In this document: positions 1 through 41,397 of the stretch, one piece after another
Position numbering within the stretch: the first letter of the stretch is position 1
Layout of the letters: each line of letters starts with the position of its first letter
Origin: Gemmatimonas sp.
GTDB taxonomy: Bacteria > Gemmatimonadota > Gemmatimonadetes > Longimicrobiales > Longimicrobiaceae
Length of the DNA stretch: 41,397 nucleotides
Direction of reading: 5' to 3'
Assembly (NCBI GenBank): GCA_009380025.1
Contig: WHSP01000022.1
Location: forward strand, 1 to 41,397
Made by a program: the position numbers and the translations under genes
The notes under the pieces: generated by a model
Database searches by the model: none
The model's input: only the letters and a program-made list of their open reading frames with translations
What the model was told of the DNA's origin: nothing

Positions 1-387
1 GCGATGATCCCGCAGGAGCAGGAGCGAGCGGAGATCCTCCGTGGCGGCGAACGGATCGCTATCGAGTGGCCCGAAAGAGACGTTGTAGGCGTAAATGTGC
101 CCGGGCAGCAGCGGATCCTCGAATGGCGCGTCGGGCTTCGGCGCCGCCTCGGCCACGGCGATGTGGAGGTTCTCTCCGACGCGAACCGTGCGCGTGACCC
201 CGCTGATCAGCGCTGCGGGCTCGGTGAAGAGGGCGTCGCCGGGGCCGGTGTCGACGGGGGCGTCGAAGACGGAGAGACGGACCGCGCGGGGCTCCTTCAG
301 CGCCACCCACACAGACACGAAGTTCGGTTCGACCCGGCGCACGATCGGGCCCGCGAGCAGGAGGGGCCAGTCTTTCGCTGAGGGCAT
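1..387 (-). CDS. PhoD-like (alkaline phosphatase D family) protein, 5' part only
   Basis: A minus-strand reading frame opens with ATG at 387 and stays open for 129 codons to the left edge, so only the N-terminus is present. The start reads MPSAKDWPLLLAGPIVRRVE and continues with a V-S-V-W-V-A-L strand, which resembles the N-terminal beta-sandwich of PhoD-like metallophosphatases ('LLAGPxxRRVEPxxVxVWVA'). The metal-binding catalytic part would lie outside the window, so the function rests on this N-terminal signature alone. No signal peptide is visible. The frame is also open upstream of 387 for some codons and no strong Shine-Dalgarno sequence was found, so the start is provisional. The plus-strand and other minus-strand frames over this stretch are Arg-rich shadows. 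Confidence 0.6.
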   Translation of the reverse strand, partial: MPSAKDWPLLLAGPIVRRVEPNFVSVWVALKEPRAVRLSVFDAPVDTGPGDALFTEPAALISGVTRTVRVGENLHIAVAEAAPKPDAPFEDPLLPGHIYAYNVSFGPLDSDPFAATEDLRSLLLLRDHR

Positions 388-1382
388 GAGGCCTCGCGCG
401 GCATTCCGCGGCCAGGGGGCTCCACCGTGGAGATTGGACAGGGGCGTCCGCCAAGGTGGGACGGGGGAAGCGGGCGCATCGCCCCGGAACAGATGGGCCC
501 AAGAGGCTGGCCTCGCGCGCCGGGGGCACGCTAAAACGCCGTGCTTTCGCCGTCAACGACTCTCTATTCAGAAGCTAAAGAAGCTCTCTTCGGAGTTGCC
601 CAAACACCCGCTGGTCGAGCAAGTCGAGCATGACGGGCGACTGATCGGTAGCCAGTACCTGCCCCGAGGCGGGCGGCCGGGATGCTGAGCGCGCCGCTTC
701 CGGCCGCTCGATGGCGGGATCGTGGGCGGCATCCTCGATGACCTGCAACGGCCGGCCGTAGCGTTTGCGGGGTTCGTCTTGGAACAACCCTACGATGGAG
801 GAACAATCAGCGCTTCGGCGAAAATACCCAAATTGGGTGGGTGGAAAGAATGGGTAGTTTCCCCCATATGGCTGGCTGATTCAGATGAGCCCGTGCTTGT
901 GGGCGTATGACGCCATGCGGGCAGGGGCCCGCGCGAGGCTCGCTGCAAGGAGTCCGGATGAGGTATCTAGTTCGCATCGGTAGGTCGTGGACCTTCGCTC
1001 GTCTTGGCGTGTTGGCCATCCATGGTCCGTGTTGGAAGGCCGCCGGAACTCGAAGAAACCTTCCCCAAACAGGAGCAATCCGTACGCCCAAAAATGACTT
1101 AAAGTATGGGCATATAGCTTTTTAGACGATTTGGTATCCCGGCTGGAATTTGGGGTTTTTTCGGGTCACAGGACCCTGCCGGGTGGAGGCACGACCAATG
1201 CGCGTGATCCGGAATCCGCGGCCGGGTGACTATCCGGGCTTCGCCACGCAGGGTATTCTCGTGTGGTCGCAGAGAAGGACGGGGAGTCAGGAGGGGTAGC
1301 CGGGCGTGATCCCAGGCAACGGACGTATTCCGGTGCCTCGAAGGCTTCTCCGCGCGGTGGGGTGTCCGAAGGAGAACCGGGG
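388..1382. other. Long intergenic stretch, no convincing gene
   Basis: About 1 kb between the divergent PhoD-like and DUF1611 genes. Short open frames exist on both strands (for example minus 575-787, 70 codons), but none has a ribosome-binding site or a composition I recognise. Around 1090-1165 the DNA is markedly more AT-rich than its surroundings, with a run of six T at 1156-1161. A small GGGTC-ACAG-GACCC hairpin (1163-1176) follows that T run. The stretch probably carries promoters for the two divergent genes and perhaps decayed coding DNA. I could not assign a -10/-35 pair with confidence. Confidence 0.45.
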
Positions 1383-2468
1383 ATGAGGCACAGGATGAGT
1401 TTAATGGAGGACTATCGATATCTGATCCTCGCTGAGGGCGAGTTCGGACCGCTCACATCGAAGACAGCCAACAGCGCGATCCGGTATATCGGCGATCGAG
1501 TAGTTGGCGTGATCGACTCGAAGCAGGCTGGCCGAAAGGTTCAAGAGGTGCTCGGTTTCGGAGGGGACATACCCGTCGTGGGAACTCTCGCGGAGGGACT
1601 CGAATTCGAACCGACTGCACTGCTTATCGGCATCGCACCATCGGGCGGCAGGCTTCCGCTACACTGGCGGCCGACGCTCATCGGCGCGCTCGAAGCCGGG
1701 CTCCCGCTCGTCAGTGGGCTGCATATCTATCTCTCCGACGACCCGGAACTCGCTCAACTCTCGGAGCTCGAGGGCGTGCCGATCCACGATCTGCGGAAAC
1801 CCCCCGAGGATCTGAGCATCTCCCTCGGGAAAGCGCGAGAGGTCGATGCGCTCGTCGTGCACACCGTCGGAACCGACTGCAATATCGGCAAGATGACTGC
1901 TGCCCTGGAGATCCGCCGGTCCCTCGTGGAGCGCGGAGCCAGCGTCGGGTTCGCTCCGACCGGGCAGACCGGAATCCTCATCGAGGGATGGGGGATCTCG
2001 GTCGATTCGGTGATCGCCGACTACATCGCCGGCGCCGCTGAACGCATCGTCCTCGAGGCCGCGGCCGCCAACGACATCGTCCTCGTCGAGGGGCAGGGCT
2101 CCCTCGTCCACCCGGCCTACTCAGGCGTCACCCTCGGGCTCCTGCACGGCTCCATGCCGGATGTCATGATCCTCTGCCACCAGCCCTCGCGCACCTGTGC
2201 CTACGGTGCCGGCGGCGCCTTCCGATGGATGCCCATCCCCTCGCTCCCGGAAATGATCGCTATCTGCGAATCGGCGATCCGACCCCTCCGGGAGTCGAAG
2301 GTCATCGGTATCGCCCTCAATACCTCCGACCTCTCCGAAGACGAGGCGCTCACCGCTCGGGACCGGGCCGAGCAACAGACTGGCCTGCCCGCCACTGATC
2401 CCGTTCGTTGGGACCCGAAGCCTCTCTCCTCCGCTATCCTGGACGCAGCCGCGGCCAAGGCTCGCTAG
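1383..2468 (+). CDS. DUF1611 family protein (DgcN-like, P-loop)
   Basis: A 361-residue protein of the DUF1611 family. The N-terminal Rossmann-like half (residues about 10-150) carries a G-P-L-T-S-K-T-A-N-S segment. The C-terminal half opens with a P-loop-like GTDCNIGKMT (about residues 160-170) and continues with GQTG and EGQGSL blocks typical of the family. One member, DgcN, acetylates D-glutamate in a D-Glu catabolic route together with the racemase-like DgcA. No dgcA neighbour is visible here, so the substrate is unknown. The open frame extends to 1263, but ATG 1383 has an AAGGAG eight bases upstream and fits the usual family length. ATG at 1395 and 1404 are close in-frame alternatives. 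It stands alone on the plus strand. Confidence 0.82.
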   Translation: MRHRMSLMEDYRYLILAEGEFGPLTSKTANSAIRYIGDRVVGVIDSKQAGRKVQEVLGFGGDIPVVGTLAEGLEFEPTALLIGIAPSGGRLPLHWRPTLIGALEAGLPLVSGLHIYLSDDPELAQLSELEGVPIHDLRKPPEDLSISLGKAREVDALVVHTVGTDCNIGKMTAALEIRRSLVERGASVGFAPTGQTGILIEGWGISVDSVIADYIAGAAERIVLEAAAANDIVLVEGQGSLVHPAYSGVTLGLLHGSMPDVMILCHQPSRTCAYGAGGAFRWMPIPSLPEMIAICESAIRPLRESKVIGIALNTSDLSEDEALTARDRAEQQTGLPATDPVRWDPKPLSSAILDAAAAKAR

Positions 2469-2515
2469 TACCCCCGGTCACAGGTACGGCGACGTATTCC
2501 GAATCCCCAAGAATG

Positions 2516-2592
2516 GTCATCCCCGCGAAGGCGGGGATCCAGTGGCTCCGTCGGTTGCGGTGCTCTGGATTCCCGCCTTCGCGGGAATGACG
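2516..2592. repeat. REP-like palindromic element, copy 1
   Basis: Two inverted arms, GTCATCCCCGCGAAGGCGGG (left) and CCCGCCTTCGCGGGAATGAC (right), flank a variable centre of about 35 bases. Each arm is itself a small hairpin with core CCCGCGAAGGCGGG. The same architecture recurs at 5612-5686 and 33601-33678. Such elements are common intergenic REP/BIME-type repeats. This one lies just after the DUF1611 stop codon and could act as an mRNA 3' hairpin. Confidence 0.85.
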
Positions 2593-2665
2593 GTGGGGGA
2601 TACGGGAATGACGAAGGGGATGACCAGGAATACGTCGTCTTATTTCTGGCACGGAAGTACTAAGG

Positions 2666-2695
2666 TCTCACGCGGAGACGCGGAGACGCGAAGAA
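2666..2695. repeat. Short tandem GGAGACGC-type repeat
   Basis: TCTCACGCGGAGACGCGGAG followed by ACGCGAAGAA: the eight-base unit CGGAGACG occurs twice in tandem. Sequences of this kind occur as intergenic remnants in many environmental genomes. No function can be assigned. Confidence 0.5.
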
Positions 2696-2763
2696 CAAGC
2701 TGTGGTAGTTCGAAAGGCGAGCGGGGAAGGTGCTACTTGCGGGTGGGAGAGGGCGCGGGTACC

Positions 2764-2791
2764 TTGCGGTTGAGAATCAGTCTCAAATACT
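2764..2791 (+). promoter_or_regulatory. Candidate promoter of the HmuY/receptor locus
   Basis: TTGCGG (2764-2769) and AATACT (2786-2791), separated by 16 bases, form a modest sigma70-like pair 18 bases upstream of the lipoprotein ATG at 2809. The spacer is occupied by the Fur-box-like palindrome. A repressor bound there would exclude RNA polymerase. The -35 match is weak (only TTG of the consensus). Confidence 0.4.
2771..2785. promoter_or_regulatory. Fur-box-like operator
   Basis: TGAGAATCAGTCTCA is a 15-base palindrome that differs at one position from TGAGAATCATTCTCA, a common form of the 7-1-7 Fur operator. One more base pair on each side (T at 2770, A at 2786) extends the symmetry. It sits 23 bases before the start codon of the HmuY-like gene, so iron-dependent repression of this gene and the receptor behind it is the simplest reading. 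No fur gene is in the window. Confidence 0.62.
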
Positions 2792-2808
2792 GCGAAGAGC
2801 GCGACGAT

Positions 2809-3411
2809 ATGCGACGGATGGGGTTGATAGGTCTGGGAATGGTCGTACTGACTGGCGTGGTCGGGTGCGACGATGATGGCCCGACGGGGCCGTCAGTGAC
2901 GGAGACGGAGATGTTGACCGTGGACGCCGAGTCCGAAGACGTCTGGGCGCTTGTGGATCTTGGGACGACTCCAGCACTGGTCAGTGCTGCGGATCCATCG
3001 ACATCCATGAGTTGGGATCTTGGCTTCCAGACGACCGGCGTTCGAGTGAATGGAGGTGCCGGTGGCCCGGGAGACGTCGCGACATATTGCATCTGTCAGA
3101 ACGCCGACGCCTCGGATGAGGATTATCAGGCGATGACGCCAGAAACGGAGCTCGCCGATTTCGAAGCGATTTCGGCGGCCGATATCCCCCCAGAGAACGA
3201 GTGGGATACTGGCACGACGGAGAATGGTGAGTTCGGGTCTAGTGCGTGGTATCGGTACAACCTGCAGGATGCACATCACATCTGGCCGACGTTCGATGTT
3301 TACCTGGTACGAAGTGGGTCGGAGGTCTTCAAGGTGCAGATCACTAGCTATTATGGTCCGGCCGGTGAACGAAGACAGATCACCTTCCGATCCGCCAGGA
3401 TCTCGGGGTGA
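2809..3411 (+). CDS. HmuY-like haem-binding lipoprotein
   Basis: A 200-residue secreted lipoprotein. The N-terminus MRRMGLIGLGMVVLTGVVGC is a type II signal peptide with lipobox VVGC (Cys20). The mature part is acidic and has SWDLGFQTTGVRVNGG near residues 68-84 and VFKVQITSYYGPAGERRQ near the C-terminus, both in the pattern of HmuY-family proteins. HmuY captures haem at the cell surface and hands it to the receptor HmuR. A His-His pair in the segment QDAHHIWP is available for ligation, but I cannot tell whether it matches the known ligands. ATG 2809 was chosen over the longer open frame because it gives the signal peptide. The gene is directly followed by a TonB-dependent receptor and preceded by a Fur-box-like site, which supports an iron/haem role. 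Confidence 0.75.
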   Translation: MRRMGLIGLGMVVLTGVVGCDDDGPTGPSVTETEMLTVDAESEDVWALVDLGTTPALVSAADPSTSMSWDLGFQTTGVRVNGGAGGPGDVATYCICQNADASDEDYQAMTPETELADFEAISAADIPPENEWDTGTTENGEFGSSAWYRYNLQDAHHIWPTFDVYLVRSGSEVFKVQITSYYGPAGERRQITFRSARISG

Positions 3412-3425
3412 CGGTGAGGTCGCCG

Positions 3426-5549
3426 ATGAGCAAGCGATGGCTCCGAGCGGCGTGGCTGGGCGGCCTCGCCGTCTGGACGGCGGTTGGAGTGGCCGATCTG
3501 AGCGGGCAGGCGGGGATGCTGTCGGGGCGGGTGATCGACTCGGCGACCGGCGAAGCGGTGGAGGGGGCGGTGGTGGAGGTGACCGGAGATGCCGAACAAG
3601 CGGTGGTGAGCGGGAGCGACGGGCGGTGGAGTGTCGGGCAGCTTCCGGCTGGTTCGTACACGGTTCGGGCGACGCACCTGGCGTTTGCGGGTGGGGAGGA
3701 GACCGTGGTCATCGCGAACGGGCCGGTGGAGGCGGAGGTGCAGTTGAGCCAGCGGGCGCTGCCGCTCGACGCGGTCGTGGTGACGGCCGGGCGCCGACTA
3801 CAGAGACTGGCCGAGGTGCCGGTGGCGACGGAGCTGGTGACGCGGCAGGAGCTGGAGCGGTCGGGGGTCGGGGATCTGTCGCAGGTGTTGGTCGAGCGGC
3901 TGGGCATCCAGGTCGACGGAGGGCTGCCGGCGGGCGAGGGAGTGATGCTCCAGGGGCTGTCGTCGGAGCGAGTGTTGTTGCTGGTGGATGGCCAGCCGCT
4001 CGTCGGGCGCATCGGCGGGAACCTGGACGTATCGCGGATCCCGCTGTCGGCGGTGGAGCGGGTGGAAGTAGTGAAAGGGGCCCAGTCGTCGATGTACGGG
4101 TCCGAGGCGATGGGCGGGGTGATCAACATCATCACGCGGCAGGCGACGGGGGAGCCGTGGCGAGTGGGTGTCGAGATGACGGCGGGGACGCAGGGCCGGC
4201 TCGACGGCTCCGGATCGATCGGCGGTACGGCGGGAGGGATCAGCTATCTCGGGGACGTCGGGCGGCGGATGACGGAGCTGACCCCGGGTCGAGCGCAGAC
4301 GAACGGAGCGATAGCGGAGCGCTGGGACGGGCTCTTCAAGCTGGGATCGCAGGTGGGACAGGACCTGCGTCTCCACGCGAGCGCACTGGTGCTGGACGAG
4401 CGACAGCGATGGCAGACCGGGACGCTCTTCCAGTTCGCAGACAATCGCCAGTGGACTGCCCAGGTGGGTGCGGAGTGGACGTGGGGGTCACACCGGCTGG
4501 CGCCGGCGCTCAGCGCCTCGGACTACACTCACCTCAGCCGCAGTGCAACTGGCCCGCAGCCAGTCGAGGGCAGCGGCGAGGAGGAGGCGCAACGCCTGTA
4601 TGAGGCGGAGCTCATCTACGGGGGTAGCTGGCGAGATGTCGACGTGGATGGCGGTGTGGAGCTGAAGAGGGAGGAGATTTCGTCGGACCGGGTGGTGGAT
4701 GCCGAGCGTAATCTTCACACCGTCGAGCCATTTGCCCAACTCTCGATCCCCCTCGGCGGGGTTCGCCTGGTGCCGGGGGCGAGGATCTCGGCGAGCGAGC
4801 AGTGGGGGACGCGCTTCACGCCGCGGATCGCGGCGCTGATCCGGCCGACCGCGTCGATCGCGGTTCGTGCTTCGATCGGGAGAGGCTATCGCGCGCCCTC
4901 CTTCAAGGAGCTTGCGCTGGAGTTCCTCAACGCAAGCGCGGGCGGCGGGTATACGGTGCGGGGGAACCCGGACCTGCAGCCGGAGACATCCACGAATCTG
5001 TCGCTGGCCGCGGAGTGGTCCAACGCGAATCTCTATCTACGGGCCAGCGGATACGCGAATCGGTTCGATGACTTCATCGAGACACGGCTCGTGGGAGATT
5101 CGAGCGGGATCACCGTCTATACGTACGGAAACGTGAGCGATGGGTTCACGCGTGGTGTGGAGCTCGAAGGTGGGGTGACGCGGGGTCGCAGCCGCGTGGA
5201 GGCGGGGTATGCGTTCCTGCAGGCGGAGGACGGCGAGACCGAGATGAGGCTGCTGAGCCGCCCGGCCCATTCGGGACACGTAATGGTCGAGCAACTCCTG
5301 CCCTTCGAGGTCAGCGCGGCGGTGACGGCAACCTACACCGGTGCCACGCCGATCGAGCGGACGGCGGAGGGAACGATCGACCGATCCGGCTTCCTCCGAT
5401 TCGACGTCCGCGCAACTCGCGAGCTCTGGCAGGACCTGACACTTTCGGTCGGTTCCAGGAACGTGTTGGATGCGGAGCCGGAGAATTGGCCGGGTTATGG
5501 CGGTCGGCACGTCTACGTGGGGTTCGGCGTCGGATTGGGCGTTGAGTAG
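3426..5549 (+). CDS. TonB-dependent receptor, probable haem/iron uptake
   Basis: A 707-residue outer-membrane receptor. After a signal peptide ending near DLSGQA comes a carboxypeptidase-regulatory-like Ig domain (about residues 30-115, opening GRVIDSATGEAVEGA). A TonB-box-like LDAVVVTAGRR, the plug domain with MYGSEAMGGVINIITRQ (about 215-240), and a beta-barrel to the C-terminus follow. The barrel contains the typical RGYRAPSFKEL and NPDLQPETS blocks. The frame also has a GTG at 3408 that overlaps the previous stop (GTGA). ATG 3426 is preferred because GAGGT lies five bases before it and the signal peptide then starts MSKRWLRAAW. The HmuY-like partner upstream suggests haem as substrate. 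The receptor sequence itself does not prove it. Confidence 0.88.
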   Translation: MSKRWLRAAWLGGLAVWTAVGVADLSGQAGMLSGRVIDSATGEAVEGAVVEVTGDAEQAVVSGSDGRWSVGQLPAGSYTVRATHLAFAGGEETVVIANGPVEAEVQLSQRALPLDAVVVTAGRRLQRLAEVPVATELVTRQELERSGVGDLSQVLVERLGIQVDGGLPAGEGVMLQGLSSERVLLLVDGQPLVGRIGGNLDVSRIPLSAVERVEVVKGAQSSMYGSEAMGGVINIITRQATGEPWRVGVEMTAGTQGRLDGSGSIGGTAGGISYLGDVGRRMTELTPGRAQTNGAIAERWDGLFKLGSQVGQDLRLHASALVLDERQRWQTGTLFQFADNRQWTAQVGAEWTWGSHRLAPALSASDYTHLSRSATGPQPVEGSGEEEAQRLYEAELIYGGSWRDVDVDGGVELKREEISSDRVVDAERNLHTVEPFAQLSIPLGGVRLVPGARISASEQWGTRFTPRIAALIRPTASIAVRASIGRGYRAPSFKELALEFLNASAGGGYTVRGNPDLQPETSTNLSLAAEWSNANLYLRASGYANRFDDFIETRLVGDSSGITVYTYGNVSDGFTRGVELEGGVTRGRSRVEAGYAFLQAEDGETEMRLLSRPAHSGHVMVEQLLPFEVSAAVTATYTGATPIERTAEGTIDRSGFLRFDVRATRELWQDLTLSVGSRNVLDAEPENWPGYGGRHVYVGFGVGLGVE

Positions 5550-5611
5550 CGAACTAAGAAAGCAGCGGAGGTCATTCCTGGTCCGCCGTCAGTTCCGGAT
5601 CTTCCCCCCAC

Positions 5612-5686
5612 GTCATTCCCGCGAAGGCGGGAATCCAGAGCTGGGTGGCTCGGGAGCGACTGGATCCCCGCTTTTGCGGGGATGAC
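5612..5686. repeat. REP-like palindromic element, copy 2
   Basis: Arms GTCATTCCCGCGAAGGCGGG and CCCCGCTTTTGCGGGGATGA (plus the final C) flank a centre containing CCAGAGCTGG. It has the same layout as the copies at 2516 and 33601 and lies between the receptor stop and the chelatase promoter. Confidence 0.85.
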
Positions 5687-5729
5687 AAAAGGTGCCAGCG
5701 GGATGACAAAAGGTGCCAGCGGGGATGAC
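5681..5729. repeat. 21-base tandem duplication at REP end
   Basis: The right end of REP copy 2 (GATGAC) runs into two exact 21-base units (5681-5701 and 5702-5722), each made of GATGAC followed by AAAAGGTGCCAGCGG. A third GATGAC follows at 5724-5729. The duplication reiterates the REP terminus, as replication slippage or repeated end processing would produce. Confidence 0.75.
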
Positions 5730-5782
5730 AGTGCTGGCTGCGGAGGGTCCAGGGCTGGAGTTCGTGGAAGGGCGAAGTTGGT

Positions 5783-5810
5783 ATGACGTCGCCCGGATAA
5801 GTCGTATACT
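5783..5810 (+). promoter_or_regulatory. Candidate sigma70-like promoter of the chelatase gene
   Basis: ATGACG (5783-5788) and TATACT (5805-5810) are separated by 16 bases. The -10 matches the consensus at five of six positions. The -10 lies inside an inverted repeat TAAGT-CGTAT-ACTTA (5798-5812) that could be an operator. This suggests that the chelatase homologue can be transcribed separately from the receptor. Confidence 0.42.
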
Positions 5811-5883
5811 TAGCCCGTGGCGCGAACTATGTACGATCGCTAGACAGCGCATTTCGCTTCTCACCAATGAAGGCACCCGAACC

Positions 5884-6774
5884 ATGACATCGTCCGTTCG
5901 CATACTCGCGGCTCTCGTGTTCCTGCTGTTCCCCGCGGTCGGCGGGGCGCAGGAGAGCCCGGCTAGCCGAGTCGGCACGCTCGTGATCGCCCATGGAGGC
6001 GGTCCGGCGTGGGACAACCAGGTCCATGCGATCGCGGAGCTCGTCGAGACCGGCGGGCCGGTTCAGGTGAGCTTTCTGATGGGGCCGGGCGCATCGGAGA
6101 ATCCGTTTCAGACCGCGGCCCAGCGTCTGGTGGACGAAGGGGCTGATGAGATCATCGTCGTGCCGCTGCTCGTCTCGAGCCACAGCGGACACTATGAGCA
6201 GATCCGATGGCTGGCCGGTGCAACGGAGGAAATCGACGAGGCGATGTTGCACCACCTACACGGAGCGGGCATCGAGCGGGCGGCGGTGAGCGTGCCGATC
6301 CGCGTCACGCCGGCGCTCGACGACTCGCCGCAGGTAGCCGAAGTCCTGGCAGCGCGCGCTCTCGAGCTCTCGAGTGCGCCAGCCGATCAGGCGCTCTTCC
6401 TGATGGGCCACGGCCCGAACGCCGCAGAGGACAACGCAGAGTGGATGCGAAACCTCCGTCCGATCGCCGATCGGGTCCATGAGTTGACGGGATTTCGCGA
6501 TGTGAAGCTGGGGCTGGTTCGCGACGATGCTCCCGCGCCCGTTCGCGAAGAGGCTGTGCGGGCAATCCGGGAGATCATCGAACTACAGCACGAGCTGACC
6601 GGGCAACCAGTCGTCGTCGTGCCCGTGCTGATCTCGACGGGTTCGGTGAGCCGCGAGAAGTTTCCCGCCGACCTCGAAGGCCTGCCGGTGGTCTATGAGG
6701 GCGACGCACTCCTTCCCCACCCGGGGATGGCGGACGTGGTTGAGGCGAGAGTGCGGGAGGCCAGCACGCGCTGA
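5884..6774 (+). CDS. Exported CbiX/SirB-type chelatase homologue
   Basis: A 296-residue protein with a clear signal peptide (MTSSVRILAALVFLLF, cleavage after VGGAQ) followed by two CbiX-type half-domains. The first has VIAHGGG (about residue 36) and VPLLVSSHSGHY. The second has FLMGHGPN (about 175) and VPVLISTGSVSREKF. CbiX/SirB enzymes insert Co or Fe into sirohydrochlorin in the cytoplasm, so export to the periplasm is unusual. Next to a HmuY-like lipoprotein and its receptor, a periplasmic role in removing or inserting metal in an imported tetrapyrrole is attractive but unproven. In Bacteroidota hmu operons the unrelated CobN-like HmuS fills such a place. ATG 5884 gives the signal peptide. 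The longer frame upstream crosses the repeat region and is not credible. Confidence 0.78.
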   Translation: MTSSVRILAALVFLLFPAVGGAQESPASRVGTLVIAHGGGPAWDNQVHAIAELVETGGPVQVSFLMGPGASENPFQTAAQRLVDEGADEIIVVPLLVSSHSGHYEQIRWLAGATEEIDEAMLHHLHGAGIERAAVSVPIRVTPALDDSPQVAEVLAARALELSSAPADQALFLMGHGPNAAEDNAEWMRNLRPIADRVHELTGFRDVKLGLVRDDAPAPVREEAVRAIREIIELQHELTGQPVVVVPVLISTGSVSREKFPADLEGLPVVYEGDALLPHPGMADVVEARVREASTR

Positions 6775-6831
6775 CTGCGCCACCCCGGGACGGAGGCTTG
6801 GGTGAACGTGCCAGCCCCGGCCTAACCAGCA

Positions 6832-6870
6832 AGCAGGGCCCGGTTCCAGTATGGGGAACCGGGCCCTGCT
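6832..6870. terminator. Bidirectional terminator with 16-bp perfect stem
   Basis: The arms AGCAGGGCCCGGTTCC (6832-6847) and GGAACCGGGCCCTGCT (6855-6870) pair perfectly around a seven-base loop. The hairpin lies between two convergent genes (ends at 6774 on plus and 6889 on minus) and can serve both. There is no long T tract on either side, so termination may need help from Rho or act mainly as 3' end protection. Confidence 0.78.
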
Positions 6871-6888
6871 ACGCTCCGTCGGGGAGAT

Positions 6889-7446
6889 CTACTGGTCGGA
6901 TGCCTGGTACGTTCCGATGAGGGTGGCTTCGCCGAGGATATCGTCGCTGATCGCCTCGCGGAGCTCGTCCGCGCTGAGGCCGCCATCCAGGTTCGGCTCG
7001 GAGCTGAGAGCGTAGAGCCGGAAGTTGTAGTTGTGAACGGGACCGGCGGGCGGGCGAGGACCGAAGTAGCCGGGTCGATCGAGTCCGGAAGGTCCCTGTG
7101 TCGCGCCCGTGACCGATTCGTCGGCGAGGGTTTCGTCCGCAGGCAGGCCCTCCGGCAGGCCGGTCGCGGAGGCCGGAATGTTGTAGATTACCCAGTGAAC
7201 GAAGGGTTCGGGAGTCGGCGCGTCCGGATCGTCCAGGATGAGGGCGAGGCTGAGCGCTCCGTCGGGCAGGTTACTCCAACTCAGCGCGGGCGAGACATTG
7301 TCTCCATAGGCCGAGTGGAGGAGTGGGATCGGCTCGCCGGCGTCGAAGGCCGAGCTTTCCAGAACGATCTGGGCGGACGCGGGAGCGCCGGCTCCGGCAA
7401 AGAGCAGAATGCCCGCGGTCAGGAAGAGTCCGAATCGGGTTTGCAT
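6889..7446 (-). CDS. YbhB/YbcL family (PEBP / Raf kinase inhibitor-like) protein, exported
   Basis: A 185-residue protein with a signal peptide (MQTRFGLFLTAGILLF, cleavage after ASA) and a phosphatidylethanolamine-binding-protein fold. Family hallmarks are N-V-S-P-A-L-S-W near residue 60, DDPDAP followed by FVHWVIYNIP (about 80-100), and the later GPRPPAGPVHNYNFRLYAL block. Bacterial YbhB/YbcL proteins are small ligand-binding proteins of uncertain function. ATG 7446 was chosen over the in-frame ATG 7470 because it places AAAGGA ten bases upstream and gives the cleaner signal peptide. The gene stands alone, convergent with the chelatase gene. Confidence 0.88.
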   Translation of the reverse strand: MQTRFGLFLTAGILLFAGAGAPASAQIVLESSAFDAGEPIPLLHSAYGDNVSPALSWSNLPDGALSLALILDDPDAPTPEPFVHWVIYNIPASATGLPEGLPADETLADESVTGATQGPSGLDRPGYFGPRPPAGPVHNYNFRLYALSSEPNLDGGLSADELREAISDDILGEATLIGTYQASDQ

Positions 7447-7609
7447 CTTCCACGGTTCCTTTCGTTGCATGACGGGAACGCCGGGCGAGTGCCCCGCGTC
7501 TATCTTCTACCGGATCCCAGGAGACGTCGTTGGTCGTCCACGGACGGCTCGGTTGATCGAAGGTGAACATCTCGACCGGACTCTCACCGGTCAACCCCGC
7601 AACTGTAGT

Positions 7610-7721
7610 CCCTGGGAGCGCGGGCGTCCTCGCCCGCCTGGTGTCGTTGATGTGGGCCGCGTGGGCTTCCAAGCTTTGACTGTCTCTTGAGAGTGCGGTC
7701 GGGACGCCCGCGCTCCCAGGG
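7610..7721. repeat. Palindrome-ended intergenic element, copy 1
   Basis: CCCTGGGAGCGCGGGCGTCC at 7610 returns as its reverse complement, GGACGCCCGCGCTCCCAGGG, at 7702-7721. The element is 112 bases long with about 20-base terminal inverted repeats and no coding content. A second, shorter member lies at 11798-11866. Its form suggests a MITE-like or REP-like non-autonomous repeat. Confidence 0.72.
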
Positions 7722-7815
7722 TAACGATTGGCGGTTGGGGTGGCCAAGCGGTCGAACGGGCCCGGCCGCAGGCCAGGCGGAGTACGAGAGGAGAGCGTTG
7801 CTCAATGGAACGTCG

Positions 7816-8601
7816 ATGGGCAAACCAGCCGTGAGCCCGGCGCGGGGTAGCGATAGTCCCACGGAGGCGGTGGCCGCGAAACGGGAGCGTGCCCAAAGGA
7901 GCGCCATTTCCTCGGCGGCCCGTTGGATTGGGGCGCTCTTACTGGTCGCGCTCCTGGTCTGGATCGGACGGACGGTAGGGGGTCGGCTACCGGCGTTTGT
8001 GGACTGGGTAGAGTCGCAGGGTACCTGGGCGCCGATCCTGTTCGTCCTGGGGTATGCTGCCGCGACGGTCGCCTTTGTACCTGGATCGCTCCTCACCCTG
8101 GCTGCGGGCGCGGTCTTCGGCGTTGCCCGCGGGGTGACGCTCGTCTTCCTCGGCGCCGTTCTCGGTTCGAGCCTCGCCTTCCTCCTGGCCCGCCACGCCG
8201 CGCGTCCACTGGTCGAGTCGCGTATCGCGAACGACTCGCGCTTCGACCGCATCGATCGCGCGGTCGCGAGAAGGGGCCGGAAGATCGTGTTCCTGCTGCG
8301 CCTTTCCCCTCTGCTCCCCTACAACCTCCTCAACTATGCGCTGGGGCTAACTCGGGTGCGCTTCCCCGACTACCTCTTGGCTTCGATCGGGATGCTACCC
8401 GGCACGCTGCTGTACGTCTATTCCGGCAGGGTCATCGGCGATCTCGCGGCACTGGCTGGCGGCGCGAGCATCGATCGAGGTGCGGCCTACTATGCGGTCC
8501 TGGCCCTGGGGCTCGTGGCGACCGCGGCGGTCACGTTCTGGATCACAAGGATCGCTCGCGAGGCGATCCGTACGGAGACGGCAGCGGAGGGCAATGGGTA
8601 G
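7816..8601 (+). CDS. TVP38/TMEM64 (DedA-superfamily) membrane protein
   Basis: A 261-residue inner-membrane protein. After a short polar N-terminus, a hydrophobic segment (WIGALLLVALLVWIG) is followed by the TVP38/TMEM64 core, with FVPGSLLTLAAGAVFG, a reentrant-type segment, and the diagnostic RLSPLLPYNLLNYALGLT block. DedA-superfamily proteins are linked to lipid scrambling and membrane homeostasis. The gene overlaps the following flavoprotein gene by eight bases. TVP38 proteins and FAD-dependent oxidoreductases also occur fused as one polypeptide in other bacteria, which supports a joint function. ATG 7816 is the first in-frame ATG near the family start. The ribosome-binding site is weak. 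Confidence 0.85.
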   Translation: MGKPAVSPARGSDSPTEAVAAKRERAQRSAISSAARWIGALLLVALLVWIGRTVGGRLPAFVDWVESQGTWAPILFVLGYAAATVAFVPGSLLTLAAGAVFGVARGVTLVFLGAVLGSSLAFLLARHAARPLVESRIANDSRFDRIDRAVARRGRKIVFLLRLSPLLPYNLLNYALGLTRVRFPDYLLASIGMLPGTLLYVYSGRVIGDLAALAGGASIDRGAAYYAVLALGLVATAAVTFWITRIAREAIRTETAAEGNG

Positions 8602-10153
8602 CCGACCCGAAGTCAGCGCGGAGACTCCGGATGTGGAGGCGCCCTTCGAGGCGTTGCTTCCTTGGGACGAGCACAATCGTCGACTAGCGACCAACGTCCA
8701 TCCGGTGAGCTGGTCGAACCCGATACCGGGAGGCCGCTATCATCTGGTCGTAATCGGCGCGGGGACCGGTGGGCTCGTCACCGCTGCGATTGCTGTCGCT
8801 CTGGGGGCGCGGGTCGCGCTGATCGAACGGAAGTTGATGGGCGGCGACTGCCTGAACGTCGGGTGCGTACCGTCGAAAGCCGTGATCGGGGCCGCCCGGG
8901 CCTGGGAAGCATCCGCGCGCGGAGAGCGATTCGGCTCGAACGCCCCGACCCATTCCGGCGACTTCGCCGTCGCGATGGAGCGCATGCGGCGCCTCCGGGC
9001 GGATATAAGTGAGCACGACAGCGCCGAGCGCTTCCGAAGCCTCGGGGCAGATGTCTACCTTGGACAGGCCGGTTTCACCGGCCCGGATACCCTTCAGGTC
9101 GGCGGCATGACGACCCTCCGATTCCGGCGGGCGGTCATCGCCACCGGAACCCGCCCAATCATTCCGCCGATTCGCGGTCTCCTGGCTGGTGGATATCGGA
9201 CGAACGAGACGATCTTCTCCCTCACCGAACCGCCACCTCGCCTTGCGGTCGTCGGTGGAGGACCGATCGGATGCGAGCTGGCGCAGGCCTTCGCCGCTTT
9301 CGGTAGCGACGTGACACTCCTCGAGCTCGGCGATCGGATCCTTCCCGCCGACGACCCGGAGGCCGCCGCGGTCGTGGCTCGAGGTCTGGAGCGAAGCGGT
9401 GTCACGATCGTCCGTAACGCGACGATCGACGCGGCGGGGCAAGAGGCCGGAGAAAGGGTTCTGGAAGGCAACTGCAATGGCGAGCCGTTCTCAATCCCCT
9501 TCGACGAGGTGCTGGTTGCTGCTGGGCGGGCGCCGAATATCGAAGGACTGGACCTCGATGCCGCGGAAGTCCGGTTCGGCGCAAACGGGGTCGAAGTGGA
9601 CGATCGGCTGAGAACCTCCAATCCCCGCGTGTTTGCAATCGGCGACGTGGTGTCGAGCCTCCGCTTCACCCATGTGGCGGACGCGCATGCGCGAATGGTG
9701 GTACGGAACGCCCTCTTCTACGGCCGCGAGAAGGTCAGCCGCCTGGTCGTCCCATGGTGTACCTATGCGACGCCGGAGCTCGCCCGGGTCGGCATCCGCC
9801 ACGAGGAGGTGGTGCGGAGGGGTGCGGAGGTCGACACCGTGACCGTGCCCTTCTCGGACGTCGATCGCGCTCGACTCGATGGGGACGACGACGGTTTTCT
9901 CCGCGTCTACCTCGCGAAGGGCTCCGACCGCATCCTCGGAGCAACCGTGGTCGGACAGCAAGCGGGCGAACTGATCACGATGCTGACGCACGCGATGAAG
10001 ACGGGCGCTGGGTTGAGCTCCTTCGGTGACACCATCTTCCCCTATCCCACGCGGGCCGAGGTCGTCCGCAAGGCGGCAGACGGGTGGCGTCGTCAGAAGC
10101 TGACCCCTGCCGTCCAGCGAACTTTTGATCTGTTCTTTCGCTTTTTCCGCTGA
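8594..10153 (+). CDS. MerA-like FAD/NAD(P)-dependent disulfide oxidoreductase
   Basis: A 519-residue class I pyridine nucleotide-disulfide oxidoreductase. The FAD-binding VVIGAGTGGL lies near residue 53 and the redox-active pair GGDCLNVGCVPSK near 84-95. The NAD(P)-binding VVGGGPIGCELA is near 219, AIGDV lies near 350, and the dimerisation domain runs to the end. Where lipoamide dehydrogenases carry a catalytic His, this protein has FPYPT, as MerA-type proteins do. It lacks both the N-terminal heavy-metal domain and the C-terminal vicinal cysteines of true mercuric reductase, and no mer genes are nearby, so the electron acceptor is unknown. An N-terminal extension of about 45 residues precedes the FAD motif. 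ATG 8594 overlaps the TVP38 stop. Confidence 0.85.
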   Translation: MGSRPEVSAETPDVEAPFEALLPWDEHNRRLATNVHPVSWSNPIPGGRYHLVVIGAGTGGLVTAAIAVALGARVALIERKLMGGDCLNVGCVPSKAVIGAARAWEASARGERFGSNAPTHSGDFAVAMERMRRLRADISEHDSAERFRSLGADVYLGQAGFTGPDTLQVGGMTTLRFRRAVIATGTRPIIPPIRGLLAGGYRTNETIFSLTEPPPRLAVVGGGPIGCELAQAFAAFGSDVTLLELGDRILPADDPEAAAVVARGLERSGVTIVRNATIDAAGQEAGERVLEGNCNGEPFSIPFDEVLVAAGRAPNIEGLDLDAAEVRFGANGVEVDDRLRTSNPRVFAIGDVVSSLRFTHVADAHARMVVRNALFYGREKVSRLVVPWCTYATPELARVGIRHEEVVRRGAEVDTVTVPFSDVDRARLDGDDDGFLRVYLAKGSDRILGATVVGQQAGELITMLTHAMKTGAGLSSFGDTIFPYPTRAEVVRKAADGWRRQKLTPAVQRTFDLFFRFFR

Positions 10154-10264
10154 TGGCCGTCGCCCGTCTGGCCAGAAGGAGATCCAGTCGCCTGTGCTGA
10201 AGGCTCGAGTGATGCGTGGGATCGGCTGGGATACAGAGATCGTAGAGCATCGTAGGATGAGGAA

Positions 10265-11359
10265 ATGATCGGAGCGCTGGACCGGAGCCGAGGTGCTCCC
10301 CTGTTGTCGTCTCCCCGCCAGATTTTGGCTTCGCACGACCCACAACCTGCTTCACGCCGGTTCATCGATCTTGGAATCACGCAAGTCGGGACCCGACTGC
10401 TCCTGGGGATCGTGCTCGTCGCGGCGTCCTCGTCAGTCGCCATGGCGCAGGAGCAGGCGACCTTCGAGCTCATCTTCGAGAACGATGCGCTGATCGGCGC
10501 GGTGCCCGGAATCCCCGACTCGGATCGGGAGTACACGAGCGGACTCACGTTCGCCGTCGAACGAGGCGGAGCGCCGCTCTGGGGCGTCTTGACCCCGTCC
10601 ATTCCGGCGTGTGGCGAGCGGTACTCCGGATTCGGAAGTTGTGCCCGCACCCGCTTCGAGACCGGGCACAAGATGTTCACGCCGGACTGGCGGAAGCCGT
10701 GGGTCACGCAGCCGCAAAGGCCGTTCGCTGCGTGGCTTTCTGGCTCGATCACTGCCCTGATCCTGAGCCCGACCGTGGCCAGTGCGCTCCGCGTCGAGGC
10801 CGGGTTCACCGGGCCGCCCGCAATGGGTGAGCACGTCCAGAATTTCATCCACAAGCTCCTGAACTCGAGTGAGGCTGACGGCTGGGATCGTCAGCTCGAG
10901 TTCGAGCCGGCGCTTCTGATCGAGTACCGCGAAGACTACCTGCTCGACGTGGATCTACCGGGGGGCAAGAGAATGGATCTGATCCCGATGTGGCGGGTGA
11001 GCCTGGGGAATCTACGGACGGGAGCCCAGGTCGGCTTGAGAGCCAGGGCGGGTGGCGACATGCCCCATCCCTGGCTGCCCTCGGAGCCCGGCCCCGACAT
11101 CTCGGTGTACGGTTTCGTCGCCGTCCGTGAGACCTGGACGAGGCGGGACCTGTTCCTCGACGGCGTGACACTCGAGGAGATCGATCCGATCGAAAAGCGG
11201 CCGTTCAGGGCGGAGGCGGAACTGGGTGGGACCGTCGTACGGGGGAATCTGCGGTTAACCTCGTCGTTGATCCTCGAGGAGCGACGTTACGAGACGCAAC
11301 CGACGCCACACCGCTACGTCCGGGTCGTCCTGAGCTATACGCCTCAGACGACCCGGTGA
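10265..11359 (+). CDS. LpxR-family lipid A deacylase-like outer-membrane protein
   Basis: A 364-residue protein of the LpxR/DUF2219 family. The motif FENDALIG followed by DREYTSGLTF (residues about 75-100) supplies the Asn-Asp and Ser seen in LpxR active sites. GHKMFTPDW and GWDRQLEFEPALLIEYR are further family blocks. LpxR removes the 3'-acyloxyacyl group of lipid A in the outer membrane. Activity here is inferred. A hydrophobic signal segment (LLLGIVLVAASSSVAMA) begins only at about residue 43, so either the signal peptide has a long polar N-region or translation starts downstream at a non-ATG codon. ATG 10265 has AGGA seven bases upstream. Its stop lies nine bases from the convergent lipoprotein gene. 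Confidence 0.78.
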   Translation: MIGALDRSRGAPLLSSPRQILASHDPQPASRRFIDLGITQVGTRLLLGIVLVAASSSVAMAQEQATFELIFENDALIGAVPGIPDSDREYTSGLTFAVERGGAPLWGVLTPSIPACGERYSGFGSCARTRFETGHKMFTPDWRKPWVTQPQRPFAAWLSGSITALILSPTVASALRVEAGFTGPPAMGEHVQNFIHKLLNSSEADGWDRQLEFEPALLIEYREDYLLDVDLPGGKRMDLIPMWRVSLGNLRTGAQVGLRARAGGDMPHPWLPSEPGPDISVYGFVAVRETWTRRDLFLDGVTLEEIDPIEKRPFRAEAELGGTVVRGNLRLTSSLILEERRYETQPTPHRYVRVVLSYTPQTTR

Positions 11360-11368
11360 AGCGTCGCG

Positions 11369-11692
11369 TTAGCAGCCTCCCTCCACGATCGATCGCCACC
11401 TTGCCTGTTTCGCACGCACATCACTCGACGCAAGGTTGAACCTCGACTGGAGCTGTCGGACCTGCTGCAGGCGCTCGCCAGCGATTGCGGCGGCGTTCAT
11501 CCCGACGCGGTGCCCGTAGGCGCCCGCGGCGAGGAAGCAGTTCGACGGAGACAGCCGAAGCGTCGAGATCGGGCTTCCCACGCCGAACGACGTCGTCGTT
11601 CCGGGCAAACCGACGCTGACCCCGCCGCAGCCGGCCAGGGCGGTGATTGCACAGAGGGCAAGTACCGGCGGAAGCTTTCTCCAGATCGCCAT
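11369..11692 (-). CDS. Small hypothetical lipoprotein
   Basis: A 107-residue protein with a type II signal peptide (MAIWRKLPPVLALCAITALAGC), lipobox LAGC. The mature part begins with a Gly/Ser/Thr-rich stretch. It then has a helical region rich in Arg, Gln and Ala (AAAIAGERLQQVRQLQ) and ends in Cys. I do not recognise a family. ATG 11692 has AGGAG eight bases upstream and was preferred to an upstream in-frame ATG. It converges with the LpxR-like gene. Confidence 0.7.
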   Translation of the reverse strand: MAIWRKLPPVLALCAITALAGCGGVSVGLPGTTTSFGVGSPISTLRLSPSNCFLAAGAYGHRVGMNAAAIAGERLQQVRQLQSRFNLASSDVRAKQARWRSIVEGGC

Positions 11693-11706
11693 GAGTCCTT
11701 CTCCTG

Positions 11707-11740
11707 GGAACACGATGGTGAAGTTATGACGACGTGTTCC
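11707..11740. promoter_or_regulatory. Inverted repeat upstream of the small lipoprotein gene
   Basis: GGAACACG (11707-11714) and CGTGTTCC (11733-11740) are perfect 8-base arms separated by 18 bases, ending 15 bases upstream of the minus-strand start codon at 11692. It may be an operator or a leader hairpin. Nothing more can be said from sequence. Confidence 0.35.
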
Positions 11741-11797
11741 TGATCGTCATAGTCGCAATTTCCGCGGAACGAAGTAGTCCAGAACCACGCGAAATCA

Positions 11798-11866
11798 CCC
11801 TGGCAGCGCGGGCGTCTCGCCCGCCCGGCACGTAACGCCCATGCGGGCCAGGCCTGCGCTCCCAGG
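11798..11866. repeat. Palindrome-ended intergenic element, copy 2
   Basis: CCCTGGCAGCGCGGGCGTCT opens this element and GGCCTGCGCTCCCAGG closes it, related to the ends of the 7610-7721 element but with a shorter centre. It lies between two minus-strand genes. Confidence 0.62.
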
Positions 11867-11976
11867 AAGCTGAACCCATCGCCCGTGGGTTCCGCACTTC
11901 GTCTCGCCAAGCGGGTTCTGGCGAGATCGGTTGCCTGGGTTCGCTTGTTCAATCGGTGTCCCAATCGTGATTCCGC

Positions 11977-13530
11977 TCACCATCGCAAGGCGCCTCCCGA
12001 CCGGTATGAGAGTGGCGCCGAGCCTCGACGAACTCTCAGCCAGCTTGGAAGTCGGAAACCCGGGTCTGCTTTGCCGAGGGCTCCATATGCCGCCCCTCGT
12101 GAGACATCGACGCTTCCTGGCGATCCCCCGACGACGCCGATCGTCAGCTGGAGCGGTGCCCCCGATCCCCGTCGGTCCGAGCGGACCGGAGGCAGTGGCT
12201 CCAAGCGTCCCCTGGGCTCCCGCGCAGCCCTCTCGGGAACGCTAACGAGCTCGGCTCGCGGGAGTTCGGGTGCGCAGTCCAGACAGCTTGCCGTGAGGGT
12301 GGGGATATCCAGCCTCGGTACCGGCCCGGGCTCCTCGGCACGCGTCAGCGCGTCCTCGCTCCCCGGCAGGCCAGATTCGACGGCGACAACGGTCCGGTCA
12401 CCCGCGGTCGAGGGTGGCGTGGCTGGAGACGCGTCCGGAACGGCCAAAGGTCGCGGCGCCGCCAATCCGACGACCGCCACCGGTGCTAGAGCTACCGGTG
12501 CTTCGTCCAGGGAGATACCAATACCGGGAAGGAGCCACGCGCCCGCCAGGAACGTGAAGGACGCCGGCAAAAGCAGAACGCCACGACCCGGTGCAGTTCT
12601 CGGTGGCTCCGCCACCCCGAGGATCTTCTCCACCCGCTGGGTCAGGTCTCCTCGGCCGCCCCTCGCGCTCGTGGCGAGGGTGGGCTCACCATAGTGCCTT
12701 CGCTCCGCGAGCCGGGTCAGGCAGCCCGCATACGACCGCCGACCCACTCCGCCGCTCAGGACGAGCTCGTCGCACGCGATCTCACGAGCCAGGTCGAGCC
12801 GCCGCGCGGCCCAGCGGACCGCCGGCAGGTAGAAGAAGAGCCGCTCCATCAGACGCTGCGCCAGATTCGACCAGTCGTCGTACCGACGCACATGCGCCAG
12901 CTCGTGGACCACGATCCCCTTCCATTCTTCTTCGGTCAGCACGTCGAGCAGAGCCACCGGGAGGAGCACGACTGGCCTGATGAAGCCGAGCGTGCACGGC
13001 ACGCCGACGCCTTCGGAGAGGAGGACGCGGACGCCGCGGCGCCCGTGAAGGGTGTGCAGCGGGTCGACGATTCGGGCCAGCGAGGGCGGCAACGCCTTCG
13101 CCTCCTGCCTCAGCTTGCGCACACCGTGGGTCGAGCCGATAAGCAGGAGCGCTCGAAGTAAACCGACCCCCACCAACGCGGTTGTCGCTCCGATGATCAG
13201 TCCGGCGGCCTCTCCCGGGAACTCGATCGAGACCTTCGAGATCCAACCCCCGTCAGGCCATCCGGGCGCACCGGTCGGTAGTTGAACGTTTGGGCTCGTG
13301 ACGGCTTCGAACGCGGCGTCTCCCTCGACCCACCTGCCGTTCAGCAGGTTCAAAAGAGGCAGCCCCGCGACCAGCGCGAACCCGCCGAGCCAGATCACAC
13401 TTCGGGCTCCCGCGCGCCGCCCCGCTGCCAGCCGCGCTACGGCGTCCGTCGCCGCGACGACCAGAACGCCCTGCCACGCTGCGTTCAGAATGGCCTGTAC
13501 GAGCTCCACCGCCCAGGGCTCAATCGTCAT
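11977..13530 (-). CDS. M56 family (BlaR1/MecR1-type) membrane metallopeptidase
   Basis: A 517-residue integral-membrane zinc peptidase. Hydrophobic segments near residues 10-30, 43-65 and 108-130 precede the cytoplasmic protease part with HELAHVRRYDD (about residue 206) and AREIACDELVL (about 245-255), the M56 zinc motifs. A further membrane segment (VLLLPASFTFLAGAWLLPG) follows near residue 310. The remaining 190 residues are Pro/Ala-rich and contain no penicillin-binding sensor domain, so this is a BlaR1-like relay for an unknown signal. A CLDC motif sits in this tail. In known systems M56 proteins inactivate a BlaI-type repressor, and the partner gene overlaps its start by 11 bases upstream. 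Confidence 0.86.
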   Translation of the reverse strand: MTIEPWAVELVQAILNAAWQGVLVVAATDAVARLAAGRRAGARSVIWLGGFALVAGLPLLNLLNGRWVEGDAAFEAVTSPNVQLPTGAPGWPDGGWISKVSIEFPGEAAGLIIGATTALVGVGLLRALLLIGSTHGVRKLRQEAKALPPSLARIVDPLHTLHGRRGVRVLLSEGVGVPCTLGFIRPVVLLPVALLDVLTEEEWKGIVVHELAHVRRYDDWSNLAQRLMERLFFYLPAVRWAARRLDLAREIACDELVLSGGVGRRSYAGCLTRLAERRHYGEPTLATSARGGRGDLTQRVEKILGVAEPPRTAPGRGVLLLPASFTFLAGAWLLPGIGISLDEAPVALAPVAVVGLAAPRPLAVPDASPATPPSTAGDRTVVAVESGLPGSEDALTRAEEPGPVPRLDIPTLTASCLDCAPELPRAELVSVPERAAREPRGRLEPLPPVRSDRRGSGAPLQLTIGVVGGSPGSVDVSRGAAYGALGKADPGFRLPSWLRVRRGSAPLSYRSGGALRW

Positions 13531-13912
13531 CGCGCCCCTCCTCGAGCACGAGCTCCTTCAACCTAGCCAACTCCTCGTCGTCGACGTCCTCGTCGCCCAG
13601 CAGGTTCAGCAGCAACTCCTCCCTCGAGCCGTCGAAGAAGCGCGTCAGGAAGTAGTGCAGCGCGCTACGCCGTGCCTCGGAACGGGTGACAAGAGGCCGA
13701 TAGACTCGCGATCGACCACGGACCGTCGATGTCAGGTATCCCTTGTCCTCCAGGATCCCCAGTATCGTGCGGATGGTGCTGCCCGCCAGCTCAATATCTC
13801 GCTCTGCGAGCACCGATCCGATCTCCGATGTCGTCGACTTTCCTCGGTGCCAGATCACCTTCATCAGCCGTAGCTCGGCTTCGGTGAGAGTCGGCGAAGT
13901 GGGGCGAGCCAT
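13520..13912 (-). CDS. BlaI/MecI/CopY-family repressor
   Basis: A 130-residue winged-helix regulator. The N-terminal half has LTEAELRLMKVIWHRGKSTT and the recognition-helix region STIRTILGILEDKGYL. The C-terminal helices, ending in a very acidic tail, would give dimerisation. BlaI-type repressors bind operators at their own promoter and are cut or released through the cognate M56 peptidase, encoded immediately downstream with an 11-base overlap. ATG 13912 has AGGAG eight bases upstream. A strong-looking promoter and repeated palindromic motifs lie just upstream, consistent with autoregulation. Confidence 0.9.
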   Translation of the reverse strand: MARPTSPTLTEAELRLMKVIWHRGKSTTSEIGSVLAERDIELAGSTIRTILGILEDKGYLTSTVRGRSRVYRPLVTRSEARRSALHYFLTRFFDGSREELLLNLLGDEDVDDEELARLKELVLEEGRDDD

Positions 13913-13931
13913 CCAGCGTTCTCCTGGGCTA

Positions 13932-13942
13932 TCGCGAATGAA
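13932..13942. promoter_or_regulatory. Candidate BlaI-type operator site 1
   Basis: TCGCGAATGAA, identical to the 11 bases at 13997-14007. It lies between the -10 element of the minus-strand promoter and the repressor start codon. The repeat is exact and in the same orientation 65 bases apart, about six helical turns. Confidence 0.45.
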
Positions 13943-13958
13943 TTAGCTGTCTCACTCC

Positions 13959-13987
13959 AGTCTATGCGATCATCGTGCCTCTGTCAA
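13959..13987 (-). promoter_or_regulatory. Promoter of the repressor/M56 operon
   Basis: On the minus strand TTGACA (13987-13982) is a perfect -35 box. It is followed after 17 bases by TAGACT (13964-13959), four of six to the -10 consensus. The start codon is 46 bases downstream of the -10. This is the best-looking promoter in the window, and it is flanked on both sides by the TCGCGAATGAA repeat. Confidence 0.65.
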
Positions 13988-13991
13988 CGAA

Positions 13992-14007
13992 TTCCTTCGC
14001 GAATGAA
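13992..14007. promoter_or_regulatory. Candidate BlaI-type operator site 2
   Basis: TTCCTTCGCGAATGAA is symmetrical at 14 of 16 positions about a TTCGCGAA core and begins five bases upstream of the -35 box. Its right half, TCGCGAATGAA, is repeated exactly at 13932-13942. Confidence 0.45.
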
Positions 14008-14072
14008 GTAAAAGAGTTGCAACGGGTTGCGATCCAAGCCGAGTTAGGAAGGTGTCCCCGCTCTCGTATTCG

Positions 14073-14519
14073 CTACTGAGGGGCCGTGGGTAGCGGAAGG
14101 GCGTCACCGGGCGACTTGAAGGGGATCCCCGAGACGTCGCGTTTGTCGACGAGGACGTACAACCAGCGCTGATCGGGCGTGCCTCCCGCCGTGTTGCTGC
14201 AACGGAGCACCTTCCCGTTCACTGGGTTCCTGACGCCGTCCTGAAACTGACGAATGGCGTCGAGCTCCAGCTTGCGGAAGCTGTCTTCACCAGGCCGCGG
14301 TGTCTCACCATAGATCGCGCACATGAGCGTGAACGCCGGTTTCTCGGTCTGGTGCTCTCGACGACGACGTTCGAGGTCGTTCGTGATCCCGATGTAGAAC
14401 TGAGAGCAGTCCGGCTTCATCAGGAACGCCTTCAACACGTCGCGGAGATGGCCGATGACGCCTTCGTAGTCGACGACCTCACGTTTGAGGCGGTAGTGGT
14501 AAGTCAGCTTGAGGGCCAT
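14073..14519 (-). CDS. GIY-YIG nuclease-like protein
   Basis: A 148-residue protein. The segment FYIGITNDLERRRREHQ (about residues 41-57) matches the YIG strand and following Arg helix of GIY-YIG nucleases. A later E-L-D-A-I-R-Q-F helix could supply the metal-binding Glu. A clear GIY half is not visible, so the domain is divergent and catalytic activity is uncertain. The start at 14519 is supported by GGAGGA upstream. It has no obvious partner: the neighbouring repressor pair has its own promoter. Confidence 0.58.
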   Translation of the reverse strand: MALKLTYHYRLKREVVDYEGVIGHLRDVLKAFLMKPDCSQFYIGITNDLERRRREHQTEKPAFTLMCAIYGETPRPGEDSFRKLELDAIRQFQDGVRNPVNGKVLRCSNTAGGTPDQRWLYVLVDKRDVSGIPFKSPGDALPLPTAPQ

Positions 14520-15270
14520 CGGCGTATTCCTCCAGGGTCAAGGTCGAAGGGTGAGGTCAACCAGGGAGTGTGCCCCTCGACAGCCTGATAGGGAAGGGGC
14601 GGTCGACCCAGCAGAGATCTCTCCAGTTGGGCCGTATCAATAGGGTCGTTTCGAGCGGCCGAGTCAACACATTCGGCGTCGCCCCGAAGGCGGTCGCTCA
14701 GAGAATGTGACCTCGAAGCGGCCTCGACCGTCTAAGGATCAGGGACCCGCAGCTTTCCGCCCCATTCGGCACTTCCCCCGTGCCTAGAAACCCACTCACC
14801 AAGCCGAATCTGCGACCTCCCAGAGCGGTACCAGACAGCGAAAAATTTCCCTGCTTTTATGAGATATCAGGGAGCTTATGGTCGCTGTTCCTGGGATAGT
14901 CGGTGGGTGATACCCCCGGTTGTCATACCATAAGCAGTTGTGGTAAGCACACTTGAATATGTCTGGAGCCGACCTGGTTCTCTCCTTGCCATGGCGGGGC
15001 CACCCGAAGGCTGGAAGCGACCGGCAGCGAAGTGTGGAAGGAGGGTGGAGGCAGAGACCGCGGTGGCCGCGATCGGCGGTCGCGGTAGAGCAAAGGAGCG
15101 TCGAATCGGCGGGTTGTGCTCGTCGTCCGGCGTGGTGTGGGCACGGCGATCGGCCGTGGTCGCACCCAGCATCTCCGTGCGACGAGGCGAAGACCCGTAG
15201 CGCGGCATTCAGGCTCGAGGGTCGGCGACAACGGCCCGTGGAGCTGGGGTTCATAGAAAACGACTTCATC
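14520..15270. other. Leader region of the polysaccharide cluster, no clear gene
   Basis: About 750 bases between the minus-strand GIY-YIG-like gene and the first glycan gene. An AT-richer patch (14840-14960) holds an 8-base inverted repeat, CTTATGGT (14875-14882) and ACCATAAG (14927-14934), with a TTGTCA hexamer at 14920-14925. I see no good -10 at the right distance. The reading frame of the downstream gene is open back to 14953, but its translation there is Arg/Trp/Ser-rich and looks non-coding. The stretch from 15040 to 15230 has several self-complementary GC-rich segments and may be a structured mRNA leader. Confidence 0.4.
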
Positions 15271-17922
15271 ATGCACCATCCGTGGTTCCGGACTCGACCG
15301 GCCCAACCCGTTGGTTCGATAGCGGGCGTCCGCGTTGGAGGGAAGTTCCTGTTCGTTGGTGAAGAGAAATTCTATGTCCGCGGTACCACGTACGGTCCGT
15401 TCCAGCGGGGAGCGGACGGAGATTTCTACCACGATCCTGAAGTGGTAGCCCGAGATTTCGAGCAGATGGCGGAGTGTGGGATCAACGCCGTCCGGACGTA
15501 TACCGTACCGCCGAGGTGGTTGCTGGATTGCGCTGAGCGGTTCGGATTGCGGGTGTTGATCGGGAGTGCGTGGGAGCAGCACGTCGCCTTTCTGGAGGAT
15601 CGGCGGCAGGCGCGGGACATAGAGCGACGGGTGCAGGCGGGTGTGCGTGCGTGTGCCGGTCACCCCGCCGTGTTGGGCTATGCGGTAGGCAACGAGATCC
15701 CCGCGTCGGTGGTCCGCTGGTATGGACGGCGGCGGGTGGAGGGATTTCTGAAGCGGCTCTACGGAGCGGCGAAGTCGGCCGATCCGTCGGGGTTGGTGAC
15801 GTATGTGAATTATCCCACCACGGAGTATCTAGAGCTTCCCTTCCTCGATTTCGTTTCGTTCAACGTCTATCTCGAATCACAGGAGCGCCTGGAACGCTAT
15901 CTGGCGCGCTTGCAGAACCTGTCAGGCGACCGACCGGTGGTGATGGGAGAACTCGGTCTGGACAGCCGGACACACGGGATGCTGGGCCAGGCGCGGATGC
16001 TCGACTGGCAGCTCCGGACTGTCTACCAGTCGGGGTGCGCGGGAGCGTTCGTCTTCGCGTGGACGGACGAGTGGCACCGGGGAGGTCACGAGGTCGCGGA
16101 ATGGGACTTTGGCGTGACGGATCGAGAGCGCCGACCGAAGGCCGCGCTCGCGTCGATGCAGCGGGCGTTCGCGGAGGTACCGGTCGGGGCCGAGGGCGAC
16201 CCACCACGGGTTACGATCGTCGTCTGCAGCTACAACGGAGAGCGCACGTTGGGGGAGTGTCTCGCGGGTGTCGAGCGGATCGACTACCCGAACTATGAGG
16301 TGCTCGTCGTAAACGACGGGTCGACCGACGCGACGTCGACGATCGCTCGTAGCTTCGACGTCCGGTTGATCCGAACGGCAAACCAGGGATTGAGCAACGC
16401 ACGCAATGTCGGGCTCGAGGCGGCGACGGGTGAGATCGTCGCGTACCTGGATGACGATGCGTATCCGGACCCGCATTGGTTACAGTATCTGGTCGGGGAA
16501 TTCTCACGAACCTCGCACGTCGGGATCGGCGGCCCGAACGTAGCGCCGCTGGAGGACGGGTTGGTCGCGGACTGCGTCGCAATCGCGCCCGGAGGCCCCA
16601 GCCACGTCCTGGTCTCGGATCGCGAGGCAGAGCACTTGCCGGGATGCAACATGGCGTTTCGCAAGGCGGAGCTGGAGGAGGTAGGAGGTTTCGACCGACA
16701 GTTCCGGGTAGCGGGAGACGACGTCGATATCTGCTGGCGTCTTCAGGAACGTGGGTGGACGCTGGGGTTCAGCCCCGCAGCGATGGTATGGCACCACCGA
16801 CGCAACACCGTGCGCGGGTACTGGAGGCAACAGCAGGGGTACGGCCGGGCCGAGGCGATGCTCGAGCGCAAGTGGCCGTCGAAGTACAACTCGCTGGGGC
16901 ACGTTGCGTGGGCAGGACGGCTCTACGGTGCCGGGGCGGGTGGGCGGCCCCTGCTCTTTCGGGGACGGGTCTATCAGGGGACGTGGGGGAGTGCGCTCTT
17001 CCAGTCGATCTATCAACCGCGGCCCCGACTCTTGGCGATGCTGCCACTGATGCCGGAATGGTATCTGGTGATCGTCGGAATCGCGATGCTCGCCGCCCTG
17101 GGGGCGAACTGGTCGCCGTTGCTTGCAATCGCGTCGCTGGCGACGCCGGCTGCCGCTGTGCTCCTGGTGCAGGCGGGTCTCGGGGCGGGACGGGGTGTCT
17201 CGGCCTCGGCCTCCCGCCATGCACACGGCCTGGTGCGGGTCTGGGCACTCTCGACCTTCCTCTTCCTCCTCCAACCGCTGGCGCGGCTCATCGGACGCCT
17301 CGGCTCCGGACTGACGCCCTGGCGTCGACGAAGTGTCCGAGGCCGCCGCTACACCTGGCCGTCCCCTGTGACTGTCTGGAGCGAGCGTTGGCGTAGCGCC
17401 GACGAGTGGCTACGCACCTTCGAGACGCATCTGCGGGAGCGAGGTGTCGCGACTCATCGTGGCGGAGACTTCGACAACTGGGATTTCGAGGTCCGGACCG
17501 GCTCGCTCGGAGCGGTTCGACTGCGGTTCGGGATCGAGGAGCACGGAGGGGGCAGACAACTCATTCGTTTGCGGTGGTGGCCGCGATCGTCTCTGGCGCG
17601 AATGGCGCTGCTCGTCGGTCTCGCAGGGATCTCGATCGCCGCCCTTGCGGATGGTGCATGGTTGGCGGGCAGCGTGTTGGGCGGCATCACGCTGCTCGTG
17701 CTGCTGCTGAAGCTGCAGGAATTCGGTGTATCGGCATCAGCGGTGGCGGAGGCCGCTCGCAGTATCGAGGAGGAGGGACCGGACGGGCCGCCGACGGAGA
17801 CGCCGGCTCCCGCCCTGCGCCTGTCGGATGTCCAGGCCGGGAGACTGGCCGCCTCCCACGTAGGTGAGGTACCGATGGACTCGACGCCGGTGGGCCCGCC
17901 GTCCCGCCGGGAGGCGTGGTAA
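15271..17922 (+). CDS. Glycosidase-like / GT2 glycosyltransferase membrane fusion
   Basis: An 883-residue protein. Residues about 15-300 form a clan GH-A-like TIM barrel: FYVRGTTYGPF at the start, YAVGNEIP with the Asn-Glu acid/base, and VVMGELGLDS with the nucleophile-position Glu. Residues about 312-560 are a GT2 domain with VCSYNGERTL, VVNDGSTD, YLDDDAYPD and AGDDVDICWRL. Hydrophobic segments near 590-645, 655-680 and 777-816 anchor it in the membrane. There is no signal peptide, so both catalytic parts probably face the cytoplasm. It may extend a lipid-linked or nascent glycan. The GH-like part could trim, transglycosylate or only bind. The start is uncertain: ATG 15271 lacks a good ribosome-binding site, and GTG 15238 is an in-frame alternative. 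It heads the cluster, four bases before the ABC gene. Confidence 0.8.
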   Translation: MHHPWFRTRPAQPVGSIAGVRVGGKFLFVGEEKFYVRGTTYGPFQRGADGDFYHDPEVVARDFEQMAECGINAVRTYTVPPRWLLDCAERFGLRVLIGSAWEQHVAFLEDRRQARDIERRVQAGVRACAGHPAVLGYAVGNEIPASVVRWYGRRRVEGFLKRLYGAAKSADPSGLVTYVNYPTTEYLELPFLDFVSFNVYLESQERLERYLARLQNLSGDRPVVMGELGLDSRTHGMLGQARMLDWQLRTVYQSGCAGAFVFAWTDEWHRGGHEVAEWDFGVTDRERRPKAALASMQRAFAEVPVGAEGDPPRVTIVVCSYNGERTLGECLAGVERIDYPNYEVLVVNDGSTDATSTIARSFDVRLIRTANQGLSNARNVGLEAATGEIVAYLDDDAYPDPHWLQYLVGEFSRTSHVGIGGPNVAPLEDGLVADCVAIAPGGPSHVLVSDREAEHLPGCNMAFRKAELEEVGGFDRQFRVAGDDVDICWRLQERGWTLGFSPAAMVWHHRRNTVRGYWRQQQGYGRAEAMLERKWPSKYNSLGHVAWAGRLYGAGAGGRPLLFRGRVYQGTWGSALFQSIYQPRPRLLAMLPLMPEWYLVIVGIAMLAALGANWSPLLAIASLATPAAAVLLVQAGLGAGRGVSASASRHAHGLVRVWALSTFLFLLQPLARLIGRLGSGLTPWRRRSVRGRRYTWPSPVTVWSERWRSADEWLRTFETHLRERGVATHRGGDFDNWDFEVRTGSLGAVRLRFGIEEHGGGRQLIRLRWWPRSSLARMALLVGLAGISIAALADGAWLAGSVLGGITLLVLLLKLQEFGVSASAVAEAARSIEEEGPDGPPTETPAPALRLSDVQAGRLAASHVGEVPMDSTPVGPPSRREAW

Positions 17923-17926
17923 AAGT

Positions 17927-19798
17927 ATGAGCGAGAGGGATCCGATTGACGATTGGCAGCCGGGGCCGCTTTGGATTATCGGGCGAACGCTCGAGTACCT
18001 GAAGCCATACCGGCGGCTCGCGCTCGTCTCGGCCGTGTTGTTGGTGCTCGCTGCGGCGTTCAGCCTGCTCGTCCCGTGGCCGTTGAAGATCCTCGTCGAC
18101 CACGTGCTGCAGGACGCCCCGATGCCGCCGTTTCTTGCCAGCCTCTTCGGCGGCCTCGCGCTGGATCGATCCGCCCTCCTCATCGTCACTGTACTGGCCG
18201 GTGTGGTCATCGCGGCCATCGATAACGGGATCGGCGTCGTCAGCAAGTACGTCAATACGAAGATCGAGCAGCACATGGTTCTGGATGTCCGCAGCGATCT
18301 TTTCCAGAACACGCAGCGTATGACGGCAGCGTTCCATGACCGGAAGCGGACGGGGAAGGTCATCTTCGCGATCAACAATCAGGGAACCGCAGCCGCGGGG
18401 CTGGTGATGGCGGCGCAGCCCATCGCGCAGAGCCTCCTGACGCTCGTCGGGATGTTCTGGATCGTCTTCAGCATCGAGCGGACGCTCGCCGTCCTCTCGC
18501 TCACCGTGGTTCCGCTCCTCTACTACTCGATCGGCTACTACTCGAAACGGGTCTTACCGCGGCTGAGGAAGGTCCGGGGCCTCGAGATCGACTCCCTGTC
18601 GATCGTGCACGAGGCGATCTCGATGCTGCGGGTGATCGTAGCGTTCGGGCGGGAAGACCACGAGTACCGTCGCTTCCGAAGCCAGGGCCAGACAGCTGTC
18701 GAAGAGAGGGTGAAGGTGACCGTCGGAGAAACTCTGTTCTCGATGGCGGTGAACATGAGCACCGCGGTTGGTACGGGGCTGATCCTGTGGTTCGGCGCTT
18801 ATCGGTCGCTGCAGGGGCAGATCACCGTCGGCGAGTTACTGGTGATCATGTCGTACATCGCCGCGGTCTACCAGCCGCTCCAGACGATCAGCCTCACCCT
18901 GAGCTCGTTGCAGCAGAAGTTCGTCAGCCTCGAGAGCGTGCTCGGCCTCATCGACAAGGAGCCGGAGATTCGGGATGCGCCGGATGCGGTCGACACCAGG
19001 CGCGTCCGGGGCGACGTGAGCGTGATGGGGGTGAGCTTCGACTACAGTGGTCGGAAAGATACGCTGAAGGAAATGTCCTTCGAAGCGTGCGCCGGCCAGT
19101 TGATCGGGATCGTGGGTCCAACGGGGGCAGGGAAGACGACGCTCGTGAGCCTCATCCCCCGCTTCTACGAGCCAGGTAAAGGGCAGATCCTGGTGGACGG
19201 GATCGACGTGCAGAAGCTGACTCTGCGGAGCTTGCGGGAGCAGATCAGCCTCGTGCCGCAGGAGCCGTTGCTCTTCTCGGGCACCATCGCCGACAACATT
19301 CGCTACGGCCGGCTCGACGCGGGCGTCGATGAGATGGTGAGGGCAGCTCAGGACGCGAATGTCCACGACTTCATCATGCGCTTGCCGAAGCAATACGAGA
19401 CGGAGCTGGGGGAACGCGGCGCGCAGCTTTCCGGCGGCGAGCGTCAGAGTGTCTGCATCGCTCGCGCTTTTCTGAAGGACGCTCCGATCCTGATCCTCGA
19501 TGAGCCGACCTCGGCGGTCGACTCGAAGACCGAGGCGGTGATCCTGGAGGCCCTACAGCGCCTGATGATCGGCCGGACGACATTCATGATCGCCCACCGA
19601 CTCTCGACTCTCCGCAACGCGGATCTGATCCTCGTGATCGACCGCGGGGCCCTGATCGAGAAGGGTATGCACGAGGAGCTTCTGCTCCGGGACGGGCTCT
19701 ACAAGCAGCTGTACGAAGTGCAGACGAGACAGGCGAAAGGGAAGCCGCAGCCGGTCATCGAGCGTGAGGAGCCGAGCCCCGAGCAGACCGTCGCATGA
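17927..19798 (+). CDS. MsbA-type ABC exporter (TMD-NBD half transporter)
   Basis: A 623-residue half transporter. Membrane helices occupy about residues 25-330 and a C-terminal ATPase follows, with Walker A GPTGAGKTT (about 395), Q-loop VPQEPLLFSGTI, signature LSGGERQ (about 501) and Walker B ILILDEPTSAVDS (about 521), then the H-loop AHRLS. It belongs to the lipid/oligosaccharide-lipid flippase group (MsbA, PglK-like). As the only transporter in the cluster it probably moves the lipid-linked glycan across the inner membrane. It overlaps the next gene by ATGA. Confidence 0.9.
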   Translation: MSERDPIDDWQPGPLWIIGRTLEYLKPYRRLALVSAVLLVLAAAFSLLVPWPLKILVDHVLQDAPMPPFLASLFGGLALDRSALLIVTVLAGVVIAAIDNGIGVVSKYVNTKIEQHMVLDVRSDLFQNTQRMTAAFHDRKRTGKVIFAINNQGTAAAGLVMAAQPIAQSLLTLVGMFWIVFSIERTLAVLSLTVVPLLYYSIGYYSKRVLPRLRKVRGLEIDSLSIVHEAISMLRVIVAFGREDHEYRRFRSQGQTAVEERVKVTVGETLFSMAVNMSTAVGTGLILWFGAYRSLQGQITVGELLVIMSYIAAVYQPLQTISLTLSSLQQKFVSLESVLGLIDKEPEIRDAPDAVDTRRVRGDVSVMGVSFDYSGRKDTLKEMSFEACAGQLIGIVGPTGAGKTTLVSLIPRFYEPGKGQILVDGIDVQKLTLRSLREQISLVPQEPLLFSGTIADNIRYGRLDAGVDEMVRAAQDANVHDFIMRLPKQYETELGERGAQLSGGERQSVCIARAFLKDAPILILDEPTSAVDSKTEAVILEALQRLMIGRTTFMIAHRLSTLRNADLILVIDRGALIEKGMHEELLLRDGLYKQLYEVQTRQAKGKPQPVIEREEPSPEQTVA

Positions 19799-20976
19799 GA
19801 ATGTCGCGGAAGCGGATCGTCCTGCTCGGCATGATGAGCAAATACCCGGTGGCGGGGGTCGTCTGGCAAACGCTCCACTATCTGGTGGGGTTCGAGCGTC
19901 TGGGGTACGAGGTCTACTACGTGGAGGCGGGCGGGCACCAGCCGTCACCCCTGCTGCCGGAAAGTGGAGACGGGGGCCGCTCCGAGTCGGCTGCGGCCTT
20001 TCTCGAGTCGTTGGCAGAGCGGTTCGGATTCGGCGATCGGTGGGCGTTCCACGCGTTGCATACCGACGGAAGGTGCTACGGTCTGAATCACAGCCAGCTT
20101 CTCGAGATCTACCGATCGGCGGAGTTGCTCGTGAACCTGCACGGTGCGACCACGCCGCTCCCGGAGCACAGTGAGGGCGGTCGGCTCATCTACCTGGAAA
20201 CGGACCCGGTCGCGGTGCAAATCGACCTGTTCCACAGTCGGCCGGAGACGATCGAGTACCTCGCAGCTCACCAGGCGTTTTTCACCTTCGCCGAGAACTA
20301 CGGTCGTCCGGACTGCCGGCTCCCGGTCTCGGACCGGTTTCCCTTCCGACCGACCCGCCAGCCCGTCGTGCTCGATTTCTGGCAGTCGTACGGGAACGGA
20401 CCAGGCCCCGTGTTCACGACCGTCGGGAACTGGCGGCAGATGTCGCGGAAGGTGGAGTTCGAGGGCGAAACCTACCACTGGAGCAAGCACTACGAGTTCC
20501 TGAAGTTTCTGGATGTACCGCAGCGGACGCAGCAGTCATTCGAGCTGGCGCTGAGCCGGCGGAATCTGGGGATCAGAGATAGCCGGCGGCTGGCGAAGCA
20601 CGGTTGGGTCGTGCGTGACGCGCTCGACTTCTCCACCGATCTCGACGCGTATCGGGACTACATCGCCGGCTCGCGGGGGGAATTCACGGTCGCGAAGGAT
20701 CAGAACGTTCGCCTGCGAACGGGGTGGTTCAGCGATCGCAGCGCCACCTACCTCGCCACCGGCCGACCCGTCGTGACGCAGGACACGGGGTGCGGCAGCC
20801 GTATCCCCACAGGCGAGGGTCTATTCACTTTCTCGACGGGCGACGAGATCGAGGAAGCCATCTGTAGCATCAATTCGGACTACGAGCGGCACTCTCGCGC
20901 GGCATTCGAACTGGCTCGGGAGTACTTCGGCCACGACGTGGTGCTGGGGCGGCTTCTGTCGGAGGTGGGGTTGTGA
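19795..20976 (+). CDS. GT-B-like glycosyltransferase, paralogue A
   Basis: A 393-residue protein related to three further genes in the window (35224, 36434 and 37587). Shared blocks are an N-terminal hydrophobic strand (RIVLLGMM here), GFERLGYEVYYVE, TTVGNWR, and the C-terminal block GWFSDRSATYLATGRPVVTQDTG followed by GEGLFTFST. The last block resembles the nucleotide-sugar end of GT-B enzymes, where a transferase would bind its donor. It is the most divergent of the four. No signal peptide or membrane segment is seen. The start overlaps the ABC stop (ATGA) and its own stop overlaps the next start (GTGA), so translation is probably coupled. The donor and acceptor are unknown. Confidence 0.72.
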   Translation: MRMSRKRIVLLGMMSKYPVAGVVWQTLHYLVGFERLGYEVYYVEAGGHQPSPLLPESGDGGRSESAAAFLESLAERFGFGDRWAFHALHTDGRCYGLNHSQLLEIYRSAELLVNLHGATTPLPEHSEGGRLIYLETDPVAVQIDLFHSRPETIEYLAAHQAFFTFAENYGRPDCRLPVSDRFPFRPTRQPVVLDFWQSYGNGPGPVFTTVGNWRQMSRKVEFEGETYHWSKHYEFLKFLDVPQRTQQSFELALSRRNLGIRDSRRLAKHGWVVRDALDFSTDLDAYRDYIAGSRGEFTVAKDQNVRLRTGWFSDRSATYLATGRPVVTQDTGCGSRIPTGEGLFTFSTGDEIEEAICSINSDYERHSRAAFELAREYFGHDVVLGRLLSEVGL

Positions 20977-23900
20977 CCGGGCGGCCGGCGGGTCGGCTCG
21001 GCATGCCCTCATCAGTGCTCGCTCTCGTTCCGCACTACCGGTGCGAGGAATGGCTGGGCGACTGCCTGGAATCCCTGCTGTCGCAAACCCGACCTCCGCA
21101 GGGAATCGCTGTCATCGACGATTGTTCGGAGGTTCCTCCGCTGGAGATCGTGCGCCGGTTCCCGGGTGTGACGCTGCTGAAGGCCGATCGGAACGTGGGC
21201 CCGTATCGCCTGATCCAGGGGGTGATCGATCGCACGGACCACGATGCGTACCTCTTCAACGATGCAGACGATTGGTCAGCCAGGGAGCGACTCGAGGTGC
21301 TGCTGGAGGCGGCCGCGCGGACCGGGGCGGAGTTGATCGGAAGCCAGGAGGTGCGGGTTCTGTGCAATGTCGGCGAGGCGATTCCGTACGCGTACCCCGA
21401 GGACGTGAACGAGGCCTTGTCGGAACAGCCATGCAGTTTCCCGCTCCTCCACCCGACCAGCCTGATCGCGCGGACCCTGTTGACACGGCTCGGAGGATTC
21501 GCGACGGGGATGCGTTTCAGCGGCGACGCCGAGCTGCTGCGTCGCGCCGGGCACGTAGCTCGGATCGTCAACGTTCCCGAACACCTCTACTTCCGGAGGA
21601 AGCGAGACGGGGCGCTGACGACGGCACCGGAGACCGGTCTGACGTCGCCGGCACGCCGGCAGGTTCAGCAGGTCCTGTGGGACCGGGCACGCCGGAACGC
21701 CGAGCTCGTGCGTGAGGGCGAACGCCCTGACCTGGCTCCCCTCACCGTCGCCGGGTCGATCGCGCTCACGCACCTCTGGGGTCCGCCGTTGTGGGAGCAG
21801 GCAGATTCCACGCGATGCGCCAGCCGTCGTGCCCCGCGGATCAGCACCCGCTCGCTCCGGCCAGGTTCTTCGAAGAACGACGACCCCGTGACGGCGAAGG
21901 GACGACCGGTCTTCGTGCTCGGCCCATCCCGCTCGGGCACGGCGCTGTTGACGTGGTGCCTGGCGCAGCATCCGTCCTTCGCGGCCGCTCCAATCGCTGC
22001 CTGGGCAGGCAAGCTCGCGCTTCACGTCCAGGACCTTCTGGAGAGCGGGCTCGAGCTACCGAGCTCGGGTCGGTTCGAAGCCCGCCGGAATGAGCTCGAG
22101 GTCTGGGCCAAGTTCGCAGGGGCGCTCGATCGGCTCGGCTCGGACGCATCGGGTCTGCGGTGGGTAGACGGAACGCCGGAGAACGCCTTCCACGCCTACG
22201 GTCTGCTCCGGCTCTTCCCCGGGGCCCGGTTCATCCACGTGGTTCGGGACGTTGCCACCGTGGTCGATTCCCTCGCCCACCTGGCTGCCTCGGACGGCTC
22301 CTACTACACCGAAGAGACCGCCGCCGAGTGCTGGTTGCGCACCACACGCGCGGCCGTCACGGCGGAGCGAGCGTTGGGGTCGCGCACCGTTCTACGCGTG
22401 CGCCATTCCGACCTCGTCCGGGACTCGGAGGCGACCATCCGGCGCTGTCTGGCCCACCTCGACGAGGAATTCGCCGCGGCGTGCCTCCGCCCGTTGCGGC
22501 AGATGTCCCAGGGTGGGTTGCCGAGTGTTCCGGTCAGCGGCGGATCCGGCATTCGGCTGGAGGCGGAGCGGTTGAGTGACGAGCTGCTGAGGGAGGCAGA
22601 GCCGAAGTATCCGGGAAGTCGGGAGGAGCTCGACGACCTGGCCAGGCAGTACCGGGCTCGCAGCGGCCGCGGGAATGTCGAGTTCGCGGAAGAGGCAGCG
22701 GTGCGGCGGGTAAGGGAGATTGCTCGCGCCACGATTCCGATCGAAGCCACGGTGCTGGTCGTCAGCCGCGGGGACGAGGAACTGCTGGATCTCGGCGGAG
22801 CCCGTGGCTGGCATTTTCCGCAGACGGACGACGGCACGTACGCCGGCTACCACCCGGGTGATAGCGCGGAGGCGATCACGCAGCTCGAGCGGTTACGAGA
22901 GCGCGGCGCTGAGTTCCTCCTATTGCCGTGTACCGGGTTCTGGTGGCTCGACCATTACACCGAGTTGCGCGCGCACCTCGAACGGGTGGGTCGTGTCGCG
23001 GCCTACCAGGAAAATGCCTGTATCATCTTCGCGCTCACGCCCGTAGACGGCGCGCGGTCGCCCGGTCCCAGACTGACGATCGGGGGCGTCAACGGTAGCC
23101 GGCGTGATGGGCGACGGCCTGAAGGCTGGGACGGTAATGCGGCCGATAGGATCGTGTGTGCTCTCGACGTCCGCCTTCGCTCCTTTCGGGAGGTGCTCGA
23201 CGATGCGCGCCACCTCGGGCCGCCGGCCGTGGCTTCACCCCCGCCATCCGCCGTGGCCCTGTCACATCGTCGGCCCTCAGACTCCGAACCCGGCGGGCCG
23301 CCAGGATCGGGAGGCGACCGCCGCGATACCTCCACTTCCAGTGCGATCAGGGCGCTGATCCGTGAGGGCTATCGGCTGCGCCGAGAGGGGGATCTCAGCG
23401 CGGCGCTGCAACGCTTTGAGCGGGCAGTCGCCGTTTCGCCCGACCACGAACGTGCCCGACGCGGCCGGGACACTGTCGCCGGCGAGATTGCCGTCCTGCG
23501 CGATGGGTGGTGGGACGATGACGACCAGGTGGAGGAGATCGAGCCAGCCCCGGGAAGGATTTTGCACCTCGTCGGGCGTTCGCTACCGGGCGCGCAGACC
23601 GGATACGCGATCCGAACGCACTATGTTGCGTCCGCCCAGCGCTCTGCGGGGCTGGACCCCCACGTGGTCACCCAGCTTCAGACGGCCACCGAAGGGGAGG
23701 AAGTCGTTGCTCTCGAGTTCATCGACGGTATCGCCTATCACCGCCTCGTAGCGCCGTCGTCGATCCCGGTCGGACTCCCGGACCGACTGTCGGCGAACGT
23801 TGATGCCCTTACCTCCCTCGTCCGACGGCTGCGCCCCGCCGTGCTCCACGCCGCGACGGACTACCGGAACGCTCTGGTCGCTCTGGCTCTCGGAAAGCGA

Positions 23901-24824
23901 TTCAACCTCCCTGTCGTGTATGAGGTGCGGGGATTCTGGGAAGAAACTCGATTGGTCAGGCAGGGCGATGGGGCGGAGGAGAGGGACAGCTACCGCTGGC
24001 ATCGAAGGCGGGAGATCGCCTGTGCGGAAGCGGCGGACCTCGTGGTCACGCTTTCGAACGGGATGAGGAGTCACCTGGTGGAGGAGGGAGTGGGGGCCGA
24101 ACGAATCCAGGTCATCCCGAACGCGGTCGACCCGGAGGTGGTGACGCCGGGGCCGAAAAGAGGGGAACTAGCGCGGCATCTGGGAATCGGCGCCGATGAG
24201 GTGGTCGTCGGGTACGTGTCGAGCTTTGAGCCGTACGAAGGGATCCACATCCTCCTCGAGGCAATCGCGCAGCTGCGCGGGCGGGGCCATCGAGTGAAAG
24301 GGCTACTGGTAGGGGATGGGGAGATACGGGGCGAGCTCGAGGCGCTGGCTGCGGCGCTGGGAATCTCGGAGCAGGTGATCTTCGTGGGGCGGGTCCCGCA
24401 TGGCGAGATCCCGCGCTACTACCGCCTGATCGACGTTTTCGTCGTTCCGCGGACGGCCGACCGGGTATGCCAGCTGGTGACTCCGCTGAAGCCGTACGAG
24501 GCGATGGCCGCCGGGTGCGCAGTGGTTGTCGCTAGGGTGTCGGCACTGCAGGAGATGGTACAGCAGGGAGTTACGGGTCTCGTCTTTCCGCCGGGAGATT
24601 CCACGGCTCTAACCGGTGTGGTCGAGCCGCTGATCGAGGATGCCGGATACCGTCAGGCGCTTGGTTTGGCGGCGTGGGCGTGGGTCTGCCGTCACCGGAC
24701 GTGGCGCCAGAACGGCGAACGCTACGTAGAGCTGTACCGATCGCTCGAGGGAGACTCGTCTGCCAGCCCAGGAACCGAGGGTGAAGCCGGTGCGTCCGGC
24801 CCCTCCGCACTTAGCTTCTCATGA
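20973..24824 (+). CDS. GT2 - sulfotransferase - domain X - GT4 fusion
   Basis: A 1283-residue multidomain protein. Residues 10-250 are a GT2 domain (VPHYRCEEWL, VIDDCSE, LFNDADDW). Residues about 309-560 are a sulfotransferase with the PAPS-binding VFVLGPSRSGTALL and the 3'-phosphate motif FIHVVRDVATVVDS. Residues about 575-690 are the recurrent domain X (VLVVSRGDEELL, HFPQ, YAGYHP, FWWLDHY). Residues 789-845 look like a TPR-type helical pair (GDLSAALQRFERAVAVSPDH). Residues 861-1265 are a GT4 GT-B domain with GYAIRTHYV, VIPNAVDP, GYVSSFEPYEG and KPYEAMAAGCAVV. It should add two sugars and a sulfate to one glycan in the cytoplasm. GTG 20973 is supported by GGAGGT six bases upstream. ATG 21003 is the alternative. 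The low-complexity linkers look genuine, not frameshifted. Confidence 0.83.
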   Translation: MTGRPAGRLGMPSSVLALVPHYRCEEWLGDCLESLLSQTRPPQGIAVIDDCSEVPPLEIVRRFPGVTLLKADRNVGPYRLIQGVIDRTDHDAYLFNDADDWSARERLEVLLEAAARTGAELIGSQEVRVLCNVGEAIPYAYPEDVNEALSEQPCSFPLLHPTSLIARTLLTRLGGFATGMRFSGDAELLRRAGHVARIVNVPEHLYFRRKRDGALTTAPETGLTSPARRQVQQVLWDRARRNAELVREGERPDLAPLTVAGSIALTHLWGPPLWEQADSTRCASRRAPRISTRSLRPGSSKNDDPVTAKGRPVFVLGPSRSGTALLTWCLAQHPSFAAAPIAAWAGKLALHVQDLLESGLELPSSGRFEARRNELEVWAKFAGALDRLGSDASGLRWVDGTPENAFHAYGLLRLFPGARFIHVVRDVATVVDSLAHLAASDGSYYTEETAAECWLRTTRAAVTAERALGSRTVLRVRHSDLVRDSEATIRRCLAHLDEEFAAACLRPLRQMSQGGLPSVPVSGGSGIRLEAERLSDELLREAEPKYPGSREELDDLARQYRARSGRGNVEFAEEAAVRRVREIARATIPIEATVLVVSRGDEELLDLGGARGWHFPQTDDGTYAGYHPGDSAEAITQLERLRERGAEFLLLPCTGFWWLDHYTELRAHLERVGRVAAYQENACIIFALTPVDGARSPGPRLTIGGVNGSRRDGRRPEGWDGNAADRIVCALDVRLRSFREVLDDARHLGPPAVASPPPSAVALSHRRPSDSEPGGPPGSGGDRRDTSTSSAIRALIREGYRLRREGDLSAALQRFERAVAVSPDHERARRGRDTVAGEIAVLRDGWWDDDDQVEEIEPAPGRILHLVGRSLPGAQTGYAIRTHYVASAQRSAGLDPHVVTQLQTATEGEEVVALEFIDGIAYHRLVAPSSIPVGLPDRLSANVDALTSLVRRLRPAVLHAATDYRNALVALALGKRFNLPVVYEVRGFWEETRLVRQGDGAEERDSYRWHRRREIACAEAADLVVTLSNGMRSHLVEEGVGAERIQVIPNAVDPEVVTPGPKRGELARHLGIGADEVVVGYVSSFEPYEGIHILLEAIAQLRGRGHRVKGLLVGDGEIRGELEALAAALGISEQVIFVGRVPHGEIPRYYRLIDVFVVPRTADRVCQLVTPLKPYEAMAAGCAVVVARVSALQEMVQQGVTGLVFPPGDSTALTGVVEPLIEDAGYRQALGLAAWAWVCRHRTWRQNGERYVELYRSLEGDSSASPGTEGEAGASGPSALSFS

Positions 24825-27800
24825 ATTGCGACCGAATTTACGAACACTACCACGGCGATCCATCCAGTGCCACGACGAAGCGGTGCAGGGAACGGATCCA
24901 CTGGATGTGCGGGCAGGTAGAAGGCGAGCGCGTACTCGATATCGGCTGCAGTCAAGGCATCGCCTGCATGATTCTTGGCCGTGAGGGCTTCGATTGTGTG
25001 GGCGTGGATCTCGAGCAGACCTCCATCGAGTTCGCCGCGAAGGTCCGTGACGAGGAGGAGGGCGTACGTGGCAGAATCGACCTCAGCCTGGCCAGTGCCG
25101 GCGCGCTTCCTTTTGCGGACGGCTCGTTCGATACGGTAATCCTCGGCGAGATTCTGGAGCATCTGACCCAGCCTGGCCGGGTCCTCAAAGAGGCGAGCCG
25201 GGTGCTCAAAGCGGGGGGCAAGGCGATCGTCACCGTTCCGTATGGCTTGAAGCCCCACCCGGACCACAAGCGGATCTTCTACGCGAGCTCGCTGCTCGAG
25301 ACACTGCAGCCATATTTCCAGACGACCATCATCGAGCCGCGCGATCACTACCTGCTCTATTCCGGAGTCAAGCCCGACGAGCCACGGACTGACGGCGCCG
25401 GGCCGGTGGGCGTAGCGGATCTGCTTCGCCTCCAGCGGGACCTCGAACAGCGGTGCCTCGCGAAGGAGATGGCCCTGCACCAGAAGAGCGGCCGGGTGAG
25501 CCGGAAGGCGCACTCACTGTCCGAGCAGGTCGACACGCTGCAGGCGTCGGTGGAGGAGCGCGATAAGGCGCTCGAGGAAGCAGAATCGGAGCTGAAGGCG
25601 CTCGCGGCCCGCACGTCCGCCGAATCAGAGCGTCTGGAGAACGAGCTCCGAGAGGAACGCGAAGCGAACGCCCGTGCCTTGGAGGAGAAAGAAGAAGAGA
25701 TCCGAGAGGTCGTTGCCGAGCGGGAACGGGAGACAGAGGCACGGGTCGCGACGCTCGAGGCCGACTATCGCGAGGTGCTGGCGACGGAGCGGGAGGAGCA
25801 CGTCCGAGTGCTGGCGGGGAAGGAGGAGGAACGGCGACAAGTACTCGCCGATCAGGAGAGGGAGGCGGAACGACGCATCGCTGTGCTCGAGGCAGACCAC
25901 CGGGCTGCGCTGGCCGCAAGCGAACGCGCAGCCGAAGCCGAGCGAATCCGCCGCGAGGTCGATGAGGAAGGAAGGGCGAGGGAGCGTCGCCTAAGGCTCG
26001 CGACCAGGGAGGAGACAGTACGGAAAGAGGACGACGCGACCGCAGAGATGGCGCTGGGAGAGGCCGACGGTGTCGACGGGGAGCTCGCCGCGGACATCGG
26101 TGCCGTGGGAGCGACGCTTCGGGAGCTGGAGAAGCGGCTCAAGCGTCGGCTCAAGAGCCGAGCTGGTGACCGACGCGAGGCCCGGGAGGAGCAGAGACGC
26201 GACCGGATCGAGCGGATCCGAAAGGTCGTGCGCACCGAGCTACCGGAAGGGAGCTCCATCCTCGTGGTCAGTCGAGGCGATGATGAGATGCTTCACTTCG
26301 ACGGTCGTCGCAGTGAACACTTCCCGCAGGAGGCGGGCGGAGAGTATGCAGGCCACCATCCCGCCAACGACGCTGAGGCGATCGGCCATCTCAACGACCT
26401 GGTACGACGGGGGGCGGCGGACTACCTGCTGATTCCAAGCAGCGCCTACTGGTGGCTCGAGCACTACCGCGAATTCCGGGACCACCTGGAACGCAGCCAT
26501 CCAGCCGTCGCCTTCGAGGAGCAGGCGTGTTTGATCTTCGACCTACGCCCCAAGGATGCCTCGACGCCTGGGCGAGAGAATGAACGAAAGCGCCCCGCGG
26601 CCACACCGCCAGCGACTTCGCAATCCCCCCGGTCGGTACGCGCCCGCCCACTGACGACGACCGCGCCATTCACGAACGGCAACGGGAAATCGGCTTCCGT
26701 TCCGGTCCTGGCTGTCGCGCCACCTTCCTCGAACGGCACCCCCGCCGGGAAGGGAACCGTGATCGCCGGGGTGCTCGATGAGTTCACGACCGATTGTCTG
26801 CGTCCCGAGTGCAGGCTCATCACCTTTCGCCCCGACAACTGGCGGGAAGTCCTGGAACCGGATCGACCGCGGGCGGTGTTCGTCGAATCGGCGTGGCGGG
26901 GAAACAGCGGGTCGTGGCAGTACCGCGTGGCGAGCTACGGACGCAACGTCGGCGACGAGCTCAACCACCTCGTAGAATGGGCCCGAGAGCAGCAGATTCC
27001 GTCCATCTTCTGGAACAAAGAGGACCCCGTACACTTCGACCGCTTTGTGGAACAGGCGAGTCTGTTCGATATCGTCTTCACGAGTGACATCGATTGCATC
27101 CCGGCGTACCGGGAGCGGCTGGGCCACGATCGGGTCTTCGCGCTGCCCTTCGCCGCTCAGCCGGCAATCCACAATCCGATCCTCGAATCGCGCCGAGATG
27201 GGCGTGTTTGCTTCGCCGGCACGTACTACGGTGACCGTCACGAAAAGCGTCGGACGGACATGGAGCACGTCCTCAAACCGGCACTCGATTTCGGTCTGGA
27301 TATCTACGACCGCCAGCACGGACTGGCCGGACGGCAGGCCGAGCTCTACCGCTTCCCCGACATCTATCGCCCGCATATCCGGGGGCGCCTGGACTACGAC
27401 GAAATGGTCCGCGCCTACAAACGCTACCGGGTCTTCCTGAACGTCAACTCGGTCAGCGACTCCTCGACGATGTTCTCGCGCCGCGTCTTCGAGCTCCTGG
27501 CTAGCGGGACGCCCATCATCAGCACGTATTCCCGGGGAATCGCGGAGATGCTGGGCGAGGATGCGGTCTTTTTCACAGAAAGCGTAGAAGACACCCGGAG
27601 GCACCTGGAGGCTCTGCTCTCCGACACCGACGTCTGGGACAGGGCGTCCGTGCGAGGAATCCGCAGGGTGATGATGGATCACACCTACGAATCTCGACTG
27701 GGATACGTCCTGGAGAAGGCGGGAGTCGATTCCCCTGTGGCAGCGCTGCCGCACTTCGCCATCGTCGCGGCGATCGATACGCCGGAGTGCACGGAAAGAC

Positions 27801-28357
27801 TCCTGGACTGGCTCCAAAACCAGGCGTATCGCGACTTCGATCTCCTCCTGGTCGGTGATGCACAGCCCGACGCTGAGGCGGTCCTGAAGCTGGACCGCGC
27901 GTTGGGCGGGAGAAAGGTGGTGCCGATCCTCCGGCACCCCGGCGAGCTGAGCGCCCGGTGCCTGCAGGCGTCAGACGCAGAGTATTTCGCTTTCCTCCAC
28001 TCGCGGGATCATTACGGTCCCAACTATCTACAGGACTACGCCCTCGCGATCAGGTACTCAGGTGCCTCGCTGTTGGGCAAGGCGGCGTTCAGCCGGCTCA
28101 CCTTTGGAGGAAACTCGAAAGTGGTGCGGCTGGGCGGGGACTATCGGTACGTGAGCGAGGTTGCCGCGGGAACGCTCGTGGCACACCGGAGCCGGATGTC
28201 GGGGGACCTTTTCCGGGCCGCGCTCGAAGCGGATGTCGTCCGGCGACCCATCCCGGAGGTGCTGTCGATCGATCGATTCAACTATCTACAGAGCCCCCGC
28301 GGCGTCGTGGGGAACCGGGTCAACAGACTCGAGTTGGCGGGCGGCATAGAGGTTTGA
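24821..28357 (+). CDS. Methyltransferase - coiled coil - domain X - CgeB-like GT - GT-A-like fusion
   Basis: An 1178-residue protein. Residues 1-190 are a class I SAM methyltransferase (VLDIGCSQGI, ALPFADGSFDTVILGEILEHL). Residues about 205-470 are a nearly continuous, highly charged coiled coil rich in Glu and Arg. Domain X follows at about 468-580 (ILVVSRGDDEML, HFPQ, YAGHHP, YWWLEHY). After a Pro/Thr/Ser linker, residues about 646-972 form a CgeB/YkvP-type glycosyltransferase (FWNKEDP, CFAGTYYGDRH, RRVFELLASGTPIIS). The last 200 residues have a GT-A-like fold pattern (IVAAIDTPECTERLL) with a degraded DxD region. The start overlaps the previous stop (ATGA). A methyltransferase tied to a long coiled coil recalls the WbdD chain-length ruler, although the domain order and kinase differ. 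Confidence 0.82.
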   Translation: MNCDRIYEHYHGDPSSATTKRCRERIHWMCGQVEGERVLDIGCSQGIACMILGREGFDCVGVDLEQTSIEFAAKVRDEEEGVRGRIDLSLASAGALPFADGSFDTVILGEILEHLTQPGRVLKEASRVLKAGGKAIVTVPYGLKPHPDHKRIFYASSLLETLQPYFQTTIIEPRDHYLLYSGVKPDEPRTDGAGPVGVADLLRLQRDLEQRCLAKEMALHQKSGRVSRKAHSLSEQVDTLQASVEERDKALEEAESELKALAARTSAESERLENELREEREANARALEEKEEEIREVVAERERETEARVATLEADYREVLATEREEHVRVLAGKEEERRQVLADQEREAERRIAVLEADHRAALAASERAAEAERIRREVDEEGRARERRLRLATREETVRKEDDATAEMALGEADGVDGELAADIGAVGATLRELEKRLKRRLKSRAGDRREAREEQRRDRIERIRKVVRTELPEGSSILVVSRGDDEMLHFDGRRSEHFPQEAGGEYAGHHPANDAEAIGHLNDLVRRGAADYLLIPSSAYWWLEHYREFRDHLERSHPAVAFEEQACLIFDLRPKDASTPGRENERKRPAATPPATSQSPRSVRARPLTTTAPFTNGNGKSASVPVLAVAPPSSNGTPAGKGTVIAGVLDEFTTDCLRPECRLITFRPDNWREVLEPDRPRAVFVESAWRGNSGSWQYRVASYGRNVGDELNHLVEWAREQQIPSIFWNKEDPVHFDRFVEQASLFDIVFTSDIDCIPAYRERLGHDRVFALPFAAQPAIHNPILESRRDGRVCFAGTYYGDRHEKRRTDMEHVLKPALDFGLDIYDRQHGLAGRQAELYRFPDIYRPHIRGRLDYDEMVRAYKRYRVFLNVNSVSDSSTMFSRRVFELLASGTPIISTYSRGIAEMLGEDAVFFTESVEDTRRHLEALLSDTDVWDRASVRGIRRVMMDHTYESRLGYVLEKAGVDSPVAALPHFAIVAAIDTPECTERLLDWLQNQAYRDFDLLLVGDAQPDAEAVLKLDRALGGRKVVPILRHPGELSARCLQASDAEYFAFLHSRDHYGPNYLQDYALAIRYSGASLLGKAAFSRLTFGGNSKVVRLGGDYRYVSEVAAGTLVAHRSRMSGDLFRAALEADVVRRPIPEVLSIDRFNYLQSPRGVVGNRVNRLELAGGIEV

Positions 28358-28359
28358 CG

Positions 28360-30540
28360 ATGCCGCGAGTCCTTCTCTACGCCGAAGTGGATCTCAACCT
28401 GATCGATGGCTCGTCGATCTGGCTCGTCTCGCTGACCGAGGTGCTGGCGGGCGCGTCCGATGTCGAAATCACGATCCTGCAAAGGACCCGCCTGGAGCGC
28501 GACGTCGTCGTCGAGAGGACACGTACTCTCCCGAATGTGACCTACCTCGACCCCTGGGAGCTGGCGGCAACGGACCGGGAGATCGCGCAGATCCTTTCCG
28601 CCAACGGGGGCTCTCGGCTCCGGCCGGCGGTCGCTGCCGAGCTCATTGGGATCCTCGATCGTGGGCGCCCTTTCTCGTGGCTGATCGTTCGCGGCCTCGA
28701 CGTCGCCGAGCTCCTTGCCCGACAGCCCGGGCTCGGCGCGCGAATGTGGGCATACGTGACGGACCCGAAGCGGCATACGAGCCAGGTCGACGTGGCCAGG
28801 CTCCGCACGGTGTTCGATGTCAGTGCGCACCTCCTCTGCCAGACGCAGGAGGCACGAGACGCGTTCGTGGATCTCCTACAGTGCAGGGACACGAGCAAGC
28901 TCTTCGTTCTCCCGCCGATGATTCCGGAGCCCAACGGGATCCGTCGCCCACCGCTCGATCCGCGTGCACCGAGACTCGGATACTCCGGCAAGCTTGCGCC
29001 CGGTTACATGATCCTCGAAATGCTGGACGCGTTCGAGCGGATCCGGGAGAGCGTTCCGGGCGCTGAGTTTCACGTCGTCGGGGACAAGATCCACAACGCG
29101 CCCCCGGTGCCGGGGTTCGTCGAGACGCTCGCGAATCGGCTCAAGTGGACGTCCGGCGTGGTGTGGCACGGCGGAACGACCCGCGAGCAGGCTCACGAGA
29201 TCCTGGGCGGTGGACATGTCGCCGCGTCGTGGCGCGCTCCGATCTTCGACGACAGCCTCGAGATGTCGACGAAGGTCCTCGAGTATGCTTCTCTCGGGAT
29301 GCCGGTTCTGATGAACCCGAGCCTGGTCCAGCGGAGGATCTTCGGAGACGACTATCCTGCCTACGTACGCAGTGGCGACGAGTTCGTCGAACGGTTCCTG
29401 GGGCTGGTCAGGTCGCCGGAACGTTATTCGGACGCATCTCGCCACGTCGCAGACGTCGCCGGCGAGTACACCTTTCCGAGAGCCCTGCAGCGCCTGCAGC
29501 CGTTGCTGACGTCGGCCGAGCCACCCATGGTCCGACCCACGCGAACGAGCCTCCTCTTCGCTGGCCACGACTTCAAGTTCCTCGGCCCGCTGCTCAGTCA
29601 CGTCGCCGGAAACGAGCAGTACGACGTGCTACGGGACGAATACTCCGGCCACTCGATCGCCGACCCAGCACGGAGCGAGTCGCTTCTACGCGATGCGAAG
29701 GTCGTCTTCTGCGAATGGTGTCTCGGCAACGCCGAGTGGTACTCGAAGCACAAAAGGGACGACCAGAAGCTCGTGATTCGCTTCCATCTCCAGGAGCTGG
29801 ATACACCCTACGCCGCGAGGGTTTGCTGGGAGAACGTAGATCGCGTCGTGTTCATCTGCCCCTTGGTTCGGGATCGATTCCTCGAGCGGTTTCCACAGGT
29901 GGCAGACCGGGCTGCGCTGATCTACAACCTCATCGATGCCGCCCCCCTGGACCAGCCGAAGCTGGCCCGTTCGGAATTCAACCTCGGGCTCCTTGGTTCC
30001 TGCCCGCGCCGGAAGGCGCCGCACCTCGCCGTGGAGATCCTCGAGAGGCTGAAGCAGCACGACCGGCGTTACACGCTGTTCTTCAAGGGAAAGCGGCCCG
30101 AGGAATTCGGATGGCTCTGGAGGCGCCCCGAGGAGCGCGAGTACTACGACCGCCTCAACCGATGCCTGGCCGAATCCCCCTACGCCGATTCGGTGGTTTT
30201 CGAGCCGCACGGCGACGATGTGTCGGCGTGGTTCAGCCGCATCGGATTCATCCTCTCCACGAGCGACTTCGAGGGCTCGCACCAGGCAGTAGCAGAAGGG
30301 ATGGCGGCGGGCTGCATTCCGGTGATCCGCAATTGGGCTGGGGCGGATGCCATCTATCCGGGCCGCTTCGTATTCAGCTCGGTGGATGAAGCGGTTGAAC
30401 GGATTATCGGCTGGCGAAAGCCTGGCGTCTATCTGGAGCAGAGCCAGAACTGCCGATCGTACGCGCGCCAACACTTCGACCAGACCGTGATCACTCGCCA
30501 GTACGACGAATTGTTCAGCCAGCTACTGGAGGCTGCCTGA
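28360..30540 (+). CDS. Tandem GT-B (GT4-like) glycosyltransferase
   Basis: A 726-residue protein made of two GT-B units. The first (about 1-385) has LGYSGKLAPGYMILEMLDAFE and STKVLEYASLGMPVLM at its donor-binding end. The second (about 390-726) begins with LLFAGHDFKFLGPLL. It has YNLIDAAPL, a domain opening with LGLLGSCPRRKAPHLAVEIL and the donor block SHQAVAEGMAAGCIPVI. Bifunctional transfer of two sugars is likely. It starts two bases after the preceding stop, and its TGA overlaps the next ATG (TGATG). No membrane segment is seen. Confidence 0.8.
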   Translation: MPRVLLYAEVDLNLIDGSSIWLVSLTEVLAGASDVEITILQRTRLERDVVVERTRTLPNVTYLDPWELAATDREIAQILSANGGSRLRPAVAAELIGILDRGRPFSWLIVRGLDVAELLARQPGLGARMWAYVTDPKRHTSQVDVARLRTVFDVSAHLLCQTQEARDAFVDLLQCRDTSKLFVLPPMIPEPNGIRRPPLDPRAPRLGYSGKLAPGYMILEMLDAFERIRESVPGAEFHVVGDKIHNAPPVPGFVETLANRLKWTSGVVWHGGTTREQAHEILGGGHVAASWRAPIFDDSLEMSTKVLEYASLGMPVLMNPSLVQRRIFGDDYPAYVRSGDEFVERFLGLVRSPERYSDASRHVADVAGEYTFPRALQRLQPLLTSAEPPMVRPTRTSLLFAGHDFKFLGPLLSHVAGNEQYDVLRDEYSGHSIADPARSESLLRDAKVVFCEWCLGNAEWYSKHKRDDQKLVIRFHLQELDTPYAARVCWENVDRVVFICPLVRDRFLERFPQVADRAALIYNLIDAAPLDQPKLARSEFNLGLLGSCPRRKAPHLAVEILERLKQHDRRYTLFFKGKRPEEFGWLWRRPEEREYYDRLNRCLAESPYADSVVFEPHGDDVSAWFSRIGFILSTSDFEGSHQAVAEGMAAGCIPVIRNWAGADAIYPGRFVFSSVDEAVERIIGWRKPGVYLEQSQNCRSYARQHFDQTVITRQYDELFSQLLEAA

Positions 30541-32273
30541 TGAGCGTCGAGACGTATGACAACGCAGTCATCGAGCGGATTCGCACCCTCGGGCGCCCTC
30601 CGTACAGGGCCGTGGTGAAGAGAACGTACGACGAGAGCCGGAAGGCGGAGGCGCTCGCGGACACGTTCCGCGTCTTTCAGAAGAGCCTCCGCCTCGTTCC
30701 GCCGATCGACTGGCGGCAAGACCCGGCCGGCAGTCGGTCTTCGCGGTACGAGTTGCATACGCTGCAGCTGCTCGATGTGCTCTTCCACCTGTACCTGGTG
30801 GACGGCAGTCTCGGAGCGCTCGACCGGGCGCGCTCCATCGGGATCGATTGGATCCGGGCCAATGCTCCCGATGAGCCGAGGGTGAGCGAGTTCGCTTGGT
30901 ACGACATGGCCGTTGGCCTACGTGCGCCCTACCTCGCCTTCCTGCTCCGGGCGTCCGTACACGAGGGGAGGATCGAGCCGACCGAGGCTGCTCTGCTACT
31001 CACCTCCCTGCGGAGCCATGGCGAGTACCTGGTGGACGGTGCGAACTACGCCCACGGACACAACCATGGTCTCTTTCAGGACGAAGGCCTCTTCCTGATC
31101 GCCGATTACCTGCCATGGCTGGCCGAGGCCGATGAGTGGCGGGAGGTCGCCTCACGTCGAGCGATCGAGACACTGCGGGCGACGATCAACGAGACCGAGG
31201 CTGTCCACCTCGAGCACTCGCCTGCGTACCATTTGGTCATCGTCAATCTGGTCCGTCGACTCCGCCACCAGACCGAGGTCGGGGGCGCCGAACTGGATGA
31301 CCTGTTGCGGCGACTGGAAGAGACCGCCGCCTGGTTCGTGATGCCGGACGGCACGCTCCCAGAGCTCGGTGATACCGATCAGGTCGCTGCGCCGGCGTGG
31401 GTGCTGGACCGCATCCCGGGTGATACCTCGGGATGTCGGCTCTTTTCGGAGTCGGGATACGCGGTGGTTCGGACCCCCGAGTCGTACCTGATCGCAACCG
31501 CGGGATACCACGGATCCGGCCACAAGCACGCCGACGAGCTGAGCTTCGTGCTCTACGAAGCAGGGCGACGAATCGTCGGCGACAGTGGCCGCTACGGCTA
31601 CTACGAATCCGATCCCCACCGTGTCTATGCGCGCTCGAGCCATGCTCACAACGTGCTCGTGGTGGATGATCAGAGCTTTGGGTGGAAAGGCGCGACACCG
31701 TACGGGAGCGGCATCCTGGCCGGCGGAGAGGATGGAGGGTGGTTCGGCATCGTGGGGGAGAACCCGCTGCTGCGCGCGCAGTCCGTCGAGCATGTTCGGC
31801 TCTTTCTGTACCGACCGGCTCACGCGTTGGTGATCGTGGACGATGTCCGCTCCGATGCAGACCACGAATACATGAGGCTGCTGCACTTCGGCGTAGGCCT
31901 CGAGCTCGATGCGGCGGGCGATCTGTTGCACCTTCGCGCCCCCGGATTTGCCGGCGCCCTGCACGCCTGGGCGATCGATGGGGGAAGCTCCCGCCGGCTC
32001 CGCCGGGGATCCGAGCAGCCCGATCTGCGAGGATGGAGCTACTCCGGCGATCGGCAACGGCGCGAGGTCACGACAGTGGAGTTCGCCGACCGGGGCCGCG
32101 ACGGCGTCTACGCTCTGGCCCTCTCCCTCCAGGACTCGCCGATGCGCGTCCGATTAGCCGCAAACGAGGCGGACGAGTATCGAATCGTCGTCGACTTCGA
32201 CGGCCGTATCTACCAGCTGACCGCCAGACTCGGCGGCGGGGTGCTCCAAGTGAACGAGAGAGAGATAGCATGA
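30540..32273 (+). CDS. Heparinase II/III-like enzyme, cytoplasmic
   Basis: A 577-residue protein of the heparinase II/III superfamily. An alpha/alpha-toroid N-terminal half carries HGHNHG (about residues 171-176) and HSPAYH (about 225-230). The linking segment has LGDTDQ. The beta-sandwich half begins near SGHKHADELSF (about 326) with GDSGRYGYYE after it. These His and Tyr residues match the usual catalytic regions of uronate-polymer lyases. Family members are normally secreted, but no signal peptide is present here. It may act on the nascent glycan inside the cell (editing, trimming, or an epimerase-like variant of lyase chemistry). Its location among sulfotransferases suggests that the product contains uronic acid. 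It is translationally coupled on both sides. Confidence 0.82.
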   Translation: MSVETYDNAVIERIRTLGRPPYRAVVKRTYDESRKAEALADTFRVFQKSLRLVPPIDWRQDPAGSRSSRYELHTLQLLDVLFHLYLVDGSLGALDRARSIGIDWIRANAPDEPRVSEFAWYDMAVGLRAPYLAFLLRASVHEGRIEPTEAALLLTSLRSHGEYLVDGANYAHGHNHGLFQDEGLFLIADYLPWLAEADEWREVASRRAIETLRATINETEAVHLEHSPAYHLVIVNLVRRLRHQTEVGGAELDDLLRRLEETAAWFVMPDGTLPELGDTDQVAAPAWVLDRIPGDTSGCRLFSESGYAVVRTPESYLIATAGYHGSGHKHADELSFVLYEAGRRIVGDSGRYGYYESDPHRVYARSSHAHNVLVVDDQSFGWKGATPYGSGILAGGEDGGWFGIVGENPLLRAQSVEHVRLFLYRPAHALVIVDDVRSDADHEYMRLLHFGVGLELDAAGDLLHLRAPGFAGALHAWAIDGGSSRRLRRGSEQPDLRGWSYSGDRQRREVTTVEFADRGRDGVYALALSLQDSPMRVRLAANEADEYRIVVDFDGRIYQLTARLGGGVLQVNEREIA

Positions 32274-33472
32274 CGACTGGCCAGGCGTCCGGTACCGCGA
32301 CGACGGCTTCCCGCCGCTCGCTGCGCGAGGTTGCGTTCGATTCACTGAAGGGGCTGTTCGCCGTTGGCGATGTCACATGCGATTGCGCGGCCAGAGCGGT
32401 GCATGGGCTTCTCTTTAGCGAGCCCGTCCCGGCGGAGTACGCCTGGGCCGGGACGATCGAGCGACTGCGGGCGGATCTGGAGTCGTCGTCGGAGGCGGTA
32501 TCGATCGCCTTGCCCTACGCGGGTGCGAAGGAGCGATTCAGCACAGTCGGTGAAATCTGCCGACGGCGCAGCAAGGGGCGGATCTGGGGCCTACTGCTGC
32601 ACAGGCTGGTTCGCGGGTTCGCCCCGTCAACGGCGCTCGAGTTAGGCACCTGCCTGGGGGTATCGACCTCATATCAGGCAGCGGCGATGAAGCTGAATGG
32701 ACGCGGGCGACTGATTTCCCTCGAGGGCGCCGCTGCGCTGGCCGACCAGGCACGAAAGAATCTGCGGAAGCTCTGCCTGGATTGTGTCGAGGTGCGCACG
32801 GGGTTGTTCCAGCACACCCTCGAGCCCGCTCTCCGGGACCTCGGCTCCATTGACTTCGCCTTCATCGACGGCCACCACGACGAAGAAGCGACCCTCGCCT
32901 ACTTCGAAATGGTCGTCCCATTTCTCGCCCATCGAGCGATCCTCGTCTTCGACGACATCGCCTGGTCGGACGGGATGCGCCGCGCATGGGCCAGGCTTCG
33001 GGCCGACCCCCGCGTTCGCGTGACCCTCGATCTGTCGATCATCGGCATCTGCATCCTCGGCCGGGATCTGCCGAAACAGGACTTCGACTTTCCGTCGCTG
33101 TCGAGAGTGCAGGCCGCTCAGGTCGTCCCGCATATTCGCCGTGCCGTCCGCGGTCGGCTGCCGGTCGATGCGCCCGTGCTCGTCGTGAGCCGCGGCGATG
33201 ACGAACTGCTGGAGCTGGTCAGCCGCCGAGCGCAGCATTTCCCACAGACGAATGATGGGGCTTACGCAGGCCACCATCCGGGCGACAGCCGGGATGCCAT
33301 CGACCACCTCGAGCGTCTGCGAGAAGGCGGCGCCGAGTACCTCGTGTTTCCGTCGACGGCCTTTTGGTGGTTCGAGTTCTACTCGGACTTCCGCAGACAC
33401 CTCGAGCTGCACTCCCTGTCGGTCCATCAGGACGAAGACTGCGCGATCTTCCAGCTCTCGGGGGCACGATGA
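32270..33472 (+). CDS. Class I SAM methyltransferase fused to domain X
   Basis: A 400-residue protein. Residues about 100-270 are a methyltransferase of the Methyltransf_24 type: ALELGTCLGVSTSYQAA, LISLEG, DFAFIDGHHDEEATLAYF and ILVFDDIAW. Residues about 293-398 are domain X (VLVVSRGDDELL, HFPQ, YAGHHPGDS, FWWFEFY, CAIFQL), which forms the very C-terminus. It probably O-methylates a sugar or uronate of the glycan. ATGA overlap with the heparinase-like gene. It is the last gene of the first tightly packed block. Confidence 0.83.
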   Translation: MTTGQASGTATTASRRSLREVAFDSLKGLFAVGDVTCDCAARAVHGLLFSEPVPAEYAWAGTIERLRADLESSSEAVSIALPYAGAKERFSTVGEICRRRSKGRIWGLLLHRLVRGFAPSTALELGTCLGVSTSYQAAAMKLNGRGRLISLEGAAALADQARKNLRKLCLDCVEVRTGLFQHTLEPALRDLGSIDFAFIDGHHDEEATLAYFEMVVPFLAHRAILVFDDIAWSDGMRRAWARLRADPRVRVTLDLSIIGICILGRDLPKQDFDFPSLSRVQAAQVVPHIRRAVRGRLPVDAPVLVVSRGDDELLELVSRRAQHFPQTNDGAYAGHHPGDSRDAIDHLERLREGGAEYLVFPSTAFWWFEFYSDFRRHLELHSLSVHQDEDCAIFQLSGAR

Positions 33473-33600
33473 GCCGGAGGTTACGAGCGGACAGTATCGC
33501 TCATCGCCGTGCCGTTCGTTGGTGCGTTGAAGCTCGCAGTCGGCGGGTCCGGGGTGCAGACGGATTTGGCCAAAAGTTGTTGTCCAAAGGGGGCCGGCAG

Positions 33601-33678
33601 TGTCATCCCCGCGAAGGCGGGCATCCAGTGGCTCCGGCGGCTGACCCGGTCTGCATTCCCGCTTTCGCGGGAATGACG
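33601..33678. repeat. REP-like palindromic element, copy 3
   Basis: GTCATCCCCGCGAAGGCGGG at 33602 and CCCGCTTTCGCGGGAATGAC ending at 33677 flank a centre with CCAGTGGCTCCGGCGG. The architecture and ends match the copies at 2516 and 5612. It separates the two halves of the glycan cluster. Confidence 0.85.
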
Positions 33679-33714
33679 ATGGGGGCCGGGACGACGATGG
33701 GTGCGGGATGACGA

Positions 33715-33759
33715 TGCGGGAGGACTGCGTGCGGGAGGACTGCGTGCGGGAGGACTGCG
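33715..33759 (+). repeat. Triplicated 15-base repeat carrying Shine-Dalgarno sequence
   Basis: TGCGGGAGGACTGCG occurs three times in exact tandem (33715-33729, 33730-33744, 33745-33759) and abuts the start codon at 33760. Each unit holds GGGAGGA. The last one is six bases from the ATG and is the obvious ribosome-binding site. The two upstream units would be extra ribosome-docking sequences. Slippage in the array would add or remove copies without changing the final spacing. Confidence 0.7.
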
Positions 33760-35217
33760 ATGAAGCGTAGCGCTTCTCGTAAGGGTCGTGAACTGTTCCG
33801 GTCGTACGTGCGAGACATCGACGAATTCTGGCCCGGGGTGCAGGGCATCCAGGCCGACAAGGTTCGCTCGATGATCGAACAGGTGACGGGGATATTCGGT
33901 CACGGCGTAACCGAAGTCGTTACGCAGATCGAGGGGTGGGCAGAGGCACGGTTCGGGAATCGGCCGCCCCCGGTTTACGTCAGCGGACTCGGCGGCTCGG
34001 GTACGAACTGGCTCGCCGCAATGCTCGGCGATCTGGACGGATTCGCGTATGCGGGAGAGGTGTACTTCGCCCCGCGGCTGCTCGAGCGCATGCGTGAGCT
34101 GCCGGTTCAGGATCGGGGATACGTCGTCGACTGCATCCACCTGCTGCATGCGTGGCCCCGCCACGGAAATCCCGCCGGCGCGCGGATCATCAACGCGGCT
34201 TCGCGGGCGTTCGAGGCGGCCGACCAGAGAATGTGGGATCCCGACTGTGCGATCGTTTACCTGGTCCGCGATCCACGGGACCAGGTTCTCTCCGTCACGC
34301 TCCGGAAGCCCGAATATCGTCAGCGCCACGGAGCCGGGCTCTCGGACCTCGAGTACCTGGCGTCCCGAGCGGGATCCAACCGGACGAGCTTCGAGAAGTT
34401 CCGGTGCTTCGCCTCGGACTTCATGTGCAGGTATGAGGAGCTCCGCGACGAATCACGGGCAGTCTTCGAACGGCTCCTGGCGCAGATCGGCGCCGATCCG
34501 TCTCCACAGTCGGTGACCGAAGCGCTTTTCCGCCACGATGCCTCAAAGATGAGGAGCGGAGCGACGCCGCGGCGGGGTAACCTCGATCAGGGAGGACGGT
34601 CGCGGGGTTGGCGAGTCGATGCCACGCCGCAGCAGAAGAGCATTCTGCACGCCGAGCTGGTGGAGGTGATCTCGGGTCTCGAATACGATGCGGACGACTG
34701 CATGGGCGCCCGGCCGGACTTCGAAGCGCTTCCCCCGGTTCGCGAGATTTCCTTCCCGACGGACCATGCCGTAGGCGAGTTGCAGGTGCGGGATCTCCGC
34801 GAAGCCGAGGAACCGTGGATGAGCCGCGGTGCGGCGCAGGGCGGAGTGACGATCCCCGAAGGCGTGGCGGTGCGTCTCCGCGTCGACCGTGGGTTCGACC
34901 CAAAGAACCTTCGTGGCCTTCGCCTCCAACCGGGTGACGTCCAGTCGCTCTGTCTCGCGGGCAACACCCGAGTCACCGACGCAACTCTGCGGGCGGTGGC
35001 CCAGATCCCCGGGCTTCGGGAACTGGACCTTGCCCGCACGCGCGTCACCGCCGCAGGACTCCCGCACCTCGAGGCGATGACGGAGCTATGGGGGATCAAC
35101 CTGTGGAAGACGCGGATCACGGCGGTCGAAGCAGCCCAGCTGCAGACAATGCTGCCGTTAGCGACCGTGGTCGGCCTTCCGGAGGCGCTCGACCCCGCCG
35201 CAGTGCCCGTCTGTTGA
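33760..35217 (+). CDS. Sulfotransferase with C-terminal leucine-rich repeats
   Basis: A 485-residue protein. The sulfotransferase part (about residues 70-320) has the PAPS-binding VYVSGLGGSGTNWLAAML (about 73) and the 3'-phosphate motif AIVYLVRDPRDQVLS (about 165). A linker follows, and then leucine-rich repeats near 377-480, for example GLRELDLARTRVTAAGLPHL and LWGINLWKTRITAVEA. The LRR tail is unusual for a bacterial sulfotransferase and may bind a partner enzyme. With the sulfotransferase domain in the 1283-residue fusion, the cluster encodes two sulfation activities. No PAPS-synthesis genes are in the window. A triplicated ribosome-binding repeat precedes it. Confidence 0.8.
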   Translation: MKRSASRKGRELFRSYVRDIDEFWPGVQGIQADKVRSMIEQVTGIFGHGVTEVVTQIEGWAEARFGNRPPPVYVSGLGGSGTNWLAAMLGDLDGFAYAGEVYFAPRLLERMRELPVQDRGYVVDCIHLLHAWPRHGNPAGARIINAASRAFEAADQRMWDPDCAIVYLVRDPRDQVLSVTLRKPEYRQRHGAGLSDLEYLASRAGSNRTSFEKFRCFASDFMCRYEELRDESRAVFERLLAQIGADPSPQSVTEALFRHDASKMRSGATPRRGNLDQGGRSRGWRVDATPQQKSILHAELVEVISGLEYDADDCMGARPDFEALPPVREISFPTDHAVGELQVRDLREAEEPWMSRGAAQGGVTIPEGVAVRLRVDRGFDPKNLRGLRLQPGDVQSLCLAGNTRVTDATLRAVAQIPGLRELDLARTRVTAAGLPHLEAMTELWGINLWKTRITAVEAAQLQTMLPLATVVGLPEALDPAAVPVC

Positions 35218-35223
35218 CCGGCT

Positions 35224-36417
35224 ATGCGAAGGAACGCAGTGAACACCAGGCCGAGTGGAATGAGGAATCGCATCGTCATCGCAGGTTCCCTGGCGCAACG
35301 GCCAGGAAAGGGGGGGCACGCCTGGGTGTTCTTGCAGTACTTGCTCGGATTCCAGCGGCTGGGGTGGGACGTTCTGTTCCTCGATCGCCTCGAACCCGAG
35401 ATGTGCTACGACGCGTCGGGCGAGCCCGCGCCGCTCGAGCGGTCCGAGAACCTGCACTATCTCCTTCGAGTGATCGGGGCGTACGGCCTGGAGGATTCGT
35501 TCGCGGTGCTGGATGGGCAGGGGCGTTCGGTCGGGCTCTCGAAGGCGCATGTAATCGCGCAGGTTCGAGAGTCCGCGCTTCTCATCAACGTGATGGGATT
35601 CCTCCAGGACCCGGAGATCCTCGATGCGGCCCCGACTCGCGTCTTCCTCGACATCGATCCTGGCTTTCCGCAGATGTGGCAGGATCTCGGTCTCGCCAGA
35701 CCGTTGAGCGGGCACGACCGCTACGTGACGATTGGCGAGAACATCGGTCGGCCGGACTGCACCATCCCGACCTGCGGGATCGACTGGATCACGACTCCTC
35801 AACCCGTGGTCCTCGACGAATGGAGGACCGGCGAGTCTACACCATGGACCGGCTTCGCGGGAGTCGGCGCCTGGAGGGGCCCCTTCGCGCCGATCGAGTA
35901 CCGAGGTGCCACATACGGGCTCAGGGTGCACGAGTTCCGCAACTTCTTCGACCTGCCCCGCGCCACCCGGGAGACCTTTACGATAGCGCTCGACATCGAT
36001 CCGGCGGATGCGAGGGACATCAAGGCGCTCCACTCCGCCGGCTGGTCGGTCGTGAAGCCCCAGGTCGTGGTGGCCGAGCCCTGGACATACCGCGAGTTCA
36101 TCCATCGCTCGTCCGCGGAGTTCATGGTGGCGAAAGGCATGTACGTGAGGTCCAACAGTGGCTGGTTCAGCGACCGGAGCATTTGTTTCCTGGCTTCTGG
36201 GCGGCCGGTCCTCGCCCAGGAAACGGGGTTCAGCCGCCAGCTCCCGGTGGGGAACGGGTTGATCGCGTTCTCGACGCTGGAGGAAGCGGCGGACGGTGCA
36301 GCCGCAATCGCCGCCGACCCACGCCGCCACGGTCGTGCGGCGCTGTCGGTTGCGCGCGAGCATTTCGACTCGGATCGGGTGCTGACAGGTATGCTCGAAA
36401 AGCTGGGGGTCGCGTGA
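35224..36417 (+). CDS. GT-B-like glycosyltransferase, paralogue B
   Basis: A 397-residue member of the same family as the 19795 gene. It has RIVIAGSLAQ, GGHAWVFLQYLLGFQRLG, FLDIDPGFPQMWQ, TIGENIGRPDC and the donor-end block GWFSDRSICFLASGRPVLAQ, then GFSRQLPVGNGL. It is the first of three adjacent paralogues. Start alternatives: ATG 35224 lacks a clear ribosome-binding site, GTG 35239 has AAGGA five bases upstream, and ATG 35260 is also in frame. The gene begins six bases after the sulfotransferase stop. The sugar is unknown. Confidence 0.74.
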   Translation: MRRNAVNTRPSGMRNRIVIAGSLAQRPGKGGHAWVFLQYLLGFQRLGWDVLFLDRLEPEMCYDASGEPAPLERSENLHYLLRVIGAYGLEDSFAVLDGQGRSVGLSKAHVIAQVRESALLINVMGFLQDPEILDAAPTRVFLDIDPGFPQMWQDLGLARPLSGHDRYVTIGENIGRPDCTIPTCGIDWITTPQPVVLDEWRTGESTPWTGFAGVGAWRGPFAPIEYRGATYGLRVHEFRNFFDLPRATRETFTIALDIDPADARDIKALHSAGWSVVKPQVVVAEPWTYREFIHRSSAEFMVAKGMYVRSNSGWFSDRSICFLASGRPVLAQETGFSRQLPVGNGLIAFSTLEEAADGAAAIAADPRRHGRAALSVAREHFDSDRVLTGMLEKLGVA

Positions 36418-36437
36418 TGTCGAGGGCCGTCCGATGA
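36417..36437 (+). other. Six-codon mini-ORF bridging paralogues B and C
   Basis: ATG 36417 overlaps the stop of paralogue B (TGATG) and opens a six-codon frame, MSRAVR. Its stop at 36435-36437 overlaps the ATG of paralogue C (ATGA). It could relay ribosomes across the 16-base gap. It may be coincidence, because GAGGG upstream of 36434 would serve paralogue C alone. Confidence 0.25.
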
Positions 36438-37600
36438 GCTCGCCGCCCATCGTCGTGGTCGCCGGAGCGATCGCCAACAAGTGCCACAACGGCGGCGAGG
36501 CCTGGGTGCGCCTCAGCTGGACGCTCGGCTTCCGCAAGCTCGGATGCACCGTCTTTCTACTGGAGCAAATCGATCCCGACGCGTGTGTGGATGTGGCGGG
36601 AGCTCCGGCTCCGTTCGAGGAGTCGGCGAACCTCGCCTTCTTCCGGGATATCACTCGGCGGTTCGGCCTGGAAGGGTCGGCCGCTCTCCTCTGCGGAGAA
36701 GAAGCCGGGTATGGGCCCGAGATGGCCGAGTTGGTCGACATCGTGGGGTCGGCAGACCTGTTCGTGAACATCAGCGGAAACGTCACAGCGGCAGTGCTGT
36801 TGGAGCGCGCACGGCGCACGGCCTACGTCGATATCGATCCTGGATTTACGCAGTTCTGGAACACCGCACAGCTCGAGGGCGGTACGACCGCCCGGCACGA
36901 TCACTACTTCACTATCGGCGAGAACATCGGGAGTCCGGATTGCCCGATCCCGAGCGGAGGGATCGAGTGGCGACCGATTCGACAGCCGGCGCTGCTGGAC
37001 GAGTGGCCGCTGTGCCCGGGGAGCCTGGACCGGTTTACCACCGTCGCCAACTGGCGCGGCCCCTACGCGGCGATCGAGTACGAGGGCCGGACCTATGGCG
37101 TGAAGGTCCACGAGTTCCGGAAGGTCTTCCCACTGCCGCAGCGGGTACCGTGGACATTCGAGCTGGCCCTCAACATCCATCCCGCGGACGGCCGCGACCT
37201 GGATTCGCTCCACGCCCACGGATGGCGCACCGTCGATCCGCGCCCGATCAGCGGCGATCCCGATGCGTTTCGGCACTACATCCAGACTTCGGGCGCCGAG
37301 TTCTCGGTGGCGCAGGGCGTCTACGTGGGGACGGAAAGTGGCTGGTTTAGCGACCGGACCGTGCGTTACCTCGCCTCGGGCAAGCCGGCTCTGGTGCAGG
37401 AGACCGGATTCAGCCAGCACCTTCCTTCGGGCGAGGGGCTCCTTTCCTTCCGCACCCTGGATGAGGCGGTCGACGGGGCGGCGCGAATCGCACGCGACTA
37501 CGACGGGCACTGTCAGGCCGCCCGTGCGATCGCCGAGGAGTACTTCGATTCCGACAAGGTTCTCGCCCGGATGCTGGAGGAGACCGGTGTCAGCCACTGA
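36434..37600 (+). CDS. GT-B-like glycosyltransferase, paralogue C
   Basis: A 388-residue family member. Conserved blocks are IVVVAGAI, GGEAWVRLSWTLGFRKLG, AYVDIDPGFTQFWN, TIGENIGSPDC, TTVANWRGPY, and GWFSDRTVRYLASGKPALVQETGF followed by GEGLLSF. By eye it is close to paralogues B and D. GAGGG lies eight bases before ATG 36434. Its 3' end overlaps paralogue D by 14 bases. Retention of the donor-end block suggests an active enzyme. Specificity cannot be read from sequence. Confidence 0.74.
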   Translation: MSSPPIVVVAGAIANKCHNGGEAWVRLSWTLGFRKLGCTVFLLEQIDPDACVDVAGAPAPFEESANLAFFRDITRRFGLEGSAALLCGEEAGYGPEMAELVDIVGSADLFVNISGNVTAAVLLERARRTAYVDIDPGFTQFWNTAQLEGGTTARHDHYFTIGENIGSPDCPIPSGGIEWRPIRQPALLDEWPLCPGSLDRFTTVANWRGPYAAIEYEGRTYGVKVHEFRKVFPLPQRVPWTFELALNIHPADGRDLDSLHAHGWRTVDPRPISGDPDAFRHYIQTSGAEFSVAQGVYVGTESGWFSDRTVRYLASGKPALVQETGFSQHLPSGEGLLSFRTLDEAVDGAARIARDYDGHCQAARAIAEEYFDSDKVLARMLEETGVSH

Positions 37601-38801
37601 CCGCCCCGGACCGGGCGCCCCGCTCAACGGGGCCGCGACCGGAACCGACCGGCTGCGCATCCTCGTCAGCGGGATGATCGCGGGGGTGCCGCACCAGGGC
37701 GGAGCGACCTGGGCGGTGCTCCAGTATATCCTCGGTCTGAGGCGACTCGGCCACCAGGTGCTCTTCATCGAACCGGTCGAGGCGGAAGCCATCCGCCCGA
37801 CTGGCGCTGGCCTGACGGACTCCGAGAACGCCGCCTATTTCCGGCGGGTGGTCCGGGAGTTCGGGTTGGACGGAGCCGCCGCGCTCTTGCTCGCGGGGAC
37901 GAAGGAGACGTTGGGGATGGGTTACGAGGAGTTGCGCCGAATCGCGTCGGACTGCGACGTCCTGCTGAACATCTCGGGAATGCTCGCTGACGGGGAACTG
38001 CTGGAAGCGATTCCGCGGCGCGTCTATCTCGACCTGGATCCCGCCTTCGTGCAGCTCTGGTGCGCGGTGGAGGGGATCGACATGCGCTTCGACGCGCATA
38101 CCCACTTCGTCACCGTCGGTCTCTCGATCGGGACACCGGATTCGTCGATTCCCACCTGTGGCCGCACCTGGATCTCAACGCTTCAGCCGATCGTGCTGGA
38201 GCACTGGCCGGCGGCGGAGACGATCGAGCACGACGCCTTCACCACCGTCGCGAATTGGCGTGGGTACGGGTCCGTCCACCACGGCGGCGTCTTCTACGGA
38301 CAGAAAGCCCACTCCGTACGACCCTTCTTCGAGCTCCCGTCCCGAACCCGCGAGCGCGTTCGGCTGGCGCTCTCGATCCATCCGGACGAGGTGTCCGATC
38401 TGCAGGCGCTCTCCGCGAATGGATGGGAGCTTCTGGAGCCGTCGCGGCTGACCGGCACACCGGGCGACTACCAGCGGTTCGTGCGGGGCTCGAAGGGGGA
38501 GATCGGATTCGCCAAGAGTGGCTATGTGGAGGCGGCGTGCGGGTGGTTTAGCGACCGAAGCATCTGTTATCTGGCATCCGGGCGTCCGGTGCTTGCGCAG
38601 GACACGGGGTTCACTCGCCACCTGCCCGTCGGGGAGGGGCTCCTTGCTTTCGCGACCCTCGACGACGCGGTGCACGGCATCGACGTGCTTCGATCCGACT
38701 ACGCGCGGCATGCCGTGGCCGCGCGGGAGCTGGCGGCCTCGCACTTCGAATCAGGACGTGTCCTCTCGCGGCTGCTCGACGAAGTTGGGGCGATATGGTG
38801 A
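37587..38801 (+). CDS. GT-B-like glycosyltransferase, paralogue D
   Basis: A 404-residue family member. It has RILVSGMIAGVPHQGGATWAV, ILGLRRLGHQVLFIE, VYLDLDPAFVQLW, TTVANWRGYGS and GWFSDRSICYLASGRPVLAQDTGF followed by LPVGEGLLAF. GTG 37587 was chosen: GGAGG stands six bases upstream, and no ATG occurs before the family's first strand. The frame itself is open far upstream inside paralogue C, which is not coding in this phase. It overlaps both neighbours (14 and 7 bases), so B, C, D and the kinase form one transcript. Confidence 0.74.
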   Translation: MSATDRPGPGAPLNGAATGTDRLRILVSGMIAGVPHQGGATWAVLQYILGLRRLGHQVLFIEPVEAEAIRPTGAGLTDSENAAYFRRVVREFGLDGAAALLLAGTKETLGMGYEELRRIASDCDVLLNISGMLADGELLEAIPRRVYLDLDPAFVQLWCAVEGIDMRFDAHTHFVTVGLSIGTPDSSIPTCGRTWISTLQPIVLEHWPAAETIEHDAFTTVANWRGYGSVHHGGVFYGQKAHSVRPFFELPSRTRERVRLALSIHPDEVSDLQALSANGWELLEPSRLTGTPGDYQRFVRGSKGEIGFAKSGYVEAACGWFSDRSICYLASGRPVLAQDTGFTRHLPVGEGLLAFATLDDAVHGIDVLRSDYARHAVAARELAASHFESGRVLSRLLDEVGAIW

Positions 38802-39841
38802 TCCCAAGTACCGGGGCGCTAGGGCGATTCGCGGAAGCCGAGGTGCAGGAGTTCGTCGAGCGCTCCCTGGCCTCCCGGTTCGGGCCGTCGATCCGCATCG
38901 AACGACAGCGGCAAAGACCCTCGGCCTATGGGAGCAGCTTTCCCCTCGAGGAGGTCGACGTCCTTCTCGAGAACGGGGACCACCTTCCGATGCTGCTGAA
39001 GGACGTCGCCCCCGAGGCACTCCTGGAGTCGGCACGCCGGATCAAGCCCGCATTCCTGCTCGAGCCCCTTCGGGAGATCGAGGTCTACTTGCACCTGCTG
39101 GCGCCGCGGCCGCACCTCGGAACGGCTCGATTCTACGGGGCCGCGGTCGACCCCAGTCGCGATCGCTACTGGCTCCTCCTGGAGAGGGTGAATGGCATCG
39201 AGCTCTATCAGGTGGGGGAGCTCGACGTCTGGCGCAGCGTCGCCCGGTGGCTGGCGGAGCTCCACGTCGAACTCGCCTCGGACGCAACCTCCACCGCCAC
39301 GAAGGCTCCGGACCTCGTGCGGTACGACCGCGAGTTCTTTCGCCAGTGGATGGAGCGGGCCCGCGTCTTCCTTCGCAGCCGGCGCCCACCCTTGACGGCA
39401 GACCAGTGGCTGCGGCTCGACCGACTTGCCAGTCGTTACGATCGCGTTGCCGACAGGCTGCTCGCCCTGCCGCAGACTGTCATCCACGGCGAGTTCTACG
39501 CGTCCAACATCCTGATCACGGATCTAGATGGAAGGATCCGGATCTGCCCGGTGGACTGGGAAGGGGCGGCGATCGGTCCCGGGCTGATCGACCTGGCGGC
39601 GCTCAGCGCCGGCGATTGGACCGAGGCGCAGCGGCTGGACCTCGCACTCGCCTACCGATCCGCCTTGGCGCCTGGCTCATCCCGCGAGTCGATCAACCAT
39701 TTTCTGGAGGACCTCGAGTATTGCCGGCTCCATCTGGCCGTCCAGTGGCTGGGATGGTCCCCGCTATGGTCGCCACCCGCGGCCCATGCATACGACTGGC
39801 TCGGCGAAGCGTTCAGGCTCGCCGACCGGATCGATATCTGA
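38795..39841 (+). CDS. APH-like phosphotransferase (aminoglycoside/choline kinase fold)
   Basis: A 348-residue kinase-like protein. The catalytic loop VIHGEFYASNILI (about residue 227) matches the H-G-D/E-x(4)-N pattern of phosphotransferase-family enzymes. CPVDWEGAAIGPGLIDLA (about 252) supplies the metal-binding Asp. An N-terminal lobe with LPMLLKDV and WLLLERVNG precedes these. The family phosphorylates small hydroxylated substrates. In this setting a sugar, a glycan end or a lipid-linked acceptor is more likely than an antibiotic. It overlaps paralogue D by seven bases and closes the glycan cluster. Confidence 0.78.
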   Translation: MVIPSTGALGRFAEAEVQEFVERSLASRFGPSIRIERQRQRPSAYGSSFPLEEVDVLLENGDHLPMLLKDVAPEALLESARRIKPAFLLEPLREIEVYLHLLAPRPHLGTARFYGAAVDPSRDRYWLLLERVNGIELYQVGELDVWRSVARWLAELHVELASDATSTATKAPDLVRYDREFFRQWMERARVFLRSRRPPLTADQWLRLDRLASRYDRVADRLLALPQTVIHGEFYASNILITDLDGRIRICPVDWEGAAIGPGLIDLAALSAGDWTEAQRLDLALAYRSALAPGSSRESINHFLEDLEYCRLHLAVQWLGWSPLWSPPAAHAYDWLGEAFRLADRIDI

Positions 39842-39865
39842 TATCTGTTGCGCTTCATCTGTACT

Positions 39866-41397
39866 ATGCGAATTTCCCCGCCCGCTCTGGTCTTCTCGAC
39901 GATCGTCGCCCACGTTTTCGGGTTGACGATGCCGACCGCCGGCTCTGGGCAGGAGGCGCAGGAGCCGCCTCAGGAGGGCGAGCCCCGCTCGGCATCCCTG
40001 TACGCCGTCGAGGTCGAAGCCAATGGGCCGAAGGTCTCGTTCGACGGCTCGCTGGATGATGCGGCGTGGACCACCGCCCCGGTCGCGGAAGACTTCCTCC
40101 AGAGAGAGCCGAATACGGGGGAGCCGGCGAGCGAGCCGACCGAGGTGAGAATCCTCATCGATGGAGATGTGCTCTATGTCGGCGCCCGGATGTACGATTC
40201 GCGACCGGATTCCATCGTCGCCCCTCTCACCCGCCGCGACGACGACGCGTTCTCTGATTGGTTCTATGTCGGTTTCGACAGCAATCAGGACGGGCGTACG
40301 GCCTACCTCTTCGGCATCAACCCTCGCGGCGTGAAACGAGACGTGAGGCTCTTCGAAGATTGGAGAGAAGACCCCGACTGGGACGCGGTATGGGATGCGG
40401 CCGTGGCGATCGATTCGCTCGGCTGGTCTGCGGAGCTGCGCATTCCGCTCTCCCAGCTACGCTTGGATCCGAAGACGATAGAGGGTTTGGAACCGGCCTG
40501 GGGCGTCGACTTCCAGAGGCGACTGGCGCGTCGGGAGGAGATCGCGCACTGGTCGGAAATCCCCCGACGAGGTCGCCCCATGGTCTCCCTCTTCAAGAAG
40601 CTCCACGGGATCGAAGGGATTTCGCCACCGCGCCGCTTCGAGATTCAGCCTTACTCGGTCGGCCGCATGACGCTCGCAGACGTGCACCCCAACGACCCGT
40701 TTCACGAAGCTGACGAGATCACCGGCACTGGGGGCCTCGACCTCAAGTACGGCCTCACCCCGAGTATGACGCTCACCGCCACCGTGAATCCCGACTTCGG
40801 ACAGGTCGAGGCGGACCCTTCGGTGGTCAACACGAGCGGCTATCGGACCTTCCTCCCGGAGAAGCGCCCCTTCTTCCTCGAGGACGCGGAACTCTTCGAC
40901 TACCGTATCGGCAACGCTCGGCTCTTTCACTCGAGGCGAATCGGCCGTGAGCCGCAGCGAGAGGTCAATGCTCCGGACGGCTTCGTCGACGCGCCGGAAG
41001 CGTCCAACATCATCGGCGCCGTCAAGGTGACGGGCCGGACCAACGACGGGTGGTCGATCGGATTGCTCAACGCAACCACCCGTGCCGAGCATGCGCTGGT
41101 CGCCGATTCGCTCGGGGTTCAGCACGCGGAACCGGTGGAACCGCTCACCAATTCCTCGGTTGCACGCGTGATCCGCGAGTTCGCAGGAGGGAACGCCTCG
41201 ATCGGTCTGGTGTCGACCGGCACGGTTCGTAAGCTCGACGAGGAGCTCGACTTCATTCCCAGGGCCGCTTTCACGGCTGGCGCCGACTTCCGCGTAGCCG
41301 ACGCCGACTACGAGTTCAACGCCGCGGTCATCGGAAGTGCCGTCTACGGTTCCCCGGAGGCGCTCGTTCGCCTCCAGCGCGCCCAGGGTCGCTTCCT
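39866..41397 (+). CDS. DUF5916 family outer-membrane protein, 5' part
   Basis: An open frame from ATG 39866 that reaches the right edge without a stop (510 complete codons). A signal peptide (FSTIVAHVFGLTMPTAGSGQ) is followed by a CBM9-like domain (about residues 45-240: FDGSLDDAAWTTA, RILIDGDVLYVGARMYD). The DUF5916 hallmark follows: NPDFGQVEADPSVVN, then FLPEKRPFFLED (about 307-340), and the start of a predicted beta-barrel. Such proteins are common in Bacteroidota and Gemmatimonadota, and their function is not established. The carbohydrate-binding-type domain beside a glycan cluster is suggestive only. It starts 24 bases after the kinase stop with no clear ribosome-binding site. Confidence 0.82.
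   Translation, partial: MRISPPALVFSTIVAHVFGLTMPTAGSGQEAQEPPQEGEPRSASLYAVEVEANGPKVSFDGSLDDAAWTTAPVAEDFLQREPNTGEPASEPTEVRILIDGDVLYVGARMYDSRPDSIVAPLTRRDDDAFSDWFYVGFDSNQDGRTAYLFGINPRGVKRDVRLFEDWREDPDWDAVWDAAVAIDSLGWSAELRIPLSQLRLDPKTIEGLEPAWGVDFQRRLARREEIAHWSEIPRRGRPMVSLFKKLHGIEGISPPRRFEIQPYSVGRMTLADVHPNDPFHEADEITGTGGLDLKYGLTPSMTLTATVNPDFGQVEADPSVVNTSGYRTFLPEKRPFFLEDAELFDYRIGNARLFHSRRIGREPQREVNAPDGFVDAPEASNIIGAVKVTGRTNDGWSIGLLNATTRAEHALVADSLGVQHAEPVEPLTNSSVARVIREFAGGNASIGLVSTGTVRKLDEELDFIPRAAFTAGADFRVADADYEFNAAVIGSAVYGSPEALVRLQRAQGRF

Follow-up and report, generated by a model that had tools for sequence, protein, structure and literature searches.

Background

The PL12 heparinase III proteins known so far come from gut or soil bacteria, in which they are degradative, and in alginate production a uronate lyase or epimerase of the AlgL/AlgG type operates inside the synthesis system, in the periplasm and with a fold different from that of the protein described here. 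The human dermatan sulfate epimerase DS-epi1 has a role in glycan assembly beside sulfotransferases, which resembles the setting of our gene; it resides in the Golgi lumen and has a manganese site with Glu470 and Asn481 (PMC8006597). The archaeal D-glucuronyl C5-epimerase Agl32 belongs to a glycan-assembly gene cluster in which uronate is epimerised before sulfation, and its fold and active site differ from those of the heparinase-fold type (PMC13308652). Among the matches listed in a search of mainly open-access literature, no PL12-type protein was given a role in glycan assembly, and the word heparinase is absent from PMC1847822 and PMC2987987.

A heparinase-fold gene in a biosynthetic operon

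We analyzed a 41,397-nt stretch of Gemmatimonas sp. DNA (hereafter the window), in which all features described below lie on the + strand. The open reading frame at 30540..32273, designated P0001, begins with ATG, has no internal stop and encodes 577 amino acids. Both of its Pfam domains score above the curated cut-offs (PF07940, 95.5 bits against 24; PF16889, 59.2 bits against 22), in agreement with an earlier note that described a Heparinase II/III-like enzyme lacking an export signal. The second part of that description also holds: the highest 12-residue hydropathy within the first 60 amino acids is 0.62, compared with 2.06-2.58 in six relatives whose export signal is clear, and the in-frame codons 5′ of the ATG lie inside the preceding gene and encode nothing hydrophobic. 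The GC content by codon position (0.71/0.46/0.79) is similar in the neighboring genes.

The stop codon TGA (30538-30540) of the upstream gene, a double glycosyltransferase with two stretches of Glyco_trans_1_4 (28360..30540, 28360 being the likely start), has one base in common with the ATG of P0001 (30540-30542), while the TGA of P0001 (32271-32273) overlaps by 4 nt the ATG (32270-32272) of a Methyltransf_24 methyltransferase (32270..33472). The coupling by overlaps to transferase genes claimed previously is therefore real, but the direct neighbors are one glycosyltransferase and one methyltransferase. In Cytobacillus, the two halves of the double glycosyltransferase are separate genes, both preceding the heparinase-like gene. 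Farther upstream are a fusion of a methyltransferase with a Glyco_trans_1_2/DUF3880 glycosyltransferase (24821..28357, Pfam), whose C-terminal part is 34-36% identical to genes of the Cytobacillus, Luteimonas, and Caballeronia loci, and a trimodular GT2-sulfotransferase-GT4 protein (20973..24824) with a Sulfotransfer_3 match of 96 bits at 21906-22472. A second sulfotransferase-like protein (33760..35217) gives much weaker matches of 30.1 and 26.6 bits (cut-offs 27 and 22). Thus, both sulfotransferases previously noticed are present but neither directly adjoins P0001, their domains starting about 8 kb before it and 1.5 kb after it. A scan for promoters and terminators gave no result above chance. 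The predicted location of P0001 in the cytosol and its place in a biosynthetic operon, as had been proposed, are supported, most strongly by its relatives (see below).

Fold and active site

The predicted fold of P0001 is nearest that of PL12 heparinase III, with a Z score of about 32 (32.3 to 5jmf), and the active-site loops of the model have pLDDT values below 50. Full-length profile matches were obtained to 4mmh (E 3.4e-40) and 5jmd (E 1e-34). P0001 resembles these two heparinases III (Pedobacter heparinus HepC, 4mmh; BT4657, 5jmd) in fold and in the Asn-His/Tyr/His/Asp/Tyr/His positions, at about 14-20% identity in structural alignments, but unlike the degradative enzymes it has no export signal and lies within an assembly operon. 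Its scores against the NCBIfam equivalogs for heparin-sulfate lyase HepC were 40.9 and 37.9 bits, against cut-offs of 600 and 700. PL15 BIexoHep and Atu3025 and PL21 heparinase II also have a similar fold (Z 21-23), and BIexoHep shares the Asn-His motif; these are, however, degradative members of other families, and a search for full-length sequence similarity of P0001 to PL15 or to PL21 heparinase II found none. When profiles were compared with those of PL15-like proteins, the alignment covered the C-terminal half alone. DS-epi1 (6hzn) aligned with the P0001 model from end to end (504 residues, Z 24.8, rmsd 4.3, 12% identity), a match that is not distinctive because the lyases have the same fold.

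Every active-site position of heparinase III is kept in P0001, with N175, Y230, H328, Y354, and H370 aligned to their counterparts. The Asn175-His176 pair (31062..31067) falls on chain positions 216-217 of heparinase III and Tyr230 on position 270, so that the His and Tyr segments, already judged intact from the sequence, match those of a characterized lyase. Among the 32 aligned members of the family, E225 and the catalytic-type Y230 (Glu225 to Tyr230, 31212..31229), H328 of the HKHAD motif (His328 to Asp332, 31521..31535), and H370 (31647..31649) are present in 32/32; in the segment holding Asp348 and the second tyrosine, Tyr354 (31581..31601), the former is Asp or Glu in all members and the latter Tyr in 29. 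A non-catalytic, uronate-binding partner of the glycosyltransferase, serving for example in chain holding or length control, would fit the three substitutions of Tyr354, and the conserved gene overlap suggests a complex; mere binding is nevertheless not expected to demand four invariant residues, and we regard this explanation as rather unlikely. The subfamily of P0001 is marked by a signature, EFAWYDMAVG.R (residues 117-128, 30888..30923), that is invariant in 6/6 alignment rows.

The earlier note spoke of a cytoplasmic uronate lyase; the predicted cytosolic location, the intact residues, and the biosynthetic operon all stand, but the same residue set appears to serve lyases and dermatan sulfate epimerase. 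By motif, His176 is the counterpart of BIexoHep His337 and, through it, of heparinase II His202, a position that would further correspond to DS-epi1 His205 (PMC8006597). The equivalence of DS-epi1 His205/Tyr261/His450/Tyr473 with H176, Y230, H328, and Y354 is plausible from motif and papers rather than superposition, and the catalytic His/Tyr/Tyr set may be common to both proteins. P0001 differs from DS-epi1 in that an Asn precedes the His. We had considered the Asn-His pair as an epimerase marker and dropped it, since the characterized heparinases III (4mmh and 5jmd) have the same pair. What remains as a hint is the pattern of conservation, position 176 being His in 26/26 non-exported members compared with 2/6 exported members.

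Editing of the nascent chain by a cytosolic uronate lyase, which would trim or terminate it or clear stalled glycan by beta-elimination and leave a 4,5-unsaturated uronate end, is a reading slightly less likely than epimerisation. PL12 lyases come closest in both fold and profile, and the complete lyase residue set is kept, yet position 175, occupied by Asn in heparinase III, is Asn in 16 and Thr in 10 of the 26 non-exported members, and a cutter whose gene overlaps that of its own glycosyltransferase would seem futile unless under tight control. The quality control or release suggested earlier corresponds to this reading and is one option among several.

Relatives, export signals and gene context

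An export signal is absent in 26/32 aligned members, as called from hydropathy, with a threshold of 2.0 chosen after the values were known, and lipobox, on mechanically picked open reading frames and with no trained predictor; two members counted as non-exported, L025 and L075, reach 1.9. Of the non-exported members examined, 15/30, archaeal ones included, have a glycosyltransferase gene that overlaps their start; such an overlap was seen in 0/6 exported members, three of which form one tight clade. Overlap was scored from the in-frame start closest to the upstream stop (the true start is unsure for L027, L071, L072, L075, and L076), L094-L097 joined after the 32-member alignment, and plasmid matches H7 (same record as H14), H8, H9, H11, H12, and H20 were left out. 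Pfam tallies cover the best 25 of 61 and the best 25 of 49 families, and "none" for the exported group means at most one weak match.

Within the subfamily, L023 and L024, both planctomycete, are predicted lipoproteins. L023, the nearest relative of P0001 in the tree, has no glycan genes nearby, whereas L024 is surrounded by them, indicating that signal and context do not always coincide. These two lipoprotein signals would suit export of P0001 by a non-classical route, or its attachment to the surface, where it would act as an ordinary lyase; given that P0001 has no hydrophobic N-terminus and that its fellow subfamily members L025, L026, and L027 are likewise under the threshold, we consider this very improbable. 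ABC export genes are found in the window (fused membrane and ATPase domains, 17864..19798, Pfam), at L021 and L025, and by similarity at L027.

An NDP-sugar dehydrogenase gene lies within about 8 kb at 20/41 loci of phylum relatives, where about 0.45 would be expected; the 41 loci were all matched by a single profile within this phylum and many belong to one clade, the second set among them, of 21 loci, is unsorted by export signal with several at contig ends, Poisson expectations presume random gene order, and a few of the counted dehydrogenase and sulfotransferase matches are partial. P0001 is therefore not a lone oddity: non-exported, glycan-linked relatives occur elsewhere among bacteria and also in archaea. 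P0001 itself lacks an export signal and has the overlapping glycosyltransferase gene, but has no dehydrogenase gene nearby. A close orthologue was sought in 395 genomes of the phylum and none was found, the next profile match having E 2.8e-45 after P0001 itself at E 5.8e-235, and the locus is therefore accessory or transferred.

Uronate, sulfate and degradation in the host genome

The product had been thought to be a sulfated uronic-acid glycan. The uronic-acid part is likely for the class, judging from the dehydrogenase genes close to nearly half of the phylum loci, but the 41-kb contig has no NDP-sugar dehydrogenase gene; two are encoded on different contigs of the genome. Support for the sulfated part is modest and comes from an APS kinase encoded in the genome and from 2/37 other genomes in which a Sulfotransfer_3 gene lies no more than 10 kb from the heparinase-like gene (0.08 expected), a frequency at which we rejected sulfotransferase linkage as a general rule. 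A sulfated uronic-acid glycan is thus plausible but unproven. No member of GH88/GH105, the unsaturated-uronate hydrolase families, was found in the 97%-complete genome, so there is no sign that cleavage products serve as food. Since degradative neighbors were not recognized either, we rejected a degradative locus; the same absence weighs somewhat against lyase editing, although editing does not need such a hydrolase.

Proposed role of P0001

On the sequence evidence, we consider it quite probable that P0001 carries out uronate-H5 chemistry on a nascent glycan in the cytosol, ahead of export, and it probably remodels the sugar chain during synthesis. C5-epimerisation is the single most likely outcome, though at less than even odds, and we favor it tentatively; the present data agree with epimerisation and with cleavage alike. 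The substrate would be uronic acids in the glycan that the co-translated glycosyltransferases build, the chain being gripped by P0001 with its alpha toroid on one side and its beta sandwich on the other. Tyr230 would take H5 off the uronate with the help of His328, Tyr354, and the Asn175-His176 pair, and return of the proton on the opposite face would give C5-epimerisation as in dermatan sulfate epimerase. The operon sulfotransferases would sulfate the glycan before or after this step, and the ABC exporter would then carry the remodeled glycan out.

We counted for epimerisation the DS-epi1 fold match, the kept active-site positions, the His176 pattern, the glycosyltransferase overlaps, the dehydrogenase linkage, the ABC export genes, the lack of GH88/GH105, and the fact that the genome encodes sulfotransferase and APS kinase. 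Against it we counted the closest structures being PL12 lyases, the Asn-His pair of heparinase III, the lipoproteins L023 and L024, the contig without a dehydrogenase, the low-confidence loops, the DS-epi1 His205 equivalence drawn from motif and papers, and the profile-profile alignment limited to the C-terminal half. Another reaction on a uronate or acidic sugar, such as a lipid-linked oligosaccharide or nucleotide-linked sugar, is unlikely: the heparinase-fold families are active on several uronates (PMC11848413), but all family members considered act on uronate glycans.

More broadly, and as a possibility that we hold with some doubt, a widespread cytosolic set of heparinase/DS-epi1-fold proteins in bacteria and archaea may epimerise uronates of nascent glycans before export, as prokaryotic counterparts of DS-epi1 that are co-translated with a glycosyltransferase and at times have sulfotransferases alongside. 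If so, sulfated, dermatan-like glycans would arise in some bacteria through the logic that animals use, and the class would offer numerous candidates and possibly a tool for producing iduronate-rich polymers in bacteria. Should the class cleave instead, it would represent a cytosolic editing step, unexpected in glycan assembly. Either outcome would correct the present gene labels "alginate lyase" and "heparinase."

Other genes of the operon

A fusion of a TIM barrel (Glyco_hydro_2_C) with a GT2 domain (14953..17922, Pfam) lies upstream of P0001, and a weakly phosphotransferase-like protein (38795..39841; 23.3 bits, far under the model cut-off) lies downstream. The second sulfotransferase-like protein has C-terminal leucine-rich repeats, spotted by eye. 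A glycosyltransferase-like protein without a Pfam match (19795..20976) has three further paralogues, likewise without a match, at 35224..38801 (35224-36417, 36434-37600, and the later part of 37263-38801), and the four are 33-47% identical to each other.

The heparinase-like gene and its operon

The open reading frame at 30540-32273 (+) is uninterrupted and encodes a 577-residue protein, P0001, that matches both Heparinase II/III Pfam models. The earlier note described this gene as lacking an export signal and as coupled by overlaps to transferase genes, and both descriptions held: 12-residue hydropathy peaks at 0.62 within the first 60 residues, the gene's start shares 1 base with the stop of a double glycosyltransferase gene (28360-30540), and 4 nt at its 3' end are shared with the beginning of a methyltransferase gene (32270-33472). 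All operon genes lie on a single strand, between about 14.9 and 39.8 kb. It comprises a fusion of a glycosidase-type TIM barrel and a GT2 glycosyltransferase (14953-17922), followed by an ABC exporter (17864-19798), a GT2-sulfotransferase-GT4 protein (20973-24824), a methyltransferase-glycosyltransferase protein (24821-28357), the double glycosyltransferase directly before P0001, the methyltransferase directly after it, and a second sulfotransferase-like protein with a weaker match (33760-35217), in which leucine-rich repeats appear, by eye, to follow the sulfotransferase-like domain. Four glycosyltransferase-like paralogues (19795-20976, 35224-36417, 36434-37600 and 37263-38801; 33-47% mutual identity) have no Pfam match. 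The last protein of the operon (38795-39841) bears a weak resemblance to phosphotransferases. A domain of about 115 residues, 49-53% identical and without a Pfam match, occurs once in each of the proteins at 20973-24824, 24821-28357 and 32270-33472. Upstream of the operon lies an LpxR-type outer-membrane protein (10265-11359; 180.9 bits). The window is the entire contig; the genome, which is 97% complete, encodes an APS kinase and, on other contigs, two NDP-sugar dehydrogenases.

Fold and active-site residues

An AlphaFold model of P0001 built from six sequences (mean pLDDT 77.9, pTM 0.81; loops 326-329 and 352-365 below 50) resembles PL12 heparinase III most closely (Z 31.7-32.3) and PL17 lyases next (Z 28.5-24.9), with the human dermatan sulfate epimerase DS-epi1 (6hzn; Z 24.8, rmsd 4.3, 504 aligned) level with several lyases. 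The six-sequence profile likewise matched Pedobacter heparinus heparinase III (4mmh) with E 3.4e-40. Alignment with this characterised lyase bore out the claim of intact catalytic segments: N175, H176, Y230, H328, D348, Y354 and H370 all pair with it, at chain positions 216, 217, 270, 400, 420, 426 and 445, respectively, by our own count along the alignment. The partner of Y230, at 270, becomes Tyr294 of heparinase III once an offset of 24 is applied, and a passage of PMC11848413 names that tyrosine as the PL12 acid/base. Passages of the same paper state that these residues swap roles depending on whether the uronate is D or L, and that the fold and apparatus are common to DS-epi1 as well. PL17 lyases use two tyrosines as base and acid, according to a passage of PMC12336832, and the corresponding pair is also present in P0001. 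The fold and families are already known; our search of the open-access literature found, among the matches listed, no description of a cytosolic, glycosyltransferase-coupled heparinase-fold set acting in assembly.

Relatives, export label and residue conservation

A contig scan with the single P0001 protein identified five loci (two Planctomycetota, two Poseidoniales archaea and one Luteimonas), all sharing with P0001 the strict signature EFAWYDMAVG.R. A tblastn search of plasmids picked out 11 records with distantly related proteins (Haloarcula, Cytobacillus, Nonomuraea, Sinorhizobium, Manganitrophus, Caballeronia, Paracoccus, Leisingera and Bacteroides), and a second query also detected Halobellus and Fibrella. 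At 1e-15, 42 of the 395 genomes of the window's phylum had a profile match, P0001's own among them, and 20 of the 41 other loci were taken with flanks for alignment and context. The resulting 32-member alignment contains P0001, the five scan loci, six loci from plasmids (L017-L022) and the 20 from the phylum. Database annotations for genes of this kind read 'alginate lyase' or 'heparinase II/III family'. Two members appear by eye to be fusions: in Caballeronia (L019:11572-14163) a long extra C-terminal part follows the heparinase-like domain, and in Sinorhizobium (L022:9122-11434) about 220 methyltransferase-looking residues precede it.

An export signal is absent from 26 of the 32 members and present in L023, L024, L062, L063, L065 and L067. 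R128, E225, Y230, D278, H328, H370 and R420 are invariant, position 348 is always D or E, and position 354 is Tyr in 29. Position 175 is Asn (16) or Thr (10) in the non-exported members and Asn in all six exported ones. His occupies position 176 in 26/26 non-exported versus 2/6 exported members (Fisher p 0.0004, kinship disregarded), these two belonging to P0001's own subfamily. In the tree, P0001 is sister to L023, a predicted planctomycete lipoprotein (support 99/99), and well-supported branches require at least three switches of export label, so location is labile.

Genomic partners

In half (15/30) of the non-exported members examined (26 aligned plus four added later), the heparinase-like gene begins inside the end of a glycosyltransferase gene: the window, L017, L021, L027, L071, L072, L074, L075, L076, L077, L078, L094, L095, L096 and L097. 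The direct upstream gene is instead a Wzy_C ligase in L061, an acetyltransferase in L069, an AMP-binding protein in L079, an ABC ATPase in L025 and a transposase in L020; in the rest of these other 15, the upstream ORF is unassigned, the gene is a fusion (L022) or the available sequence is too short. No such overlap was found in the six exported members (p 0.03; 0.06 without L063, whose upstream gene is unassigned). This repeated overlap suggests that the heparinase-fold enzyme and the glycosyltransferase products act together. The haloarchaeal cases (L094, L095 and L097) are megaplasmid glycan loci in which the overlapping gene belongs to glycosyltransferase family 4 and the heparinase-like gene is annotated 'alginate lyase family protein'.

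By sequence comparison, partner glycosyltransferases are common to the window, Cytobacillus and Luteimonas loci. The Cytobacillus locus carries a dehydrogenase and, arranged as in the window, a gene homologous to the C-terminal portion of 24821-28357 (35%), the halves of the double glycosyltransferase as two separate genes (27 and 36%) and the heparinase-like gene. In the Luteimonas locus, the heparinase-like gene is accompanied by a GT4 (34%) and a 24821-28357 homologue (34%), together with a dehydrogenase and an ABC ATPase-like gene.

NDP-sugar dehydrogenases lie within the fetched flanks (≤8 kb) of 9 of the 20 phylum loci (0.18 expected), divided as 9/16 non-exported versus 0/4 exported (Fisher p 0.09); across all 32 members, a similarity search gives 14/26 versus 0/6 (p 0.02). 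The remaining phylum genomes gave 11/21 within 8 kb (0.26 expected). We tallied Pfam neighbours with 25 families listed for each group. Around the 16 non-exported phylum members, the 93 neighbouring ORFs include at least 18 Glycos_transf_1, 7 dehydrogenase and 5 asparagine synthase matches, whereas none of these three appears among the matches listed for the exported six (46 ORFs), which implies at most one weak match per family; 18/93 versus 1/46 gives p 0.004 among the matches listed. The matches listed for exported members include one GT2 and one UDP-GlcNAc 2-epimerase, both at L024, making this predicted planctomycete lipoprotein amid glycan genes an exception.

Sulfotransfer_3 is rare at 1e-8: the search covered 38 genomes, without the four that carry exported phylum members, and 10 of them have matches, 16 in all. 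Outside the window it lies near the heparinase-like gene in two genomes, 5.9 kb downstream in G167 and at 8.6 kb in G095, versus 0.08 expected (p 0.003), and in both a dehydrogenase sits between the two genes; the second phylum set gave 0/21. Dehydrogenase, cytosolic heparinase-fold enzyme and sulfotransferase thus recur together, rarely.

Possible epimerisation or cleavage

In ABC-exporter systems, chains are generally completed in the cytosol, so a chain-modifying enzyme would be placed there. The enzyme would remove H5 of a fresh uronate, leading either to cleavage beside the uronate or to inversion at C5. We tentatively prefer C5-epimerisation, itself somewhat less likely than not, to editing of the chain by cleavage, which is only slightly less probable, because an enzyme that cuts the chain makes an awkward partner for the synthase it is tied to, because no recycling enzyme was found (Glyco_hydro_88, which covers GH88/GH105, has no match in the 97%-complete genome), and because the non-exported set never loses the His at position 176. 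Passages of PMC8006597 propose that minute changes may be enough to turn a lyase into an epimerase and that DS-epi1 uses His205, Tyr261 and Tyr473, and state that its catalytic residues are kept in heparinase II; a passage of PMC7904915 equates BIexoHep His337/Tyr390/His555 with heparinase II His202/Tyr257/His406. Given these equivalences and an Asn-His motif in BIexoHep that resembles P0001's in alignment, H176 would likely be the counterpart of DS-epi1 His205. Against epimerisation, the nearest structures are lyases, the Asn-His pair is identical in heparinase III, and P0001's nearest relative is predicted to be exported.

ABC genes occur in the window, L021, L025 and, by similarity, L027. 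L021 is a 34-kb plasmid (Candidatus Manganitrophus CP114560.1) on which the heparinase-like gene is accompanied by glycosyltransferases, two phosphotransferases, an ABC exporter and an alginate-export family protein.
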